A stretch of DNA of 64,000 nucleotides from Gillisella taibaishanensis (GTDB lineage Bacteria; Pseudomonadota; Alphaproteobacteria; Rhizobiales; Rhizobiaceae). The position numbers were made by a program, and so were the translations under genes. Below are positions 1 to 64,000 of this stretch, piece after piece. The number at the start of each line of letters is the position of its first letter. The stretch's first letter is position 1. Location of the stretch: contig NZ_MKIN01000015.1 of NCBI RefSeq assembly GCF_001938985.1, positions 1 to 64,000 on the forward strand, read 5' to 3'. The notes under the pieces were generated by a model. It saw only the letters and a list, made by a program, of their open reading frames with translations. It was not told the origin of the DNA and made no database searches.

Positions 1-299
1 GCCGCTAGCAGCGCCGCCGCCCTCGTCTTCTGGAGCCGGGTTCTAAGCCCACACCCTCATCATGTCAAACCCATTTTTGCGCCGAGAATCATTTTTCGAA
101 TAAGAGACTGAAAACAAACCATAATCAAACGGATTTTTCACTGGCTCGTCGTTTTCCCAGGATCTTTACAGGCTGGAAAGGCTGGCGAAGGCGTGACCAC
201 CCTCCCCCTCAGCGCCACTGGGTGCGGCAAAACGGTGGAGATGCGCTGTTGGAACCGGCTATTATATGGACGACCCTCGTTTTTTCTCGCTAAAGTAGG
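1..299. other. No recognisable gene in the first 300 bases
   Basis: No convincing coding region is visible. Two plus-strand frames are open from the left edge, one stopping near 45 and one near 111, so the very end of an upstream gene could be present, but neither tail is recognisable. The rest is AT-richer leader DNA before the cobalamin riboswitch and presumably holds the promoter of the permease transcript; I cannot place the promoter boxes with confidence. Confidence 0.4.
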
Positions 300-490
300 G
301 CCGCATTGGTTCTGCAAGCGCGAGAAACGCGAGCAGATGAAAAGGGAATACGGTGAGGACGACCCCAGCGGGACCGAGACCGTAGCTGCCCCCGCAACTG
401 TGAACGGTGAGCAATGTCCATCATGCCATTGGCCTAGGCGCCGATAAGGCGGACAAAGCTTCGACCCGTGAGCCAGGAGACCTGCCAGTG
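300..490 (+). ncRNA. Cobalamin (B12) riboswitch
   Basis: The leader carries the conserved blocks of the cobalamin riboswitch in the right order: the GGGAA...CGGTG block at 343-355, the CCCCCGCAACTGT block at 389-401, and the terminal AGCCAGGAGACCTGCC block at 471-486. It lies about 70 bases before the start of a CbiM-like permease, a typical target. A GC-rich hairpin at about 525-540 (CCGCGC paired with GCGCGG) sits just before the ribosome binding site and could be the expression platform, which would mean control of translation; that is inference. The 5' boundary is approximate. Adenosylcobalamin binding is expected to repress the downstream gene. Confidence 0.9.
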
Positions 491-556
491 TTCACGCCGT
501 AAATGCGGCTCCCACGGATTCCCGCGCGGAGGGCGCGGATAAAAGGACATTATCTC

Positions 557-1210
557 ATGCATATAGAAGTCGGTATTATCGATCCGGCGCGGGTGGCGCT
601 TGCCAACGCCGCCGCCCTATCGCTCATTGCCACTCAACTGCCATCTCTTATCCGGCACCCCCTGGTGTTGCCAAAGGCGGTACTGGCGGCAGTGGCCTTC
701 TCGGCCATGATGCAGATCTGGCATCTGCCGGTCGGCCCATCGGAGCTGCACCTGATTGGCGCGACCACAATCTATCTCCTGTTCGGCTTTACGCCTGCTA
801 TGCTGGGGTTCGCCTTAGGCCTGGTGCTGCAGGCTTTCTTGTTTGAGCCGGGCGATATCCTTCATCTTGGCGTCAACGCGCTCTCTTTGATGCTGCCAAT
901 GCTGGTCGTCCATCTAACGTTTGGGAGAAGGCTGTTTTCGACCATCATCAATGAGCGGCTCAATCTGGCACGCGTCCTTCGGCTAGACGCTACCTATTAT
1001 ATGGGCGTGTCTATGATGGTCGGCTTCTGGCTATCGATCTCGAATGACGGTCTGGCCTTCTCCGATTGGGCTCGGTGGGTATTGGCCTATGCGCCGGTCT
1101 TTCTTGTGGAGGCCTGCATTACCTATGGTGTGGTGCTTGGCATCAAGCGGCTCGGGGCGCAAAGGCTCACGGGGCGCCTTACGGAGGTGCATCGTTTGAC
1201 CTTTGCCTGA
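557..1210 (+). CDS. CbiM-like ECF-type permease (cobalt or cobalamin-related uptake)
   Basis: Integral membrane protein of about 217 residues, resembling the CbiM/NikM S-component family of energy-coupling factor transporters, which bind Co2+ or Ni2+. The N-terminus begins Met-His, the segment that coordinates the metal in CbiM, and the family-like stretch PVGPSELHLIGA follows around residues 56-67. Several hydrophobic helices fill the rest. An upstream in-frame start at 503 exists, but the ATG at 557 restores the N-terminal His2 and has an AAAAGGAC ribosome binding site. The preceding cobalamin riboswitch supports a cobalt or B12 role. No cbiN, cbiQ or cbiO follows, so any energising module must be encoded elsewhere. 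The exact substrate is inferred. Confidence 0.75.
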   Translation: MHIEVGIIDPARVALANAAALSLIATQLPSLIRHPLVLPKAVLAAVAFSAMMQIWHLPVGPSELHLIGATTIYLLFGFTPAMLGFALGLVLQAFLFEPGDILHLGVNALSLMLPMLVVHLTFGRRLFSTIINERLNLARVLRLDATYYMGVSMMVGFWLSISNDGLAFSDWARWVLAYAPVFLVEACITYGVVLGIKRLGAQRLTGRLTEVHRLTFA

Positions 1211-1235
1211 GTTCGGCGCAGGTTAAGATCCAGGG

Positions 1236-1270
1236 AAAAGCGCACGTGCGATAAGCCGCGCGCTTTTTTC
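1236..1270 (+). terminator. Intrinsic terminator after the CbiM-like gene
   Basis: AAAAGCGC at 1236-1243 can pair with GCGCTTTT at 1260-1267, and the downstream arm runs into a T-run. It lies 25 bases after the permease stop codon and ends the riboswitch-controlled transcript before purC. Confidence 0.65.
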
Positions 1271-1396
1271 TTTGAAAATCCTGCCCCGATGGGGTAGCGC
1301 GTCAGGGTGCATCATGAAGTGTCGATCCTGCCGGAACGGTATGATCGGTCTGGGACATGCCAGTGACGTAAGCAGTGACATAAAAGGGGCCGAGCC

Positions 1397-2347
1397 ATGC
1401 GAATTTTGACAGAAGCTGTTTTTCCAGAGCTTCCCAATTATTATCGCGGCAAGGTCAGGGAAAACTACGACCTACCAGACGGCCGCCGCATCATCATCTC
1501 GACCGATCGGCTGAGTGCCTTCGACCGCATTCTCGCCTGCATTCCCTTCAAGGGTGAGGTTCTCACCCAGACTGCCCGTTACTGGTTCGAACAGACTGCC
1601 GATATCTGCCCAAATCACGTAATCGCTTATCCGGACCCCGCCATCGTTGTCGGCAAGCGACTGTCGATCCTGCCTGTTGAGATCGTCGTCCGCGGCTATC
1701 TCGCCGGCACGACCGGCACGTCGATCCTCACTCTCTATAAGAAGGGCGAGCGCAGCATGTATGGCATGACCCTGCCCGACGGCATGCGCGACAATGAAAA
1801 ACTGCCGCAGGCGATCATCACCCCGACCAGCAAGGAGTTCGATGGGGGCCATGACGAGCCTCTGACGCCTGCTGACATTATAGAAAAGGGCTTGCTGACG
1901 CCGGAGCAATGGCAGCAACTCTCGCACTATGCGCTGGCTCTTTTCGCCCGAGGACAGCAGAAGGCTGCAGAGCGTGGCCTGATCCTGGTCGATACGAAAT
2001 ATGAATTCGGCACCGACGAAAACGGCACGATTATTCTCGCCGACGAAATCCATACGCCGGACAGCAGCCGATACTGGATTGCCGATAGCTACGAAGAGGC
2101 CTTTGCTGCGGGCACGCGCCCGGCAAGTTTCGACAAGGATTTCGTCCGTGCCTGGGTGGCCGAGCGCTGCGACCCTTATAAGGACGCTATTCCAGAGATC
2201 CCGCAGGATCTCGTGGAGGCAACGTCCAAAGTATATATCCAGGCCTATGAAGCCATCACCGGCCGAACTTTCGAAGCAGACCTGTCCGGCGAAACACCGC
2301 TCGATCGCGTCAGGAGCAATCTTTTTTCCTATCTCGAGCGGCGCTGA
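1397..2347 (+). CDS. purC: SAICAR synthase (phosphoribosylaminoimidazole-succinocarboxamide synthase), long form
   Basis: Joins aspartate to CAIR using ATP to give SAICAR in de novo purine synthesis (cytosolic). The 316-residue sequence shows the family signatures: the N-terminal GKVRENYDL nucleotide-binding strand, STDRLSAFD, the segment [11 protein letters not shown], and LVDTKYEFG followed by [14 protein letters not shown]. At 316 residues it is longer than the common ~240-255 residue bacterial PurC and resembles the longer yeast-like type that rhizobia can carry as an additional copy. Whether a second, short purC exists elsewhere cannot be seen. The start has a purine-rich AAAAGGGG site upstream. 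The TetR gene begins five bases after the stop, so the two may share a transcript. Confidence 0.93.
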
Positions 2348-2352
2348 CGACC

Positions 2353-3021
2353 ATGGCGGCGTCCAAACCAATCGGAAAATCATCGGGAAGCAATGGCAGC
2401 AAGAGGCTGACATGTCGCCCGCGCCGGTCGCGGCGGCCCGCTGTCGAAACCCGCCAAGAGATCTTGATGGCCGCGGAAGCGTTGTTTCGTCAGCGCGGCT
2501 ATCAGCAGGTGGCAATGGCGGATATCGCCGAAGAACTGGAAATGTCTCCGGCCAACGTGTTCAAGCACTTTCACTCGAAGACTGCATTGGTCGACGCAAT
2601 CGCCGCCATGCATCTCGAGCAGATGATGGTGGGACTGGCCGATCTGGAACTGTTTTCCTGTCCTCAGGAAAAACTTCAGCAAATGGCCGCGCATCTACTG
2701 AAGCGGCTGTTTCAGGATTTTCGCGACAACCCGCATCTCTTCGAGATGATTGTCTTCAGCACCGATCTCGAGCTTGTCGCCCGCGACCTCTACCGGGATA
2801 GAGTTTGCACGATCATCGAAGGTATAATCCGCGAAGGTGTGGCAAGCGGCATCTTCTTCGTACGCGACCCGGAATACACCGCATCCGTCGTCGCGACAGC
2901 GATGGAAGGGGTTATAAATCCGCTGTCGGTAACCCGCGAAAAGCCTGAAATTCTGCAGGGCCGTTGCCGCGACCTCATCGGTCTCGTCACGACCGCACTG
3001 CAAAATCCGCTTGCAAAGTGA
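2353..3021 (+). CDS. TetR/AcrR family transcriptional regulator
   Basis: Likely local repressor of the efflux operon that starts 175 bases downstream. The 222-residue protein has a basic, disordered N-terminus of about 30 residues, then a TetR helix-turn-helix (TRQEILMAAEALF ... MADIAEELEMSPANVFKHF, about residues 33-75) and an all-helical ligand-binding C-terminal domain typical in length for AcrR-type regulators. The gene follows purC by five bases and reads in the same direction as the RND genes rather than divergently. Its stop codon lies inside a 24-base palindrome that may be its own operator. The ligand is unknown. Confidence 0.85.
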   Translation: MAASKPIGKSSGSNGSKRLTCRPRRSRRPAVETRQEILMAAEALFRQRGYQQVAMADIAEELEMSPANVFKHFHSKTALVDAIAAMHLEQMMVGLADLELFSCPQEKLQQMAAHLLKRLFQDFRDNPHLFEMIVFSTDLELVARDLYRDRVCTIIEGIIREGVASGIFFVRDPEYTASVVATAMEGVINPLSVTREKPEILQGRCRDLIGLVTTALQNPLAK

Positions 3022-3041
3022 CGTTTGTTAACCTACGTCAC
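3018..3041. promoter_or_regulatory. Candidate TetR operator palindrome
   Basis: An imperfect inverted repeat: GTGACGT pairs with ACGTCAC around a central GTTAAC, with two mismatched positions on each side. It overlaps the stop codon of the TetR gene and lies upstream of the RND efflux genes. Size and position suit a TetR-family operator, but the assignment is inference. Confidence 0.4.
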
Positions 3042-3157
3042 GTCAGTCGTTTTTTTAAACCACTCTGGTTTTTTGCGCCCCATTGCCCAGAAAACTCCGA
3101 TATAAAGGTTGTGGTATAAAATTTTAGCATCTTGTGATTAACCCGTTCTACGGGGAT

Positions 3158-3169
3158 CGTGAGATCACG
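3158..3169. promoter_or_regulatory. Second palindrome before the efflux operon
   Basis: A perfect 12-base palindrome, CGTGAGATCACG, lies 27 bases before the adaptor start codon. It shares the GTGA/TCAC half-sites with the palindrome at 3018-3041 and may be another repressor site. Binding is not shown by sequence alone. Confidence 0.3.
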
Positions 3170-3195
3170 TGTACCTCCGAAATTGGGATCAGCGC

Positions 3196-4413
3196 ATGGC
3201 CGGACATTTGAAACTGTCATCCATTCTTCTTGTCGCAGCGATTGCGCTTGCCGGATGCAGCGATGATGGAAAGAAGCAGGCGGGCGCACCCGGTGGTGCC
3301 GGCGGGGCAAAGCCCCCAAGCCCGGTTAGCGTTCTCGCGATAAAGAAAAGTTCTGCTCCGCTGACGACGGTTCTGTCGGGTCGTGCCGAAGCATTCCAGT
3401 CTGCCGACATCCGTCCGCGGGTCGGCGGCATCATCAAGGACATTGCCTTCAAGGAAGGCAACTTCGTCAAGGCCGGTGACCTGCTATACAAGATAGATGA
3501 GGACACCTACAGAGCCGCCGTGGACGAGGCCAAGGCAACCCTCGAGAAATCCGAGGCAAGCGTGCCTGCGGCCCAGGCCAATCTGCAGCGCTACGAGCGG
3601 CTGGCCAATACCGGCGCTTCACAAAAAGAATTTGAAGACGCACAGACCACTTTGCTGCAGGCCAAGGCCGCCGTTTCTGAATCGCGCGCTGCCCTGCAGA
3701 CGGCGCAGATCAACCTCGACCTGACAGAGGTCAAGGCACCGTTCGATGGCGTGACTTCCGCTACCAACTACTCCATCGGTAACGTCGTGACCGCAAGCCA
3801 GACCGAATCGTTGATGACGCTGCGCAAGATCAACCCGATCTATATCACCTTGAACGAGTCGAGCGTGAACCTGCTGCGTTTGCGCACGGCCATTGCCGAT
3901 GGCAACCGCAAACGCGGAAGCGACGCCGACACGACGGATATTCGCCTGACAATGGAAGACGGCACGGAATATACGCATGTCGGCAAAATCGACATGTCGG
4001 AAATGGCCGTCAGCACCACGACCGGGACGGTTTCGATCCGGACCCTTTTCGAGAACCCCGACAACCTTATCTTGCCGGGCATGTATGTCCGCGCAACGAT
4101 CACCGTCGGCGAGGAAGAGGGTTATCTCATTCCGCAGCGGGCCGCGAGCCGCAACGCCAACGGCGACCTGACCGCAAAATTCGTCAATGCGGACAGCAAG
4201 GTGGAGACGCGCACCTTCCGCAGCAGCAAGCTGTCCGGAAATAGCTGGCTGGTCAACGACGGCGTGAAGGACGGCGACCAGTTGATCCTCGACGGCTTCC
4301 AGTGGATCACCGACAACGCCACGGTCAAGCCCGTCCCGTCGGAAGTGGATTCCAAGGGTTTCGTGGTCACGCCAACACCTGCAAAGACTGCACCGGACGC
4401 TCCGAAATCATGA
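3196..4413 (+). CDS. RND efflux periplasmic adaptor (membrane fusion) lipoprotein
   Basis: Periplasmic adaptor linking the inner-membrane pump at 4458 to the outer-membrane factor at 7704. The 405-residue protein opens with a lipoprotein signal peptide ending in the lipobox LAGC (Cys21), so it is predicted to be anchored by lipid. HlyD/AcrA-type features follow: a barrel-sandwich half motif (PRVGGIIKDIAFKEGNFVKAG), a coiled-coil hairpin of about 70 residues, and the second lipoyl half with KAPFDGV. I chose ATG 3196 over an upstream in-frame GTG at 3169 because only the shorter form puts the signal peptide at the N-terminus. Substrates are unknown. Confidence 0.92.
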   Translation: MAGHLKLSSILLVAAIALAGCSDDGKKQAGAPGGAGGAKPPSPVSVLAIKKSSAPLTTVLSGRAEAFQSADIRPRVGGIIKDIAFKEGNFVKAGDLLYKIDEDTYRAAVDEAKATLEKSEASVPAAQANLQRYERLANTGASQKEFEDAQTTLLQAKAAVSESRAALQTAQINLDLTEVKAPFDGVTSATNYSIGNVVTASQTESLMTLRKINPIYITLNESSVNLLRLRTAIADGNRKRGSDADTTDIRLTMEDGTEYTHVGKIDMSEMAVSTTTGTVSIRTLFENPDNLILPGMYVRATITVGEEEGYLIPQRAASRNANGDLTAKFVNADSKVETRTFRSSKLSGNSWLVNDGVKDGDQLILDGFQWITDNATVKPVPSEVDSKGFVVTPTPAKTAPDAPKS

Positions 4414-4457
4414 TGTCAAAGCACATCTACGGAAACATCGTGATCAGAGGTTAAGTC

Positions 4458-7400
4458 ATGGCAAGATTCTTCATACGGCGTCCGATCTTTGCCTGGGTGA
4501 TCGCGATCGTGATCATGCTCGGCGGCGGCCTGGCCATTACCAGCCTGTCGATCTCGCAATATCCAGAAATCGCTCCGCCTTCAGTGCGCATCAGCGCCAC
4601 CTATACCGGCGCCAGCGCCGATACGGTCAAGAAGACGGTTACCCAGATCATCGAGGACGGTATGACCGGTCTCGACGGCCTGACTTATATGACCTCCTCA
4701 TCCACATCGGGCTCATCCTCGATCTCGCTGACGTTCGACAACAGCGTCAATTCCGATATCGCACAGGTGCAGGTTCAGAACAAACTGCAGCTGGTGACCT
4801 CGCAATTGCCGCAGGTCGTGCAGAATCTCGGCATCCAGGTCACGAAATCCACCTCCAGTATCCTTCTGGTCGGCGCCCTCGTGTCGACGGATGGCACGCG
4901 CACCTCGGCCGATCTCGGCGATATCTTCTCGACCCAGATCGAAGACCAGGTGAAGCGCATTGAAGGCGTAGGCAATATCAACGCCTTCGGTTCAGCTTTC
5001 GCCATGCGCGTCTGGCTCGACCCGTTCAAGCTGCAGAAATTTCAGCTGACTCCAGCTGATGTCACATCAGCGATCGAAGCGCAGAACACCCAGGTTTCCG
5101 TTGGTTCGGTCGGCGGACTGCCGTCCGTGGAAGGCCAAGAGCTTAACGTCACCATGACGGCTCAGAGCCAGCTCACGACGGTTCCGGATTTCGAGCGCAT
5201 CATTTTGAAAGTCGACACCAGCGGCGCTGCAGTGCGACTTAGCGATGTTGCCCGTGTCGAAATTGGCCAGGAAAGCTATACATCGAGTTCGCGTTCCAAT
5301 CGCCAGGCCGCGTCCGGCTTCGCTGTCAATCTGGCGACCGGCGCCAATGCGCTTGATACGGCCGCCCGCGTCAAGGGGAAGCTCGCTCAGATCGCGCCTG
5401 CGCTCCCAAAGAATGTCAGCATCATCTATCCCTATGACACGACACCCTTCGTATCGCTATCGATCGAAAAGGTCGTGCACACGCTGATCGAGGCGATCGT
5501 ACTGGTCTTCTTCGTACTGTTGATCTTCCTGCAAAATCTAAGGGCGACCTTCATCCCAATGATCGCCGTGCCCGTGGTTCTGCTCGGCACATTCGGGATA
5601 TTGGCGCTCACAGGCTATTCGATCAATACGCTGACCATGTTCGCCATGGTGCTTGCGATCGGTCTGCTCGTCGACGATGCTATCGTGGTTGTCGAAAACG
5701 TCGAACGCATCATGACGGACGAAGGCTTGCCGCCGCTGGAGGCGACAGAAAAGTCCATGGGCGAAATTACCGGCGCCATCGTCGGCATCGCTCTCGTGCT
5801 GACCGCCGTTTTCATCCCAATGGCGTTTTTCGGCGGATCAACCGGCATCATCTATCGGCAGTTTTCGGTCACCATCGTCTCGGCCATGCTCCTGTCAGCG
5901 GTGGTCGCCATCGTGCTGACCCCGGCGCTTTGCGCTACGATGCTGAAGCCTGTTGACAAGGACCACAAGAAGAAGACTGGCCCTGGCGCTTGGTTCAACC
6001 GCAATTTCGACCGCACGACCAATGGCTATGTATGGTCGGTCACAAACCTGCTGAAGCGTCCACTGCGCGTTCTGGTGATTTTTGCGATCCTGGTCGGCGG
6101 CTGCGCCTGGCTGTTCCTGCGCTTGCCCTCCTCCTTCCTGCCACAGGAAGACCAGGGCGTGCTGATGACGATCATCCAGCTGCCAAACGGTGCGACGGCT
6201 GCCCAAACCGCCAAAGTGATCAACAAGGTAGAGGATTACTACCTCGACAAGGAAACAAACGTCATCGACTCGGTCTTTGCGGTCAATGGCTTCAGCTTTA
6301 ACGGCTCAGGCCAGAACTACGGTCTCGTCTTCGCCAAGCTGAAGGATTTCGACCTGCGCAAGGAGCCCAAGATGGCGGCGGGCGCGATCGTCCAGCGCGC
6401 GATGGGCTATTTCTTCACCATTCGTGAAGCACAGGTTTTCCCGATTCTACCGCCAGCCATTCAAGGCATGGGCAATTCCAGCGGCTTCTCGATGTATCTG
6501 GTCGATAGTGGCAATCACGGATCGCAAGCCCTGTCGATTGCCGCAAAGCAGTTGCTGGCCCAGGCCAATAGCACCGGCATCGTCACCGCCATGCGTCCAA
6601 ACGACCGCGATGAGGAAAGCCAGGTCAAACTCGTGCTCGACCAGGAAAAGCTGAGTGCGATGGGCGTCGGCATTGCAGACGCCAATTCGATGCTGACGAC
6701 GATATTCGCCGGCAGCCGGGTGAACGACTTCACGCTGAACAATAAGATTAAAAAGGTCTACGTTCAGGCAGATGCGCCCTATCGCATGCAGGCCGAAGAC
6801 ATCAAGTACTGGAATGCCCGCAATTCCAACAATGAAATGGTGCCCTTCTCCTCCTTCACCGAGGCGAAATGGGTGAACGGGCTTCCGTCGATTTCGGCCT
6901 TCAATGCCGTTACCGCGTTTTCGATGGAAGGCTCATCGGCGCCGGGCATCAGCTCGGGCGCAGCGATGGACGAGGTCGAACGGCTGGTTTCGCAGATGGA
7001 TGGCGGATATAGCGTGGCCTGGCAGGGCATCTCCTACCAGGAGCGGCTCTCCGGTTCGCAAGCCCCGCTGCTTTATGCCCTGTCTGTGTTGATCGTCTTC
7101 CTCTGCCTGTCGGCGCTCTATGAAAGCTGGTCGATCCCCTTCTCGGTGATCATGGCCGTGCCGATCGGCGTGCTTGGCGCTGTAGCGGCGGCCAATCTTC
7201 TGGGCCAGGCAAACGACGTCTATTTCAAGGTTGGCCTGCTCACAACAATCGGTCTGGCAGCCAAAAATGCCATCCTGATTGTCGAATTCGCCAAGGAGCG
7301 CCAGGAACATGGCTTAAGCCTTCTTGAAGCGACCTTGGAAGCGGCAAAGCTGCGTCTGCGGCCGATTGTCATGACGTCGCTTGCCTTCATTCTTGGCGTC

Positions 7401-7592
7401 GTACCGCTTGCAATTGCCACCGGCGCTGGTTCGGCCGCCCAGAATGCCATCGGTATCGGCGTTCTCGGTGGTATGCTTTCTGCAACACTGCTCGGAATTT
7501 TCTTCGTACCGTCCTTCTTTGTCATTGTCAGACGGGCTTCAAACCGTGCAAAAGCGAAAGAAGAGCTATTACTTGAGCAGCAGAATCGATAG
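4458..7592 (+). CDS. RND multidrug efflux pump, HAE1 (AcrB-like) family
   Basis: Inner-membrane proton/drug antiporter subunit. The 1044-residue length is standard for AcrB/MexB homologues. The N-terminus MARFFIRRPIFAWVIAI is typical, and the proton-relay residues are present: the Asp-Asp pair in GLLVDDAIVVVENVER (TM4) and the Lys in GLAAKNAILIVEF (TM10). Two large periplasmic loops separate the two sets of six membrane helices. It sits between its adaptor gene (44-base gap) and an outer membrane factor, so the complete tripartite system is encoded. Resistance or signal-export roles are both possible; the sequence does not fix the substrate. Confidence 0.96.
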   Translation: MARFFIRRPIFAWVIAIVIMLGGGLAITSLSISQYPEIAPPSVRISATYTGASADTVKKTVTQIIEDGMTGLDGLTYMTSSSTSGSSSISLTFDNSVNSDIAQVQVQNKLQLVTSQLPQVVQNLGIQVTKSTSSILLVGALVSTDGTRTSADLGDIFSTQIEDQVKRIEGVGNINAFGSAFAMRVWLDPFKLQKFQLTPADVTSAIEAQNTQVSVGSVGGLPSVEGQELNVTMTAQSQLTTVPDFERIILKVDTSGAAVRLSDVARVEIGQESYTSSSRSNRQAASGFAVNLATGANALDTAARVKGKLAQIAPALPKNVSIIYPYDTTPFVSLSIEKVVHTLIEAIVLVFFVLLIFLQNLRATFIPMIAVPVVLLGTFGILALTGYSINTLTMFAMVLAIGLLVDDAIVVVENVERIMTDEGLPPLEATEKSMGEITGAIVGIALVLTAVFIPMAFFGGSTGIIYRQFSVTIVSAMLLSAVVAIVLTPALCATMLKPVDKDHKKKTGPGAWFNRNFDRTTNGYVWSVTNLLKRPLRVLVIFAILVGGCAWLFLRLPSSFLPQEDQGVLMTIIQLPNGATAAQTAKVINKVEDYYLDKETNVIDSVFAVNGFSFNGSGQNYGLVFAKLKDFDLRKEPKMAAGAIVQRAMGYFFTIREAQVFPILPPAIQGMGNSSGFSMYLVDSGNHGSQALSIAAKQLLAQANSTGIVTAMRPNDRDEESQVKLVLDQEKLSAMGVGIADANSMLTTIFAGSRVNDFTLNNKIKKVYVQADAPYRMQAEDIKYWNARNSNNEMVPFSSFTEAKWVNGLPSISAFNAVTAFSMEGSSAPGISSGAAMDEVERLVSQMDGGYSVAWQGISYQERLSGSQAPLLYALSVLIVFLCLSALYESWSIPFSVIMAVPIGVLGAVAAANLLGQANDVYFKVGLLTTIGLAAKNAILIVEFAKERQEHGLSLLEATLEAAKLRLRPIVMTSLAFILGVVPLAIATGAGSAAQNAIGIGVLGGMLSATLLGIFFVPSFFVIVRRASNRAKAKEELLLEQQNR

Positions 7593-7606
7593 GTTAAAAA
7601 ATAATT

Positions 7607-7636
7607 GCCGTGCTCTGCAAAGAGCGCGGCATTTTC
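7607..7636 (+). terminator. Intercistronic hairpin between pump and outer membrane factor
   Basis: GCCGTGCTCT (7607-7616) pairs with AGAGCGCGGC (7621-7630) around a GCAA tetraloop, followed by only a short T-rich tract. It may be a leaky terminator or an RNA-stabilising element that lowers expression of the outer membrane factor relative to the pump. Confidence 0.5.
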
Positions 7637-7703
7637 GGGATTGTGGCGGTCGCGACCATCTTTTGGTCGGCGCGCCTTCGGACAGGAAACAGGGATAGAA
7701 TAG

Positions 7704-9152
7704 ATGGTCTCCGTACGCTTAGCTGCGCCCCTTGCAATGCTGTTTCTTTCGGGTTGCGTGTTCGGGCCCGAGCACAGCCCACCACAAACGGCGCTTCCTG
7801 CGAAATTCAACGAAGGCGGCACCAAGTCTGACCAGGATGTGACGAGCGTTCAGTGGTGGACAGCCTTTAATGACACTCGGCTGAACAAGCTGATCAACAT
7901 GGGCATCAACCAGAACCTCGACATTCTGCAGGCACTGGAGCGCATCGAACAGGCCCGCGCCTCGGTTGTCACCTCGGCAGCCGGCGGCCTTCCAAGCCTG
8001 ACGGGCACTGCCAGCGAGACCGGCAGCCAGACCAACGGCGGCTTCAATTCGCAGCCGCGCAGCTGGGATTCGAAGGGCGAACTATCAGCTTCCTGGCTGC
8101 TCGACCTCTGGGGCGAATACCGCCGTGCCAAGCAGAGCGCCAAGGCCTCGCTTGATTCAGCCTTTGCCAGTGTCGACACTGCTCGCCTGACCTACCTCTC
8201 GGACCTGGCGACCGCCTATATCGACGCACGTTATTACCAGGCCCGTATTGCTATCGCCAACGAAGCCGTCCGGTCGCGCCGCGAAACGCTGTCGCTCACC
8301 AAGCTTCAGCTTGAAGCCGGTGCGGCCTCGCGTCTCGATGTCGTTCAGTCCGAAGGTCTGGTGAATTCGACGCTCGCCGACATCCCCGGCTTCGAAGCCA
8401 GCTTCTACAGCAACGCCTATCACATCTCGACGCTGCTCGGCATGCCGGCCTCGACGCTGATCAACGACCTGAAAAAGAGCGCGCCGCAGCCGGTCGCCCG
8501 CCACAAGGTCATCTCGGGCATTCCGGCAGACCTGATCCGCAATCGTCCGGACATCCGGGCTGCGGAGCGGAACCTGGCGTCTGCCGTCTATGATATTGGC
8601 AATGCACAGGCCAAGCTCCTGCCTTCGATCACGCTGAGCGGCTCGATTTCTCCGTCCTACGTCCATTCCAGCAGCCATGGCACTTCAAATACATGGTCCT
8701 TCGGCCCTTCGCTGAACCTGCCAATTTTCGATGGTGGCACCCTGCGCGCCAACGTCAAGAATGCGCAGTCGGTGGCTCGTGAGAAGTATCTGCTGTGGAA
8801 GCAGACCGTGCTGAACGGCGTCGAAGACGTTGAAAGCGCACTCGCCGCCTATAACCGCGACGCCCGTGCCGTTGCCGCCAACCGCGCCTATGTGAAGTCC
8901 TATAAGGAAGCACTCGAACTTTCGACCGCATCCTACAAGGACGGCGCTTCCTCGCTGCTCGACGTTCTCGATGCACAGCGCTCGCTGACCGACGCGCAGG
9001 CAAGCCTCGCAACGTCGATCCAGCAGATGGCAAACGACTATGTGACGTTGAACGTCGCGATCGGCGGCGGCTATAACTTCAATGGCACCGCCCAGCAGGT
9101 CGAAGCCAAGGTCAAGCCGGCCGACATCCCGCCGAGCCTCGCCAAGAAGTAA
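7704..9152 (+). CDS. RND efflux outer membrane factor, NodT family lipoprotein
   Basis: Outer membrane channel of the tripartite pump. The 482-residue protein has a signal peptide with lipobox LSGC (Cys18) and the NodT/OprM architecture: two repeats of long helices and short beta segments, including QWWTAFND near residue 50, SRLDVVQSEGLV in the first repeat, IPADLIRNRPDIRAAERNL near the middle, and SSLLDVLDAQRSLTDAQ in the second repeat. It is the last gene of the efflux operon, separated from the pump gene by 111 bases that contain a hairpin, and is followed by a clear terminator. Confidence 0.94.
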   Translation: MVSVRLAAPLAMLFLSGCVFGPEHSPPQTALPAKFNEGGTKSDQDVTSVQWWTAFNDTRLNKLINMGINQNLDILQALERIEQARASVVTSAAGGLPSLTGTASETGSQTNGGFNSQPRSWDSKGELSASWLLDLWGEYRRAKQSAKASLDSAFASVDTARLTYLSDLATAYIDARYYQARIAIANEAVRSRRETLSLTKLQLEAGAASRLDVVQSEGLVNSTLADIPGFEASFYSNAYHISTLLGMPASTLINDLKKSAPQPVARHKVISGIPADLIRNRPDIRAAERNLASAVYDIGNAQAKLLPSITLSGSISPSYVHSSSHGTSNTWSFGPSLNLPIFDGGTLRANVKNAQSVAREKYLLWKQTVLNGVEDVESALAAYNRDARAVAANRAYVKSYKEALELSTASYKDGASSLLDVLDAQRSLTDAQASLATSIQQMANDYVTLNVAIGGGYNFNGTAQQVEAKVKPADIPPSLAKK

Positions 9153-9175
9153 GTCCTACTCCTTCTATTAAAAAA

Positions 9176-9207
9176 GCCCGGTGATTTCGATATCGCCGGG
9201 CTTTTTT
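9176..9207 (+). terminator. Intrinsic terminator of the efflux operon
   Basis: GCCCGGTGAT (from 9176) pairs imperfectly with ATCGCCGGGC (ending 9201) and is followed by a run of T residues; an A-run precedes it, so it could work in both directions. It lies 24 bases after the outer membrane factor stop codon. Confidence 0.85.
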
Positions 9208-9310
9208 GTTTGGTCCGCCAGACGGGAAGAACAAGGCATCCTACTCGTCATTCATTTCGTCCGTCCCAGCCCCGATTGTCCGAGATGGCCGCATTGCTTT
9301 GTTCACCTTG

Positions 9311-9354
9311 TTTGAACAAAGCGAACTCGCGGTTTGAACAAAGCGAACTCGCGC
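9311..9354. repeat. Two tandem copies of a 22-base unit
   Basis: The unit starting TTTGAACAAAGCGAACTCGC occurs at 9311-9332 and again at 9333-9354 with only the last base different. It lies in the gene-free stretch 9208-9568 between the efflux operon and efp. Two adjacent copies without spacers do not make a CRISPR array. Function unknown. Confidence 0.8.
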
Positions 9355-9369
9355 CAAACAAACAAAAAA

Positions 9370-9440
9370 GGCCCAGGTTCCCGGAACCGCCTGAGAAAGT
9401 TGGATCTCCAACATCTCGGCTTGTTCAGGGAACCTGGGCC
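9370..9440. repeat. Long intergenic hairpin (13-bp perfect outer stem)
   Basis: GGCCCAGGTTCCC at 9370-9382 is exactly complementary to GGGAACCTGGGCC at 9428-9440; a smaller inner stem (GTTGG/CCAAC) lies between. An A-run precedes and TTATT follows, so it may be a bidirectional terminator for the convergent efflux operon and efp, or a remnant of a mosaic intergenic repeat element of the kind described in rhizobia. Confidence 0.6.
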
Positions 9441-9464
9441 TTATTACTTTCACAGTACCGGCCG

Positions 9465-9483
9465 AAAAGCGGGAACCGGTTTT
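9465..9483. repeat. Short dispersed repeat, copy 1
   Basis: AAAAGCGGGAACCGGTTTT matches 16 of 19 positions of the sequence at 16023-16041. From memory, this AAAAG...ACCGGTTTT core resembles a short repeat common between rhizobial genes. Boundaries are those of the visible match only. Confidence 0.5.
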
Positions 9484-9568
9484 GCGATATGGTCGACACC
9501 AAAACAGCAATTCAGAGCATCATGCGGATTTTTAATTCGGCACGCTGTTCTCAGTGAGACGGACCGGA

Positions 9569-10138
9569 TCAGTCCTTGGCACGCTCGACATAGGAATTGT
9601 CTTCGGTAGCAATCACCACGCGGGTACCGGCATTGATATGCGGCGGCACCAGGGTGCGGATACCATTGGACAGAATGGCCGGCTTGTAGGACGAGGACGC
9701 AGTCTGGCCCTTGACGACCGGCTCCGTCTCGGTGATCTCAAGCGTGACGTGACGTGGCAGTTCGATGGACAGTGCCACACCTTCATGCATGGCGATGATG
9801 CAGGTCATGCCTTCCTGAAGATAGGACTTCTGATCGCCCATCGTATCGACGTCGACGACGATCTGGTCGTAGTTTTCAGGGTTCATGAAGTGGAAGCCTT
9901 CACCGTCCTCGTAGAGGAACTGATGATTGACGTCTTCCACGAAAGCGCGCTCGACCTGCTCGGTCGTGCGCCAGCGCTCCGACACCTTCACGCCGTCGAC
10001 GATGCGGCGCATGTCGATCTGGGTAACAGGCGTGCCCTTGCCGGGATGGAAGTTCTGCGCGGTGAGAACGACATAAAGCTTGCCGTCGACTTCGAGAACA
10101 TTGCCCTTGCGGACCGAAGAGGCGATGACCTTGACCAT
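9569..10138 (-). CDS. efp: Elongation factor P
   Basis: Translation factor that rescues ribosomes stalled at consecutive prolines. The 189-residue protein has the three EF-P beta-barrel domains, with [14 protein letters not shown] and the conserved loop PGKGTP placing the modified lysine at Lys34, exactly as in lysylated EF-P. The track of the longer frame begins nine codons upstream; I chose the ATG at 10138 because [13 protein letters not shown] aligns with the family N-terminus and gives the right numbering. It is divergent from epmA and epmB, the enzymes that install beta-lysine on this residue, which supports a lysylated form in this organism. Confidence 0.96.
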
Positions 10139-10296
10139 TCGGAATTCCTTGTATCTCTCAAACACACGTCGTAAAGGACGGCCGGCGGCCTTTTGACATG
10201 CTGTGGCTTTTCATGGGGCGCACCTAACCCAAATTTGCCCAAATAGCCAGCCCGTGTTGCAGCGGAATCGCCGCAACAGCCGAAAGAAGAGACGGA

Positions 10297-11370
10297 ATGA
10301 CAGGAAAGACCGAACAGCGCCTCTCCGCCTCTCCCTGGTGGACGCCAAGGGTGCATGCCGATCGCCGCCCCTTCCTGATCGGCCGCAACGCCATCCAGGC
10401 AGCGCTTCGGCTCTATTTCAGCCGCCACGACTTCCTCGAAGTCGACACGGCTGCCTTGCAGGTTTCCCCCGGCAACGAGGCGCATCTGCACGCCTTCGCC
10501 ACGACGGCCATTGGCAATGACGGCCAGCCCTTTCCGCTTTACCTGCACACCTCGCCGGAATTCGCCTGTAAGAAACTGCTGGCCGCCGGCGAGCCGAGGC
10601 TTGCCTGTTTTGCCCATGTCTATCGCAACCGCGAGCGCGGGCCGCTGCATCACCCCGAATTCACCATGCTCGAATGGTATCGTGCGGGTGAGGATTACGA
10701 GCGACTGATGGAGGATTGTGCAGCCCTTCTCGCGCTCGCTGCCGAAACGGCAGGTACAAGACAGTTCGCCTTCAACGGTGGGGTCTGCGATCCCTTCGCG
10801 CCGTTCGAACGGCTGAGCGTCGCCGATGCCTTCGAGCGCCATGCCGGCATCGACCTTCTGGGCAGCACATCCGCCAATGGCGAGACCGACCGCGACCATC
10901 TGGCCGCCGAACTGCGCCGGACCGGGATCCGCGTTGCCGATGACGACACCTGGGCCGATCTGTTCAGCCGGGTGATCGTCGAAAAAGTCGAGCTCCATCT
11001 TGGCTTCGAGCGCCCCACCATCCTCGATCGCTATCCGGTCGCCGAAGCCGCGCTCGCCCGGCCTGCCGTAGATGATCCGCGCGTTGCCGAACGCTTCGAG
11101 CTTTACGCCTGCGGCGTTGAACTCGCCAATGGCTTTGGCGAACTCACCGATCCGCAGGAGCAGCGCCGCCGCTTTCTGATGGAGATGGCTGAAAAGCAGC
11201 GCGTCTATGGCGAGACCTACCCGCTGGACGAGGATTTTTTGGCAGCGCTTGAAATCATGCCTCAAGCCTCAGGCATCGCGCTCGGCTTCGACCGCCTGGT
11301 TCTGCTCGCCACTGGTGCTCAGCGCATCGATCAGGTTCTGTGGACGCCGGTGGCGGAGCCGAACTCGTGA
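10297..11370 (+). CDS. epmA: EF-P lysine--lysyltransferase EpmA (GenX/PoxA)
   Basis: Attaches (R)-beta-lysine to Lys34 of EF-P. The 357-residue protein is a truncated class II lysyl-tRNA synthetase catalytic core without the N-terminal anticodon-binding domain. Class II motif 2 is visible as VYRNRERGPLHHPEFTMLEWY-like sequence around residues 108-128 and motif 3 as GIALGFDRLVLL near the C-terminus. At 357 residues it is a little longer than the ~325-residue E. coli protein. It diverges from efp across 158 bases and overlaps the downstream radical SAM gene by four bases, so epmA and epmB are translationally coupled. Confidence 0.93.
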   Translation: MTGKTEQRLSASPWWTPRVHADRRPFLIGRNAIQAALRLYFSRHDFLEVDTAALQVSPGNEAHLHAFATTAIGNDGQPFPLYLHTSPEFACKKLLAAGEPRLACFAHVYRNRERGPLHHPEFTMLEWYRAGEDYERLMEDCAALLALAAETAGTRQFAFNGGVCDPFAPFERLSVADAFERHAGIDLLGSTSANGETDRDHLAAELRRTGIRVADDDTWADLFSRVIVEKVELHLGFERPTILDRYPVAEAALARPAVDDPRVAERFELYACGVELANGFGELTDPQEQRRRFLMEMAEKQRVYGETYPLDEDFLAALEIMPQASGIALGFDRLVLLATGAQRIDQVLWTPVAEPNS

Positions 11371-12407
11371 GTGCCTCCGGCAAAACGCTGAAGAGTGTGG
11401 CCGAGTTGATCGAGACCGGCCTTGTCGCACCCAACGCCGTCGCTGATCTCGAAGCCGTCGCCCAGCGCTATGCCATCGCCATCACCCCTGCCATGCAGGT
11501 GCTGATCGACCACGACGATCCCAATGACCCCATCGCCGCCCAATTCGTGCCGACAGCGGAGGAACTGGTGCAGCGGCCCGAAGAGCGGGCCGATCCGATC
11601 GGTGATCACGCCCATAGCCCCGTCGAGGGCATTGTCCACCGCTACCCGGACCGCGTGCTGCTGAAGGCCGTGCATAGCTGCCCGGTCTATTGCCGCTTCT
11701 GCTTCCGCCGCGAAATGGTCGGCCCTGACGGCGACGGCACTCTGGCTGGCGAAGCGCTCGAAGCGGCACTTGCCTATATCAACGACAATTCCGAAATCTG
11801 GGAAGTGATCTTCACCGGCGGCGACCCACTGGTTCTGTCGCCTCGCCGGTTCCGCTCGATACTGGAACGCCTGGCCACGATGGAACACGTCAGGATCGTC
11901 AGGTTCCACACACGGGTGCCGGTTGCCGACCCGGCACGGGTAACGGCGGAACTGGTCGACGCCCTGCAAGCCAGCGGCAAGACGACCTATGTCGCCATTC
12001 ACGCCAACCATCCGCGCGAATTGACTGGAGATGCCAGGGCAGCGATCGACCGATTGCATGCGGCCGGCATCGCGCTGGTGAGCCAGACGGTGCTGCTGAA
12101 GGGCGTCAACGACGATGCCGCTATCCTTGCCGAGTTGATGCGGACCTTTGTCGAGTTGCGCATCCGGCCTTACTACCTGCATCACCCGGATCTTGCACCG
12201 GGCACCGGCCACTTCAGGCTGAGCATTACAGAGGGACAGGCCATCGCCGCGGCCCTGCACGGCCGGCTTTCCGGTCTCTGTCAGCCGACCTACGTACTGG
12301 ATATCCCAGGCGGCCATGGCAAGGCACCGATTGCAGCCGCAATGATCGAGCGTGATGGCGACAGGCATCGCGTTACCGACTTCAAAGGCCACATCCACGC
12401 TTATTGA
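11367..12407 (+). CDS. epmB: EF-P beta-lysylation protein EpmB (lysine 2,3-aminomutase-like radical SAM)
   Basis: Radical SAM enzyme that converts lysine to (R)-beta-lysine for EpmA. The CxxxCxxC iron-sulfur motif is present as CPVYCRFC at about residues 105-112, followed by FTGGDPL, a KamA-family signature. PLP and radical SAM regions span the 346 residues, a normal size for EpmB. An in-frame ATG lies upstream at 11340, but GTG 11367 overlaps the epmA stop as GTGA, a common coupling arrangement, so I prefer it. Together with efp and epmA this completes the beta-lysylation module; no EpmC-like hydroxylase gene is visible here. Confidence 0.9.
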   Translation: MSASGKTLKSVAELIETGLVAPNAVADLEAVAQRYAIAITPAMQVLIDHDDPNDPIAAQFVPTAEELVQRPEERADPIGDHAHSPVEGIVHRYPDRVLLKAVHSCPVYCRFCFRREMVGPDGDGTLAGEALEAALAYINDNSEIWEVIFTGGDPLVLSPRRFRSILERLATMEHVRIVRFHTRVPVADPARVTAELVDALQASGKTTYVAIHANHPRELTGDARAAIDRLHAAGIALVSQTVLLKGVNDDAAILAELMRTFVELRIRPYYLHHPDLAPGTGHFRLSITEGQAIAAALHGRLSGLCQPTYVLDIPGGHGKAPIAAAMIERDGDRHRVTDFKGHIHAY

Positions 12408-12644
12408 GACTAAAGCCGGTTACATCCTGCCTTGGATTGCAACAGCGGTATTAAGACCAAAAAAGGCCGGTTGCCGCACACGAGACCTCGAAGCGAGGCC
12501 TCACTAAACTATTGAATTTCCGTCGCCACTGTCAGAATCTCATACAGAACCAGTAGAATTCAAAGAATGATATTAGCCTAATCTTACGATTTCTGGTTTA
12601 CTCCAAGGCTCCGAAACAAGCACATTTCCTGTGAGGGGGTTGAG

Positions 12645-12896
12645 ATGAACGAGACCATTCGGACCATTCTAGGCAAAGTGGGCGGTCTGCCCGTCGATGC
12701 GGCGGGAATTGCTGCCGATGCCGACCTTTACGCTCTTGGATTGTCGTCTTTCGCATCGGTACAGCTGATGCTGGGCATCGAGGAAGCCTTCGATCTCGAA
12801 TTTCCCGATCATCTCCTCAATCGTAAATCCTTTGCCAGCATCGAGGCCATCGAACGCACGGTGCGCCAGATCCTGGAGGATCGGAAGGTCGCCTGA
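12645..12896 (+). CDS. Acyl carrier protein (predicted aminoacyl carrier protein)
   Basis: Small acidic carrier protein of 83 residues. The phosphopantetheine site reads LYALGLSSFASVQLM, with the probable modified serine at Ser35 (Ser34 is adjacent), a GLSS variant of the usual DSL motif. The gene overlaps the next one by a single base and leads a four-gene run with an acyl-CoA dehydrogenase-like protein, an amino acid:[carrier protein] ligase and a DUF1839 protein. In Bradyrhizobium and Agrobacterium the homologous ligase charges an adjacent small carrier protein with a small amino acid, so this is probably the acceptor rather than the fatty acid synthase ACP. Start follows a GTGAGGGGG-type ribosome binding site. 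Confidence 0.88.
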   Translation: MNETIRTILGKVGGLPVDAAGIAADADLYALGLSSFASVQLMLGIEEAFDLEFPDHLLNRKSFASIEAIERTVRQILEDRKVA

Positions 12897-14116
12897 TGAC
12901 CCTCACGGCCACCCAGACCCGAGAAACCACGCAGCCGACCGAAAACCGGCGCGTTGAGCCAGAAGATTTCGCAGCCCGCGCCGCCAGGGTTGCCGCTATC
13001 GCAGCCCAACATGCCGACGATGTCGACCGTGCCGGCCGTTTTCCGCGCGAGGCCGTCGATGCCCTGAAGGTCGAGCGGCTGCTCGGAATGCAGATCCCGG
13101 TCGAATTCGGTGGTGAAGGTGCCGGCTTTGCGGCCATCGCCGAGATTTGCACCACACTTAGCCAGGCCTGCGCGTCGAGCGCGATGATCTTTGCCATGCA
13201 TCACATCAAGTGCTCGAGCCTTGTCGAACATGCCGAGGGCAATGCCTGGCAGCGCGACTTCATGGCCAGGGTCGCGAGCGAACAATTGCTGCTCGGCTCG
13301 GCCACGACGGAAGGCGGTATTGGCGGCAATCTGCGCAATTCGATCTGCGCTATCGAAGTCGACGGCGATATCTGCCGACTGGAAAAAGACGCCACTGTCA
13401 TTTCCTATGGGTCGCAAGCCGATGCCATCCTGATCACGTCGCGCGCCCACAAGGACGCCGCTCCCTCCGATCAGGTGATGACTGTTTTCCTCAAGGGCCA
13501 ATACAGCCTGGAAAAGACCGTGGACTGGGATACGCTGGGCATGCGCGGCACCCGCTCCGACGGTTTTCTCTTCAAGGGTCAGGCGCCGACCACCCAGATC
13601 CTGCCAAAGCCTTTTGCTGAAATTGCCGCCCAGTCGATGCTGGCTGCCTCCCATATCCTGTGGAGCGGTGTCTGGTACGGTATCGCCGTCGATGCCGTGG
13701 CCCGCGCGCAGAGTTTCGTGCGCGCCGCTGCTCGCAAGAGCCAGGGTCAGATGCCGCCCGGCGCCCTACGTCTGGCGGAAACCGCCAATCAGCTGCAACT
13801 GGTCCGCTCCAACGTGGTGGCGGCACTGAAAGCCTATGAGGATGCCAAGCATGATGGCGACAAGCTGTCTTCCTTTGGCTTCTCGGTAACGATGAACAAT
13901 GTCAAACTCGCCTCCTCAGAGACGATCATCGACATCATCAACCAGGCTATGCTGATCTGCGGCATCATGGGCTACAAGAATGGCACGCCCTACAGCCTCG
14001 GCCGCCACCTGCGCGACGCGCATTCGGCCCGGCTGATGATTTCCAACGACCGCATTCTCGGCAACACCTCGACGATGTTGCTGGTTCACAAACTCGATAC
14101 ACGGCTGCTGGGGTAG
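12896..14116 (+). CDS. Acyl-CoA dehydrogenase-like flavoprotein (putative aminoacyl-carrier-protein oxidase)
   Basis: The 406-residue protein has the acyl-CoA dehydrogenase fold: an N-terminal helical domain, a middle beta domain (GSATTEGGIGGN, about residues 139-150, the FAD/substrate region) and a C-terminal four-helix domain. The usual C-terminal family signature is replaced by LRDAHSARLMISNDRILGN, so I cannot identify the standard catalytic glutamate. Relatives that oxidise amino acids tethered to carrier proteins, such as prolyl-PCP dehydrogenases, make oxidation of the aminoacyl thioester a reasonable guess, given the flanking carrier protein and ligase genes. Starts immediately at the carrier protein stop codon and lies three bases before the ligase gene. 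Confidence 0.78.
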   Translation: MTLTATQTRETTQPTENRRVEPEDFAARAARVAAIAAQHADDVDRAGRFPREAVDALKVERLLGMQIPVEFGGEGAGFAAIAEICTTLSQACASSAMIFAMHHIKCSSLVEHAEGNAWQRDFMARVASEQLLLGSATTEGGIGGNLRNSICAIEVDGDICRLEKDATVISYGSQADAILITSRAHKDAAPSDQVMTVFLKGQYSLEKTVDWDTLGMRGTRSDGFLFKGQAPTTQILPKPFAEIAAQSMLAASHILWSGVWYGIAVDAVARAQSFVRAAARKSQGQMPPGALRLAETANQLQLVRSNVVAALKAYEDAKHDGDKLSSFGFSVTMNNVKLASSETIIDIINQAMLICGIMGYKNGTPYSLGRHLRDAHSARLMISNDRILGNTSTMLLVHKLDTRLLG

Positions 14117-14119
14117 ACC

Positions 14120-15028
14120 ATGGACACGCAAACCAATTTTCTCGACCGGCTGTTCGATGCCGGCCTGCTGATCGATACCGGCGTCGAAGGTCTTTATGGC
14201 CGCAGCGGCCAGTTCGAAGAGGTTATTGCTTCCTTCGAACGGCTGATCGACCGGGTCGGTGGTGGCGATGGCGCCGAAGCCCTGCGCTTTCCGCCGGGCA
14301 TGAACCGCGCCTATTTCGAAACCAGCGGCTATATGAAGAGCTTCCCGCAGCTGGCCGGCACCGTTCACAGTTTCTGTGGCAACGAGCTTGACCATGTCAG
14401 CCTGCTGAAATGCATGGATGCCGACGAAGACTGGACCAAGGAGCAGAGGGCAACCGATATCGTTCTGACGCCGGCAGCCTGCTACCCGCTCTATCCGACG
14501 GTTGCCAAGCGCGGCCCGATTGCCAATTCCGGCGCCCTGTTCGACCTGCAATCCTATTGCTTCCGCCATGAACCTTCGACCGATCCTGCCCGCCAGCAGC
14601 TGTTTCGCATGCGCGAATATGTCTGCATGGGCACGGAAAAGCATGTCACCGATTTCCGCCAGAGCTGGATGGATCGCGGTTTGAAGATGATGGAAGAGGT
14701 CGGTCTTCCCGTCGAAATCGACATTGCCAATGATCCGTTCTTCGGCCGCGCCGGCAAGATGCTGGCCAACAATCAGCGCGACCAGAACCTGAAATTCGAA
14801 CTGCTGATCCCGATCACCTCCGTCGCCAAGCCTACGGCGTGCATGAGCTTCAACTATCATCAGGATGCGTTTGGCACCAAATGGGGCCTGAACCTCGAAG
14901 ACGGCTCCGTGGCGCACACGGCCTGCGTCGGTTTTGGCCTGGAGCGCATCGCGCTGGCGCTGTTCCACCACCACGGCCTCGACGTGAAGGCCTGGCCGGA
15001 AAAGGTGCGCAAGGCGCTCTGGGGCTGA
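14120..15028 (+). CDS. Amino acid:[carrier protein] ligase (class II aaRS-like)
   Basis: Homologue of the shortened seryl-tRNA synthetase-like enzymes described in Bradyrhizobium japonicum and Agrobacterium that activate a small amino acid (Gly or Ala) with ATP and load it on the phosphopantetheine of a carrier protein instead of tRNA. The 302-residue protein keeps class II catalytic elements: an arginine in the motif 2 region ([10 protein letters not shown]...RMREYVCMG, about residues 149-175) and motif 3-like [16 protein letters not shown] near 274-289. It lacks any tRNA-binding arm. Conserved Cys and Glu in the active-site region (TACVGFGLE) agree with the zinc-dependent SerRS branch. The adjacent carrier protein is its likely acceptor. 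Confidence 0.88.
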
Positions 15029-15038
15029 TCGTCAGGTG

Positions 15039-16010
15039 ATGACCGTACAAAGCGTTCTGCCGCTCGATCCGTCGGCCTACACGCCGCATGCCCTGCATGC
15101 AGCGGAACGGATGTGGCCGGAAACCAATTGCTATGTCGATCTGTGGATCGAAGTGCTCTCGGCGCTCGGCATAGCACCCGAAGCCATGCTTGGTTTTACC
15201 CTGACCCAGGATTTCGAGGGCGACCAGTTCACCTTCTTCAAGGTGCCGCTGGAGGATCTGGAAGCGCTCTACGGGATCAAGGTCACGGAACTGGCGATCT
15301 TCGACAGCGTCGAAGCCCATATCCGTGAGCAGATTGCCCGCGGCCGCCTCTGCCTTGTGGAAATGGACAGTTTCTACATGCCCGACACCCGTGGCGTCGG
15401 CTATCGCCAAGAGCATGGCAAGACCACCGTCGGCATCAACAGCCTCGATCTCGAAAACCGCCGGATGGACTATTTCCACAATGGCGGCTTCTTTTCGCTC
15501 GACGGTGCGGATTTCGACGGGCTGTTCCAGCACAACGCGCCTGACGGCTGGCCGCCCTTCCTGCCCTATACCGAGTTTGCGAAGTTCCCGGCTGAGCGGG
15601 TAGAAGATAACCATCTGCGCGGCACGGCCGAGCGGCTGCTGCGCTTCCATTTTGCCCGCCGCCCGAGCGAAAATCCGTTCGCGGGATTTGCCAACGTGTT
15701 TCCGCAGCAGGTGGAGGCGGTGGCGGAGCGGGATTTCAGCTACTTCCACAAATACGCCTTCAACACGCTTCGCCAGTTCGGAGCGAATTTCGAGCTCCTC
15801 GCCAGCCATCTCCTGTGGCTTGGCGGCGATAAACGCTTTGGCGACGAGATCGCCCAGGCACTGCGCCTGTCGGAACTGGCGAAGACCGTGCAGTTCCAAC
15901 TGGCCCGCGCCGTCACACGCAAGAAATTCGAGCCGTTGAAAACCGCGATCGATCCCGCTATCGACGCTTGGGACAGGCTGATGGCGGGGCTTTCGTCAAA
16001 GATTGAATAG
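15039..16010 (+). CDS. DUF1839 family protein
   Basis: A 323-residue protein of a family without assigned function. I recognise the family from segments such as ERMWPETNCYVDLWIE, GFTLTQDFEGDQFTFFK and VEMDSFYMPDTRGVGYR, the last with an acidic/tyrosine-rich look that suggests an enzyme active site. No signal peptide or membrane helix is visible. It follows the ligase gene by ten bases and is the fourth gene of the carrier-protein operon, so it may act on or release the aminoacyl group; this is inference. A GTG directly upstream (15036) is an alternative start; AGGTG just before the ATG could serve as ribosome binding site. Confidence 0.75.
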   Translation: MTVQSVLPLDPSAYTPHALHAAERMWPETNCYVDLWIEVLSALGIAPEAMLGFTLTQDFEGDQFTFFKVPLEDLEALYGIKVTELAIFDSVEAHIREQIARGRLCLVEMDSFYMPDTRGVGYRQEHGKTTVGINSLDLENRRMDYFHNGGFFSLDGADFDGLFQHNAPDGWPPFLPYTEFAKFPAERVEDNHLRGTAERLLRFHFARRPSENPFAGFANVFPQQVEAVAERDFSYFHKYAFNTLRQFGANFELLASHLLWLGGDKRFGDEIAQALRLSELAKTVQFQLARAVTRKKFEPLKTAIDPAIDAWDRLMAGLSSKIE

Positions 16011-16022
16011 AGTTTGTCAGGG

Positions 16023-16041
16023 AAAAGTGGTTACCGGTTTT
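16023..16041. repeat. Short dispersed repeat, copy 2
   Basis: AAAAGTGGTTACCGGTTTT, matching 16 of 19 positions of the copy at 9465-9483. It continues as TCCCGAAAAGACAAACG, which fits the wider rhizobial repeat that I recall. It lies in the 95-base gap between the DUF1839 and GH2 genes. Confidence 0.5.
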
Positions 16042-16105
16042 CCCGAAAAGACAAACGGCAATCAAGCAATCGACGACCAGCACCGTCGGAAGGAGCCAAG
16101 GGCCG

Positions 16106-18553
16106 ATGATCACCTATCTCGATGCCGATATCCGCCCGCTCGAAGCCGGCTGGACCTTGCTGGTGACGGAACCAGACACCTATGACAGCCCGAAAAGCCT
16201 GCATCGCGCCAGCGCCCGCATTCACGCCCCCGTTCCCGGCACCACAGCAGAAGCGCTGACCAAGGCCGGGCTGTTCGATCCGGAAAAGCCGACACCATTG
16301 CATGGCAAGGATGTCTGGTATCTGCGTCCCCTGACCGGCGAAAAGCCGGGACCCGCCGTGATCAGGTTCGAAGGACTGGCAACCGTCGCCGAGGTGTATC
16401 TCAACGATACGCTGATCCTGAGCTCCGACAGCATGTTCGAAAGCCATGACGTGGCCGTGAACCTTGATGGCACGGAACAGTTGACGATCTGCTTTCGCGC
16501 CCTTCAGCCCCATCTGGACAAACGGGGTCCCCGCGCACGCTGGCGGCCGCAGATGATGACCTCGCAGGGCCTGCGGCTGGTGCGGACGACGCCACTGGGC
16601 CACATGCCCGGCTGGTGCCCCGACATCCATGCCGTCGGTCCCTACCGGCCCATCAGCCTGATCCGCCCTGGTGCGGTCGCCATTGCAGATCTTCGTCTGC
16701 GCGCCGATCTCGAGGAGGACGGCACCGGCCTTTTGGACATTGCCTTTAGCCTCGGCACCGTCGTTTCCCAAGTTACTCTCAGCTGCGCTGGTCAAAGCCT
16801 CGACCTCACACCGGGCGCAGACGGCCGGGTGAAGGGCCGCCTCACCATTCCAGGCGTGGCGCCATGGTGGCCACGCACCCATGGAAAACCTGTTCTGCAC
16901 GACGTGCGCCTGACGCTGGATGGGAAATCCTATTCGCTCGGCCTCACCGGCTTTCGCCGCATCCGCATCAATACTGGCACCGATGGCCGGGATTTCTCGG
17001 TTATCGTCAACGGCACGCCGATTTTCTGCCGGGGTGCCGTCTGGACCAATGCCGACATCGTCAGCCTGCCCGGCTCGGCCGAGGATTACGCGCCCTGGCT
17101 GACGCTTGCGGCCAATGCGGGCATGAACATGATCCGCATCGGCGGCACCATGACCTATGAAAGCGCCGATTTCTTCAGGCTCTGCGACCGGCTGGGGCTG
17201 ATGGTCTGGCAGGATGTAATCCTCGCCAATTTCGACTACCCGGCCAGCGACGAGGCCTTTACCAACCATCTCAGCCGCGAAATCGAGCAATTCCTGACAG
17301 CCAATCAGGCCTCGCCATCGCTCGCCATCCTCTGCGGCGGCAGTGAGGTCTATCAGCAGGGTGCCATGCTGGGCTTGGCCGAGACCGCCTGGAAAGGTCC
17401 GCTGTTCACCAGCCTCCTGCCCGAACTCTGCGCCCGCTTTGCACCTACCCTGCCCTATGTCGAGAATTCGCCGATGGGCGGTGCGATGCCCTTTGCGCCG
17501 AATACCGGTGTCACCCATTACTATGGCGTCGGCGCCTATTGCCGGCCGCTCGAAGATGCACGCCGCGCAGGCGTCCGCTTTGCGGCCGAGTGCTTGGCCT
17601 TTGCCCATGTGCCGCAACAGTCGGTGCTGGACAAGCATCTGACCGTGCCGCCGGTCCATGACCCGCGCTGGAAAGCCCGCGTGCCACGCGACCGGGGCGC
17701 TTCCTGGGATTTCGAGGATATCCGCGACCACTACCTCGCCCTCCTCTACGATCTCGACCCCGCCCGGCTGCGCCGCGAGGACCCAACCCGTTACCTGCAC
17801 CTGTCGCGGGCGGTGACGTGCGAAGTTCTGGAAGAAACTTTTGCCGAATGGCGTCGTCCCGGCTCATCCTGCCATGGCGCGCTGGTCTGGACCTTTCAGG
17901 ACCTCGCTGTTGGCCCTGGCTGGGGGCTGGTCGATGCGACGGGAGAGCCAAAACCGGTCTGGTATGCTGCACGCCGCGCCTTCAACCCGATCCGCGTCGC
18001 CATGACCGATGAGGGCACCAACGGGCTCGACATCCATCTCTGCAATGATAGCGCGGACGAGCGAACCCTGACCCTCGACCTCAGCTGTCTGCGCGACGGC
18101 AAAACGCCGGTTGTGGCAGCGCAGCGCGCGGTCGCCCTTGCGGGCAGCTCACACACCAGCCTGCAAGCCACGGACCTGTTCGGCGCCTTCTTCGACACCA
18201 CCTATGCCTTCCGCTTCGGCCCGCCCGCCCATGACGTGACGGTAGCAACGTTGAGCGATCCGCAAACCGGGGAGGTTGTCAGCCAGGCCTTTTATTTCCC
18301 CCAGGGCCGCGCCAGGGCTATGCAAGATGCGGACATCAGGGTCGCCGTCGCGCAAGGCGACAAGGGCTGGTATCTGGAGCTTGAAGCCGATCGGCTGGCG
18401 CAATCGGTGCATATTGCGCTGGATGAGGGCCGCGCCACCGATGATTTCTTCCATCTGGCGCCCGGCTTTCCCAGGCAAATCCGCTTGCTCACGTCGAGCA
18501 AGCCCGGCGGCGAGGTGCTGACGGCCTCATCATCCAGACGCTTCCGCTTCTGA
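16106..18553 (+). CDS. Glycoside hydrolase family 2 protein (beta-mannosidase-like)
   Basis: An 815-residue cytosolic enzyme with the GH2 domain order: N-terminal sugar-binding jelly-roll (VIRFEGLATVAEVYLNDTLI, about residues 86-105), immunoglobulin-like domain, then a TIM barrel. In the barrel, MIRIGGTMTYESADFFRLCDRLGLMVWQD is the typical family segment; LCGGSEVYQQ corresponds to the acid/base loop (Glu in place of the usual NE dipeptide context) and RFAAECLAF to the nucleophile strand. The overall pattern resembles beta-mannosidases more than beta-galactosidases. No secretion signal is visible. It follows the carrier-protein operon in the same direction after 95 bases with a strong AAGGAG site. 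Whether it belongs to that pathway or to the nearby polysaccharide locus is open. Confidence 0.82.
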   Translation: MITYLDADIRPLEAGWTLLVTEPDTYDSPKSLHRASARIHAPVPGTTAEALTKAGLFDPEKPTPLHGKDVWYLRPLTGEKPGPAVIRFEGLATVAEVYLNDTLILSSDSMFESHDVAVNLDGTEQLTICFRALQPHLDKRGPRARWRPQMMTSQGLRLVRTTPLGHMPGWCPDIHAVGPYRPISLIRPGAVAIADLRLRADLEEDGTGLLDIAFSLGTVVSQVTLSCAGQSLDLTPGADGRVKGRLTIPGVAPWWPRTHGKPVLHDVRLTLDGKSYSLGLTGFRRIRINTGTDGRDFSVIVNGTPIFCRGAVWTNADIVSLPGSAEDYAPWLTLAANAGMNMIRIGGTMTYESADFFRLCDRLGLMVWQDVILANFDYPASDEAFTNHLSREIEQFLTANQASPSLAILCGGSEVYQQGAMLGLAETAWKGPLFTSLLPELCARFAPTLPYVENSPMGGAMPFAPNTGVTHYYGVGAYCRPLEDARRAGVRFAAECLAFAHVPQQSVLDKHLTVPPVHDPRWKARVPRDRGASWDFEDIRDHYLALLYDLDPARLRREDPTRYLHLSRAVTCEVLEETFAEWRRPGSSCHGALVWTFQDLAVGPGWGLVDATGEPKPVWYAARRAFNPIRVAMTDEGTNGLDIHLCNDSADERTLTLDLSCLRDGKTPVVAAQRAVALAGSSHTSLQATDLFGAFFDTTYAFRFGPPAHDVTVATLSDPQTGEVVSQAFYFPQGRARAMQDADIRVAVAQGDKGWYLELEADRLAQSVHIALDEGRATDDFFHLAPGFPRQIRLLTSSKPGGEVLTASSSRRFRF

Positions 18554-18597
18554 TCGGCCCAAAGACCCGGTTCATGCAATCTGAAGACTTCTTAGCG

Positions 18598-20460
18598 TTA
18601 CTCTTTTGAGGTTCCCCGGAAGATCGAACGCGCGGCCGCGACCGAGCGCACCAGATTGCAAATTTCCTCGAAATAGCGCTGCTGGGCAGCGGGTGGCGAG
18701 AAATTGTGATCGGTCTCCGGGAGAATATCCATCGTCACATTAGGGTAGTGCGCCAGCTTTGCGCCATCAGAGCCGAAATGCTGATAGACGTGATCAAGCC
18801 CAACATCGTGCTCGCTATAAAGCAGGACCAGCGGCGTCTTGCGCTTGGCAAGCCCGGTAAAAGCGACGCGGACCGCCCGGCGTTCAAGCCGCGCTTCGCG
18901 GCTGAAGGCATGGCTGAGGCCAAGCCGGTTGAGAGCCCGACGAGCACCAACGATTGCGAAATTACGCACGGCATTTTTCACGTCGACATCACCGCGCATC
19001 ATCCGCCGCAGGGTCTGCACCTGGAATAACCGGTGCGTATAGGTGTCAAGCGAACGTGGCACAACGGCAAGGCTGTCCTCCACCTTCCGTCTCGGATCCC
19101 AATAGAACACGAAGGGATTGGCAAGGCAGGCACCGGCAATCCGGTGGTCCTTGATCAGGCAGGAAAAGGCGAGATAGCCGCCGCTGCACCGCCCGGCTGC
19201 AACGCAAGGCAGCAGCATCCGCTCTTCAAGCACGGCAAGGGCCGCCTCGACATCGTCATATTGGGTTTCGGCATAGAGAACCTGGTCCGGCAGATCAGGA
19301 ACCGGAGGACTGTCGCCGACATTGGCCACGTCGAAGCGCAGCGAGGCAATGCCTTCGCCCGCCAGGCGCCGCGCCATCTCTACTCCGGAACGGCCCCATC
19401 CGGAGCTGCGGTCATAGGCCGTGTTAAGCAGCAATACACTTGCCCCCAACCGTATTCCCGCAGGCTCGCAGAGGATGCCATAAAGCCGCTTGCCACGACC
19501 GAACCGCAGGGCAGTCTCGCGGAAGCCGGCTTGTTCGAGCACGGCCTCATCCCGCTCGCGGTTGTCCGCGTCTTCGCCCGGCACTAGCCGCACCTGTTCG
19601 CCAAGGGCTGCTGCACGGCGTACAATCCAGCTGATGACGTTTTCCGCCGCCGCCATAGGCATCCGCGCCATGGCGGGATTGCCGACCAGCGCGTCATAAC
19701 CATGATAATCGATCATCTCGACGCGGGCGCCTTTCGCCTCGATCTGCTCGGCCATCTGCCTGTCGCCGGGTCGGTCGACCCTGTTGACGAAGAGATGCGG
19801 AATCGAGCGATGCGGCTGCACGGACGCGAAATCGGTTTTCTTCAGCGCCGCAGCCTTGGCCTCCGGCAGGACATGACCAGCGATGGCGGTAACGCCGCTT
19901 GGCCGCAAATGCTCGGCAAGGCCGAGACCGTCATCGATCACCCGCGCCCAAAACTGCAATTCCCTGAGATAAGCGCGACCAGACGCGACAGGCGCCATTG
20001 CGACCAGACCCACGAGATCTTCGATTTCGGCCGCGAGGCTGACACCCAGCGAAGCGCCAAGCCCATGCCCCAGCAAAATCACCGGTAGGCCGCCGGTTTT
20101 TTGACGAAGCACGTCCACCGCCGTTTTGATCGTCTCCTGCCAGGGCGACAGGTCTTGCTCATAGCTTGTCGTGTCCAGCGCATCGCCGGTACCGGGATAG
20201 TCAAAGCGCAGGCTGGCAATGCCTTCGCAGGCTAGTTCCTCTGCAATAATTCGGAAAAGCTTATGGGTGCACATTTCCTCAAAGCCCCAAGGCTGAAGAA
20301 ACAGCACCGAACACTTGCGCACCGCCGTCGGCTTTGGCCCCTCGGCTGGCTGGAAAAGCCCGAAGGTGCCGGCAAAGCTGACCGGCTGGGCCACGGCGCG
20401 CTGGCGCGACTTAAGTCGCTCGCCAGACACGGGGCCTATCCGCTCGGTTATCGCTTCCAT
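18598..20460 (-). CDS. Tandem-domain alpha/beta hydrolase of the polysaccharide locus
   Basis: About 620 residues made of two alpha/beta hydrolase domains. The repeat is visible in IASLRFDYPGTGDA (81-94) and IASLRFDVANVGDS (371-384). The nucleophile elbows differ: GHGLG (131-135) has Gly instead of Ser, and GRCSG (423-427) has Cys. The C-terminal domain ends with a plausible catalytic His in ETDHNFS. The two halves resemble the pair of small hydrolases often encoded next to exopolysaccharide/exosortase loci, here fused. It is the last gene of the minus-strand glycosyltransferase-flippase run. The ATG at 20460 has a GGAAGG ribosome binding site; an upstream in-frame ATG at 20508 does not. A role in acyl-group trimming of the polymer is possible. 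Confidence 0.75.
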   Translation of the reverse strand: MEAITERIGPVSGERLKSRQRAVAQPVSFAGTFGLFQPAEGPKPTAVRKCSVLFLQPWGFEEMCTHKLFRIIAEELACEGIASLRFDYPGTGDALDTTSYEQDLSPWQETIKTAVDVLRQKTGGLPVILLGHGLGASLGVSLAAEIEDLVGLVAMAPVASGRAYLRELQFWARVIDDGLGLAEHLRPSGVTAIAGHVLPEAKAAALKKTDFASVQPHRSIPHLFVNRVDRPGDRQMAEQIEAKGARVEMIDYHGYDALVGNPAMARMPMAAAENVISWIVRRAAALGEQVRLVPGEDADNRERDEAVLEQAGFRETALRFGRGKRLYGILCEPAGIRLGASVLLLNTAYDRSSGWGRSGVEMARRLAGEGIASLRFDVANVGDSPPVPDLPDQVLYAETQYDDVEAALAVLEERMLLPCVAAGRCSGGYLAFSCLIKDHRIAGACLANPFVFYWDPRRKVEDSLAVVPRSLDTYTHRLFQVQTLRRMMRGDVDVKNAVRNFAIVGARRALNRLGLSHAFSREARLERRAVRVAFTGLAKRKTPLVLLYSEHDVGLDHVYQHFGSDGAKLAHYPNVTMDILPETDHNFSPPAAQQRYFEEICNLVRSVAAARSIFRGTSKE

Positions 20461-20590
20461 CCACCTTCCCTTTCCTGCCTCTCGGCCTTTCCCAGATGGC
20501 GCTTCCATAAATCTCGGATCCGTCGTTGGCCTCGAGATAATTATCCGGCATTCACGTTAACCACAGGCACTAGCGCACCCTGCCGCTTCG

Positions 20591-22114
20591 CTAGTCCGCT
20601 TCCTTCGGTATTCCCGTTAACATCAGCAACACGGCATCAAGCGGTGCGGCAAGCCAGCTTGGCAGCCGGGCAATGAACCCTTCCATCACCTTGACATCCG
20701 CCTTCGGCACCGCCCGCAACACGCGCAGCGCCAACCCGTAAACACCGGCTGCGCCAACAATTGCCAACGCCAGACCGGGAATGCCGGGTACCACCTCCTG
20801 CACGGCCAAGGCCGCCAGGGCACAACAACCCGACGCCAGCAGCACTTTCAACAGGCTGCGTCCCAATGGCGCCAGCGAACCTTCGAACCGCATCCAGCGC
20901 AGCATCGCCAGACTCATAGCCGTAAATACGATAATTCGCACAAAAGCCGCACCCTCGCCGCCGTAAGCAGGAACGAGCAATACATCCCCAGCCAGCATGA
21001 TCAAGGCCCCGCCCAGCCCTACGAACAGACGCTCCCGAATTTTGTCGATAGCAAACAAATATTGTGTCGCAACCTGACATGCAACGGCAACCGGCACAGA
21101 CAGGGCAAGCAGCGTCAACATGGAGGCGCTGGGCGCAAAAGCATCCCCGAACACCAGCGTCACAAGCCGATGGGAAATCACCGCCAGGCCAAGGCTCATC
21201 GGCAGGGTGAAATAGGCAAGACTGCGCACGACGCTTTCGAACATCTCGACTGGAAGCCGCTTGCCGGGGGCGCGATGCAGATGTTCCGCATAATACGGCA
21301 CGAGACTGCCCGACAGCTGGATGGGCACCTGCAAGGCAAGATTGGTCAGCGAGAATGCGACCGCGTAGTAGCCAACGGTTTCGATCCCGTGGTAGCGCTG
21401 CAGGAAGAACAGCTCGATCCGGTTGAGAAAGATCGAGTCGATCATGAATTCAAGCGAGAGTAAGAAAGAGGAGTTGACGAGATAGCGGAAGCCGATGCCG
21501 CAGGTCTTCACCTTGTGGCGCAACAGCGCCACCGCGAACATGAATTGTGAGATATAGGCCAGCACATAGCCAAACAGCGCACCGGGCACGCCGAAGAGCA
21601 AGGTGCCAGCGACAACCCCAATCAGCTGCAACAAGCCGGCGGTCAACGTCATCCGGAAGAAGATATCGACCCGCTGCTCGCCGATCAGATAATTCTTAGC
21701 AAACATGCCGATAGCCTGGGTGGCAAACAGCATGGCCGTCACCACAAGCACGGTCGGCGCCGTTTCTGCCCAATGTTTGGCTTCGGCCACCCAGAAAAAC
21801 AGGAAATAGAAGGTCAAAAACAGCGCTGTCGAGCCGATCACCGGCCATAGCAGATAGGCTGCAAAGCCCTTGCGATCGCGCTCGTCGAAGCCCTGTCCTT
21901 TCAGCTGCGGCAAGAGACGCAACAGCAGCACGCCGGTGCCGAGCTCCGCGACCAGTGCCGCGGTCGATGCGAGCCAGATTGAAAAGGCGATGATACCATT
22001 GGCTTCAGGGCCAAGCATGCGGGCGGTGAAGATAGAGCACAGGAAACCCGTCGCCAACAGGGTAAGCCCTGCAGCCGCATTGAAGGCGGAATTTGCGACG
22101 ATTCCATTGCTCAT
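20591..22114 (-). CDS. Polysaccharide flippase (Wzx/MATE-like oligosaccharide flippase)
   Basis: A 507-residue integral membrane protein with about 12-14 hydrophobic helices, consistent with the MOP superfamily flippases that move lipid-linked sugar repeat units across the inner membrane. The N-terminal stretch (NGIVANSAFNAAAGL, then FLCSIFTARMLGPEANG) is typical of polysaccharide biosynthesis proteins of this group. It lies between a GumK-like glycosyltransferase and the tandem hydrolase on the minus strand. A Wzy-like polymerase and a chain-length protein are encoded on the other side of the divergent promoter region, so the locus has the parts of a Wzx/Wzy pathway. Confidence 0.87.
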   Translation of the reverse strand: MSNGIVANSAFNAAAGLTLLATGFLCSIFTARMLGPEANGIIAFSIWLASTAALVAELGTGVLLLRLLPQLKGQGFDERDRKGFAAYLLWPVIGSTALFLTFYFLFFWVAEAKHWAETAPTVLVVTAMLFATQAIGMFAKNYLIGEQRVDIFFRMTLTAGLLQLIGVVAGTLLFGVPGALFGYVLAYISQFMFAVALLRHKVKTCGIGFRYLVNSSFLLSLEFMIDSIFLNRIELFFLQRYHGIETVGYYAVAFSLTNLALQVPIQLSGSLVPYYAEHLHRAPGKRLPVEMFESVVRSLAYFTLPMSLGLAVISHRLVTLVFGDAFAPSASMLTLLALSVPVAVACQVATQYLFAIDKIRERLFVGLGGALIMLAGDVLLVPAYGGEGAAFVRIIVFTAMSLAMLRWMRFEGSLAPLGRSLLKVLLASGCCALAALAVQEVVPGIPGLALAIVGAAGVYGLALRVLRAVPKADVKVMEGFIARLPSWLAAPLDAVLLMLTGIPKEAD

Positions 22115-22194
22115 TGATCAGTCATACCCTTTATACTCACTCTGTTCCCGGCACCTGCCGTGGCGTTCATCGATTACTGGCAGCCTTGAACCGG

Positions 22195-23325
22195 CTATGG
22201 AAACAATGCATCGACGGTCTCGTTCCAACTTAGAACACCATCGGTTGCGATCGTCTTACGATCGTAGGTGCCTGCTTTTAAAAAAGCTGCGCGGATCGAT
22301 CCCGGATCGGCGGGATCGTAACCCAGGACATGATCGCGACCGGCGGCCGCAAACTGCGGGGCAACAATCGGCAACCGGCAATAGCTGTACTGGATCATCT
22401 TCAAACTGGATTGACTGAGATAATCGGCTCGCGCGCCGTCGCGGTAGGGTGCAATGCCGAGATCGGCGAATTTGATCAAGGGCACGATCCGCCCGAACGG
22501 CTGCTCCCCATGCGCGACGATATTGGCCCGCGCCTGCCTCGGCTCCGCCTTGGCGCCGAACAGATGAAACGTCCAATCGGGATTAGCTGCCGCCATGACG
22601 TCGATGGCATCGGCGTCAAATAACATATCTCCGACGCTGACGGCATGCTTGCCGGAACCGTATCTACCATCACGGTAAGGGTTGTCAGTAGCCGCGTCGA
22701 AAGCCGCCTTGTCGATACCATGCGGCAGGTAGAAAAGCGGCGCATCCGGCGGAAAATCCAAGGCCAGCGCCTGCGCGAGAATATGGACCCGGTCGTAAAG
22801 TCCGAGATTGTCCAGGAGCATGCGCTCGGCGGCTGGCGGCACGCCAATAGTCGAGAGCCGGTCGGCGGCGTGATAGACGATCTGCGCTTTGGGCGCATGG
22901 CGGCGAAGAACAGGCGTCAACAGTGGCGACGGGCCGCTTTCGACGAGAATATGGCTGTAGGCGCCCAGGTCCCGCCGCACAGCATTGGGCAAGAATGCGC
23001 CAATGCGCGCGAACATTGGATCGGCAAGACGGTTGAGAAATGACCGTTTCAGGTTCATGGGATGAAACAGCTGGAACCAGATGAACTGCCTGAGGTTGCT
23101 GCCAAGATCCTGCCAGCGGTTGAGCACATGCTGCTTGGCAAACGCGTAGCGGCCATCCTTCAGGAAACGGCTGATCGGGCTCAGCCGCCAGACCAGGAAA
23201 TCCACCCGATCACCGCGCGAGATGAGACTATCGGCCATGAAATGCAGATCGACCTTGCGGGGCGCATCGGCGAAATGCTGGCCGGTTACGATCAGAACCT
23301 GACGGCGGGACGCGGTCGCGCTCAT
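22195..23325 (-). CDS. GumK-like glycosyltransferase (family GT70)
   Basis: A 376-residue glycosyltransferase. Several segments parallel GumK, the glucuronosyltransferase of xanthan synthesis: QHFADAPRKVDLHFMADSL near the N-terminus, IVYHAADRLSTIGV, LPHGIDKAAF, AVSVGDMLFDADA and the C-terminal donor-side region LGIAPYRDGARADYLSQSSLKMIQY. GT-B fold, expected to act at the cytoplasmic face of the membrane on a lipid-linked oligosaccharide. By analogy it may add glucuronic acid to mannose, but the acceptor here is unknown. Its start overlaps the end of the upstream GT4 gene by four bases (ATGA). Confidence 0.78.
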   Translation of the reverse strand: MSATASRRQVLIVTGQHFADAPRKVDLHFMADSLISRGDRVDFLVWRLSPISRFLKDGRYAFAKQHVLNRWQDLGSNLRQFIWFQLFHPMNLKRSFLNRLADPMFARIGAFLPNAVRRDLGAYSHILVESGPSPLLTPVLRRHAPKAQIVYHAADRLSTIGVPPAAERMLLDNLGLYDRVHILAQALALDFPPDAPLFYLPHGIDKAAFDAATDNPYRDGRYGSGKHAVSVGDMLFDADAIDVMAAANPDWTFHLFGAKAEPRQARANIVAHGEQPFGRIVPLIKFADLGIAPYRDGARADYLSQSSLKMIQYSYCRLPIVAPQFAAAGRDHVLGYDPADPGSIRAAFLKAGTYDRKTIATDGVLSWNETVDALFP

Positions 23326-24515
23326 GCGGTCGCCTCTCGGCGACAGGAACGCGCCGTAGGGAGCGCGCGGCGATAGAGCGCGATATAGCGATCCGCCACG
23401 CCTTCCCAGGAATAACGACCGACTTCACCGATCAGGCCACGGCGCAGATCGTTGCCGCTGGCGCTGAGCTTGGCGAAGGCAGCCTCAACGGCTTGCGCGG
23501 CAGCGGGTGGATTGGAAAAATCGGCAAGTTCAATGGCCGGATGCTGGGCGGCGAGTGCGCGATAAGCCTCGTTTTCGTGCAGGACAGGCAGCAAGCCGGC
23601 ACTCATCGCCTCGACGGCGACCAAGCCGAAGCCTTCGTAATCGGAGGCGGAGACGAACAGCGAGGCCTTCTCCATCAACCGACCGAGCAGCTGATTGTCG
23701 GGTTGCAGATGCAGGCTGACGTGATCGGCGAGCCCCTGCGTCGCAATGAGCCCACGGACATCTTCAGCCGAGAGGTCCGAGGGTGAGCCGGCGATATCGA
23801 GCCGCCACTGCGGATCATTTTTAACCAGCACGGCCATCGTCCGCAGCAATTGCTCGAGCCGCTTATTAACCGAAAAACGGCCGATCGTCAGCATGCGCTT
23901 GACCGGCTGGCGCGAGGCCATGCCGGTGAATTTGCTGGTGTCTACGCCGTTCTCGATCAGCACCGAGCGTTTCGGCGCAATGGTCCGGAAGGTCTCCAGA
24001 TCAGATGCGCTGCAACAAACCACGGATCGGTAGGCGCTGGCCGAAAACCGGGTGAGCGTCTGGAACCAGATCTTCTTGATCGCCGCAAATTTGCGCGTAT
24101 GGAAAAAGCCGCCATGGGTGGTCGCGATCATCGGCGCGCCGTGCAGAAAGCGGCCGATGGCCAGCGCATCGAAGAAGAAGTCGACGCCATGAACGTGAAT
24201 AAGATCGGCATCGCCAAGATGGCGGAAGACGGAAAACGCTAGGGGGTACCGGCTGCTGCCGTGATAGGGGATCCTGACCACTTCGACGCCATCGACGACT
24301 TCCCGCGCCGGCAAAGACGTTTCGGGATCGGAAAATAGCCGGTCGAGCGTGACGACCCGCACTCGAAAGCCGCGCTTCAGCAAGTGTCGGCTGAGGCTTG
24401 AGACCACGTCTTCCAGCCCGCCGCGACCCGGCGGATATTGCCGGACCACCTGGACGACCAAAGGTGCGGTTGAGGCACCTGCCTCCGCTGCCGCTCTCTT
24501 TGCGCCGATGATCAT
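23322..24515 (-). CDS. Glycosyltransferase family 4
   Basis: A 397-residue GT-B glycosyltransferase. The N-terminal glycine-rich strand (RQYPPGRGGLEDVVSSLSRHLLKRG) and the C-terminal E-x7-E donor-binding motif in DYEGFGLVAVEAMSAG identify family GT4. It is the first gene of the minus-strand polysaccharide operon, transcribed away from the chain-length protein gene across a gap of about 290 bases that presumably holds both promoters. Several TTAAC-containing boxes lie there, but I cannot assign a regulator. The donor sugar cannot be read from the sequence. Confidence 0.88.
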   Translation of the reverse strand: MIIGAKRAAAEAGASTAPLVVQVVRQYPPGRGGLEDVVSSLSRHLLKRGFRVRVVTLDRLFSDPETSLPAREVVDGVEVVRIPYHGSSRYPLAFSVFRHLGDADLIHVHGVDFFFDALAIGRFLHGAPMIATTHGGFFHTRKFAAIKKIWFQTLTRFSASAYRSVVCCSASDLETFRTIAPKRSVLIENGVDTSKFTGMASRQPVKRMLTIGRFSVNKRLEQLLRTMAVLVKNDPQWRLDIAGSPSDLSAEDVRGLIATQGLADHVSLHLQPDNQLLGRLMEKASLFVSASDYEGFGLVAVEAMSAGLLPVLHENEAYRALAAQHPAIELADFSNPPAAAQAVEAAFAKLSASGNDLRRGLIGEVGRYSWEGVADRYIALYRRALPTARSCRREATA

Positions 24516-24807
24516 CCCAACACCCCTGTTTTAAACGGGAAAAACCTGAAATTTCTTGTCATTTGGTTAGAATGAGTTGAAAGCGTGGTAAAGCTTCTTG
24601 TGCATAAATGACCTATCCTTGCACAAACGCGGTAAAGAATCGTGATTAACAGGCCAAATTGTTAGGTATCATTAACCATAGCCTGCCATTTTGAGCTGCC
24701 GAATACCTCCTGAACGGTTAACAAGGCCCAGAGTTTCGGCCTTATGGCCAACCAGGGAAGACGAAGCCTCTCGGAAGGACCACCAGCTGGACGCTACGGT
24801 CCTGGAC

Positions 24808-26970
24808 ATGAAAATGGACATCGACATTTTTCAAATTCCCGGGATATTGCGGCGGCGCTGGTATTATCCCGCCGCTTTCGTCGTGCTGTTTGCAGCGCTT
24901 GCGCTCATCTATGCGCTTGGCCTGAAACCTGTCTATGTCTCCGCAACCCAGATCCTGCTCGACCCGCGCGGCCTGTCCGCCTCAAGCAGCGAGAGCCGGC
25001 TCCCGGCCACCGCGACCCAGAGCGATCCCGGCATCCTCGACAGCCAGATCTATGTCGTGCTGTCGAGTGCTGTTCTCAGCGACGTCGTGAACCGGCTGGA
25101 CCTGACCAAGGATCCCTATCTCTACGCCGCAAAACCCGGCAGCGGCGCCACACCGGACGAGGTGATGGCCGCGACCATTGGCGGCCTGATCCGCCACATC
25201 AAGGTCGAGCGCGAGGGACAGTCCTTCATCATGTCGATCACGGTCGAGCATCGCGATGCCAAGAGCGCCGCCGATATCGCCAACATGATCGCCACAGTCT
25301 ATCTGAAACAGCTGGACGAGGCCCGCGCAGATGCCGCCCGCCGCGCCAGTGGTGCCTTTCAGGCCCAGGCAAGCGAATTGCGCGACCGGGTGTTGAAGGC
25401 CGAAACGGCGGTCGAGGAATTCCGTGCCGCCAATGGCCTTGCCTCGACGGGCGTCACCGGTCTGGTCATCGACCAGCAATTGGCCGGCCTGAACCAGCAA
25501 CTGATTGCCGCAAGGGGCGCCGAAGAGCAGCAGCAGGCCATCTACGATCAGACCCGTAGCCTGACAGCTGCCTCCATCGAAAACGGTAATATTCCGGAAG
25601 CCGTGCAGTCCAGCACGATCAGCCTGCTGCGTGATCGCTTTGTGCAGTTGCAGGATCGGCAGGCGGAGGCAGCTACCAATCTCGGCGCCAATCATCCGCA
25701 GTTGAAGGCGATCAATTCTCAAGTTGCCGCCATGCACCAGGCGATCCAGCAGGAACTGGACCGCGTGCGTCAGTCGATGAAGCTCAACCATGACCGAGCT
25801 GTCGCCAACCGCAAGGCGCTGGAAGCTCAGTTGCAGAGCCTGACCAAGACCAGCTTCGACAGCGGCTCGCGCCAGATCACGCTGCGCCAGCTGGAAAGCG
25901 AGGCCGATGCGGTCCGTACCATCTACAAGGCCTTCCTCAACCGCGCCGAGGAACTGAGCCAGGAACAGACGATTTCCATCAACAATTCCCGGATCATTAC
26001 CGAGGCCGTGGCGACACCGAAATCAGTCGCGACCCTGAAGATCATGATCCTCGCTGCCGCCGTCCTGTTCGGACTGGCTTTCGGCAGCACGCTCGCTGTA
26101 ATCATGGAAATCCTGACGGCCAGGCGGTACGGCGCAGTTCCGGCACCGGTCGGTGCCAGCGCCAACGCCGCGGCAGCCCCCATCACGCGCAACACAATCG
26201 AACCGGAACCAGCCGTAACTAGAACGGATGTGACACTGATTGCCGATGCGACCCAGCGCTTCACGACAAAACCCCGCGCCCGATTCGGCGTAATTGGTGC
26301 CTTCGCAAGACGGCTTGTTTCACCCCTTTCTCCGGCTCCGGCTTCAGACGCTGACGATCGCGCTGCCGGCTCCGCCTGGGCCACCGCTGTGGCGGCAACC
26401 ACGGGCTTTCTTTCCGACTGCAGCCAGGGCTATGGCCAGATGACTGTTGTGTTTACGGCACTGGGCGAACCCAAGGCCGCTGCCTTCATTGCCGATGTCG
26501 CGCAAAAGCTGGTCGAGCGCCAATACGGTGTCCTGCTGGCCAACGGCGCCATGGCAAGCCGTCGTCTTGCCATCCGGCAGGGAAACACCGCCAGCGGCAA
26601 TGGCAGACCGAGCCTTGCTCAGGCTTTGCAGCAGCCGGATCTGGAAGATGCGCCGCTGTCTCATATTCTCAGATATGAGCGGCTCGGATTTCCGGCCCAA
26701 CGGCAGCAGGCGCCGGCGACCGGGGGGCGGCCGACCTATTCGCGCTTCATGGAACAAGCAAAAGCAAGCGAGACCGATTTCACCCTGATCAATGCCTGCG
26801 GTGTGGCCGGTGAACAGCATTTGACCGCTTTGGCTGCCGAGGCGGATCTGATCCTCGTCCTGACAACGCCCGCCGAAGAAGCGGCTGGCAACATGGGCCG
26901 CCTTTTGGCGCGGCTGGGTGAGGACGGCGAACGGGTGATGGGCCGCATCGTGCTTGAGGCGGCAGGATGA
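24808..26970 (+). CDS. GumC/Wzc-like polysaccharide chain-length protein with degenerate kinase domain
   Basis: About 720 residues. The N-terminal membrane helix (YYPAAFVVLFAALALIYAL) is followed by a Wzz domain, a long coiled coil with the GNVR region and a second membrane helix (IMILAAAVLFGLAFG) before a cytoplasmic tail. The tail resembles a bacterial tyrosine kinase domain (as in ExoP/Wzc), but the position of the Walker A loop (about residues 546-560) reads ALGEPKAAAF rather than a GxxGxGK[ST] loop, so ATP binding is probably lost. No tyrosine-rich tail is seen. I chose the ATG at 24808 because MKMDIDIFQIPGILRRRW is family-like; the frame is open from 24691. Next gene overlaps by four bases. 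Confidence 0.8.
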   Translation: MKMDIDIFQIPGILRRRWYYPAAFVVLFAALALIYALGLKPVYVSATQILLDPRGLSASSSESRLPATATQSDPGILDSQIYVVLSSAVLSDVVNRLDLTKDPYLYAAKPGSGATPDEVMAATIGGLIRHIKVEREGQSFIMSITVEHRDAKSAADIANMIATVYLKQLDEARADAARRASGAFQAQASELRDRVLKAETAVEEFRAANGLASTGVTGLVIDQQLAGLNQQLIAARGAEEQQQAIYDQTRSLTAASIENGNIPEAVQSSTISLLRDRFVQLQDRQAEAATNLGANHPQLKAINSQVAAMHQAIQQELDRVRQSMKLNHDRAVANRKALEAQLQSLTKTSFDSGSRQITLRQLESEADAVRTIYKAFLNRAEELSQEQTISINNSRIITEAVATPKSVATLKIMILAAAVLFGLAFGSTLAVIMEILTARRYGAVPAPVGASANAAAAPITRNTIEPEPAVTRTDVTLIADATQRFTTKPRARFGVIGAFARRLVSPLSPAPASDADDRAAGSAWATAVAATTGFLSDCSQGYGQMTVVFTALGEPKAAAFIADVAQKLVERQYGVLLANGAMASRRLAIRQGNTASGNGRPSLAQALQQPDLEDAPLSHILRYERLGFPAQRQQAPATGGRPTYSRFMEQAKASETDFTLINACGVAGEQHLTALAAEADLILVLTTPAEEAAGNMGRLLARLGEDGERVMGRIVLEAAG

Positions 26971-28289
26971 CGGCTGCGGCCACACAGGTGTCCGAGCACG
27001 GCGAGAACGTAGCGGACGACACCGGTACAGAACCCGGCCATTTCCTGCCCGAAGGGCTGGTCCACGCAGTGGCCTCTTTTGCCGTGATCGGCGGGCTGCT
27101 GCTCAATCTTTTCCTGTGCTTCGTCAACACAAGGATCATGCCGGTCAGCGACACCCATGTCATGCTGGGCGAAATGACAATGTTGGGCTCAGCCTTTCTT
27201 CTGGCCGTCGACCGGCGCCCCGGTCTCTACCTGACCCTGCTTCTCTTCGTCAGTTACATGCTGATGATCTTTGCCCTGCGCGGCGCGCTGGATCTGAAGG
27301 CGCTGCGCGACGTATTCATTCCGGTCGGCTTCTATTTCATGGGCAAGCGCGTCGCCCGCGTCGGCCTGGCCGACCGGCTGGTGATCGTCTGCGGCCTGAT
27401 CGTACTGGTCGTGGCGCTTTACGAATATCTGGCGCTGGAGAGCTACCTCGATTACTTCAACGTGCTCGGCTATTACATCGCCCGCGGCACCGTCACCCTG
27501 CAGGAAAGCTTCGGCCAGACCCGCGGCCTGTTCATTTCCGGCCTGAGGCCCGAGCCGCGCACGCTGCTGCCGTTTCTAGGCCAGCACCGCGTCTCCTCGG
27601 TGTTTCTCGAACCTGTTTCGGCCGGCAATTTCGGCGTCATCTTGTTTGCCTGGGCACTGTTTCGCCCCACCATGCCCTGGCGGCTAATCGTGATTGCCAT
27701 GGCGCTGACGGGCATCGTGCTGGCCGATGCGCGTTTCGGCTTTTTCACCTGCGTGGTGATTACAGGGCTGTTGCCGGTCTACCGCTTCATCCCGAAAACC
27801 GTCTGGCTGGTAGCGCCGTTTATTCTTTTGGCCGTGATCGCCGCCTATGGGCTGATCGTCGGCGCAGAAGGTGGCGCTAACGACGTCTCCGGCCGCCTGA
27901 AAGTCACCGCCGCCATTCTCAACCATTTGGATCTGCAGGTGGTGCTGGGGTCAAAGACCACGGATCAATTCACCGCCGATTCCGGGATTTCCTATACGCT
28001 GACCAATTTCGGCCTGTTCGGCTTTGTCGGTCTCTGGGCCGCCTTCGTGCTGTCACCGATGCAGGACGCCAAGGCCTGGGCTTTCAGGGGCATGATGGTG
28101 GTTTACCTCCTGCTGCTGATGCTGATTTCCAATTCCTTCTACTCCATCAAGACAGCAGCCCTGATGTGGTTCCTGATCGGCACCGCCGACGCTGTGGATT
28201 GGACCGGTTTTGCAGCAAGAGGTCTAAAGCTTCAGCGATTGCGCAAGGACGGGCAATCGGAAGCCGAAGCGGAGAAATCGCGCAGGTAA
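26967..28289 (+). CDS. O-antigen ligase/polymerase-like membrane protein (Wzy)
   Basis: A 440-residue membrane protein with roughly ten hydrophobic helices and a large central periplasmic loop (about residues 160-215, rich in Arg and Glu), the layout of Wzy polymerases and WaaL-type ligases. It overlaps the chain-length protein gene by four bases (ATGA), which argues for a polymerase working with that protein. It has a long polar tail. Its 3' end overlaps the end of the convergent GH5 gene by 58 bases. Confidence 0.78.
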   Translation: MTAAATQVSEHGENVADDTGTEPGHFLPEGLVHAVASFAVIGGLLLNLFLCFVNTRIMPVSDTHVMLGEMTMLGSAFLLAVDRRPGLYLTLLLFVSYMLMIFALRGALDLKALRDVFIPVGFYFMGKRVARVGLADRLVIVCGLIVLVVALYEYLALESYLDYFNVLGYYIARGTVTLQESFGQTRGLFISGLRPEPRTLLPFLGQHRVSSVFLEPVSAGNFGVILFAWALFRPTMPWRLIVIAMALTGIVLADARFGFFTCVVITGLLPVYRFIPKTVWLVAPFILLAVIAAYGLIVGAEGGANDVSGRLKVTAAILNHLDLQVVLGSKTTDQFTADSGISYTLTNFGLFGFVGLWAAFVLSPMQDAKAWAFRGMMVVYLLLLMLISNSFYSIKTAALMWFLIGTADAVDWTGFAARGLKLQRLRKDGQSEAEAEKSRR

Positions 28290-29335
28290 GGCGTAAGGCC
28301 CGCAAGCTGCGGGCGGTCGCCGGATTTACCGGGCTGGATGTTCAGCATTTCCGTCTCCGGCCACCAGTCGCCCGCCACCCAATAGGCCCAGCCAACCCAG
28401 CGATCTGGGTTCTTCTCCACCACACCCGCCATCTTTCGGATACCCTCGACGCAGGGCGGAGCGCCGGGCGCGCCGAATTCTCCGAGGTAGCCGCGCTTGT
28501 CATTCTTGCGCAGCCAGGCAGTAAAGGCCTCAAGCGCGCTCACGGCATCGTCGGCACGGCTGCACTCATCCTTGGTGCCTGAAAAATCCGCATCGAGATA
28601 TTGATGCACCTCGTATGCATAATTGTTGGCCGGGTCCTTCACGCCAAGCATCACCTCGCCATTGGCGCCGCCATAGCCATCGCTCAGCCAGCTATGGGCG
28701 CCGGTCCAGGACACGCCGGGCACGAGAATGAGGTTTTTCGCTCCGACCTGCCGGATGGCGGCGATGGCCGCATTGACGGCTGGCAGCCATTGGCTGGCCG
28801 GCATATCGAAGGGCTCGTTCATCAAGCCGAAGACGATGCTGGGATCATCGACATAATGGGCGGCAAGCCGCATCCAGAAATCCGCAAAGGCCTCGGTCGG
28901 CACGTCCGGACCATTGATCTGCTTCTGGTTGTAGACGGCGAAATTATGCGGATCGAGCACGACCCTGAGCCGGGCCGCCTTCAGCCGCGCCACCGTATCG
29001 TCCAGCCGCTTCAACTCGGCCGGATCGAGGCCACCTTTGAGCTTGGGCTGCAACCGCTCCCATTTGAACGGCAGTCGCACAGACGTAAAACCCTTTTCGG
29101 CAAAATATCGAATTGTCTTGGTGCTCGGATAAGCATAAGCCCTGTCCGGCGCCCCGCCAATCTCCCCGAATTCCGCACCCGACAGGTTGACGCCCCGCAT
29201 GCAGGCCTGGGCAGCAAAAGCCTCAGCGCTCACCAAGGATGTTGCCGAAAGCGTGATCGCCACTGACATGGTGACCGCCCTCCTCCAGAAAGCCTTGCCC
29301 GTTTCAGTCTTTACCGCCGCCATCATGGCTGCCAT
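28232..29335 (-). CDS. Secreted glycoside hydrolase family 5 (endoglucanase-like)
   Basis: A 367-residue protein with a signal peptide (MAAMMAAVKTETGKAFWRRAVTMSVAITL..., cleaved near AFAAQA). GH5 hallmarks follow: GVNLSGAEFGE, SVRLPFKWERLQP, FGLMNEPFD with the acid/base Glu in the NEP motif, and YLGEFGAP with the nucleophile Glu. It probably cleaves beta-1,4-linked glucan or mannan in the periplasm or outside; a processing or turnover role for the polymer of this locus is likely. The frame is open further upstream, but ATG 29335 has a GAGGA ribosome binding site and places the signal peptide at the N-terminus. The 3' end overlaps the Wzy gene. Confidence 0.87.
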   Translation of the reverse strand: MAAMMAAVKTETGKAFWRRAVTMSVAITLSATSLVSAEAFAAQACMRGVNLSGAEFGEIGGAPDRAYAYPSTKTIRYFAEKGFTSVRLPFKWERLQPKLKGGLDPAELKRLDDTVARLKAARLRVVLDPHNFAVYNQKQINGPDVPTEAFADFWMRLAAHYVDDPSIVFGLMNEPFDMPASQWLPAVNAAIAAIRQVGAKNLILVPGVSWTGAHSWLSDGYGGANGEVMLGVKDPANNYAYEVHQYLDADFSGTKDECSRADDAVSALEAFTAWLRKNDKRGYLGEFGAPGAPPCVEGIRKMAGVVEKNPDRWVGWAYWVAGDWWPETEMLNIQPGKSGDRPQLAGLTPYLRDFSASASDCPSLRNR

Positions 29336-29773
29336 GCGCCTGTCCTCGTTTGTAATGTCATTGCAGAACAGGCGCCTTACCTCTCTGCACACCAAGCAAC
29401 CAATAGAAGCCATCCGCCTGTTGCACAGAGCCGGAAACTCTCAACAGCGCCGCATAACTTATCCGTTAAATCCCAAGGGATAACAGCAGAAAACTGCGAT
29501 TCGACATTTTACGAAATGCGGCGCTTTAAGACGCAGGCAGACCAGCCTTTGTTCCGCGAACCCGGCAGCTTAGCACGCAGCACCCCTTGCCTCTTTTCCT
29601 TAGAGGAAAAATAGTTTACCAGAACTTCCAGCGATCCCTAGAGATCTACCGGGATTGACAATGGATTATGCATCATAAATCAGAAGGCGAGACAACCCGC
29701 TTGTTGCACAGGTGCTGGTTTAACGGGTGCGGCACCGAGCGGCTCCCATATTGGAAGATGAGAGGAAGACGAG
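29336..29773. other. Gene-free stretch between the GH5 gene and purU
   Basis: About 440 bases that should hold the divergent promoters of the GH5 gene (minus) and purU (plus). TTGACA at 29655 is a plausible -35 box for purU, followed by AT-rich sequence around 29676, but no clean -10 box. A purine-rich GAGAGGAAG precedes the purU start. I find no RNA gene and no strong repeat here. Confidence 0.4.
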
Positions 29774-30658
29774 ATGACGAGTTATGTTCTGACGGTATCC
29801 TGTCCATCAAAGCGCGGCATCGTCGCGGCCCTGTCCGGATATCTGGCAGAAATGGGCTGCAACATCGTCGATAGTTCGCAGTTCGACGACCTCGCAACGG
29901 CCCGCTTTTTCATGCGCGTCAGTTTTATCTCGGAGCAAGGCGCAACCCGGGAGCAGATCGAGGCCGGTCTTGAGCCGATTGCCAAGAGCTTCATCATGCA
30001 AACCGGTCTCTACAATGCCGCCGACCGGGTCAAGGTGTTGTTGATGGTCTCCCGCTTCGGCCATTGCCTGAACGACCTGCTCTACCGCTGGAAGATCGGT
30101 GCCTTGCCGATCGATATCGTCGGCGTCGTCTCCAACCACTTCGAATACCAGAAAGTCGTGGTGAACCACGACATTCCCTTTCACCACATCAAGGTGACGA
30201 AGGAGAACAAGGCGAAGGCCGAAGCGCAGTTGATGGATGTCGTGGTACAGACGGGCACCGAACTGGTCGTGCTGGCCCGCTATATGCAGGTACTGTCGGA
30301 CGATCTCTGCAAGAAGATGTCGGGCCGGATCATCAACATCCACCACTCCTTCCTGCCAAGCTTCAAGGGCGCAAACCCCTACAAGCAGGCCTATGAGCGC
30401 GGCGTGAAGCTGATCGGCGCCACCGCCCATTATGTCACGGCAGATCTCGATGAAGGCCCGATCATCGAGCAGGACGTGGCCCGTATCACCCATGCCCAAA
30501 GCCCTGATGACTACGTGTCGATCGGCCGCGATGTGGAAAGTCAGGTTCTGGCCCGCGCCATCCACGCCCATATCCATCACCGTACCTTCATCAACGGCAA
30601 CAAGACCGTCGTCTTCCCGGCAAGCCCAGGTTCCTACGCCTCGGAACGCATGGGCTAA
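29774..30658 (+). CDS. purU: Formyltetrahydrofolate deformylase
   Basis: Hydrolyses 10-formyl-THF to formate and THF, balancing one-carbon pools and supplying formate for PurT. The 294-residue protein shows an N-terminal ACT domain (YVLTVSCPSKRGIVAALSGYL) and a C-terminal formyltransferase-like domain with NIHHSFLPSFKGANPYKQA and the catalytic Asp context ATAHYVTADLDEGPIIEQD. Length is typical. It stands alone, followed by a hairpin terminator. A link with the purC gene at the left end of the window is functional only. Confidence 0.95.
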   Translation: MTSYVLTVSCPSKRGIVAALSGYLAEMGCNIVDSSQFDDLATARFFMRVSFISEQGATREQIEAGLEPIAKSFIMQTGLYNAADRVKVLLMVSRFGHCLNDLLYRWKIGALPIDIVGVVSNHFEYQKVVVNHDIPFHHIKVTKENKAKAEAQLMDVVVQTGTELVVLARYMQVLSDDLCKKMSGRIINIHHSFLPSFKGANPYKQAYERGVKLIGATAHYVTADLDEGPIIEQDVARITHAQSPDDYVSIGRDVESQVLARAIHAHIHHRTFINGNKTVVFPASPGSYASERMG

Positions 30659-30691
30659 GTCCAGCAATACAAGTGTCCGCAACCGCACACA

Positions 30692-30734
30692 GCAAGGCGC
30701 TCCTTTTCCAAGGGCGCCTTGCTCCGTTCCGTTT
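30692..30734 (+). terminator. Hairpin terminator after purU
   Basis: GCAAGGCGC (30692-30700) pairs perfectly with GCGCCTTGC (30714-30722), followed by a moderately T-rich stretch. It lies 33 bases after the purU stop codon. Confidence 0.6.
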
Positions 30735-30945
30735 TGGGGCATCTTCCGGCGCGAAATCGCGCTCTGTCCACACCTCAAAGGATTGTTGTCCATGCTATTT
30801 TAAGGTTGGGCGATAGACGCGCCGTTTCTCTCTGCTAGAGTTTGCGAGGAAAATCAGCGGCCGGCGCCGGGAACCGGTTTCGAACCGATCCGTTCCCACG
30901 GGCGGGACAGCTCGGTCTCGTTGGCGATTCTGCAGGAGGCAGTTC

Positions 30946-33870
30946 ATGCCCAATACAATTCTCTTTCACCGCACGGGACTCGCACGTCCCCAGGTCGGAG
31001 CAGAGGCTGCAGCTGCCCTGCTGAAAGAGCATTACGGCCTGGAAGGCCATATCAAAGAACTGGGCTCACAGCAGGACCGCAATTTTCGCGTGGACACAGC
31101 CCTTGGCCGCTTCGTTCTGAAGATCTGCCGCCAGGACTACAGCATGGCCGAGCTCGACGCCCAGAATGCCGCCATGCGGCATCTGGCGCAACAGCCGGAT
31201 GCACCCTCGGCCCCGCAGCCAGTCGCAGCCCTCAATGGCGAGGAAATTCTTACCGTCACCCTTGGCGAAGAAAGCTATCACGCCCGGCTGTTGACCTATA
31301 TCGACGGCGAACCGCTCAGCCGCCGCCGCTATCTCGCGCCCGACAGCGTCAGGGCTGTCGGCGCCTTTTGCGCACGTATTGCGCTGGCGCTTGCCGATTT
31401 CAGCCATCCCGGCCTGGAACGCGACCTGCAATGGGATCTGCGGCGCGCCGGTCCGGTGACCCTGCATCTCTTGGCCTCGGTCGGTGAGCAGAAGCGCCGT
31501 GACGACGTCGCCAAGGCGATGATTGTCACCATGCGCCATATCAACCCACTCATCGAAAACCTGCGTTTGCAACCGGTGCATCACGACCTGACCGGCGACA
31601 ATATCATGGGCGTCTCCGATGCAGCCGGTCGGCTGGTTCCCGACGCGGTGATCGATTTCGGCGACTTGGTCAACGGCTGGCTGGTCGGCGACCTCGCCGT
31701 CACCTGTGCCGCCCTGCTGCACCAGGCCGATGGCGATGTTTTCGCCGTCCTGCCGGCCATCCGGGCCTTTCACGATCTCTATCCATTGACGGATGCGGAG
31801 GTCCGGGCGCTCTGGCCGTTGGTGGTTGCCCGCGCCGCCGTGCTGGTCGCCAGCGGCGAGCAGCAATTATCGATCGATCCCGACAATGATTATGTTGCGG
31901 GCAATCTCGAACACGAGCGCGAGATCTTCACGCTGGCTACCTCCATTCCCTTCTCAGTGATGGAAGCGGCGATCATGACGGCGCTCGGCAAAGATCTGCC
32001 CGACGAACAGCCCGTTCTCGGACGGCTGCTGCCCGGTATCGATCCGCTGACCGTCAATCTGACCGACCTGTCGACACTGAGCCCCGACCTGATCGAAGAC
32101 GACTGGGCCGATGCGCAGATCGACTGGAAATTGCTGGCCAAGGCTGCGGCTGACACAGGCGTCGCCGCCACCCGCTATGGCGAATGCCGGCTCTCCTATA
32201 CGCGGCTGTTGTCACCGCGCATGCCTGCCACTTTTGCGCTCCATGTCGATGCCTGCCTGCCGGCTGGCACCGAAGCTGTCGTGCCCTTCGATTGCGTGCT
32301 GAAGCGGACAAGCCAGCATTTTATCCTGATGGCGCCGGATCTCGCCTTGCACATCCACGGGCTGGAATGCCAGCTGGAAGACGGTACCGAATTGCAGAGC
32401 GGCGCGCCGCTCGGCAAAATCGCCGGGGCCGAGGGCTCGGTCGGCGGCCTCAGGTTGCAGCTCTGCCGGGATCAGGACCTTGTGCCGCCGCTGTTTGCCC
32501 GGCCCGATCACGCGCACGCGTGGCGCCGCATTTGCCTGTCTCCATCAGCCCTGTTTGGCATCGATCTCGATGCGCCCTCGGTACGAAATGACCGCCTGCT
32601 CGCCAGCCGCAAGCGCCATTTTGCCAGCCCACAGAAGCATTATTACCAGCAACCGCCACAGATAGAGCGCGGCTACCGCGAACATCTGTTCGACATGGCG
32701 GGCCGCGCCTACCTTGATATGGTCAACAATGTCGCGACTGTCGGCCACGGCCATCCGCGTCTTGCCCATGCCGCCTGGCGGCAGTGGTCGCGGCTGAATA
32801 CCAATTCCCGCTTCCATTATGGCGCGGTTGCGGAATTTTCCGAGCGGCTGGCTGATCTTGCGCCCGAGGGGCTTGATACGGTTTTCCTGGTCAATAGCGG
32901 CTCGGAAGCGGTCGATCTTGCCATTCGCCTCGCCTGGGCCGCCACCGGCAAACGCAACATCGTCAGCCTCAAAGAGGCCTATCACGGCTGGACCGTGGCA
33001 AGCGACGCTGTCTCCACGTCGATTGCGGATAATCCTCGTGCGCTGGAAACCAGACCTGCCTGGGTGCGGCCTGTGACGGCCCCCAATAGCTTTCGCGGCA
33101 CCTATAGGGGTGACGCCAGCGCCTCTGCCTATGCAGCTGAAGTGGAAAAGACCCTGGCGGAGATCGATGCCAGCGGCGAAGGCCTGGCCGGCTTCATCGC
33201 CGAAAGCCTGTTCGGCAATGCGGGCGGCATCGTCCTGCCACCGGGCTATCTCGACGCCGTCTATGGAATGATCCGGGAGCGCGGCGGGCTTTGCATCGCT
33301 GACGAAGTGCAGGTCGGCTATGGCCGACTTGGCCATCATTTCTGGGCCTTCGAGCAACAAGGCGTCGTGCCGGACATCATCACGCTTGCCAAGGGCATGG
33401 GCAATGGCCAGCCGCTGGGCGCCGTCATCACCTCGAAGGCAATTGCCGATGCGCTAGAACAGGAAGGCTATTTCTTCTCGTCTTCAGGCGGCAGCCCGGT
33501 CAGTTCGGTGATCGGCATGACCGTGCTCGACATCATGCGTGACGAGCAATTGCAGACCAATGCCCGCGATGTCGGCGATTTCCTGCGCGAAAAGCTCGAA
33601 GACCTCGCTGCCGTCCACCCCCTGGTCGGCGCTGTCCACGGCATGGGGCTCTATCTCGGCCTAGAACTGGTGCGCGACCGCGAGACGCTGGAACCCGCGA
33701 CAGAAGAAACTGCCGCGATCTGCGAACGCCTGCTCGACCTCGGCGTGATCATGCAGCCGACCGGCGACCATCTCAACGTCTTGAAGATCAAGCCGCCGCT
33801 GTGCCTGACCTATGAGAGCGCCAGCTTCTTCGCGTCGATGCTGGACAAGGTCTTGAGCGAAGGCTGGTAA
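30946..33870 (+). CDS. Fused APH-family kinase / class III aminotransferase (phospholyase-like)
   Basis: A 974-residue three-part protein. Residues about 1-340 form an aminoglycoside phosphotransferase-like kinase: PVHHDLTGDNIMG is the catalytic HxDxxxxN-type loop and VIDFGDLVNG the metal-binding DFG-like motif. The middle (about 410-530) looks like an M23-like duplicated hybrid motif. Residues about 560-974 are a class III PLP aminotransferase with VNSGSEAVDLAIRLA, CIADEVQVGYGRLG and the PLP lysine in LAKGMGNGQPLGAV (near 815). The closest characterised relatives of the C-terminal part include ethanolamine-phosphate and phosphohydroxylysine phospholyases, so one protein may phosphorylate a hydroxylated amine and then eliminate phosphate. 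Strong AGGAGG ribosome binding site. Confidence 0.85.
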   Translation: MPNTILFHRTGLARPQVGAEAAAALLKEHYGLEGHIKELGSQQDRNFRVDTALGRFVLKICRQDYSMAELDAQNAAMRHLAQQPDAPSAPQPVAALNGEEILTVTLGEESYHARLLTYIDGEPLSRRRYLAPDSVRAVGAFCARIALALADFSHPGLERDLQWDLRRAGPVTLHLLASVGEQKRRDDVAKAMIVTMRHINPLIENLRLQPVHHDLTGDNIMGVSDAAGRLVPDAVIDFGDLVNGWLVGDLAVTCAALLHQADGDVFAVLPAIRAFHDLYPLTDAEVRALWPLVVARAAVLVASGEQQLSIDPDNDYVAGNLEHEREIFTLATSIPFSVMEAAIMTALGKDLPDEQPVLGRLLPGIDPLTVNLTDLSTLSPDLIEDDWADAQIDWKLLAKAAADTGVAATRYGECRLSYTRLLSPRMPATFALHVDACLPAGTEAVVPFDCVLKRTSQHFILMAPDLALHIHGLECQLEDGTELQSGAPLGKIAGAEGSVGGLRLQLCRDQDLVPPLFARPDHAHAWRRICLSPSALFGIDLDAPSVRNDRLLASRKRHFASPQKHYYQQPPQIERGYREHLFDMAGRAYLDMVNNVATVGHGHPRLAHAAWRQWSRLNTNSRFHYGAVAEFSERLADLAPEGLDTVFLVNSGSEAVDLAIRLAWAATGKRNIVSLKEAYHGWTVASDAVSTSIADNPRALETRPAWVRPVTAPNSFRGTYRGDASASAYAAEVEKTLAEIDASGEGLAGFIAESLFGNAGGIVLPPGYLDAVYGMIRERGGLCIADEVQVGYGRLGHHFWAFEQQGVVPDIITLAKGMGNGQPLGAVITSKAIADALEQEGYFFSSSGGSPVSSVIGMTVLDIMRDEQLQTNARDVGDFLREKLEDLAAVHPLVGAVHGMGLYLGLELVRDRETLEPATEETAAICERLLDLGVIMQPTGDHLNVLKIKPPLCLTYESASFFASMLDKVLSEGW

Positions 33871-33882
33871 GAACCAGCACCG

Positions 33883-34119
33883 TCAGAAAGCGGTAAATGT
33901 CATTGTCGTCAGCGAGCGCACCACGCCCGGCACGGCGGAAATGTGTTCGTTGACGAATTTGCCGACATCCTGACCATCCTCGATATAGACCTTCATCAGC
34001 AGATCATATTCGCCCGACGTGGAGTAAAGCTCCGAGACGATCTCCGCCTTGTAGATCGCATCGGCCACCTCATAGGTCTTGCCGGGCACGCATTGCAGCT
34101 GAACGAAGATAGGCTTCAT
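33883..34119 (-). CDS. Stand-alone Lrp/AsnC ligand-binding (RAM) domain protein
   Basis: A 78-residue protein consisting only of the effector-binding domain of Lrp/AsnC regulators, without a helix-turn-helix. Typical features are the N-terminal FVQLQCVPGKTYEVADAI strand-helix, the central SGEYDLLMKVYIEDG and the C-terminal GVVRSLTTMTFTAF. Such small proteins exist as a family and may bind amino acids or modulate full-length Lrp proteins. A much longer frame extends upstream to 34434 but that part is low-complexity arginine-rich and the ATG at 34119 aligns with the family start. It converges on the kinase/aminotransferase gene with a 12-base gap. Confidence 0.85.
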   Translation of the reverse strand: MKPIFVQLQCVPGKTYEVADAIYKAEIVSELYSTSGEYDLLMKVYIEDGQDVGKFVNEHISAVPGVVRSLTTMTFTAF

Positions 34120-34267
34120 GAGGATGGATCCTGGATTTTGCGTCGAGGTGGAACGGGGCATGAGCTGACGCACCCATGCCCGCACTATTCCCATGCGATA
34201 TCCCAAATGCAAGCGGGATGTCACCCCTGCAATCGCTTGGAATGAGGCTCGGCGCGCCGAACTGCCA

Positions 34268-35299
34268 TCACGCCGTTGGCCTGAAGGCAATGACACCATG
34301 GCTGCGCGCCCGGACCTCCGGTGTGGCAAGACACGTTGATAGCGACTCGTATCCGGGAGCGCCGGGATAGGGTTGCACCACGGTCGGAACACCGTGATTG
34401 GCCGGACAAAACAGGATTGCCTCATTGCTCCCAACCGCCTCCAGATCGAGGATGGACGACGAGCGGGTCATCAGAAATAGAGGCCGATGCGGTGAGCAGC
34501 GCAGGCGAAGATAGCTGATCAGCGCCTCCTGCGTCGCCCGATCCAGCTCCTGTTCAACCATGTCGACAACCAGACAGGCCGGTTCGTTCGCCTCCGTCCA
34601 CGCCAGCAGCGCCGTCAACGCTTCCGAGGGAGAGCCCCCCTCTTCGACAAGCCACGTCAAGGCGCTCTCGACGTTCGCTTTCAAGCCGGGATCGCCGTCG
34701 AGCCGAGTGTGTGCGGGCGAGCCGTCTTCGGCGAGCCGATCCAGTCCAAGGAAAACCGCGTTCGGCAGGGCTGCGGCAATCTCCCGGGCAAGGCGGGTCT
34801 TGCCGCTGCCGAGTGGGCCGACAATGTAGGTGATGGGGCGGATATCCAGAAGCTCAAACCGCTCTCCGTCCCATGGCCACGGTAGTTCCAGGGAAAGGCA
34901 GGCATCTCGCACAGGTTTTGACAGGCCGGCAAGCTCGCACAGAGAGGGAATATGGCCGGCAGCGATGCTTTGGCGGAGAAGCCGGATTCGCTCAACCGCC
35001 GCCACTGTGTCGCCTATGCCTTGCTCAAGTGCCGCCTGCTGCTGGGCGAGAACCTGTTCCAGGCACTTTACGTCACCATGCAAAACCCGCTCGACGGCCA
35101 TAAGGCTGAGACCAAGGCCGCGCAAAGCCAGGATCTCCTTGGCGCGGCTGATCTCCGTTGGCCCATAGGTTCTCCAGCCTGCCGACGTGCGCAGCGGCAT
35201 AAGCAGGCCCCTCTGCTCATAGAGACGCAAAGTCTTTGCGGAAACGCCCAGCCGGCGCGCCGCTTCCGATGGATTGAGATAGAGAGCGGAATGAGTCAC
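34268..35299 (-). CDS. MerR-type regulator fused to a P-loop ATPase domain
   Basis: A 343-residue protein. Residues 6-75 form a MerR winged helix (NPSEAARRLGVSAKTLRLYEQRGLLMPLRT...GWRTYG), followed by a coiled coil to about 110. Instead of a small effector domain it continues with an NTPase-like domain: Walker A GPLGSGKT at 161-168, a probable Walker B with ACLVVDMVE (Asp246) and a later PLFLMTRSS strand. This suggests an ATP-responsive DNA-binding switch, which is inference. Translation probably starts at GTG 35299 behind AGGTG. It is divergent from the ligase-associated exonuclease gene. Target genes are unknown. I am sure of the MerR part and the P-loop, less so of the ATPase class. Confidence 0.78.
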   Translation of the reverse strand: MTHSALYLNPSEAARRLGVSAKTLRLYEQRGLLMPLRTSAGWRTYGPTEISRAKEILALRGLGLSLMAVERVLHGDVKCLEQVLAQQQAALEQGIGDTVAAVERIRLLRQSIAAGHIPSLCELAGLSKPVRDACLSLELPWPWDGERFELLDIRPITYIVGPLGSGKTRLAREIAAALPNAVFLGLDRLAEDGSPAHTRLDGDPGLKANVESALTWLVEEGGSPSEALTALLAWTEANEPACLVVDMVEQELDRATQEALISYLRLRCSPHRPLFLMTRSSSILDLEAVGSNEAILFCPANHGVPTVVQPYPGAPGYESLSTCLATPEVRARSHGVIAFRPTA

Positions 35300-35409
35300 G
35301 AATCACCTCGTTCGTTGTGGACCGCCATCTCTTTGGGAGCGGCCCCAGGGGCCGGGTCAAGCGCCTTTTCGCCCTACACTTCCCGCAAGCTTCGCCCTAT
35401 TTTAGCTCT

Positions 35410-36423
35410 ATGATCAAGCCCGAGGCCCTGCTCTTTCCCACGCCCGCCGGTCTCTATTGTCCGGTCGGTGATTTCTATGTCGATCCCGTGCGTCCTGTGG
35501 ATCGGGCGCTGATCACCCATGGCCACTCCGATCATGCCCGTTCCGGCCATGGCCGCGTGCTCGCCACGCGCCAGACGCTCGATATCATGGCCTTGCGCTA
35601 TGGCGTAGACTTTGCGGGGTCTGAGCAGGCGATCGATTTTGGCGAAACCATCCATCTCAACGGCGTCGAGATCGGCTTTCATCCGGCTGGCCATGTGCTG
35701 GGCTCGGCGCAGATTGCCATCGAACATGCGGGCGTAAGGATCGTTGTGTCCGGCGACTATAAGCGCCGGCCGGATGCGACCTGCACAGCGTTCGTGCCAG
35801 TTCCCTGCGATGTGTTCATCACCGAGGCGACCTTTGGTCTGCCGGTGTTTCACCACCCCGATCCGGCCTTGGAAATAGGCAAGTTACTCGCTTCGCTCGA
35901 ACAGTTTCCGCAGCGCAGCCATCTGATTGGCGCCTATGCGCTGGGCAAAGCGCAGAGGGTCATCTCGCTGATCCGCCAGGGCGGCTATGACAAGCCGATC
36001 TATATTCACGGCGCGCTGGCCAAGCTCTGCGATTATTACAGCAGCCAAGGCATCGAGCTTGGCGAGTTGCGTCCCGCCACCATCGAAAACGGCGGCGCCA
36101 GCCAGTTTGAGGGCGCAGTGGTTATAGGTCCGCCTTCGGCCTTCAACGACCGCTGGGCGCGACGCTTTAACGATCCCCTGGCGATTTTTGCATCGGGCTG
36201 GATGATGGTGCGCCAGCGCGCCAAGCAGCGCGGGGTGGAACTGCCGCTGGTGATATCAGACCATTGCGACTGGCCGGAATTGATCGAAACCATCGGCGAG
36301 CTGAAACCTGGCGCCATCTGGGTGACCCATGGCCGGGAAGAGGCACTGGTGCGCTGGTGCGAGCTGAACGGCATTGCCGCCAAACCGTTGCATCTGGTCG
36401 GCTATGAAGATGAGGGGGACTGA
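35410..36423 (+). CDS. Ligase-associated DNA exonuclease (metallo-beta-lactamase fold)
   Basis: A 337-residue nuclease of the MBL/beta-CASP superfamily that accompanies ATP-dependent DNA ligases. The metal motif appears as ITHGHSDHAR (HxHxDH) near residue 35, followed by AGHVLGSAQI, VVSGDYKRRPD (metal Asp) and TEATFGLP. The beta-CASP-like region ends with SDHCDW and WVTHGREEALV. ATG 35410 was chosen because MIKPEALLFPTPAGLYCPVGDFYVDPV is the family start; the open frame extends upstream to 35317. Its stop overlaps the ligase start by one base, implying joint action on DNA ends during repair. Confidence 0.9.
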   Translation: MIKPEALLFPTPAGLYCPVGDFYVDPVRPVDRALITHGHSDHARSGHGRVLATRQTLDIMALRYGVDFAGSEQAIDFGETIHLNGVEIGFHPAGHVLGSAQIAIEHAGVRIVVSGDYKRRPDATCTAFVPVPCDVFITEATFGLPVFHHPDPALEIGKLLASLEQFPQRSHLIGAYALGKAQRVISLIRQGGYDKPIYIHGALAKLCDYYSSQGIELGELRPATIENGGASQFEGAVVIGPPSAFNDRWARRFNDPLAIFASGWMMVRQRAKQRGVELPLVISDHCDWPELIETIGELKPGAIWVTHGREEALVRWCELNGIAAKPLHLVGYEDEGD

Positions 36424-38039
36424 TGCGCGCCTTTTCCACCCTGCTCGACCGCCTGGTCCTGACGCCCAGCCGCAATGGCAAGCTGAAGCTGCTCTCCGAT
36501 TACTTTGCAAGCGTGCCGGACCCGGATCGCGGCTATGCGCTCGGAGTGCTCGCTGGCACGCTCGACCTGAAGGCGGTCAAGCCGGCGCTGCTGAAGGAGC
36601 TGGTGCTGGAGCGGATGGACCCGGTCCTGTTCGGCTATTCCTATGATTATGTCGGTGATCTCGCAGAAACCATCGCTCTTGTCTGGGATCAGGACCGGGG
36701 CGAAAAGGCCGAACGCGCCGAGCCCTCGCTGGGAGAGGTCGTCGCCCTCATGCAGTCGCTCGGCCGCACCCAGGTGCGTGGCGCCGTACGTGATTTGCTG
36801 GCCACGCTCGATCCATCCGGCCGCTTCGCCTTCCTGAAACTGGTTACCGGCGGCCTCAGGATCGGGGTTTCCGCACGACTTGCCAAACAGGCGCTGGCCG
36901 ATATGTCTGGCAAGGACATCGTCGAGATCGAAACGCTCTGGCATGGATTACAGCCGCCCTATGAAAGCCTGTTCGCCTGGCTTGAAGGTGGCGCCGACAA
37001 GCCGGTTCTCGCGACCCCCGCCATCTTTCACTCGGTCATGCTTTCCAACCCGGTCGGCGACAGCGACCTCACCGGGCTCGATCCTGCCGACTATGCCGCG
37101 GAATGGAAATGGGACGGCATCCGCGTGCAGCTTTCGCGCCACCGTGACACCTGCCGGCTTTATTCCCGCTCAGGCGACGATATTTCCGGCGCCTTTCCAG
37201 ACATTGTCTCGGCCGCCAACTTCGATGGCGTCATCGATGGCGAATTGCTGGTGGGCGGCACGGCGCGCTCCAACCAGCCGACCCGCACCTTTTCGGACCT
37301 GCAGCAGCGGCTGAACCGCAAAAGCGTCACGGCAAAGATGCTCAGTGATTATCCGGTTTTCATCAGGGCCTACGACATTCTGTTTACCGGCGAGCGCGAT
37401 GTGCGCGGCTTGAACTACGATGAGCGGCGCGCGTTGCTTAGCGATATCGTCGATGCCGCCCCTCATGACCGCTTCGACCTGTCGCCGCTCATCCCGTTTT
37501 CCAGTTGGGACGAGTTGGACCGACTGCGCCACGCGCCACCCGATCCTGTTATTGAAGGGGTGATGATCAAGCGGCGCGACAGCATCTATCAGGCTGGGCG
37601 TGCTAAAGGCCCATGGTTCAAATGGAAGAAGCAGCCGCTGAATGTCGATGCTGTGCTGATGTATGCCCAACGCGGCCATGGCAAACGGTCGAGCTATTAT
37701 TCAGACTTTACCTTCGGCGTCTGGATGGCCATGCCTGAAGGGGGAGACCAACTGGTGCCGGTCGGCAAGGCCTATTTCGGCTTCACCGATCAGGAACTGG
37801 AAGTGCTCGACAAATATGTGCGCAATAACACTATAGAGCGCTTCGGCCCCGTCCGCTCCATCCGCGCCGAGCCGGATCATGGTTTCGTGGTGGAAGTGGC
37901 CTTTGAGGGCCTGAACCGGTCAGGCCGGCATAAATCCGGCGTTGCCATGCGCTTTCCGCGTATCGCCCGGCTGCGCACCGACAAGCTGCCGCGCGATGCC
38001 GACCGCCTGGATACCCTGCTGCACATGCTGCCGGCATAA
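36423..38039 (+). CDS. ATP-dependent DNA ligase (cisplatin damage response type)
   Basis: A 538-residue ATP-dependent ligase of the kind annotated as cisplatin damage response ligase. It has an N-terminal DNA-binding domain of about 200 residues, the adenylation motif EWKWDGIRVQ (KxDG lysine near residue 232), GVIDGELLV (motif III-like), GVMIKRRDS (motif IV) and WFKWKKQPL (motif V), then an OB domain. It forms a two-gene operon with the exonuclease at 35410. In many bacteria this pair is joined by a large Lhr-type helicase and a phosphoesterase; neither is next to it here. Confidence 0.93.
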   Translation: MRAFSTLLDRLVLTPSRNGKLKLLSDYFASVPDPDRGYALGVLAGTLDLKAVKPALLKELVLERMDPVLFGYSYDYVGDLAETIALVWDQDRGEKAERAEPSLGEVVALMQSLGRTQVRGAVRDLLATLDPSGRFAFLKLVTGGLRIGVSARLAKQALADMSGKDIVEIETLWHGLQPPYESLFAWLEGGADKPVLATPAIFHSVMLSNPVGDSDLTGLDPADYAAEWKWDGIRVQLSRHRDTCRLYSRSGDDISGAFPDIVSAANFDGVIDGELLVGGTARSNQPTRTFSDLQQRLNRKSVTAKMLSDYPVFIRAYDILFTGERDVRGLNYDERRALLSDIVDAAPHDRFDLSPLIPFSSWDELDRLRHAPPDPVIEGVMIKRRDSIYQAGRAKGPWFKWKKQPLNVDAVLMYAQRGHGKRSSYYSDFTFGVWMAMPEGGDQLVPVGKAYFGFTDQELEVLDKYVRNNTIERFGPVRSIRAEPDHGFVVEVAFEGLNRSGRHKSGVAMRFPRIARLRTDKLPRDADRLDTLLHMLPA

Positions 38040-38077
38040 AAAAGCGGCGCCAGGACCATCATGGTTTCCGGCGCCGC
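38038..38077 (-). terminator. Intrinsic terminator for csbD (minus strand)
   Basis: GCGGCGCC (38044-38051) pairs with GGCGCCGC (38070-38077). On the minus strand the hairpin is followed by six T residues. It lies just after the DNA ligase stop codon and serves the convergent CsbD gene. Confidence 0.75.
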
Positions 38078-38121
38078 CACCGCTAAACGACATCATGTCG
38101 TCCGACGCGGTTCAAGATATA

Positions 38122-38319
38122 TTAGTGGCGATTGACCCATTCGTCGATCTCTCGATCGGCCTCATCCTGGCCTTTTCCGTAAAGTTCCTGAATTTTGCCG
38201 CTCAATTGTTTGCGATTGCCGGCGATGACGTCGAGATCGTCACCCGTGAGCTTGCCCCATTGAACCTGGGCCTTGCCCTTGAATTGTTCCCAATTGCCTT
38301 CGATACGGTTCCAGTTCAT
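38122..38319 (-). CDS. CsbD family stress protein
   Basis: A 65-residue hydrophilic protein; MNWNRIEGNWEQFKGKAQ and GKLTGDDLDVIAG are the characteristic CsbD segments. CsbD proteins are abundant in general stress responses though their function is unclear. ATG 38319 has a strong AAGGAG site; the open frame extends to 38403 but that part is not family-like. A near-consensus EcfG promoter (GGAAC-N17-TGTT) lies upstream on the same strand, which places it in the stress regulon. Confidence 0.92.
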   Translation of the reverse strand: MNWNRIEGNWEQFKGKAQVQWGKLTGDDLDVIAGNRKQLSGKIQELYGKGQDEADREIDEWVNRH

Positions 38320-38405
38320 GGCTGTCTCCTTTTCGGTTGCAAATCCATCGCAGTGCGGATTTCGGCGCCTCAGGTAAATCTTCGCCTGGAGGCTTACGTC
38401 CATAA

Positions 38406-38431
38406 AACACCCTCAAGTCGCAGATTGTTCC
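38406..38431 (-). promoter_or_regulatory. Probable EcfG-dependent promoter of csbD
   Basis: On the minus strand: GGAAC (38427-38431), a 17-base spacer, then TGTT (38406-38409). The -10 box differs from the CGTT consensus by one base and the spacer is 17 rather than 16, both tolerated in described EcfG/RpoE2 promoters. About 85 bases before the csbD start. Confidence 0.55.
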
Positions 38432-38521
38432 GCATAGGCTATTCCCATGAGCTAATGGTGCGGCTTCTGCGATGATCTGATCCTTTTCGCAGGAGGCTGA
38501 CGGGTTAGTGGATGAAAATTG

Positions 38522-38546
38522 GGAACCCTTGCCGCAGATCGACGTT
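38522..38546 (+). promoter_or_regulatory. EcfG-dependent promoter of the DUF883 gene
   Basis: GGAAC (38522-38526), 16-base spacer, CGTT (38543-38546): an exact match to the alphaproteobacterial general stress sigma factor consensus. It lies about 70 bases before the ATG at 38615. Confidence 0.85.
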
Positions 38547-38614
38547 TGTCAAGGGAGCGAGCGCGCAGACGTGTTAGGTGTCTGCACAGCCACAACATCC
38601 AAAGGAGCTGGTCC

Positions 38615-38914
38615 ATGGTAGACATCAACGAAGCCGTCAACAATGCCGAAGCCGATGCACGCGCCAAGGAACTCGAAGCGCAGATAGAGCAGCTGAAGCA
38701 CGACGTAGCCGCCTTGACCAGCACGCTTGCATCTTTCGGCAATGCGACATTGCACCAGGTCAGCGATAAGGCCGCCGGCGCCATCAATTCTGCCCGCACA
38801 AGTGTGTCGGCCATGGAGCAGGATCTGGAAGATAAGATCCGCGAGAAGCCACTTCAGTCCGTGGCCATTGCTGCCGGTCTCGGCTTCATTTGCGCCCTGC
38901 TGTCGCGGCGCTAA
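38615..38914 (+). CDS. DUF883/ElaB-YqjD-like membrane-anchored protein
   Basis: A 99-residue protein with a long amphipathic N-terminal helix (AKELEAQIEQLKHDVAAL coiled coil) and a single C-terminal membrane helix (SVAIAAGLGFICALLSRR), the layout of the ElaB/YqjD/DUF883 family, whose E. coli members sit in the inner membrane and bind stationary-phase ribosomes. The start follows AAAGGAG and an exact EcfG promoter. The next gene, encoding a YqjE-like membrane protein, follows after three bases, as in the yqjD-yqjE arrangement of E. coli. Confidence 0.88.
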   Translation: MVDINEAVNNAEADARAKELEAQIEQLKHDVAALTSTLASFGNATLHQVSDKAAGAINSARTSVSAMEQDLEDKIREKPLQSVAIAAGLGFICALLSRR

Positions 38915-38917
38915 CCG

Positions 38918-39352
38918 ATGTTCGGTCTCCTCGCACGGCTGTCTCTGGTTGCTGCCGAAGGCGTGAAGCCCCGCATTGACAGGGCCAAGCGAAACGCCGT
39001 CGCCGGCATGATTGCCGGCTTCTGCTTCCTTGTGGCTATTGTCGCAGGTATCGTTTCCGGCTGGATTTTTCTCGCCGCTGAGATTGGTGCAGGTCCGGCA
39101 GGGCTGGTGATCGCAGGCATTGCCGTTTTGCTGGGCCTCATCGCGTTGGCGATCGTTTCGGTGATCAATCGCCGGGAAGAACGTCGTCGGATGTTCCTGC
39201 AGACGGCTACACTCGCGGCCACCGACCCGATTACGACCGGTCTTATGGGGCGGCTTCCGGGTATGCTGAAGGTCAACCCGGTCGTTGGCGTCGCAGCGGT
39301 TGGTATGCTCGCTTATCTTTTTGCGCGCAGTCAGGGCATCGGCCGCAAATAA
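38918..39352 (+). CDS. YqjE-like / phage holin superfamily membrane protein
   Basis: A 144-residue protein with two adjacent membrane helices (about 31-56 and 62-84: AGMIAGFCFLVAIVAGIV and GLVIAGIAVLLGLIALAIV), a basic loop (NRREERRR) and a weakly hydrophobic C-terminal helix. It resembles the holin-like DUF1469/YqjE group that follows DUF883 genes. Co-transcription with the upstream gene from the EcfG promoter is very likely. No evidence of a prophage surrounds it, so a holin role in lysis is unlikely. Confidence 0.72.
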   Translation: MFGLLARLSLVAAEGVKPRIDRAKRNAVAGMIAGFCFLVAIVAGIVSGWIFLAAEIGAGPAGLVIAGIAVLLGLIALAIVSVINRREERRRMFLQTATLAATDPITTGLMGRLPGMLKVNPVVGVAAVGMLAYLFARSQGIGRK

Positions 39353-39476
39353 CGGTTTATTGCCGTCAGACGAAGCTTTCAGAGCAAGGACGCCGAGATC
39401 ATCGATTTCGGCGACGCCTTCTGCTGTCCTCTGGCGGACGCGATATTAAAACAAGATCACAAAACAGGAGATAATC

Positions 39477-39989
39477 ATGGCTAAAGTTGCAGAAGTTCTG
39501 AAACCACGCGCCCGTGACGAAAAAATCAATATCGGCCTGGAAGACAGCTATCGCCAGCAGGCTGCAAAGGATCTCTCGGAGATTCTCGCCGCAACCTATG
39601 CTTTGACCATCAAGACCCAGGTCTATCATTGGAACGTCGTTGGCCCGTTGTTCAAGCCGATACATGAACTGACGGAAGAGCATTACAATACGCTGTTTGC
39701 TGCGGTCGATATTATCGCCGAACGTATTCGGGCACTCGGCCACCTCGCCCCGGTCAACCTGCAAAACAGCAGCAATTTCTCGCCAAAGAGCGGCGAGACA
39801 CAGCATCATGCCGCTATCGACATGGTTCAGGACCTGATCGCCGATCACGAAGAAGCGGTGCGTCAGATGCGCGAGGCCGGCGAGGCTGCCGACGAAGCCG
39901 GCGACCTGGTGACCGCAGACATGTTGACAGACCGGTTGACCTTTCATGAGAAGGCACTTTGGATGCTGCGGGCAATCATCGCGGCTTAA
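39477..39989 (+). CDS. dps: Dps family DNA starvation/stationary phase protection protein
   Basis: A 170-residue ferritin-like miniferritin that stores iron and shields DNA. The ferroxidase-site motif is intact: KTQVYHWNVVGPLFKPIHELTEEHY with its two histidines, then the Asp/Glu of AVDIIAERIRALG. The N-terminal 20 residues are basic enough for DNA binding (KPRARDEK). An ACAGGAG ribosome binding site precedes the ATG. No GGAAC box is seen in the 124 bases upstream, so its promoter is not obviously EcfG-dependent, though read-through from 38522 is possible. Confidence 0.94.
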   Translation: MAKVAEVLKPRARDEKINIGLEDSYRQQAAKDLSEILAATYALTIKTQVYHWNVVGPLFKPIHELTEEHYNTLFAAVDIIAERIRALGHLAPVNLQNSSNFSPKSGETQHHAAIDMVQDLIADHEEAVRQMREAGEAADEAGDLVTADMLTDRLTFHEKALWMLRAIIAA

Positions 39990-40090
39990 TAGCGAAGCAT
40001 CCGGCACTGCATGGTAATACCAAGCGGTGCTGGAGGATTTCGTTCACGCTTAGCAAAAGCGGACGGTATTCCTTGGCGTTGAAACGAAAA

Positions 40091-40126
40091 AGGCCGGATT
40101 GCATTGACAGTATCCGGTCTTCTTTT
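40091..40126 (+). terminator. Intrinsic terminator after dps
   Basis: AGGCCGGAT (40091-40099) pairs with ATCCGGTCT (40112-40120, one G-T pair), followed by TCTTTT. An A-run precedes the stem, so it could also end the convergent nepR paralogue transcript. Confidence 0.75.
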
Positions 40127-40184
40127 ATGCTTTGTCGTTGTCGAATGCCAAGACCGTTTCGCTATTGTTCAGCGTATCGATGAC

Positions 40185-40385
40185 TCAGTTGTCACCAATC
40201 TTGGATTTCGCGGCTCTTTCGGCGGCGTCCAGTTTCTCGAGCATGTCGAGAAAATGATCTGGCGTGCCTTCCTCAACAATCTCATCGTAATAAGACTTCA
40301 ACTTTAACGCGATGGTCGCATTTGCATCGGCCCGACTTTGTTTCGTCGGCTTCTTCGCGGGCTTTGGGATTTTTTGTTCGGACAT
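40185..40385 (-). CDS. NepR-family anti-sigma factor, paralogue 2
   Basis: A 66-residue protein matching the NepR core: IALKLKSYYDEIVEEGTPDHFLDMLEKLDAAE, the two helices that bind EcfG and, after phosphorylation, PhyR. A lysine-rich N-terminus precedes it. The ATG at 40385 is preferred over an in-frame GTG two codons upstream. It is a second NepR; the other is encoded with ecfG at 45212. Sinorhizobium meliloti likewise has two anti-sigma factors of this type. No promoter is obvious directly upstream; the nearest same-strand EcfG promoter is 355 bases away. Confidence 0.88.
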   Translation of the reverse strand: MSEQKIPKPAKKPTKQSRADANATIALKLKSYYDEIVEEGTPDHFLDMLEKLDAAERAAKSKIGDN

Positions 40386-40979
40386 GAGCACGCCTGCGGC
40401 CTGGGAAAGGGAAATTCGTCGGTGGATCAGATTATACCAGCAAATCGCTCGGGACGAGAATAGGAAGGCCGCCCAATAAACAATAATTGCCGCAAGTGAA
40501 GAGATAATGTCGGGAATTCATGTCGTAACCTTAGAACGCGAGAATGTTCGGAGAGACTGCATAGCCGTTTCGCTTGACTTTTGTTAACTTTGATCGCCTG
40601 CATCTGTTCGTGATCCATCGCAATCTGTTTTTTATGCCGGCCATGCTGTAGAACACAATTCATGAATTTTAGGGGGGTCGGCATATTCAAAACTGCGTGC
40701 TTCTCACAAATCCATTCAAGGCTCGGAATATCTGCACCCAACGGATCCGAAGCCATATGGTTCCAGTCATTGGGCCTTGAATTGAGCACCTACGGCGCAT
40801 AAGATTCCCGCCATAATCTTTCAACCATGACGATGGTCGCGCTCCTCAAAATCGTCCCTAGCACTAACAGCGACAGGTTTTGTAGCGATTGTTTTAGGGC
40901 ATCGAACGAACGTGATCTGCTGCTACCGATAACCACCGCCGCTACTCTGAACCCTTGGGAAGACTGATGGCGGAAGATT
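40386..40979. other. Gene-poor stretch between nepR paralogue and phyR
   Basis: About 600 bases with lower GC and no recognisable protein. It holds an exact minus-strand EcfG promoter at 40740-40764. Downstream of it on the minus strand lie an unconvincing open frame (40427-40789, most of it past the promoter) and a 29-codon frame at 40432-40521 with an AAGG site before its ATG. The transcript may be a long nepR leader, a small RNA or a small-protein mRNA. Confidence 0.5.
40740..40764 (-). promoter_or_regulatory. EcfG-dependent promoter without an adjacent known gene
   Basis: On the minus strand: GGAAC (40760-40764), 16-base spacer, CGTT (40740-40743), an exact consensus match. The nearest recognised downstream gene is the nepR paralogue, about 345 bases from the predicted start site. 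Confidence 0.75.
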
Positions 40980-41004
40980 GGAACTTTTTTTGGATCCCCA
41001 CGTT
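40980..41004 (+). promoter_or_regulatory. EcfG-dependent promoter of phyR
   Basis: GGAAC (40980-40984), 16-base spacer, CGTT (41001-41004). The predicted start site is about 35 bases before the phyR ATG. This predicts positive feedback of EcfG on its anti-anti-sigma factor. Confidence 0.9.
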
Positions 41005-41048
41005 TGCTAGCGAGTTTATGCTGCATTCGTGCAAACTGGAGAAACTTG

Positions 41049-41843
41049 ATGTCCCTTACCACCCGCGTCGCCGCTCATATTCCTTATTTGAGGCGATATG
41101 CCCGAGCCGTCACGGGCTCGCAGACGTCAGGTGACGCGTATGTCGCCGCTGTTCTGGAGGCTTTGATCGCTGATCTGTCGATCTATCCTGAAGCCAGTAG
41201 CGACCGGGTTGCTCTTTATAAATTGTTCGTGACAATCTTCGGTTCCACTCATATCGAGATCCGCTCGATTGCCTCGCCCTTTGCCTGGGAAAATCGTGCC
41301 GCGTCCAATCTGCTCGCCGTGCCCCCGCGTGAGCGTCACGCTTTCCTGCTGATTTCAGTCGAAGGCTTCACCTACGAAGAGGCGGCCGAAATCCTTGGCG
41401 TCGACGATGCCGAATTCCGGGCCCTGTTTAACCAGGCATCCGTTGAAATTTCCCGCCAGGTCGCAACCGACATCATGATCATCGAAGACGAGCCGCTGAT
41501 CGCGCTCGATATCGAACAGATGGTAGAAGATCTCGGCCACCGCGTGACCGGCATTGCCCGCACCCACAAAGAAGCCGTGGAGCTTTACGGCCGGACCAAT
41601 CCGAAGATGGTGCTGGCTGATATTCAGCTTGCCGACGGCAGCTCCGGGATCGACGCAATCAACGACATTCTCAAGGTCGATACCGTTCCGGTCATTTTCA
41701 TCACCGCCTTCCCCGAGCGCCTTTTGACCGGAGAGCGGCCTGAACCGGCTTTCCTCGTCACCAAGCCGTTCAACCCTGACATGGTCAAAGCGCTCATCAG
41801 CCAGGCGCTGTTCTTCAACGAGCGCGCACATCAGGAGGCCTGA
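41049..41843 (+). CDS. phyR: General stress response regulator PhyR (anti-anti-sigma)
   Basis: A 264-residue protein with an N-terminal sigma-like domain (residues about 1-135, RYARAVTGSQTSGDAYVAAVLEAL and the sigma4-like EGFTYEEAAEILGVDDAEFRALFNQA) and a C-terminal receiver. Receiver residues are complete: acidic pocket IIEDEP, phospho-acceptor Asp191 in LADIQL, Thr in FITAFPERLL and Lys in VTKPF. When phosphorylated, PhyR captures NepR and frees EcfG. ATG 41049 follows a CTGGAGAA site; the frame is open to 41004, but that part overlaps the promoter. A histidine kinase gene lies downstream on the same strand. Confidence 0.97.
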   Translation: MSLTTRVAAHIPYLRRYARAVTGSQTSGDAYVAAVLEALIADLSIYPEASSDRVALYKLFVTIFGSTHIEIRSIASPFAWENRAASNLLAVPPRERHAFLLISVEGFTYEEAAEILGVDDAEFRALFNQASVEISRQVATDIMIIEDEPLIALDIEQMVEDLGHRVTGIARTHKEAVELYGRTNPKMVLADIQLADGSSGIDAINDILKVDTVPVIFITAFPERLLTGERPEPAFLVTKPFNPDMVKALISQALFFNERAHQEA

Positions 41844-41956
41844 CGGCGAGACGACGGAACAATCACATTCGCCGTTTAGAGACTGTTTAAACTGTGCGGG
41901 AGCATGGATGCCGCCGGCACCCTCTCGGGAGGGCGCTTGGCGCTGGAGAGAAGCAC

Positions 41957-42952
41957 TTGGTACATCGGCTGACATGGTTCGAACCGCAGCGTGCTGATAG
42001 GCCTTTGCGCGAGTTCTTCATCACGGCCCTGCTGGATATTGGCGCGAGCCTGACCTTGCAGGACATGGACGGGCGATACATCTGCATTACCTCGCTTCCA
42101 CAAAGGTGGCCGCTCGCCCATGGCGAAGAGCCGAGTGATGATTCGATATTCGGCCCGGAGATAGGCGCGCAGTTGCGTGAACTGAAAGCCGGGCTGACCG
42201 ACACCGGACAGGGCGCCGAGCTGAGCGTCGAGCCGGGCGATGATACGGTCTTCGAGTTTCGTTGCCGAATGATCCGCATCGGCCCCGAAGAGGTCTGCAT
42301 GATGACGATTCTGGTTGATCGCACCGAAGAAAAGCGGCGCGAGCGACTTCTGCGGGCCTTGCTGCGCGAGGTCAGCCATCGGTCGAAAAACCTGCTGGCG
42401 ATCATCCAGAGCATCGCCTTCCAGACCGCACGCTATTCCGGCACGCTCGACCAGTTCCTCGGCAAATTCCGGGGGCGACTGCATGCCTTATCGATGTCAC
42501 AGGACCTGATCACGGATTCCAGCTGGCGTGGTGCTTATTTTCAAGACCTGGTTCGCCAGCAACTGGAAAAATACGTACCGGAAACGGCCAATCTCATTCA
42601 GGTCTCCGGGGATAATGTACTGCTATCCCCGAATGCCTCTCTCCATATCGGCCTTGCGCTGCATGAACTGATCGTCAATGCGGTCAGCCATGGCGATTTT
42701 ATCAGCAGGCGGAGAAAGATCGACGTCGCATGCCACCGGCAGTGGACCAAGAATGGCGAGGAAATTCGCGTCACCTGGAACGAACCGGTAGAAACGATGA
42801 CCGATGAAGACCTGGATCGCGCCAAGGGGCGGTTTGGCAGCACCGTGCTGGAGCGGGTTGTTCCCGCTTCCGTCAATGGCCATGTCGTTCACCGCTTCGA
42901 CAAAGACAGCGTCTATTACGAGCTGACCTTTCCCGTCGAAGCGCATGAATGA
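41957..42952 (+). CDS. HisKA_2/HWE-type sensor histidine kinase, soluble
   Basis: About 331 residues and no membrane helix. An N-terminal PAS-like sensor (LLDIGASLTLQDMDGRYICITSLP) is followed by the HisKA_2 phospho-acceptor box LLREVSHRSKNLLAIIQSIA (His near 149) and an ATPase domain with LALHELIVNAVSHG. Kinases of this class feed PhyR in other Rhizobiales, and the position 114 bases downstream of phyR fits. I prefer TTG 41957 because GGAGAG lies at the right distance; a longer form from GTG 41894 is possible. The signal sensed is unknown. Confidence 0.83.
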   Translation: MVHRLTWFEPQRADRPLREFFITALLDIGASLTLQDMDGRYICITSLPQRWPLAHGEEPSDDSIFGPEIGAQLRELKAGLTDTGQGAELSVEPGDDTVFEFRCRMIRIGPEEVCMMTILVDRTEEKRRERLLRALLREVSHRSKNLLAIIQSIAFQTARYSGTLDQFLGKFRGRLHALSMSQDLITDSSWRGAYFQDLVRQQLEKYVPETANLIQVSGDNVLLSPNASLHIGLALHELIVNAVSHGDFISRRRKIDVACHRQWTKNGEEIRVTWNEPVETMTDEDLDRAKGRFGSTVLERVVPASVNGHVVHRFDKDSVYYELTFPVEAHE

Positions 42953-43079
42953 CCGCGTTTGCGTTCAAGTCCCTCACTAATAACGAATTCCGCATAAAAA
43001 GGGGAACAGACTCCCCCGCCAGCGCTTTGGTGCGCTAAGCTGCTGCGCTGCGATCACGCGCGCGGCAAATAAAGGAGCC

Positions 43080-44171
43080 ATGATGCGCCTGTTCAACTGT
43101 TCCAATTGTAAAACCGTTGTATTCTTCGACAACACTCAATGCCTGTCCTGCCAGTCCCAGCTCGGCTTTCGGCCCTCGGAAACCCGCTTCCTTGCCATGG
43201 ATGCCGATCATACCGCGCTGATCGATGGCATGAGGCAGGGTGACCCGATGAGGCTCTGCGCCAATGCGCAGCATGATGCCTGCAACTGGCTGGTGGAAGA
43301 TGTCGCGGATTTTTGCATCGCCTGCCGCCACAATCTGGTCATCCCTGATCTGTCGAGCAGTGACAACCTGGAAAACTGGCGCAAGATTGAAAATGCAAAG
43401 CATGTCTTGTTCTATTCGCTGCTTCGTTTCCACCTGCCGATCGCCGAACGTTCAGATACCGTGCCTGACGGTCTGGCCTTCGAGTTCCTGGAAGACGATT
43501 CGGCTCTGACCGGCGGTCAGCCAGTCATGACCGGCCATGATTCCGGGCTGATTACCCTGAACATCGCCGAGGGGTCGGACGCCGAGCGCGAAGCCAGGCG
43601 CGTGGCGCTGGGCGAGCCGTTCCGCACGCTGATTGGTCATTTCCGCCACGAGGTCGGCCACTACTACTGGAACGTTCTGGTTCGCGATGGCGGCCGGCTT
43701 TACGACTGCCGGGCGATTTTCGGCAATGATGAAGAAGATTACGGCGAGGCATTGCAGCGCCACTATGCCAACGGCCCGGCGCCGGGCTGGGAAGGCAGTT
43801 TTGTCAGCGCCTATGCCTCCAGCCACCCATGGGAGGACTTCGCCGAGACCTTCGCCCACTATATCCACATCGTCGATGCGCTCGAAACCGCCTATGCCTT
43901 TGGCCTGCGGACCCGGCCGGCCATAGAGCCGGAGAGAAAGGCGACGCAAGAGGAAAACATGGCCGTGAAGGTAGATTTCGATCCCTACCGGTCAGAGGAT
44001 GCTCGGGCTTTGGTCGAGGCCTGGGTGCCGCTCACCGTTGCCATCAACAGCATCAACCGCAGCATGGGGCAGCCGGATCTCTATCCCTTCGTGCTATCGG
44101 AACCGGTGCTGGTCAAGCTGGATTTCATCCACAACCTCATCCACGCCGCGACGGACACCCGCAGCTGGTAA
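43080..44171 (+). CDS. Putative zinc-binding metallopeptidase (DUF2248-like)
   Basis: A 363-residue protein. The N-terminus is a zinc ribbon with four cysteines (CSNCKTVVFFDNTQCLSC) and a second CxxxC-type group lies at about residues 60-85 (CANAQHDACNW, FCIACRHN). In the centre HFRHEVGHYYW carries an HExxH-type metallopeptidase motif, with downstream Glu/His candidates in DFAETFAHYIH. No signal peptide. The gene follows AAAGGAG. An upstream GGAAC box at 43003 has GCTT rather than CGTT after 16 bases, so EcfG control is doubtful. Confidence 0.82.
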   Translation: MMRLFNCSNCKTVVFFDNTQCLSCQSQLGFRPSETRFLAMDADHTALIDGMRQGDPMRLCANAQHDACNWLVEDVADFCIACRHNLVIPDLSSSDNLENWRKIENAKHVLFYSLLRFHLPIAERSDTVPDGLAFEFLEDDSALTGGQPVMTGHDSGLITLNIAEGSDAEREARRVALGEPFRTLIGHFRHEVGHYYWNVLVRDGGRLYDCRAIFGNDEEDYGEALQRHYANGPAPGWEGSFVSAYASSHPWEDFAETFAHYIHIVDALETAYAFGLRTRPAIEPERKATQEENMAVKVDFDPYRSEDARALVEAWVPLTVAINSINRSMGQPDLYPFVLSEPVLVKLDFIHNLIHAATDTRSW

Positions 44172-44297
44172 CCAGCCTTGACGGCGTCTGTTGCCATCTT
44201 GCAACAGGCGCGTCGGCGGGCTTCGCAGCCGCCCTGTCGCTGCCGGAACAAGCAGGTCTCCCGGACATTCTCCCCGCAAGGGTAAGGGAGATCAGTC

Positions 44298-44627
44298 ATG
44301 GTAAGCTTTGCGGCAATAATGGTGATTGTTGCTTGTCATCCCGAGCGGGCCGATTGCTTGAAACAGCCAGTCGCCGTCATCAATTATGGCAACTTGAGCC
44401 AGTGTCAGACAGCCTTGCCGGTGCGTCTGCGCCAGCTCGATGAGCGGACATTGAAATTGTATGGCGATTGTATTCCGGTTTCCGCCGACCTGGTGGCCGG
44501 TAAGATCGGGATCCGCTCGATGCTGAGCGAGAATCAAAAGCAGGATTTCGCTAAGGGTAGTTCTAACGAACGCCAAGGCAGCGGCAAAACTGTCTCGGCG
44601 GTCGCGCTTGACGATATTAACCGCTAG
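44298..44627 (+). CDS. Conserved small protein of unknown function
   Basis: A 109-residue protein. The N-terminal stretch MVSFAAIMVIVACHPERADCLKQPVAV is partly hydrophobic and could be an export signal; four cysteines (residues 13, 20, 35, 58) suggest disulfides outside the cytoplasm. From memory, similar small proteins occur in Rhizobium genomes. A GGGAG ribosome binding site precedes the ATG and an intrinsic terminator follows 36 bases after the stop. I cannot assign a function. Confidence 0.65.
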   Translation: MVSFAAIMVIVACHPERADCLKQPVAVINYGNLSQCQTALPVRLRQLDERTLKLYGDCIPVSADLVAGKIGIRSMLSENQKQDFAKGSSNERQGSGKTVSAVALDDINR

Positions 44628-44663
44628 GTCGCCGAGAGGCCTTATTATTCCAATGATCAAAAG

Positions 44664-44695
44664 CGAAAAGGCCCGGACAAAACCGGGCCTTTTCG
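44664..44695. terminator. Bidirectional intrinsic terminator
   Basis: CGAAAAGGCCCGG (44664-44676) pairs exactly with CCGGGCCTTTTCG (44683-44695) around ACAAAA, with A and T tracts inside the stem ends. It separates the convergent small-protein gene (44298) and DUF1328 gene (44737). Confidence 0.85.
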
Positions 44696-44736
44696 TTCTT
44701 CTCGATGTCCTGCGCTACCGCCGGACGTTTCCGGGG

Positions 44737-44901
44737 TTAGACCCGACGAAACAAGCGGCTGACCAGCGACAGCAGGAAGAGAACGATGAAAATGAAGAAC
44801 AAGATCTTCGCAATACCGGCCGAAGCACCGGCAATGCCACCAAAGCCCAGAGCGGCGGCGATCAGGGCCACTACGAGGAAGACGAGAGAATAGTACAGCA
44901 T
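44737..44901 (-). CDS. DUF1328 small membrane protein, copy 1
   Basis: A 54-residue protein, mostly two hydrophobic helices: [20 protein letters not shown] and [15 protein letters not shown] joined by the family signature [12 protein letters not shown], ending with a basic tail RLFRRV. DUF1328 (YtjA-like) peptides are membrane proteins of unknown role. AAGGAGG lies at the right distance upstream, and an exact EcfG promoter is centred 44 bases before the start. Confidence 0.9.
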
Positions 44902-44932
44902 CGATGAAGCCTCCTTTTGAAACTGCTTAAAA

Positions 44933-44957
44933 AACGAAACCGGGTGCTTAAAGTTCC
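44933..44957 (-). promoter_or_regulatory. EcfG-dependent promoter of DUF1328 copy 1
   Basis: Minus strand: GGAAC (44953-44957), 16-base spacer, CGTT (44933-44936), exact consensus. Predicted leader about 25 bases. Confidence 0.88.
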
Positions 44958-45149
44958 CTGCCGATCTTCAGCGGGACAGTTTTCTCGCATCAGGCACACT
45001 TTTGGGGTATAGAGTGTTCCAAGAACAGACAGCAGCATGACCGACGTAGCGAGTTATTATCCCGCCACTGGCAAGTGCCCTGGAGAAGCGCGACGCCGGC
45101 CTTAATCTTTGAAGGAAGAAGCGACAGGGAATTTTCTGCGCTGGCAAAC

Positions 45150-45174
45150 GGAACCTTCATCGGTATCACTCGTT
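45150..45174 (+). promoter_or_regulatory. EcfG-dependent promoter of nepR-ecfG
   Basis: GGAAC (45150-45154), 16-base spacer, CGTT (45171-45174), exact consensus. Predicted leader about 30 bases. Indicates autoregulation of the sigma factor with its anti-sigma factor. Confidence 0.9.
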
Positions 45175-45211
45175 AAGGCCGCACGTTACCCAAGCAACCG
45201 TCAGAGACATC

Positions 45212-45427
45212 ATGAACAACCATCATAACTATCGTGACCTGAGACAGGAGGAAGCCGGGGGAGCACCGGCAGATATGCATGGCACGATCAGCAGCAAGCT
45301 GCGACAGTTCTATAATGCCGTTCAAGACGAAGGTATTCCGGACCGGTTCATGGATCTGCTTGAGCGCCTGGACGCGGCTGAAAAGGCCTCAGGAACCGTG
45401 CGTGATATGAAGGATAACGCCCGATGA
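45212..45427 (+). CDS. nepR: NepR anti-sigma factor, paralogue 1
   Basis: A 71-residue protein with the NepR core ISSKLRQFYNAVQDEGIPDRFMDLLERLDAAE. It sequesters EcfG until phosphorylated PhyR binds it. The gene overlaps ecfG by four bases (ATGA), the standard arrangement. Compared with the paralogue at 40185, the helix-forming core is conserved while both termini differ: the N-terminus here is acidic/neutral, the other lysine-rich. Confidence 0.94.
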   Translation: MNNHHNYRDLRQEEAGGAPADMHGTISSKLRQFYNAVQDEGIPDRFMDLLERLDAAEKASGTVRDMKDNAR

Positions 45428-45990
45428 CAGCTGAAAAAGAGGCGGACGACCGCGGTTTCAAGAGAGACATGCTGGCAGCGCTTCCCAATCTGCGCGCCTT
45501 CGCAGTGTCGCTTGCAGGGCGCCATCATGTGGCCGACGATCTCGTGCAGGACACGATCATGAAGGCCTGGGCCAAGCAGGACCATTTTGAGCCCGGCACC
45601 AATATGAAAGCCTGGCTGTTCACCATCCTGCGCAATGAATTCTATTCACAAATGCGCAAACGCGGTCGCGAAGTGTCCGATCCAGATGGCATCTTTACGT
45701 CCCAGCTGGCCGTGCATCCGCAGCAATATGGATCTCTTGATCTGCAAGATTTCAAGAAGGCGCTGGATCAGTTGCCAAGCGATCAGCGCGAAGCAATCAT
45801 CCTCGTCGGAGCATCTGGTTTTGCCTATGAAGAAGCCGCTGAAATCTGCGGATGCGCTGTCGGCACAATCAAAAGCCGGATAAACCGCGCACGCAATCGC
45901 TTGCAGGAAATTCTCGGCGTCAGCGGCGAAGGCGACTTCGGCCCTGACGCTCATGACGCGGCGGTGACCAAACGCGCATTTGCGGTATAA
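45424..45990 (+). CDS. ecfG: ECF sigma factor EcfG (RpoE2-type, general stress response)
   Basis: A 188-residue group ECF15 sigma factor. Region 2 reads LRAFAVSLAGRHHVADDLVQDTIMKAWAKQDHF and LFTILRNEFYSQMRKRGRE (core and -10 recognition), region 4 reads LDQLPSDQREAIILVGASGFAYEEAAEICGCAVGTIKSRINRARNRL (-35 recognition). It is translationally coupled to nepR and carries its own consensus promoter. The many GGAAC-N16-CGTT sites within 10 kb define probable direct targets. Confidence 0.96.
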   Translation: MTAEKEADDRGFKRDMLAALPNLRAFAVSLAGRHHVADDLVQDTIMKAWAKQDHFEPGTNMKAWLFTILRNEFYSQMRKRGREVSDPDGIFTSQLAVHPQQYGSLDLQDFKKALDQLPSDQREAIILVGASGFAYEEAAEICGCAVGTIKSRINRARNRLQEILGVSGEGDFGPDAHDAAVTKRAFAV

Positions 45991-46014
45991 GATATCTCTA
46001 TAAATTAAATTCGT

Positions 46015-46050
46015 CGCCGCCGAGATCAGCTTTCGGCGGCGTCTTTGTTT
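46015..46050 (+). terminator. Intrinsic terminator of nepR-ecfG
   Basis: CGCCGCCGA (46015-46023) pairs with TCGGCGGCG (46033-46041), followed by TCTTTGTTT. It lies 24 bases after the ecfG stop, between convergent genes. Confidence 0.88.
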
Positions 46051-46056
46051 GAGCGA

Positions 46057-46485
46057 TCAGCCACCATGTCCGTGCCGGTTGCCGGTATCGCCCCCATCTA
46101 CGCCATCACTCACTGCAGCCTGCGGGTCGCGATTGGCCGCCGCAAAGACGGCAGCAAGCAGCCTCTGTTCGTCAAACGGCTTCATCAGCGACGCAAAACT
46201 TGGCTCGGCCTGCGATAATCCTGGCACTTCGTCGAAGGAAGTCAAAAAGACGGCGCCGGCACCGTTCTGACGAATGAGATCGAACTGGGCGCGGTTATGT
46301 CGGGGAATGATGGTTGCATCGGTCAGGACCACATCATACCGCTCTTCAAGCAGCTTTGAGGACATGTCGCGGGGAAGACAGACCGTAATAGTGCAGCCGG
46401 CAGCCTCAGTCAGCAGGACTTCAATTTCTAGAGCGATCAGGGCCTGCTTTTCGGCGACCAGAACGTGCAGAGGCTTGTCAGTCAT
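46057..46485 (-). CDS. Single-domain response regulator-like receiver
   Basis: A 142-residue receiver domain without output domain plus a Gly/His-rich tail. The phospho-acceptor Asp is kept in VVLTDATI, Thr in VFLTSFDE and Lys in LMKPF, but the acidic pair after strand 1 reads AEKQ instead of EDE/DDE, so one Mg2+ ligand is replaced by lysine. That may weaken or abolish ordinary phosphorylation. It converges on ecfG. A role as phosphate sink or modulator in the stress network is possible; sequence alone does not show it. Confidence 0.82.
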   Translation of the reverse strand: MTDKPLHVLVAEKQALIALEIEVLLTEAAGCTITVCLPRDMSSKLLEERYDVVLTDATIIPRHNRAQFDLIRQNGAGAVFLTSFDEVPGLSQAEPSFASLMKPFDEQRLLAAVFAAANRDPQAAVSDGVDGGDTGNRHGHGG

Positions 46486-46727
46486 TGATTAACCTTTTTG
46501 CTAAAAGCCCTTATCGACGCTAGGCTCGCCGGGGTCATTTAAAAAAGACATGTTCCGCATGCGACATGCAGGAACAAATGCGTCTTCCGGCCCTTTATCG
46601 TCTCGAATGCGATCGGGAAGAGCGAAGACCGGCTTTCCCGGGAGATCGACGACAACAAAAGAGCCGGGAAATCGTTCAGTCTTCTGGGATCGAGCATATT
46701 TCGGGAAAAACATAAAAAGGGGTCGCA

Positions 46728-47501
46728 ATGCCGGAGGAACGGGCAGGACAGAGTGAACGGCTAAAGAATGGAATCCATACAGCCTGTCTGGTTTGCCCCA
46801 TCCGTCTCAACGATCACTTTCGCGAGTTCAGCCCTGGCGAACTGGAATTCGTCAGAAGCTTTCGCAAGGGCGAGTTTCACGCCGATGCCGGCACCACCAT
46901 TCTCGTCGAAGGCAGCCACAGCGCCCATCTCTATACAGTGCTGACCGGTTGGGGTTTTCGCTATAAGATCCTCGAGGATGGTCGCCGCCAGATCCTCAAT
47001 TACGTCGTTCCCGGTGATATGATCGGTCTACAGGGAGCCGTCTTCGATGAGATGGCTCATTCCGTGGAAGCGCTGACCCCGATGCGGCTCTGCGTCTTCG
47101 AGCGCGACAGGTTGTTATCGCTGTTCGAAAAGCACCCCGGCCTCGGCTACGACCTTACCTGGATCGCGTCACGCGAAGAAAGCATGCTGGACGATCACCT
47201 GATCAGTATCGGACGGCGAACAGCCTTGGAACGGGCCGCTTATCTCCTGGCCTTCCTTGATGATCGCGGCCGGGTCTCTGGCCTGACAGGCGAAGACAAG
47301 GCCTATCTTCCGATCACCCAAGCCCACGTTGCCGACACGCTTGGCCTGTCGATCGTGCATACCAACAAGACCCTGAAGAAGCTGGTCTCGCGCGGCTTAA
47401 TCCGCTGGCTTGATCGCGGCTGCGAAATTCTCGACAATTTCGGGCTTCAGGAAGCGGCAAACTGGAAGCCGGACGGTATCACCCGTCGCCCGTTTATCTG
47501 A
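46728..47501 (+). CDS. Crp/Fnr family transcriptional regulator
   Basis: A 257-residue regulator with a cyclic-nucleotide-binding-type beta barrel (FRKGEFHADAGTTILVEGSHSAHLYTVLTGWGF) and a C-terminal winged helix (ITQAHVADTLGLSIVHTNKTLKKLVSRGLI). Two cysteines sit at the N-terminus (CLVCP), but the four-cysteine iron-sulfur pattern of FNR is absent, so oxygen sensing by a cluster is not supported. The start has an AGGGG site. No consensus EcfG promoter lies upstream; a GGAAC at 46571 lacks a CGTT partner. Confidence 0.88.
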   Translation: MPEERAGQSERLKNGIHTACLVCPIRLNDHFREFSPGELEFVRSFRKGEFHADAGTTILVEGSHSAHLYTVLTGWGFRYKILEDGRRQILNYVVPGDMIGLQGAVFDEMAHSVEALTPMRLCVFERDRLLSLFEKHPGLGYDLTWIASREESMLDDHLISIGRRTALERAAYLLAFLDDRGRVSGLTGEDKAYLPITQAHVADTLGLSIVHTNKTLKKLVSRGLIRWLDRGCEILDNFGLQEAANWKPDGITRRPFI

Positions 47502-47515
47502 CCCACAATTTCCTC

Positions 47516-47567
47516 AAAACAAAGAAAAGGCCAAAGCCCACCCTGGAGAAACCAGTGGACTTTGGCC
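47516..47567 (-). terminator. Hairpin terminator for DUF1328 copy 2 (minus strand)
   Basis: GGCCAAAG (47529-47536) pairs with CTTTGGCC (47560-47567); read on the minus strand it is followed by a T-rich tract (the complement of 47516-47528). It may also end the Crp gene transcript from the other side. Confidence 0.6.
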
Positions 47568-47709
47568 TAGCCCGTCGCACGGGCGACGCATAGAACCTAA
47601 GAGGGATCGCTTCCGGCCCTATGCGGTAGATGTCGGTCGAACATCGCGTTTCCTTGCCGCCCAGCCCGCATCGGGGCAGTGAGCGGCAAGGAGCCCGCGA
47701 CCAGAGGCC

Positions 47710-47874
47710 TTAGGCGACAATGACGATACCGCTGATAAGCGCGATGATGAAAATCACCAGCACGATGAAAATCAGAATCTTCGCCACCCCGGCAGAGGCA
47801 CCAGCGACACCCCGGAAGCCAAGAAGGCTCGCAACGGCGGCGATCAGCAGAAAAATCAAGATCCAGTGCAGCAT
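47710..47874 (-). CDS. DUF1328 small membrane protein, copy 2
   Basis: A 54-residue protein of the same family and length as the one at 44737: MLHWILIFLLIAAVASLLGF, the signature GVAGASAGVAK, then ILIFIVLVIFIIALI. Two membrane helices. AAGGAG ribosome binding site. An exact EcfG promoter lies 33 bases upstream of the start. The two copies share the signature but differ in both helices, so the duplication is not recent. Confidence 0.9.
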   Translation of the reverse strand: MLHWILIFLLIAAVASLLGFRGVAGASAGVAKILIFIVLVIFIIALISGIVIVA

Positions 47875-47906
47875 GTTAGGCTCCTTATCAAAAATATCAG
47901 AAGCAG

Positions 47907-47931
47907 AACGGTAAGCGGCTGAAAAGGTTCC
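47907..47931 (-). promoter_or_regulatory. EcfG-dependent promoter of DUF1328 copy 2
   Basis: Minus strand: GGAAC (47927-47931), 16-base spacer, CGTT (47907-47910), exact consensus, at the same distance from its gene as in copy 1. Confidence 0.88.
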
Positions 47932-48005
47932 TGCATCGCCACGCTGGTCGACAAATGCCAGCCGCAGAATGCAACCCTGGAAAATGCGGCGCTGGCGATA
48001 TTATA

Positions 48006-48024
48006 CTTGAAATAAGTACTCAAG
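48006..48024. promoter_or_regulatory. Iron-responsive operator (IRO box, RirA-type) before exbB
   Basis: CTTGA-N9-TCAAG, containing TGA (48008-48010), nine bases, TCA (48020-48022), which fits the TGA-N9-TCA motif of genes repressed by RirA in rhizobia. It lies 80 bases before exbB in AT-rich, promoter-like sequence. Repression under iron sufficiency is predicted. Confidence 0.7.
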
Positions 48025-48103
48025 TTTAATATCGAGAACGGGTTAAGGCATGCTGGCACGTCAGCCAGCGCCTGCAATTGATTTCGATCTGGAAGGTTGT
48101 TTC

Positions 48104-49225
48104 ATGGCCCATTCTGGCTCCTCTCCGCTTGCCCGCGCGAGTAAGATCCTGGCTCTCGGCTCGAGCCTGTTGCTCGGCGCAGTGGTCTTATCCACAAACG
48201 CCCAAGAGGCGCAGCCGGCCTCAAGCGCGACCAGCGAGCAGGTCCAAAGCCAACCGGCAACCACGCCGCCAGCCGCGAATGAAACATCCCCTTCTCCGGC
48301 AACTGGGAGCGGACAGACAGCACCACAGCAGAAGACCGAGCGCCCGCAGACGCCGCCAACATCCGCTGCGATGGACAGCGCCACGAGCCAGTCGGCGCCG
48401 ATTGCAACCGGTATTGCTCCCTCCGCATCTGCTCCCCCTCCGGCCCCCGCCTCGGCCCCAGCGGCTGCCGCCAGCGCAGCGAACCATGCCGGACAGCGCA
48501 GCGACATCCCGCATGATCTGTCGCCGGTCGGCATGTTCATGGCCGCCGATTGGGTGGTGAAATCGGTGATGATCGCGCTTGGTCTTGCCTCCGTCGCAAC
48601 CTGGACCATCCTTCTGGCAAAGACCATGCAGCTTGCCGGTGGCAAGATCCGGCTGCGGCGTGGCCTCGCCATCCTGCAGGAAGCGCGTTCGCTGTCACAG
48701 GCCGCAGGCGGGCTGCAAGGCGGCCGCGGTACTGTATCCGTCATGCTGGCGGCAGCTGCGCGTGAGCTGAAGCTGTCGGAATCTGCGCTCGATTATGCCG
48801 GTAATGACGGCGTGAAGGAGCGTGTCGGCTCGGCGCTGTCGCGCATCGAGGTCGCCGCCGGACGCCGGATGACCTCAGGTACCGGCATCCTCGCCACGAT
48901 CGGCTCCATCGGGCCTTTCGTCGGCTTGTTCGGCACCGTCTGGGGCATCATGAATTCCTTCATCGGCATTTCCCAATCGCAGACCACCAATCTTGCAGTC
49001 GTCGCCCCCGGCATTGCCGAGGCGCTGCTGGCCACTGCCGTCGGGTTGGTCGCCGCCATTCCTGCCGTCGTGATCTACAACGTCTTTGCCCGTGCCGTGA
49101 CCGGCTACCGCCAGCAGCTCGTCGATGCCGCAGCGGCGGTGGAGCGGCTGGTCAGCCGTGACCTGGACTTCCGCAAGGTGCCGGCCGATGTGCGGGCTGC
49201 TCGACTGAAAGTGGTGACGGAGTAA
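48104..49225 (+). CDS. exbB: ExbB, TonB-system proton channel subunit (extended N-terminus)
   Basis: Energises TonB using the proton gradient. The 373-residue protein starts with a signal-like helix ([16 protein letters not shown]), then about 110 residues rich in Ala, Pro, Ser and Gln, before the MotA/TolQ/ExbB core: three membrane helices ([58 protein letters not shown]). This long periplasmic extension is common in rhizobial ExbB. ATG 48104 follows GGAAGG; the frame opens at 48050. First gene of an exbB-exbD-tonB operon under a predicted IRO box. Confidence 0.94.
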
Positions 49226-49229
49226 ACCC

Positions 49230-49718
49230 ATGGCAGGCGGAATTCGCGATCATTCCGGCGATGATCTGGTGGAAAACCACGAGATCAACGTCACCCCCTT
49301 CATCGACGTCATGTTGGTCCTGCTGATCATTTTCATGGTGGCGGCACCGTTAGCCACCGTCGATGTCAATGTCGATCTCCCGGCCTCCAGCGCCGCACCG
49401 GCCAAGCGGCCGGACGAGCCCGTCTATCTGACACTGAAACAGGATCTGACGCTTGCGATTGGCAATGATACTGTCGGCCGTGACGCCCTGCCAGCGATGC
49501 TGGACCAGATCTCCAAGGGCAACAAGGATACCCGCATCTTCCTGAGGGCCGACAAGACGGTTGGCTATGGCGAGTTCATGACCGTCATGAACCTGCTGCG
49601 CGACGCCGGCTACCTGAAGATCGCGCTGGTGGGTGTGGAAACGCTACCGCAACCGCCAGGCAGCACGTCAAACGGCACATCAGGCGCATCGCCGGCTGAG
49701 GATACCAACGGGCAATGA
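49230..49718 (+). CDS. exbD: ExbD, TonB-system energiser
   Basis: A 162-residue protein with one N-terminal membrane helix bearing the proton-path aspartate (INVTPFIDVMLVLLIIFMVAAP) and a periplasmic domain. It forms the ExbB-ExbD motor. The gene starts five bases after exbB and overlaps tonB by four bases (ATGA). The C-terminal 20 residues are a Gly/Ser/Pro-rich tail. Confidence 0.95.
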   Translation: MAGGIRDHSGDDLVENHEINVTPFIDVMLVLLIIFMVAAPLATVDVNVDLPASSAAPAKRPDEPVYLTLKQDLTLAIGNDTVGRDALPAMLDQISKGNKDTRIFLRADKTVGYGEFMTVMNLLRDAGYLKIALVGVETLPQPPGSTSNGTSGASPAEDTNGQ

Positions 49719-50659
49719 GCAAGAGAACAGACCTGACGGGACGACGTCGCTCGTCGCTCGACTGGCTGCTCTGGTGCACGGCCGGAACCTTGGCTTTTGC
49801 CGCCCATGCCGGCGCCGTCGTGCTGATGCTGCAGCAGCCGGAAGAGCCGCCCGCCGGCAGCGCGCCGCCTGCGGCCGTCATGATAGAGCTGGCACCGGAG
49901 CCGGAAGCAGCCAAGGTCGAGGAAACCCAGATAGCGCCCGATCAGAAGGATGCCGAGGAGGTGAAATCGGAAACGGCGGAAAAGCCGCCGGAGCCGGTCG
50001 AGCCACCGCCGGAACCCCAACCGCCACAGCCGCAGCCTGACCCGCAACCACAAGAGCCGACTCCGCCTGAAAAGGTTGAGGAACCACCACCTGTGCCTGA
50101 GATGGCAGAGGTTCAACCCGGGCCGCCGCCGGTAGAGGAGCCGAAGCCTGTCGAAGAGCAGGTGACCAAGGAACTCGACAATGTCGAAGTGCCGCTGCCC
50201 CTGACCCGCCCGGTGCAAAGGCCCGTCGAGACCAGGGAGGCCCCGACCAAGAAGAAGCCGGCAAAGGTCGCGCCACAGAGCCCTGCTCAAAAGGCCCAGC
50301 GCGAGGCGAAGGCTGAGGTGACCCAATCGGATCGCACCGCGGCATCGACAACCAGTTCCGGTCTTTTTTCATCCACAGCGACGCCGCAAAAATGGCAGTC
50401 GCGCCTCCAGGCTTATCTGGAACGACGCAAGCGCTATCCGAGTGAATCGCGCGCCAACAAGGAGGAAGGCACGGTTTCCATCCGCTTCCAGATCGACGAC
50501 AGCGGCAATGTCCTGTCGGCCTCGATTTCGAGGTCCTCGGGCTTTGCCAATCTCGACCAGGCGGCCTTGGACGCGATCCGCCGCTCCTCGCCCGTGCCGG
50601 CCCCGCCGCCGGGTGTCAACAAGACGATCAACGTGCCCATCCGCTTTGATCTGAGATAA
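49715..50659 (+). CDS. tonB: TonB energy transducer
   Basis: A 314-residue protein: a basic N-terminus and membrane anchor (LLWCTAGTLAFAAHAGAVVL), a long Pro/Glu/Lys-rich spacer of about 130 residues that spans the periplasm, and a C-terminal TonB domain (RLQAYLERRKRYP ... GTVSIRFQIDDSGNVLSA) that contacts the TonB boxes of outer membrane receptors. No TonB-dependent receptor gene is in the window. The stop lies 17 bases from the end of a convergent gene. Confidence 0.94.
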   Translation: MSKRTDLTGRRRSSLDWLLWCTAGTLAFAAHAGAVVLMLQQPEEPPAGSAPPAAVMIELAPEPEAAKVEETQIAPDQKDAEEVKSETAEKPPEPVEPPPEPQPPQPQPDPQPQEPTPPEKVEEPPPVPEMAEVQPGPPPVEEPKPVEEQVTKELDNVEVPLPLTRPVQRPVETREAPTKKKPAKVAPQSPAQKAQREAKAEVTQSDRTAASTTSSGLFSSTATPQKWQSRLQAYLERRKRYPSESRANKEEGTVSIRFQIDDSGNVLSASISRSSGFANLDQAALDAIRRSSPVPAPPPGVNKTINVPIRFDLR

Positions 50660-50676
50660 AACGAGGCTCTATCGGT

Positions 50677-51783
50677 TCAGGCGGGCAAACTGCCCGCCGT
50701 CAAAAGCAGGCGCTCGGCTTCGGCCATCATCAACGGGCCAACGCCCTTGATGTCATCTGGGTTCAGGGCTTCCGAGAGATAATAGGACGGCGTGCCGTCG
50801 CGATAGACCCCGCCGAAGCCGCCAAGGCCGGCTACGCAGCAGATATCCTGCAACAGGATACGGCCACCCGCATCAGGCCGCATCGCATGATCCCGAAGGC
50901 TCTGCAGCGCGGCAAGCCCAACGGTGGCATCTGCTCCGGAAATCCTGAGGCGCGCCGCCTTCAGAAAAGCATAGGCAAACATCGCCGTAGCAGAGCTTTC
51001 GGGATAGTTGCCCGGCAGATCCTGCTGGTCGATCACCTGCAGCCAGCGTCCGTCATTGGTGCGAAGTGCGGCAAGGCGCGCAAGCAGGGCCGATAGCTTT
51101 TCGGCCAGCCTGTCGCGACCGCTGCCCAACGGCACATGCTCGAAAAGGTCAATCATCGCCATGGCCAGCCAGCCTATGGCCCTTGCCCAATGGGCAGGCG
51201 AAAGCCCAGTTTGCGGATCGGCCCAATCCTGTAGCCGCTCTTCATCATAGCCATGCCGATAAAGCCCGCTGACTGCATCTGCGGTGAGATCGAGGGTGAC
51301 CAGCAATTCTTCGAGCGCATCCGCGACCATCTCAGGCGCATCGACAAAAAGGCCGTACTCGGCCTTGAACCCGAGCCCCATATAAAGTCCGTCCAGCCAA
51401 ACCTGATGCGGATAGCGCAGCTTATGCCAATAGGGTCCAGCGGCAAGGCGCGGATGGCTTTGCAACTGCCGCGCCAGACGGTCGGCGGCGATGCGATAGC
51501 GCTTATCGCCGCCCTGCCGCAGCAGGAAAAGCAGCGCCCGCCCGGGCAGGATATTGTCGATATTGTATTCGGTTAGCACATAGTCCTGCATCCGCCCTGC
51601 TTCATCCACCTGCGCATCGACGAGACGCTTCAGATGCGCGGCCCATCGCGGATCGCCGGTCGCTACATCCAACGCCATCAACCCGGCATAGAGGCAGCCA
51701 TCCTCATAGCACCAGCTACCGCCCTTGTAGGGCTGGTAATCGCGGGCATAGGCATCGAAATAAACAAGCAGATCAATAGTCAT
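50677..51783 (-). CDS. Glycoside hydrolase family 88/105 (unsaturated glucuronyl/rhamnogalacturonyl hydrolase-like)
   Basis: A 368-residue cytosolic (alpha/alpha)6-barrel enzyme. WLDGLYMG in HQVWLDGLYMG carries the catalytic Asp of GH105, and ARAIGWLAMAMIDLFEH, LLQDICCVAG and SYYLSEALNPDDIKGVGPLMMA are family segments. Such enzymes hydrolyse the 4,5-unsaturated uronate left by pectate or polysaccharide lyases. The ATG at 51783 has a GGGAG site and begins MTIDLLVYFDAYARDY; an open frame extends to 51888. A GGCGGGC/GCCCGCC hairpin overlaps its last codons and may end the tonB transcript. No lyase or sugar transporter lies next to it. Confidence 0.85.
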   Translation of the reverse strand: MTIDLLVYFDAYARDYQPYKGGSWCYEDGCLYAGLMALDVATGDPRWAAHLKRLVDAQVDEAGRMQDYVLTEYNIDNILPGRALLFLLRQGGDKRYRIAADRLARQLQSHPRLAAGPYWHKLRYPHQVWLDGLYMGLGFKAEYGLFVDAPEMVADALEELLVTLDLTADAVSGLYRHGYDEERLQDWADPQTGLSPAHWARAIGWLAMAMIDLFEHVPLGSGRDRLAEKLSALLARLAALRTNDGRWLQVIDQQDLPGNYPESSATAMFAYAFLKAARLRISGADATVGLAALQSLRDHAMRPDAGGRILLQDICCVAGLGGFGGVYRDGTPSYYLSEALNPDDIKGVGPLMMAEAERLLLTAGSLPA

Positions 51784-51904
51784 GGCAGGGCTCCCAGGCG
51801 GCACGTCACCCGTTTCCTCCCGGCGGCGTGCAGGGGCAAAGTCATCCGCCCTGCCGCCATTGTCAATCGTCTTGCCGAACGCTGTCACACGGTCTGGGCA
51901 TTCT

Positions 51905-52063
51905 TTACTTGCGCAGGATCACCCAGATCGCATGAATAATGCCCGGCAAATAGCCGCACAAGGTGAGAAGAATATTCAGCCAGAATTGCAACCCCAGGCC
52001 GACTTGAAGAAAAACGCCAACCGGCGGCAGGACGATTGCCAGCAAAATACGAATGATATCCAT
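51905..52063 (-). CDS. YqaE/Pmp3 family membrane peptide
   Basis: A 52-residue hydrophobic protein with two membrane helices: MDIIRILLAIVLPPVGVFLQVG and LNILLTLCGYLPGIIHAIWVI, both classic Pmp3 features. Family members are induced by salt, cold or other stresses and affect membrane potential in yeast and plants. The ATG 52063 follows an AAAGGATC stretch. No GGAAC promoter is seen upstream. Confidence 0.9.
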   Translation of the reverse strand: MDIIRILLAIVLPPVGVFLQVGLGLQFWLNILLTLCGYLPGIIHAIWVILRK

Positions 52064-52148
52064 GAAAGATCCTTTCTCGTGTTCACATATCTCTCCAGAA
52101 ATGGGGATCACGACAAAAGGATCCATAGAATGGATCATGAAATTTTCG

Positions 52149-53210
52149 TTAGACGCTGCCGACAGTCTTGCTGCGCAGGAGCATGCCATAGAGATCACGC
52201 GGCTCGTCTGGATCGGCCAGCAGATCGAGTTCCGCATAAAGGCCAGTCTCGGTCAGCTTCGCGCGCACATAGCGCAGCGCCGAAAAATCCTCGATGGCAA
52301 AGCCGACGGAATCAAACAGGGTGATCTGGCGCGAATCGCTGCGGCCCAAGGCGCGGCCCGTCATCACCTCCCAGAGCTCCGTCACCGGATGATCCGCTGG
52401 CATCTGCTGGATTTCGCCCTCGATCCGGGTCTGCGGCGGATATTCGACGAAAATGTCAGAACGGCTGAGAATGTCGCGGTGCAGCTCGGTCTTGCCGGGG
52501 CAGTCGCCACCAACAGCGTTGATATGGACGCCGGGGCCAACCATGTTGTCGGTGAGGATCGTTGCACATTGCTTGTCGGCGGTGACTGTCGTGATGATAT
52601 CGGCACCCTCGACCGCCTCCTGCGACGAGGTGCAGAGCGTGACGTCTAGACCGCTGCCGGCCAGATTGCGGCGGCATTTCTCACTGGCGCTACGGTCGAT
52701 GTCGTAAAGCCTCAAATGGGTAACGCCGCATAGCGCCTTGAAGGCGAGCGCCTGAAATTCCGCCTGCGCGCCGTTGCCGATCACCGCCATCGTGTGGGAA
52801 TCGGGCCGGGCCAAATATTTGGCCGCCAGTGCCGAAGTCGCGGCGGTGCGAAGCGCCGTCAGAATAGTCATTTCCGAGAGCAGCATCGGATAACCATTAC
52901 CCACATCAGACAGCACGCCGAAAGCGGTCACGGTCTGACGCCCCTGCCGCATGTTTTTCGGATGACCGTTGACATATTTGAAGCCATAGAGCGTGCCGTC
53001 GCTGGTCGGCATCAACTCGATCACGCCATCGCTGGAATGCGAAGCAATGCGCGGCGACTTGTCGAAGATCTCCCATCGGCGGAAATCCTCCTCGATGGTG
53101 GCGGCGAGCTCGATAAGAAAACTCTCGACCCCCACCCGCCAAACCAGCTTCATCATGTGATCGACGCTGACGAAGGGGACGATATTCAGATTGGCGATCG
53201 CAGTCATCAT
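52149..53210 (-). CDS. Ornithine cyclodeaminase
   Basis: Converts ornithine to proline and ammonia with bound NAD. The 353-residue protein is of normal length; the Rossmann motif is AVIGNGAQAEFQALAF, and RTAATSALAAKYLARPDS precedes it as in the family. The start overlaps the arginase stop by four bases, so the two genes form an operon turning arginine into ornithine, urea and then proline. The divergent Lrp-type regulator is the likely activator. Confidence 0.92.
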   Translation of the reverse strand: MMTAIANLNIVPFVSVDHMMKLVWRVGVESFLIELAATIEEDFRRWEIFDKSPRIASHSSDGVIELMPTSDGTLYGFKYVNGHPKNMRQGRQTVTAFGVLSDVGNGYPMLLSEMTILTALRTAATSALAAKYLARPDSHTMAVIGNGAQAEFQALAFKALCGVTHLRLYDIDRSASEKCRRNLAGSGLDVTLCTSSQEAVEGADIITTVTADKQCATILTDNMVGPGVHINAVGGDCPGKTELHRDILSRSDIFVEYPPQTRIEGEIQQMPADHPVTELWEVMTGRALGRSDSRQITLFDSVGFAIEDFSALRYVRAKLTETGLYAELDLLADPDEPRDLYGMLLRSKTVGSV

Positions 53211-54139
53211 GTACTCCCGGCAAAATCGCGCGTGGGGCGGTCCATGACCTGCCGTCCCATCAGGCTGGCGGTCAGGTCGGCCATCAGGATGGCCGTACGA
53301 CCCCGCTCGTCGAGGAAAGGATTGAGTTCGACCAGATCGAGGCTGGTAACGAGGCCGCTGTCATGCAGCATTTCCATCACAAGATGCGCCTCGCGAAAGG
53401 TAGCGCCACCGGGCACCGTGGTGCCAACGGCCGGCGCGATCATCGGATCGAGAAAATCGACATCGAAGCTGACGTGCAGCAAACCGTTTGCCGCGCGGAC
53501 CTTGTCGATAAAGCTGCGCAACAGCACCGCCACCCCGTGCTCGTCGATCATCCGCATGTCATGCACTGTCATCTCGGTGCGCTTCAGCGCCGCCCGCTCA
53601 GCCGGATCGACGCTGCGGATGCCGATCATTGCCATGTGGGCGGGATCGACGGCCTTGGCGAGATCAGGAAAATAGCCGGAAAAACCGGGCTGGCCGGTGA
53701 AATAGGCGACAGGCGTGCCGTGCAGGTTGCCGCTCTCAGTGCTGTCGAGCGTATGGAAATCGGTATGGGCGTCGAGCCATAGTACGAACAGCGGGCGCCC
53801 CTGTTCCACCGCCCGCCGCGCCAAGCCCGGCACCGTGCCGGCCGATAGCGCATGGTCGCCACCAAGAAAGATCGGCATGGCCGCCGCACTTTCGAGATAA
53901 GAAACTTCCGAAAGCGCTTCGATCCAGGCGACCGTCTCCGGCAGGTGATGCACGGCCGGATTGGGATGCGTGAGGGCTTTGAACGGCGCTGGCGCGATAT
54001 TGCCGAGATCGGTCACGCGATGACCAAGCTCTTCCAGCATCGGGGCGAGGCCCGCGATGCGCAGCGCGCTCGGGCCCATCTCACAACCCAGCCTGCCTGC
54101 CCCGATCTGCAGGGGAACTCCGATCAACGTCACGTCCAT
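53207..54139 (-). CDS. Arginase
   Basis: Hydrolyses arginine to ornithine and urea. The 310-residue protein shows all three Mn-binding motifs: FLGGDHALSAG, LWLDAHTDFHT and HVSFDVDFLDP. N-terminus MDVTLIGVPLQIGAGRLG is typical. ATG 54139 follows AGGAGAC; the frame is open to 54250 but crosses the regulator gene start. It is the first gene of the arginine-degradation operon, in the arrangement known from Agrobacterium (arcA-type) and other rhizobia. Confidence 0.93.
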   Translation of the reverse strand: MDVTLIGVPLQIGAGRLGCEMGPSALRIAGLAPMLEELGHRVTDLGNIAPAPFKALTHPNPAVHHLPETVAWIEALSEVSYLESAAAMPIFLGGDHALSAGTVPGLARRAVEQGRPLFVLWLDAHTDFHTLDSTESGNLHGTPVAYFTGQPGFSGYFPDLAKAVDPAHMAMIGIRSVDPAERAALKRTEMTVHDMRMIDEHGVAVLLRSFIDKVRAANGLLHVSFDVDFLDPMIAPAVGTTVPGGATFREAHLVMEMLHDSGLVTSLDLVELNPFLDERGRTAILMADLTASLMGRQVMDRPTRDFAGST

Positions 54140-54217
54140 GTGCGTCTCCTGTTCTAGAATATAGTCAACCACCTGATACCGGCGATTTGAACGATATAGA
54201 TTGGCAATTTTATCGAT

Positions 54218-54706
54218 ATGGCTTACCGTTATGGCAGTTTTATTGCTCAAAATGGAAAATCAGTGGACGATCTTGACGAAAAGCTGATCACGCTGCTGCG
54301 CCATAATGGCCGGCGCAGCATTTCCGACCTGGCGCTGGAAGCCCGCGCCTCGCGCGCCACGGTCAGGGCCCGGCTGGAGCGGCTGGAACGCGACGGCACC
54401 ATTCTGGGCTATACCGTCATCCTGCGGGCCGACACTGTTGACCTCGGCGTGCGTGGCATCATGATGATCGAGATCGAGGGCCATGTCACCGACAAGGTGA
54501 TCCGCGCCCTGAGCGGCTTTCCCGAAATTTCCGCCATTCACTCCACCAACGGTCGTTGGGACCTGATCGTCGAGCTCGGCGCTGCAACGCTGACCGACTT
54601 CGACGGCGTGCTGCGCCGCGTGCGGCTGGTGCCTGGCATCACCAACAGCGAAACCAGTCTGATCCTCTCGACACCGCGCTCCACTCGGGCGAGGCTGTCG
54701 CCGTGA
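54218..54706 (+). CDS. Lrp/AsnC family regulator, likely of arginine catabolism
   Basis: A 162-residue regulator with a winged helix at the N-terminus (SISDLALEARASRATVRARLERLERDG) and a RAM ligand-binding domain. It is divergent from the arginase-cyclodeaminase operon across 78 bases, the classic position of an arginine-responsive Lrp activator such as ArgR-type/PutR-type proteins in this family. The ATG at 54218 gives an extra 15-residue N-terminal tail; GTG 54263 would begin at DDLDEKLITLL and cannot be excluded. Confidence 0.88.
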   Translation: MAYRYGSFIAQNGKSVDDLDEKLITLLRHNGRRSISDLALEARASRATVRARLERLERDGTILGYTVILRADTVDLGVRGIMMIEIEGHVTDKVIRALSGFPEISAIHSTNGRWDLIVELGAATLTDFDGVLRRVRLVPGITNSETSLILSTPRSTRARLSP

Positions 54707-54840
54707 GTGCGGGCATCACTCCAGCGGCCTACGCCGCTGTAGCACTTTAATCTGCTGCATGATTTTTACCTTAACTCGATCCAGACCCAAGGTGGAAATT
54801 ATGCAGTAATGACAACGCAGAAAACCAAAAAAGGGGAACC

Positions 54841-55608
54841 ATGACAGATCGATTGAAGGGAAAAATTGCCATCATTTCCGGTGGTGCAACCGGCATGGGC
54901 GGCGCGGCTTCGCGCCTGTTTGCTGCTGAAGGCGCTAGCGTCGCCATCATCGACCGCAACGGCACCGAAGCCGAAAAGACGGTCGCGGACATCCGGGCGG
55001 CTGGCGGCATAGCCGATTTCTGGGTGGCTGACGTCTCTGAAGAAGCCGCCGTGCAGAGCGCCGTCAAAGGCGTTGAGGACCGGTTTGGCCCCGTCACCGT
55101 GCTGTTCAACCATGCCGGCACGATCGTCATCAAGCCATTTCTCGAAACCACGCTTGAGGAATGGGACTGGCTTCACGCGGTCAATGTCCGCTCGATGTTT
55201 CTGATGACGCGGGCGGTGCTGCCGGGCATGATCGCCGCGGGCGGCGGATCGATCGTCTGCACCTCATCAATCTCGGCAGTGGCGGCAACGCCGATGGAAG
55301 TGCTCTATGATACGACCAAGGGCGCGGTGCATATGTTCGCCCGTGCGATCGGCATCGAATTCCGTGATCGCAACATTCGCTGCAACGCTGTCTGCCCCGG
55401 CTTCATCCGCACCCCGCATGGCCTTAAGGAAGTGGCGGAACTACAGGCGCTCGGGGTCGATGTCTCCGATGCCGCCATCGCAGCTCAGCAAGGCCGGATC
55501 GGCGAGCCTGAAGACGTGGCCCGCGCCGCACTCTATCTCGCCAGCGATGAATCCCGCTTCGTCAACGGTGTGCACCTCTTCGTCGATAACGGCTTTACCG
55601 CCATCTGA
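54841..55608 (+). CDS. SDR family NAD(P)-dependent oxidoreductase
   Basis: A 255-residue classical short-chain dehydrogenase. Cofactor motif SGGATGMGGA, the NNAG motif reads NHAGT, catalytic Ser in CTSSISAV and YDTTK with Tyr and Lys follow. The C-terminus (ASDESRFVNGVHLFVDNGFTA) is typical of Gly-rich SDRs. Substrate unknown; similar enzymes use sugars, polyols or steroids. It stands alone, with a strong terminator downstream, and precedes the fructose locus without an obvious link. Confidence 0.88.
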   Translation: MTDRLKGKIAIISGGATGMGGAASRLFAAEGASVAIIDRNGTEAEKTVADIRAAGGIADFWVADVSEEAAVQSAVKGVEDRFGPVTVLFNHAGTIVIKPFLETTLEEWDWLHAVNVRSMFLMTRAVLPGMIAAGGGSIVCTSSISAVAATPMEVLYDTTKGAVHMFARAIGIEFRDRNIRCNAVCPGFIRTPHGLKEVAELQALGVDVSDAAIAAQQGRIGEPEDVARAALYLASDESRFVNGVHLFVDNGFTAI

Positions 55609-55641
55609 CATCGGCCCTTTTGGGGCATGGGCTCCAAAAGG

Positions 55642-55675
55642 AAGAGGCCGTGCGAGCATGCCCGCACGGCCTCTT
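55642..55675 (+). terminator. Intrinsic terminator after the SDR gene
   Basis: AAGAGGCCGTGCG (55642-55654) pairs with CGCACGGCCTCTT (55663-55675), perfect 13-bp stem followed by T. Because the A-rich side precedes it, it may also serve the convergent fucU gene. Confidence 0.88.
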
Positions 55676-55751
55676 TCGGCGCAGCCCCTTGATGCGAGGC
55701 CGCCGCCATTTGCAGCTGCAGGTCCACCATTGCAGCTGCCACAACCAAGGG

Positions 55752-56183
55752 TCACTTAGGGTATATCACGCCTTTCTTAAGAATGACATTGGCATAAAGC
55801 CGTGGTTCACTGGTTTGCACAACTGTATGTGCGGCCTTGACCCGAGGATAAAAATCCGGCCCCAGCAGCGGCACGACCGGCTGCTTCGGCTCATGGGCAG
55901 CGCAGCAGGCAATGATTTCCTCATGCACCGGATCAAGCGCATCGCGGTCCTTGCCGACAGTGGAGCGGAAAATTGCTTCCGGCACGAAATCGTCGATTGG
56001 CAGAACGGACAGGATGGCATCCAGAACAGGGATGAGGCCTACCCCATCGAGACGCACCAAGCGGCGCGCATGTTCGAGCCCCGGATAATTGCCATCGACA
56101 ATGGCAATTTCATCGCCATGCCCCATGGCGCGCAGCGTCGACAGCAATTCGGGATTAAGGATGGGGTTGAGACCCTTCAACAT
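55752..56183 (-). CDS. RbsD/FucU family sugar mutarotase
   Basis: Interconverts ring anomers of sugars such as fucose or ribose. The 143-residue protein has the family N-terminus LKGLNPILNPELLSTLRAMGHGDEIAIVDGNYPG, with the His of MGHGDE in the active-site region, and ends LYANVILKKGVI. Its ATG directly follows the stop codon of the ROK regulator gene, so they are co-transcribed. In this locus it likely helps present a fructose or other pentose/hexose anomer to metabolism. Confidence 0.9.
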   Translation of the reverse strand: MLKGLNPILNPELLSTLRAMGHGDEIAIVDGNYPGLEHARRLVRLDGVGLIPVLDAILSVLPIDDFVPEAIFRSTVGKDRDALDPVHEEIIACCAAHEPKQPVVPLLGPDFYPRVKAAHTVVQTSEPRLYANVILKKGVIYPK

Positions 56184-57413
56184 TTACGCAAGCTCCTTGA
56201 ACAACACATTCTGATCCAAAAGATAGCGGGAAAACAGCGGTAGGCTGGCACCGCCAACCGAACGCGCCTGATGCCCCACTACCCCTTCGACGATTTCGGG
56301 CATCAGCACGCCCTGCAGGTCGAGGTCGCCGCAAGCGTCGCGGATCGCCTCGACCAGCCTGTGGCGCACCCATTCGGGAAAGCCGCCATCGATGACGGCG
56401 GCGGAAAAATCGATGATCGAGGCGGCGGCCACGATGGCCTGAGCCAGCGCTGCGGCAGTGTCGCGGATCCAGATCTCCAGCGGCTCGCCATAGTCCACCC
56501 AGTCACTGGGCGAATACCACAGGGACTGGCTATCCTGTCCATAGTCGCGCAGCAGGTTTTCCAATACGAAGATCGAGGCGACCTTCAGCAATTGCACCGT
56601 CTTGCCGTCGCGCCTTTGCACCGGCAGCGGGCCGACGGCACCCGCCGTCCCGGTGCGCCCGGAAAACAGCGAGGAATTGAGCACGATGCCGCCGCCAACG
56701 AAGGAGCCGAGAAAGAAATAGACGAAATCGGGATAATGCGGCCCCACCCCGAACACCAGTTCGGCAGCGCAGGCGCTGGTGGCATCGTTCTGGATGAAAA
56801 CCGGATAGGCGATCCGGGCAGCAACATCGCCTTTCAGGTCGGTCTCGCGCCAGACATCCATTTCCTCGGCCGGCGCGCCGGTTTCCTCGGCCCAACTCCA
56901 GAGCTCGAACGGTGCGGCTATGCCGACGCCAGCAATGCGCGAACGCTCTGCCACTGACAACCGGCCTTCTATATCGGAAATACCGTCGACGATGAAATCC
57001 AGCAGCAGGCCGGGCATCGGATAAGGATAGGTGCGGCGCACCTCGTGACGGATCGTGCCGACGAAATCCATCAGCACCAGATTGGCGCTACGCCGGCCAA
57101 TCTTGACGCCAAAGGAATAGACCGCATCAGGATTGAGCCGCATCGGCACCGAGGGTTGACCAACCCGACCGCGCACGGGCTCACCGCGCACCAGAAGCTT
57201 TTCACGCTCCAGAACCCGCATGATGACCGTGACCGTCTGTGCGGAAAGGCCGCTGCGCCGTGCTATTTCCGCTTTGGACAAGCTGCCATGCCGGCGCACG
57301 AGCGACATTACCAGCCGCTCATTATAGGCGCGCACGCCAACCTGGTTGGCACCGCCGCTCGTCTCGAGGGCAGCGGACGGCATGGCCGACCCCGCATTCG
57401 TTCCCTCAGTCAT
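56184..57413 (-). CDS. frcR: ROK family transcriptional regulator of the fructose locus
   Basis: A 409-residue ROK regulator: an N-terminal winged helix (SLSKAEIARRSGLSAQTVTVIMRVLE) and a sugar kinase-like C-terminal domain (GVGIAAPF, IQNDATSACAAEL). The ROK zinc motif CxCGxxGC is absent at its usual place, so this is a regulator and not a kinase. It sits upstream of and divergent from frcBCAK, as frcR does in Sinorhizobium meliloti. ATG 57413 follows GGGAGGA; the open frame extends to 57482. Confidence 0.85.
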   Translation of the reverse strand: MTEGTNAGSAMPSAALETSGGANQVGVRAYNERLVMSLVRRHGSLSKAEIARRSGLSAQTVTVIMRVLEREKLLVRGEPVRGRVGQPSVPMRLNPDAVYSFGVKIGRRSANLVLMDFVGTIRHEVRRTYPYPMPGLLLDFIVDGISDIEGRLSVAERSRIAGVGIAAPFELWSWAEETGAPAEEMDVWRETDLKGDVAARIAYPVFIQNDATSACAAELVFGVGPHYPDFVYFFLGSFVGGGIVLNSSLFSGRTGTAGAVGPLPVQRRDGKTVQLLKVASIFVLENLLRDYGQDSQSLWYSPSDWVDYGEPLEIWIRDTAAALAQAIVAAASIIDFSAAVIDGGFPEWVRHRLVEAIRDACGDLDLQGVLMPEIVEGVVGHQARSVGGASLPLFSRYLLDQNVLFKELA

Positions 57414-57867
57414 CGACCATCCTCCCAGCCCGTCCGCCCTCGCGCCATTCCGCTGGACCTGAACGGGAATTTCGGAAGCCACTCTCCCCCATCACACGTG
57501 AGGGGTTAGCCGCCATCTCATTGTTTTTCTTCACCCGCCAGGATGATGGATCATCCATTTATCCGGCGAAGCGTCACGGGCGCAAACCAGACTTCGATCC
57601 GTGGCAGACCCAACAAGCCCGCCATTTTCGCCGTTGAATATCAGCACCACAGCACCGCGATACAGGCCCTCCTGCCCGTTCACGATGGCGCCAAGCATGC
57701 CACAGCGAATTAATAATTCAACTCGATTTATTTATTGACAGGGTAGTAGATTAGTGTTTTCTTTGTCCCCGGAAGCATGGGGGGCCAACACGGGAGAGGT
57801 GATGGACCATGCGAACCGGACAGCCCCTTAAGCGGGCTCGTTCATCTTTGTCCTTGGGAGGATCCAT
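57414..57867. other. Divergent promoter region of frcR and frcB
   Basis: A 454-base non-coding stretch. A palindrome GAATTAATAATTC lies at 57707-57719, in an AT-rich zone just before a TTGACA box at 57735-57740 that suits a -35 element of the frcB promoter; no clean -10 box follows. The palindrome is a candidate operator for the ROK regulator. A GGGAGGATC-like ribosome binding site precedes frcB. Confidence 0.5.
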
Positions 57868-58893
57868 ATGAAGTCCAATTTGATCGGCGCCACGCTTGGC
57901 GCCCTGGCTCTTGGCGTTGTCTTTTCGTCCGGCGCACATGCCGCTGACGTGTCAGCTTGCCTGATCACCAAAACCGATACCAATCCCTTCTTCGTCAAGA
58001 TGAAGGAAGGCGCGACCGCCAAGGCCAAGGAACTGGGCGTTACGCTGAAGTCCTATGCCGGCAAGATCGACGGCGACAGCGAAAGCCAGGTTGCAGCGAT
58101 TGAAACCTGCATCGCCGACGGCGCAAAGGGTATCCTGCTGACCGCTTCCGACACCAAGGGCATCGTTCCTGCCGTCAAGGAAGCACGTGATGCCGGCCTT
58201 CTGGTTATCGCCCTCGACACCCCGCTCGATCCGGTCAACGCCGCCGACGCGACCTTCGCTACAGACAACCTGCTTGCAGGCAAGCTGATCGGCCAGTGGG
58301 CTGCAGCAACGCTCGGTGACAAGGCCAAGGACGCCAAGGTTGCCTTCCTCGACCTGACGCCTGCTCAGCCTTCCGTCGACGTCATGCGCGACCAGGGCTT
58401 CATGATCGGCTTCGGCATCGACCCGAAGGACCCGACCAAGATCGGCGACGAAAGCGATCCGCGCATCGTTGGCCATGACATCACCAACGGCAATGAAGAA
58501 GGCGGCCGTACGGCCATGGAAAACCTTCTCCAGAAGAACCCGAACATCAACGTCGTTCACACGATCAACGAACCGGCTGCTGCTGGTGCTTACGAAGCCC
58601 TCAAGGCTGTCGGCAAGCAGAAGGACGTGCTGATCGTGTCGGTTGACGGCGGTTGCCCTGGTGTGAAGAACGTCAAGGAAGGCGTTATCGGCGCCACCTC
58701 GCAGCAGTATCCGCTGATGATGGCCGCTCTCGGCATCGAAGCGATCAAGAAGTTCGCCGACACAGGCGCCAAGCCGCAGCCGACCGCTGGCAAGGACTTC
58801 TTCGACACCGGCGTTTCGCTGGTCACCGACAAGCCGGCCAAGGGCGTTCCGTCGATCGACGTCGCCGAAGGCATGAAGAAGTGCTGGGGCTGA
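57868..58893 (+). CDS. frcB: Fructose ABC transporter substrate-binding protein
   Basis: A 341-residue periplasmic sugar-binding protein with a signal peptide (cleaved near AHAADVS) and the family 2 periplasmic binding fold ([60 protein letters not shown]). It resembles FrcB of Sinorhizobium meliloti, the high-affinity binding protein for fructose, mannose and ribose. First gene of frcBCAK. A strong hairpin follows immediately. Confidence 0.93.
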
Positions 58894-58916
58894 TAAGCAC
58901 CTGACATTGCATAACG

Positions 58917-58940
58917 GAAGGGCGGCTCAGGCCGCCCTTC
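58917..58940 (+). terminator. Intercistronic hairpin between frcB and frcC
   Basis: GAAGGGCGGC (58917-58926) pairs perfectly with GCCGCCCTTC (58931-58940) around TCAG. With little T tail it is likely a leaky terminator or 3'-end-stabilising hairpin that raises FrcB over FrcC and FrcA. Confidence 0.75.
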
Positions 58941-59087
58941 TGGTAAGCGCTTTCCGCAACCGAGGGTACGGAAGAGTAAGCGCAGGTTGAATAATGAAAA
59001 TCTACAATGCCGCAGGCCTCCGTCGGCAATTGGTGCTACGGAAGAGCCCGGCCCTCACCTCTAAAGAGGTCTACGGGAGGAAAACCG

Positions 59088-60173
59088 ATGAGCGAGCCCA
59101 CGAAAGCCGCCACCAAACCTCATCTTGAATATGAAAACGTGCTGTCTGGTAGCGCGACCGCCGTTGCGCAGTTCGACACCAATGACAAGACGCCGCTGCA
59201 GAAATTCCAGCATTTTCTGCATTCCAGCCCGGCAGCTGTTCCGCTGATCGTGCTGGTCCTGTCGCTGATCGCATTCGGGGTGATTCTGGGCGGAAAATTC
59301 TTCTCGCCATTCGCCCTGACGCTGATCCTGCAGCAGGTAGCAATCACGGGCATTATCGGCGCGGCGCAGACCTTGGTCATCCTGACCGCCGGCATTGATC
59401 TTTCGGTCGGTGCCATCATGGTTCTTTCGTCCGTCGTCATGGGCCAGTTTGCTGTTCACTACGGCGTCCCAGGTCCGCTTGCCGTGCTCTGCGGCTTTGC
59501 GGTAGGCGGCATTTGCGGCTTCATCAACGGCATCCTCGTCGCCCGCATCAAGCTGCCGCCCTTCATCGTGACACTTGGCATGTGGCAGATCGTACTGGCG
59601 TCGAACTTCCTTTACTCGGCCAATGAAACCATTCGTTCGCAAGACCTGGTTACCAGCGCACCGATCCTGCAACTCTTTGGCGAAAATATTCGCGTCGGCG
59701 GCGCAGTGCTTACCTATGGCGTTATCGCGCTCGCCGTGCTGGTTGCCGTCCTCTGGTATGTCTTGAACAACACTGCTTGGGGCCGTCATCTATACGCGGT
59801 CGGCGACGATCCGGCTGCTGCCGAATTGTCGGGCGTCAACGTCAAGCGCATGCTGATCTCGGTCTATACGCTGTCTGGCCTGATCTGCGCGCTTGGTGGC
59901 TGGGCGATGATAGGCCGTATCGGTTCGGTTTCTCCGACCGCCGGCCAGTTTGCCAATATCGAATCGATCACCGCCGTGGTGATTGGCGGCATGTCGCTTT
60001 TCGGCGGCCGTGGCTCCATCCTCGGCATGATGTTCGGCGCTCTTATCGTCGGCGTCTTCCAGCTCGGCCTGCGCATGGCCGGCACCGACCCGCAGTGGAC
60101 TTATATGTTGATCGGCGTGCTGATCATCGCTGCTGTGGCAATCGACCAATGGATCAGAAAGGTAGCAGGCTAA
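59088..60173 (+). CDS. frcC: Fructose ABC transporter permease
   Basis: A 361-residue inner-membrane permease with eight to ten helices and the sugar-permease segment AAQTLVILTAGIDLSVGAIMVLSSV, plus TAWGRHLYAVGDDPAAAELSGVNV before the C-terminal helices, as in RbsC/FrcC proteins. ATG 59088 follows GGGAGGA; the open frame starts at 59007. Its stop overlaps the frcA start by one base. Confidence 0.93.
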   Translation: MSEPTKAATKPHLEYENVLSGSATAVAQFDTNDKTPLQKFQHFLHSSPAAVPLIVLVLSLIAFGVILGGKFFSPFALTLILQQVAITGIIGAAQTLVILTAGIDLSVGAIMVLSSVVMGQFAVHYGVPGPLAVLCGFAVGGICGFINGILVARIKLPPFIVTLGMWQIVLASNFLYSANETIRSQDLVTSAPILQLFGENIRVGGAVLTYGVIALAVLVAVLWYVLNNTAWGRHLYAVGDDPAAAELSGVNVKRMLISVYTLSGLICALGGWAMIGRIGSVSPTAGQFANIESITAVVIGGMSLFGGRGSILGMMFGALIVGVFQLGLRMAGTDPQWTYMLIGVLIIAAVAIDQWIRKVAG

Positions 60174-60955
60174 TGGCTCAGGACCCTATTCTCACCGCCC
60201 GTGGCCTCGTGAAGCGCTATGGCCGCGTCACCGCTCTCGACCGTGCCGATTTCGACCTCTATCCCGGCGAAATCCTCGCCGTGATCGGCGACAATGGCGC
60301 GGGCAAGTCCTCGCTGATCAAGGCGATTTCCGGTGCTGTTACGCCTGACGAAGGCGAGATCAAGCTGGAAGGCCAGCAGATCAACTTCCGCTCGCCAATC
60401 GACGCGCGCAAGGCCGGCATCGAAACCGTCTATCAGAACCTGGCTTTGTCGCCGGCCCTGTCGATTGCCGATAACATGTTCCTGGGTCGCGAAATCCGGA
60501 AGCCAGGCATCATGGGCAGCGTCTTCCGCGCTCTCGACAAGCCGGCGATGGAAAAATTTGCCCGCGACAAGCTGTCGGAACTCGGCCTGATGACCATCCA
60601 GAACATCAACCAGGCGGTTGAAACCCTGTCTGGCGGTCAGCGTCAGGGCGTTGCCGTGGCCCGTGCCGCCGCCTTCGGCTCGAAAGTGGTGATCCTCGAC
60701 GAGCCGACGGCAGCGCTCGGCGTCAAGGAAAGCCGTCGCGTGCTGGAACTGATCCAGGACGTGCGCTCACGCGGCATGCCGATCGTGCTGATCTCGCACA
60801 ATATGCCGCATGTGTTCGAAGTGGCCGACCGCATCCATATCCACCGGCTCGGTCGTCGCCTCTGCGTGATTAATCCGAAGGATTACACCATGTCGGATGC
60901 AGTTGCCTTCATGACCGGCGCCAAGGAGGCCCCGGCGGAAGTGATGGCCGCATGA
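60173..60955 (+). CDS. frcA: Fructose ABC transporter ATP-binding protein
   Basis: A 260-residue single-NBD ATPase, unlike the duplicated RbsA type, as described for FrcA. Walker A GDNGAGKSS, ABC signature LSGGQRQGVAVAR, Walker B VVILDEPTAALG and the switch His region VLISHNMPHVF are all intact. Starts in TAATG overlap with frcC and overlaps frcK by four bases. Confidence 0.94.
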   Translation: MAQDPILTARGLVKRYGRVTALDRADFDLYPGEILAVIGDNGAGKSSLIKAISGAVTPDEGEIKLEGQQINFRSPIDARKAGIETVYQNLALSPALSIADNMFLGREIRKPGIMGSVFRALDKPAMEKFARDKLSELGLMTIQNINQAVETLSGGQRQGVAVARAAAFGSKVVILDEPTAALGVKESRRVLELIQDVRSRGMPIVLISHNMPHVFEVADRIHIHRLGRRLCVINPKDYTMSDAVAFMTGAKEAPAEVMAA

Positions 60956-61587
60956 CGGTCTCCGTCGCTTCGCTCACCGATGACGTTATCCGGCTGGCCC
61001 AAGGGGCCAGCCGTTTCATGCTGGCTGTCGCCGGCCCACCCGGCGCCGGCAAGTCCACCTTGTCCGAAGCACTTCGCGCCGCGCTGATCGCCAAAGGCGA
61101 AAGCGCCGAAATCCTTCCGATGGATGGATTTCATATGGACAACGGCATTCTTGAAGAGCGCGGCCTGCTGAAACGCAAGGGCGCTCCTGAGACCTTCGAC
61201 GTGCGCGGCTTTCTCGATATCGTTACCGCCGTAAGGCGCGCTGATGAGGAAGTGCTGGTTCCGGTCTTCGACCGCTCGCGCGAGCTTGCGATCGCCTCGG
61301 CCCGACCGATTTCGCCCGAAACGCGCTTCATCCTGGTCGAAGGTAATTATCTGCTTCTGGACCGCACGCCCTGGACAAGACTCGCGAGCAGTTTTGACCT
61401 CACGCTGTTTGTGGGTCCGCCACTCGATGTCCTTGAACAGCGCCTTCGGGAGCGCTGGGTCCATTACGGTCTGGATGAAGCCGGCATCGCCTGGAAATTG
61501 AACGGCAACGACCTGCCCAACGGCAGGTTGGTGATCGAAGCTTCGCGACCAGCAGACATCACCGTCGACATCATTGATCTGGCGTAA
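60952..61587 (+). CDS. frcK: FrcK, P-loop kinase-like protein of the fructose operon
   Basis: A 211-residue P-loop protein of the uridine kinase/phosphoribulokinase-like group, with Walker A AGPPGAGKS, the conserved PMDGFHMD and EGNYLLL segments. It matches the fourth gene of the S. meliloti frcBCAK operon, whose exact substrate is unclear. Coupled by a four-base overlap to frcA. Ends the operon before a terminator. Confidence 0.9.
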   Translation: MTVSVASLTDDVIRLAQGASRFMLAVAGPPGAGKSTLSEALRAALIAKGESAEILPMDGFHMDNGILEERGLLKRKGAPETFDVRGFLDIVTAVRRADEEVLVPVFDRSRELAIASARPISPETRFILVEGNYLLLDRTPWTRLASSFDLTLFVGPPLDVLEQRLRERWVHYGLDEAGIAWKLNGNDLPNGRLVIEASRPADITVDIIDLA

Positions 61588-61626
61588 TCGCGCGCAAGCC
61601 GCCGCTTTTTCCTCGACATATCGGAG

Positions 61627-61657
61627 GTGCGTGCTTATAAAATAAGCATGCACTTTT
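61627..61657 (+). terminator. Intrinsic terminator of the frc operon
   Basis: GTGCGTGCTTAT (61627-61638) pairs with ATAAGCATGCAC (61642-61653), with one G-T pair and loop AAA, followed by TTTT. About 40 bases after frcK. Confidence 0.88.
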
Positions 61658-61671
61658 GATGCACAATAGCA

Positions 61672-61700
61672 TTGACAGTCGCCCCCTTCCCCGCTCTATT
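61672..61700 (+). promoter_or_regulatory. Sigma-70-type promoter of the amino acid ABC operon
   Basis: TTGACA (61672-61677), 17-base spacer, TCTATT (61695-61700). The predicted start lies about 75 bases before the substrate-binding protein ATG. Confidence 0.55.
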
Positions 61701-61781
61701 TGTATAGTCAAAAGCCGATCAACGGCGAAGGGGAAATCCGCCTGAGAAAACTCGGCGGAACGGGCAACTGGAGAAATCGCG

Positions 61782-62609
61782 ATGCAGAAAAGACTGTTCC
61801 TGAAGGCAGCGCTTGGGGCCGCCATGCTGTTTGGCGCGAGCCTTTCGGCCCATGCCGAAGACGCCCTGGCCAAAATCAAGGCCGGCGGCACCTTGAAGGT
61901 CGGCACCGAGACCGCGTTTGCGCCTTTCGATTTCATCGATGCCGGTGATCATGTTGGTCTCAACGTCGACTTGTTCGATGAAATCGGCAAAGAACTGGGC
62001 GTGAAGATCGAATGGGTCACCCTGCCCTGGGATGGCGTTTTGCCCGGTCTTGAAGCTGGTAAGTTCGATATCGTCGCCGGTCCCGCCACCATCACCAAGG
62101 CTCGCATGGAGCGCTACCGCTTCACGGCGCCGATTGCCGAAGCGACCGTTGCCATCCTGAAAAAGGCCGGCGACAAGACCATTACCAAGCCGGAAGATCT
62201 GGCCGGCAAGGCCGTCGGCGTCGGCAAGGCGACAGCACAGCTCGCCCAGCTGCAGGAATTTTCGGCAACGCTGCCGAAGAAGATCGATGTGCGTGAATAC
62301 GTCTCCTTCAACGACGCCTATGCCGATATGGCGGCCGGCCGCGTTGTGGCCGTCGCCAATTCGCTGCCGAACATCGCCTTCGTTGCCAAGCAGCGCAACG
62401 GCGCCTTCGAAGTGGTGCTGCCGCCCTTCGGCAAGAAGAGCTATTTCGGCTTTATCGGCACCAAGGACGCCGATCACGCCAGCCTGATCGATGCCGTCGA
62501 CGCTGCCCTGATCAAGATGAAAGGCGATGGCCGCATGGCAAAGCTCCAGGAAAAATGGTTCGGCACCAAGTTCGATACGCCTGACAGCGTCAAGGATCCC
62601 GCATTTTGA
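61782..62609 (+). CDS. Polar amino acid ABC transporter substrate-binding protein
   Basis: A 275-residue periplasmic protein with a signal peptide ending near SAHAED and a family 3 solute-binding domain (GGTLKVGTETAFAPFDFIDAGDHVGLNVDLFDEIGKELG). The ligand is an amino acid or related polar solute; specificity cannot be read. First of three visible ABC genes. A hairpin follows its stop, as with frcB. Confidence 0.92.
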   Translation: MQKRLFLKAALGAAMLFGASLSAHAEDALAKIKAGGTLKVGTETAFAPFDFIDAGDHVGLNVDLFDEIGKELGVKIEWVTLPWDGVLPGLEAGKFDIVAGPATITKARMERYRFTAPIAEATVAILKKAGDKTITKPEDLAGKAVGVGKATAQLAQLQEFSATLPKKIDVREYVSFNDAYADMAAGRVVAVANSLPNIAFVAKQRNGAFEVVLPPFGKKSYFGFIGTKDADHASLIDAVDAALIKMKGDGRMAKLQEKWFGTKFDTPDSVKDPAF

Positions 62610-62622
62610 TAGGAATGTCGGA

Positions 62623-62650
62623 GGAAGGCGCGGCTCAGCGCCTTCCTTTT
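62623..62650 (+). terminator. Intercistronic hairpin after the amino acid binding protein gene
   Basis: GGAAGGCGC (62623-62631) pairs perfectly with GCGCCTTCC (62638-62646), then TTTT. It probably lowers permease expression relative to the binding protein. Confidence 0.8.
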
Positions 62651-62677
62651 CCGATTACAGGGCGGACATAGCGGCCG

Positions 62678-63340
62678 ATGTCATTCAAACTCTTCTTTCT
62701 GCTGGTCAAGGCCGCCGGATGGACGCTCGGCATCAGCCTCGTGTCGATTGCCGCGGGCCTTGCGCTTGCCGTGTTGCTCTGCGCGGCCATGCTGTCGGGC
62801 AAAGCGCTGTTCACGGTACCCACGCGGCTGTTCGTCAGCTTCTTTCGCGGCGTGCCGCTCCTCGTCCAATTGCTGCTGATCTATAATCTCCTGCCTTTCA
62901 TCGGTATCAACGTGCCAAGCGTGGTCGCCGCCATTATCGGCCTCTCGCTCTGCACCGCCGCCTACCAGGCGGAAAACCTGCGCGGTGGCTTTGAGAGCGT
63001 TGCGCCCGGTCTTGTCGAGGCAGCGGATATGGCCGGCTTCTCCGCCCGCCAGACCTTCTTGCGCATCAAGCTGCCGATTGCGCTCCGCCTGACCTTTCCC
63101 GCGCTCGTCAACGAGGCGATCATGATCCTCAAATCCTCGTCGCTGGTGTCGGTCGTCGGTATTGTCGAGCTGACACGCATGTCGCAGGATCTCGCTTCCT
63201 CCACCTATTTGCCGATTCCGCTATTTGCCAGTGCCGGTTTGATCTACCTGGTGATCTGCTGGACCATGGCGCTGATCGGCCGTTTCAGCGAGCGCCGCCT
63301 GCCAGGAGCCTTGCCCGCAGGGTCGGGAGCCAGCCGATGA
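62678..63340 (+). CDS. Amino acid ABC transporter permease (HisM/GlnP type), first subunit
   Basis: A 220-residue permease with about five membrane helices and the EAA loop EAADMAGFSARQTFLRIKLP that contacts the ATPase. RGVPLLVQLLLIYNLLP is the signature of polar amino acid permeases. Overlaps the second permease gene by four bases (ATGA). Confidence 0.93.
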   Translation: MSFKLFFLLVKAAGWTLGISLVSIAAGLALAVLLCAAMLSGKALFTVPTRLFVSFFRGVPLLVQLLLIYNLLPFIGINVPSVVAAIIGLSLCTAAYQAENLRGGFESVAPGLVEAADMAGFSARQTFLRIKLPIALRLTFPALVNEAIMILKSSSLVSVVGIVELTRMSQDLASSTYLPIPLFASAGLIYLVICWTMALIGRFSERRLPGALPAGSGASR

Positions 63341-64000
63341 TCTTCGATCCCAAAGTCATCCTCGACCATCTGCCCGAAATCGCGTCCGGCGCGCTGACCA
63401 CGCTGTGGATCTGGATCGTCGGCATGCTGCTTGGCGCAGCCCTCGGCTTTCTTGTCGCCACCGGCCGCCGCTATGGCGGCAGGCTCCTCGACCTGCCACT
63501 CGGTCTTGCCGTCGAAGTGCTGCGCGGCACGCCGTTTCTGATCCAGATCTTTCTGGTCTATTATGGCGGGCCCTATGTCGGCCTGTCGCTCGACCCGATC
63601 CCCTGCGGGCTGATCGGCCTGACCATCTATGCCGCTGCCTATTGCTCGGAAATTTTCCGCGCCGGCTTTGCCGCCGTGCCGCATGGGCATGTGGAGGCGG
63701 CCGAATGCCTTGGGCTTTCACGCTTTCAGATTGTTCGCCGTATCCTGCTGCCGGAGATGGCGCTGATCGTACTGCCGCCTTTCGTCAATCTGGCGGTGAT
63801 CCTGCTAAAGGAATCCGCCGTCCTGTCTATTATCACGGTGCCGGAATTGACGGCGACCGTCAGTGCTATTGGCTCGCAGCAATATGCCTTCCTGGAGGCA
63901 ATCTTCGTGCTCGCCGTCATCTACTGGGTCATCGTCGAGGCCGCCGCCTGGACAGGCCGGATGGCCGAGACCCGCCTGAACAAACTGAGGTTCGCCGCGC
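63337..64000 (+). CDS. Amino acid ABC transporter permease, second subunit (cut by window end)
   Basis: The frame starts at ATG 63337 and is still open at the window edge, 221 codons. RGTPFLIQIFLVYYGG and the EAA loop EAAECLGLSRFQIVRRILLP identify it as the partner permease. Only the last residues are missing if it has the usual ~225-residue length. The ATPase gene is expected beyond the right edge. Confidence 0.92.
   Translation, partial: MIFDPKVILDHLPEIASGALTTLWIWIVGMLLGAALGFLVATGRRYGGRLLDLPLGLAVEVLRGTPFLIQIFLVYYGGPYVGLSLDPIPCGLIGLTIYAAAYCSEIFRAGFAAVPHGHVEAAECLGLSRFQIVRRILLPEMALIVLPPFVNLAVILLKESAVLSIITVPELTATVSAIGSQQYAFLEAIFVLAVIYWVIVEAAAWTGRMAETRLNKLRFAA

Follow-up and report, generated by a model that had tools for sequence, protein, structure and literature searches.

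Our analysis suggests that the gene cassette described here, which lies in a window of 64,000 nucleotides (the whole stretch of DNA analysed), charges a carrier protein with a small amino acid, oxidises the amino acid there and then, by way of a DUF1839 protein, joins it in an amide (less likely an ester) to a partner such as an amino sugar, a reading that we favour on balance and with modest confidence. The purpose of the amino acid:[carrier protein] ligases has been open since 2010, and PMC9437257 still states that their role 'remains unknown', in keeping with the aminoacyl-carrier-protein pathway of unknown product that was originally predicted. The idea of amide formation is not new: the cluster, together with the prediction of an amide on a sugar, was published in 2010 as a note in proof (PMC2922099), which has Atu2574 forming the amide and the redox enzyme oxygenating the amino acid. 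We found no published test of that amide-on-sugar prediction. The fold link between DUF1839 and CcbD reported below provides a concrete reaction, an order of enzymes and a testable residue, Cys32, while a sugar is suggested by the partner gene GH2.

The cassette and its distribution

In the ORF list of the window, four genes on the forward strand (12645-16010) almost touch one another. The carrier gene ends on the base at which the flavoprotein gene starts (12896), the flavoprotein and ligase genes are 3 bases apart, and 7 bases separate the ligase gene from the DUF1839 gene. The features, with two neighbours, are as follows.

12645..12896, + strand: aminoacyl carrier protein, 83 aa (NF005480, PF00550)
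12896..14116, + strand: ACAD-fold flavoprotein, 406 aa (PF02771/PF00441)
14120..15028, + strand: amino acid:[carrier protein] ligase, class II seryl-tRNA-synthetase-like, 302 aa (NF005479)
15036..16010, + strand: DUF1839 protein, predicted papain-like aminoacyl-CP:amine amide synthase, 324 aa, GTG start (PF08893)
16106..18553, + strand: GH2 beta-mannosidase-like glycosidase, 815 aa (PF22666/PF17753)
18598..20508, - strand: two-domain alpha/beta-hydrolase with a Cys nucleophile (PF12146/PF12697), an associated gene, here on the opposite strand

The near-contiguous four-gene cluster that had been predicted is confirmed by the ORF coordinates and by family matches to all four products, and no NRPS or PKS family occurs among the 18 window ORFs scanned, again as predicted. 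While the core of four is real, the unit is larger, the GH2 and alpha/beta-hydrolase genes having been left out of the original prediction; the cassette appears to be a fixed set of five to six genes. Further 3' the window holds flippase, GumK-type, GT4 and Wzz-type genes (20591-26967).

DUF1839 was present in 8 of 387 genomes in one survey and in 20 of 397 in another, altogether 25 different genomes, in every one of which (25/25) the ligase and flavoprotein genes adjoin one DUF1839 copy. Two of the 27 DUF1839 copies lack a neighbouring ligase, and both are second copies, in two genomes. This adjacency of DUF1839, ligase and flavoprotein is far above chance. DUF1839 occurs in Rhizobium, Agrobacterium, Shinella, Azospirillum, Mycetohabitans, Caballeronia, Cupriavidus, Burkholderia and Methylobacterium, and the carriers of the cassette are soil and plant- or host-associated bacteria. 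Whether the four genes are always together, as the original prediction wondered, depends on the gene from which one starts: DUF1839 comes with the others, but at 17 of 49 loci the flavoprotein and ligase (mostly with the carrier) occur with no DUF1839 within ~8 kb. At one exceptional locus (L088) DUF1839 is accompanied by a partial ligase only, carrier and flavoprotein being absent. A GH2 gene is present at 31 of the 32 distant loci with DUF1839; the Cys-type alpha/beta-hydrolase gene is found at 16 of 32 type A loci and at none of 17 type B loci; in the Mycetohabitans and Azospirillum plasmids it lies directly 3' of GH2. In the vicinity of a separate, Bradyrhizobium-type clade of the ligase there is no DUF1839 and no GH2 gene. 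Of 87 flanking ORFs tallied at 20 distant loci, ten belong to the alpha/beta-hydrolases, the sole family in more than three ORFs among the 25 families listed, and the sugar-related families had 1 or 2 ORFs each.

Predicted loading and oxidation of the amino acid

The carrier protein matches NF005480 with 114.6 bits (cut-off 72), and its best PDB matches are 4h2w_C and 2jq4 'Atu2571', with 58 of 82 aligned residues identical; judged by sequence it is the orthologue of Atu2571, with Ser35 in GLSSF as the putative phosphopantetheine site. The ligase matches NF005479 over residues 3-302 of 302 with 522.4 bits (cut-off 357) and has the class II core with no tRNA-binding domain; its PDB matches are 4h2w (E 3.1e-98) and 3mey, and it falls in clade A of the tree (100/100). 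Residues C121, E166 and C269, which we take by homology to be Zn ligands, are conserved in near-invariant alignment columns. The 14-residue carrier-recognition segment is identical to that of chain 4h2w (Agrobacterium type), and this carrier protein is very probably the one that the ligase charges. Because the carrier appears to be the Atu2571 orthologue and the ligase has this Agrobacterium-type segment, loading of Gly or Ala is a well-supported prediction. As the first step, then, we propose by orthology that the ligase would activate Ala or Gly with ATP and pass it to the carrier phosphopantetheine. The related Bradyrhizobium-type ligase reportedly loads glycine. A role in fatty acid or acyl-CoA metabolism was rejected, since carrier and ligase match specific amino acid:carrier protein families.

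The ligase-carrier pairs of Bradyrhizobium (bll0957) and Agrobacterium (Atu2571-Atu2573) belong to the same ligase family, over its cut-off, and as far as our literature search showed only loading has been studied there. Searches on these locus names and on DUF1839 found no test of the steps after loading; those on this ligase in Bradyrhizobium found no paper, and those on carrier protein ligases mostly DltA. In published sources bll0957/bll0958 are tabulated among the genes with raised expression in a phaR mutant, and Atu2573 is given as a network hub gene.

The second step would be oxidation of the tethered aminoacyl group by the ACAD-fold flavoprotein. The window protein lacks the YEG-type catalytic Glu, and so do the 11 type A and 9 type B sequences in its alignment; among paralogues in the same alignment this Glu is kept in L190 and L193 and missing in L195 and L197, three more paralogue ORFs being truncated or in the wrong frame there. 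Nor is there a Glu at the place aligned with the alternative IVD-type site, a region that aligns poorly. Where the usual catalytic Glu motif is missing, the flavoprotein has a conserved MI-x-NDR. Its structural model comes nearest, by a narrow margin, to flavin monooxygenases (group D, DszC/KijD3 type), the scores of the dehydrogenase fold being almost tied. The missing Glu and these fold neighbours speak weakly for an oxygenation such as N-hydroxylation rather than an ordinary desaturation, and the oxidation to an imine or enamine originally predicted is less supported. In line with the original prediction, the flavoprotein may nevertheless be a genuine dehydrogenase, turning alanyl into dehydroalanyl or oxidising the N-Calpha bond to an imine with an unusual base, e.g. 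Asp385, and DUF1839 would then transfer or hydrolyse what is formed. We find this less likely, given the pattern of Glu loss and retention just described and given that the glycine loaded by the Bradyrhizobium-type ligase has no beta carbon and cannot be desaturated between Calpha and Cbeta. The protein also differs from the dehydrogenases of carrier-tethered amino acids, ColB1 and PltE/RedW, in its want of the ordinary catalytic Glu and in a RedW family score (34.5 bits) far under the cut-off of 650.

DUF1839 as a predicted transfer enzyme

The DUF1839 protein matches PF08893 with 443 bits (cut-off 22.5). Taking the best copy per locus, C32 is conserved in 111 of 112 proteins, T130 in 110 (with Ser in one more) and H148 in all 112; with both L174 copies counted, the Cys is missing in 2 of 113. 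In a structure search the model shares its two-domain fold over the full length with CcbD/CtaG at an identity of only 10-15%, and the matches also include AziU3/U2. A sequence-profile search of the PDB did not find CcbD/CtaG, its best match being an unrelated protein (E 0.037). Of the CcbD/CtaG triad the Cys is kept, whereas the other two positions, His and the third residue, seem to have changed places (T130, H148). H127 was set aside as the catalytic His in favour of H148 on the weak argument that the Methylobacterium copy has Ala at that place. CtaG makes amides, and AziU3/U2, of the same fold, takes part in a different (aziridine) chemistry.

The fold match backs the earlier suggestion that DUF1839 is a transferring or releasing enzyme. 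CcbD is described as making amides by a ping-pong mechanism, and in the third step of our scheme Cys32 of DUF1839 would likewise take the aminoacyl group and pass it to an amine, most simply that of an amino sugar. PMC10318531 also models a C-T-H arrangement in DUF1839, and describes butirosin BtrH as a papain-like enzyme whose acyl group, taken over from a carrier protein, goes to an aminoglycoside. BtrH is alike in papain-like acyl transfer from a carrier; it is absent among the 50 structural matches listed, which excludes nothing. A common fold with CcbD/CtaG does not prove a common reaction, as the aziridine chemistry of AziU3/U2 shows. CtaG (closthioamide) and AziU3/U2 (azinomycin) share 11-15% identity with DUF1839 and act on different substrates. 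One could also imagine that DUF1839 is a thioesterase or closes a ring, and in this way sets free a modified amino acid, a small signal or antimetabolite whose glycoside GH2 activates or detoxifies; the fold of AziU3/U2 and the self-contained nature of the unit on several plasmids would agree with this. We consider it unlikely, since amides are what CcbD and CtaG make, the nearest structures whose reactions are known, and since a large glycosidase, found at all but one of the 32 loci, speaks for a partner that contains a sugar.

The glycosidase and possible acceptors

The GH2 protein matches beta-mannosidase in the PDB (1.6e-46; aligned to 2vjx), and its catalytic residues E414 and E495 are each present in 108 of 108 proteins. 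Asn before the acid/base Glu is a hallmark of clan GH-A; here Ser (Ser413) stands in its place, as in 107 of the 108, Asn occurring in one (L139). From these motifs GH2 may trim or remodel a sugar-containing acceptor or product.

What might this sugar be? The cassette could decorate a cell-surface polysaccharide by linking the amino acid, as an amide, to an amino sugar in exopolysaccharide or LPS, which is what the 2010 prediction for Atu2574 held, and we regard this as a serious possibility, short of an even chance. The genes 3' of the cassette in the window, GT4, Wzz, Wzy-like or GH5 relatives close to it at several distant loci, and an LTA-synthase-family gene near the Mycetohabitans cassette are in line with it, as are the note in proof of PMC2922099 and the cell-wall glycan processing suggested in PMC10318531. 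However, sugar-related families are few in the flank tally, no signal peptide of GH2 is obvious by eye, and no polysaccharide operon is evident within ~9 kb at four annotated plasmid loci, those of Azospirillum, Caballeronia and R. leguminosarum among them (the gene table being incomplete, and the Mycetohabitans locus holding an acyltransferase besides the LTA-synthase-family gene). A tight and general tie to polysaccharide operons is not supported by the flank tally or the plasmid loci.

The logic of loading, oxidation and amide formation that we favour resembles lincosamide antibiotic assembly, in which a carrier-bound amino acid is joined to an amine, here perhaps an amino sugar. The systems differ in that the CcbZ/LmbN carrier domain that goes with the lincosamide condensing enzymes CcbD/LmbD is served by a stand-alone A domain rather than an aminoacyl-tRNA-synthetase-like ligase, that CcbD has Cys-His-Glu where DUF1839 has C-T-H, and that the cassette adds a flavoprotein and a glycosidase in a fixed unit with no amino sugar pathway, not even one amino sugar synthesis gene being found in it. 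We tentatively speculate that the cassette is a second, unrelated lineage of lincosamide-like logic, in which a tRNA-synthetase relative feeds a free carrier, a flavoenzyme N-hydroxylates or otherwise oxygenates Gly or Ala, Cys32 of DUF1839 transfers it to an amino sugar, and GH2, with Ser413, is adapted to a C2-modified sugar. If true, plant- and host-associated proteobacteria would have aminoacyl-glycoside compounds, or marks on glycans, that form a new class.

The alpha/beta-hydrolase matches TIGR03100/03101 below cut-off. Its first domain seems to lack a nucleophile, and its second has GxCSG with Cys441; Cys441, Asp568 and His601 are each found in at least 95% of 66 proteins. Where present, this Cys-type enzyme may, to judge from its motifs, release or edit a thioester.

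The cassette and its neighbours in the window

The four genes lie where the original prediction placed them, all on the + strand, the first two overlapping by 1 base and the later gaps measuring 3 and 7 bases. In family profile searches the carrier protein (NF005480), the ligase (NF005479) and the DUF1839 protein (PF08893) score well over the curated cut-offs; the flavoprotein matches two ACAD domain families in Pfam. A GH2 gene downstream belongs to the same unit.

9569-12407, directly upstream of the cassette: ORFs read from sequence as efp and epmA, with a radical-SAM/LAM-type gene read as epmB (radical SAM when scanned)
12645-12896, + strand: carrier protein
12896-14116, + strand: flavoprotein
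14120-15028, + strand: amino acid:[carrier protein] ligase
15036-16010, + strand: DUF1839 protein
16106-18553, downstream of DUF1839: GH2 beta-mannosidase-like gene (family profile match)
18598-20508: two-domain alpha/beta-hydrolase with a GxCSG motif in domain 2, where Cys441 replaces the usual Ser nucleophile
20591-29413: exopolysaccharide-type genes (flippase, GumK-type, GT4, Wzz-type, an ORF without Pfam match, a GH5 cellulase-family gene)

The efp/epmA/epmB-like ORFs stand directly upstream in many Rhizobiaceae loci as well; since they were not found beside the cassette in the distant loci compared, they are probably mere neighbours. Polysaccharide genes flank the cassette in the window and are not evident at four annotated plasmid cassette loci, whose gene tables are incomplete. 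Farther along, 30946-33870 encodes a 974-aa protein in which an APH-family kinase domain is fused to a class III aminotransferase domain, and at 34268-38039 a MerR-type regulator that carries an AAA domain is followed in turn by a protein weakly matching the metallo-beta-lactamase fold and by an ATP-dependent DNA ligase.

Both the cluster and the general idea had appeared by 2010 in a note in proof (PMC2922099), which lists a carrier, a redox enzyme, the conserved Atu2574 and a glycosidase as neighbours of this ligase and predicts an amide on a cell-surface sugar. As far as we know, this analysis is the first to give structural evidence for the amide step, to split the ligases into two clades with their receivers exchanged, to name the hydrolase as a partner, and to note the changed GH2 active site, the Glu missing from the flavoprotein and the pairing of degenerate with intact DUF1839 copies.

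Two ligase clades and their partners

We compared 52 regions of at most 19 kb, picked from ligase and DUF1839 matches; three hold distant ligase relatives only, leaving 49, which we divide into type A (DUF1839 present, n = 32) and type B (flavoprotein and ligase present, DUF1839, GH2 and the hydrolase all missing, n = 17). The expectation that the four genes always occur together holds in one direction: carrier, flavoprotein and ligase each accompany DUF1839 in 32/32 loci, but flavoprotein and ligase occur without DUF1839 in 17/49. GH2 is present at 31/32 type A loci (it is missing in L175), within 0.75 kb of DUF1839 except at L145 (2.6 kb), with L174 measured from its second copy. The hydrolase is near 16/32 type A loci, 50/80 named loci (the best 80 of 586 DUF1839 matches) and 0/17 type B loci.

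In the ligase tree (50 rows) the two types separate fully, with support 100/100. The Bradyrhizobium bll0957 type falls in type B, the L156 ligase scoring 727 bits against that chain. Type B loci have a carrier-like protein in 11, 15 or 16 of the 17, according to method, and their recurrent genes are a GNAT-like protein (10/17), an AMP-binding ligase (10/17), a second carrier-like protein (10/17), an SDR reductase (9/17) and an alpha/beta-hydrolase (7/17). The GNAT-like protein, so labelled from its sequence and with no Pfam match, is encoded near the ligase at L156, L161-L165, L180, L182, L183 and L187, frequently in the company of the second carrier-like protein, AMP-binding ligase and SDR; in L156, L180 and L182 its gene directly adjoins the Bradyrhizobium-type ligase. 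This set is possibly an alternative receiver in type B, and we read the two types as one donor module, which loads and oxidises, joined to two alternative receivers.

Constancy across genomes and plasmids

At the named loci, a close sampling of the best 80 of 586 DUF1839 matches, tblastn finds ligase in 80/80, GH2 in 80/80, flavoprotein in 79/80 and carrier in 78/80; contig ends interrupt L071 and L020. By title these loci are Rhizobiaceae or Rhizobiales, bar Brucella pecoris (L083), an 'Arenimonas' MAG (L026) and two 'Proteobacteria' MAGs (L027, L028). The true exception is L088 (R. leguminosarum Vaf-46), whose cassette is broken or misassembled: its whole contig of 6451 bases has a full DUF1839, ligase residues 140-302 only and a short GH2 piece, and tblastn found neither carrier nor flavoprotein on it.

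To reach beyond so close a sampling, whole-genome samples were searched. DUF1839 occurs in 8/387 genomes of the class sample and 20/397 of the phylum sample, together 25 different genomes; in loci reaching about 1.5 kb each side, ligase and flavoprotein adjoin one DUF1839 copy in 25/25 and GH2 in 24/25, and two extra DUF1839 copies lie away from a ligase. Of the 397 genomes in the order sample, 104 have a member of the ligase family, 97 of them scoring over the cut-off.

Plasmids carry DUF1839 too, in 59 records, of which 12 are predicted to be conjugative, 7 mobilizable and 40 non-mobilizable, and thus the cassette may move on plasmids. Among the 30 records listed, several derive from root nodules, from insects or from Mycetohabitans associated with Rhizopus. 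In pBRH01 of Mycetohabitans rhizoxinica and pAB510e of Azospirillum, the hydrolase gene comes immediately after GH2.

Probable carrier loading, and active sites

The window carrier protein matches two structures best, the 4h2w carrier chain and Agrobacterium Atu2571 (2jq4), with 58/82 aligned residues identical; against 'Aminoacyl carrier protein 1' of 4h2s E is 4.9e-7. The window ligase is closer to chain 4h2w, which we take to be an engineered chimera bearing the Agrobacterium carrier-recognition helix, than to native bll0957: over a 14-residue segment it is identical to 4h2w, where native bll0957 reads GRVGQMKAVSQKQQ. Ligase C121, E166 and C269 are kept in both types, and the residue preceding C269 is Ala in 108/112 type A and Gly in 14/17 type B ligases. 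This family is reported to charge carriers with Gly or Ala (PMC5370406). What we observe is gene content, conservation and fold similarity; we infer loading for these exact proteins and all reactions after it.

GH2 E414 and E495 are present in 108/108 proteins, and the residue preceding E414 is Ser in 107/108; beta-mannosidase 2vjx has Asn there. In clan GH-A, the Asn before the acid/base Glu contacts the sugar 2-OH. The GH2 substrate may then be modified at C2. Of 66 hydrolase relatives, at least 95% have Cys441, Asp568 and His601; among the 40 sequences listed, domain 1 shows neither Ser nor Cys where the nucleophile usually stands.

Some genomes combine a DUF1839 lacking the catalytic Cys (the predicted nucleophile, Cys32) in the operon with a second, intact one (L172/L136 and L174/L137, with L119 and L120; L204), a pairing that recalls the two-protein complex of the azinomycin proteins AziU2 and AziU3.
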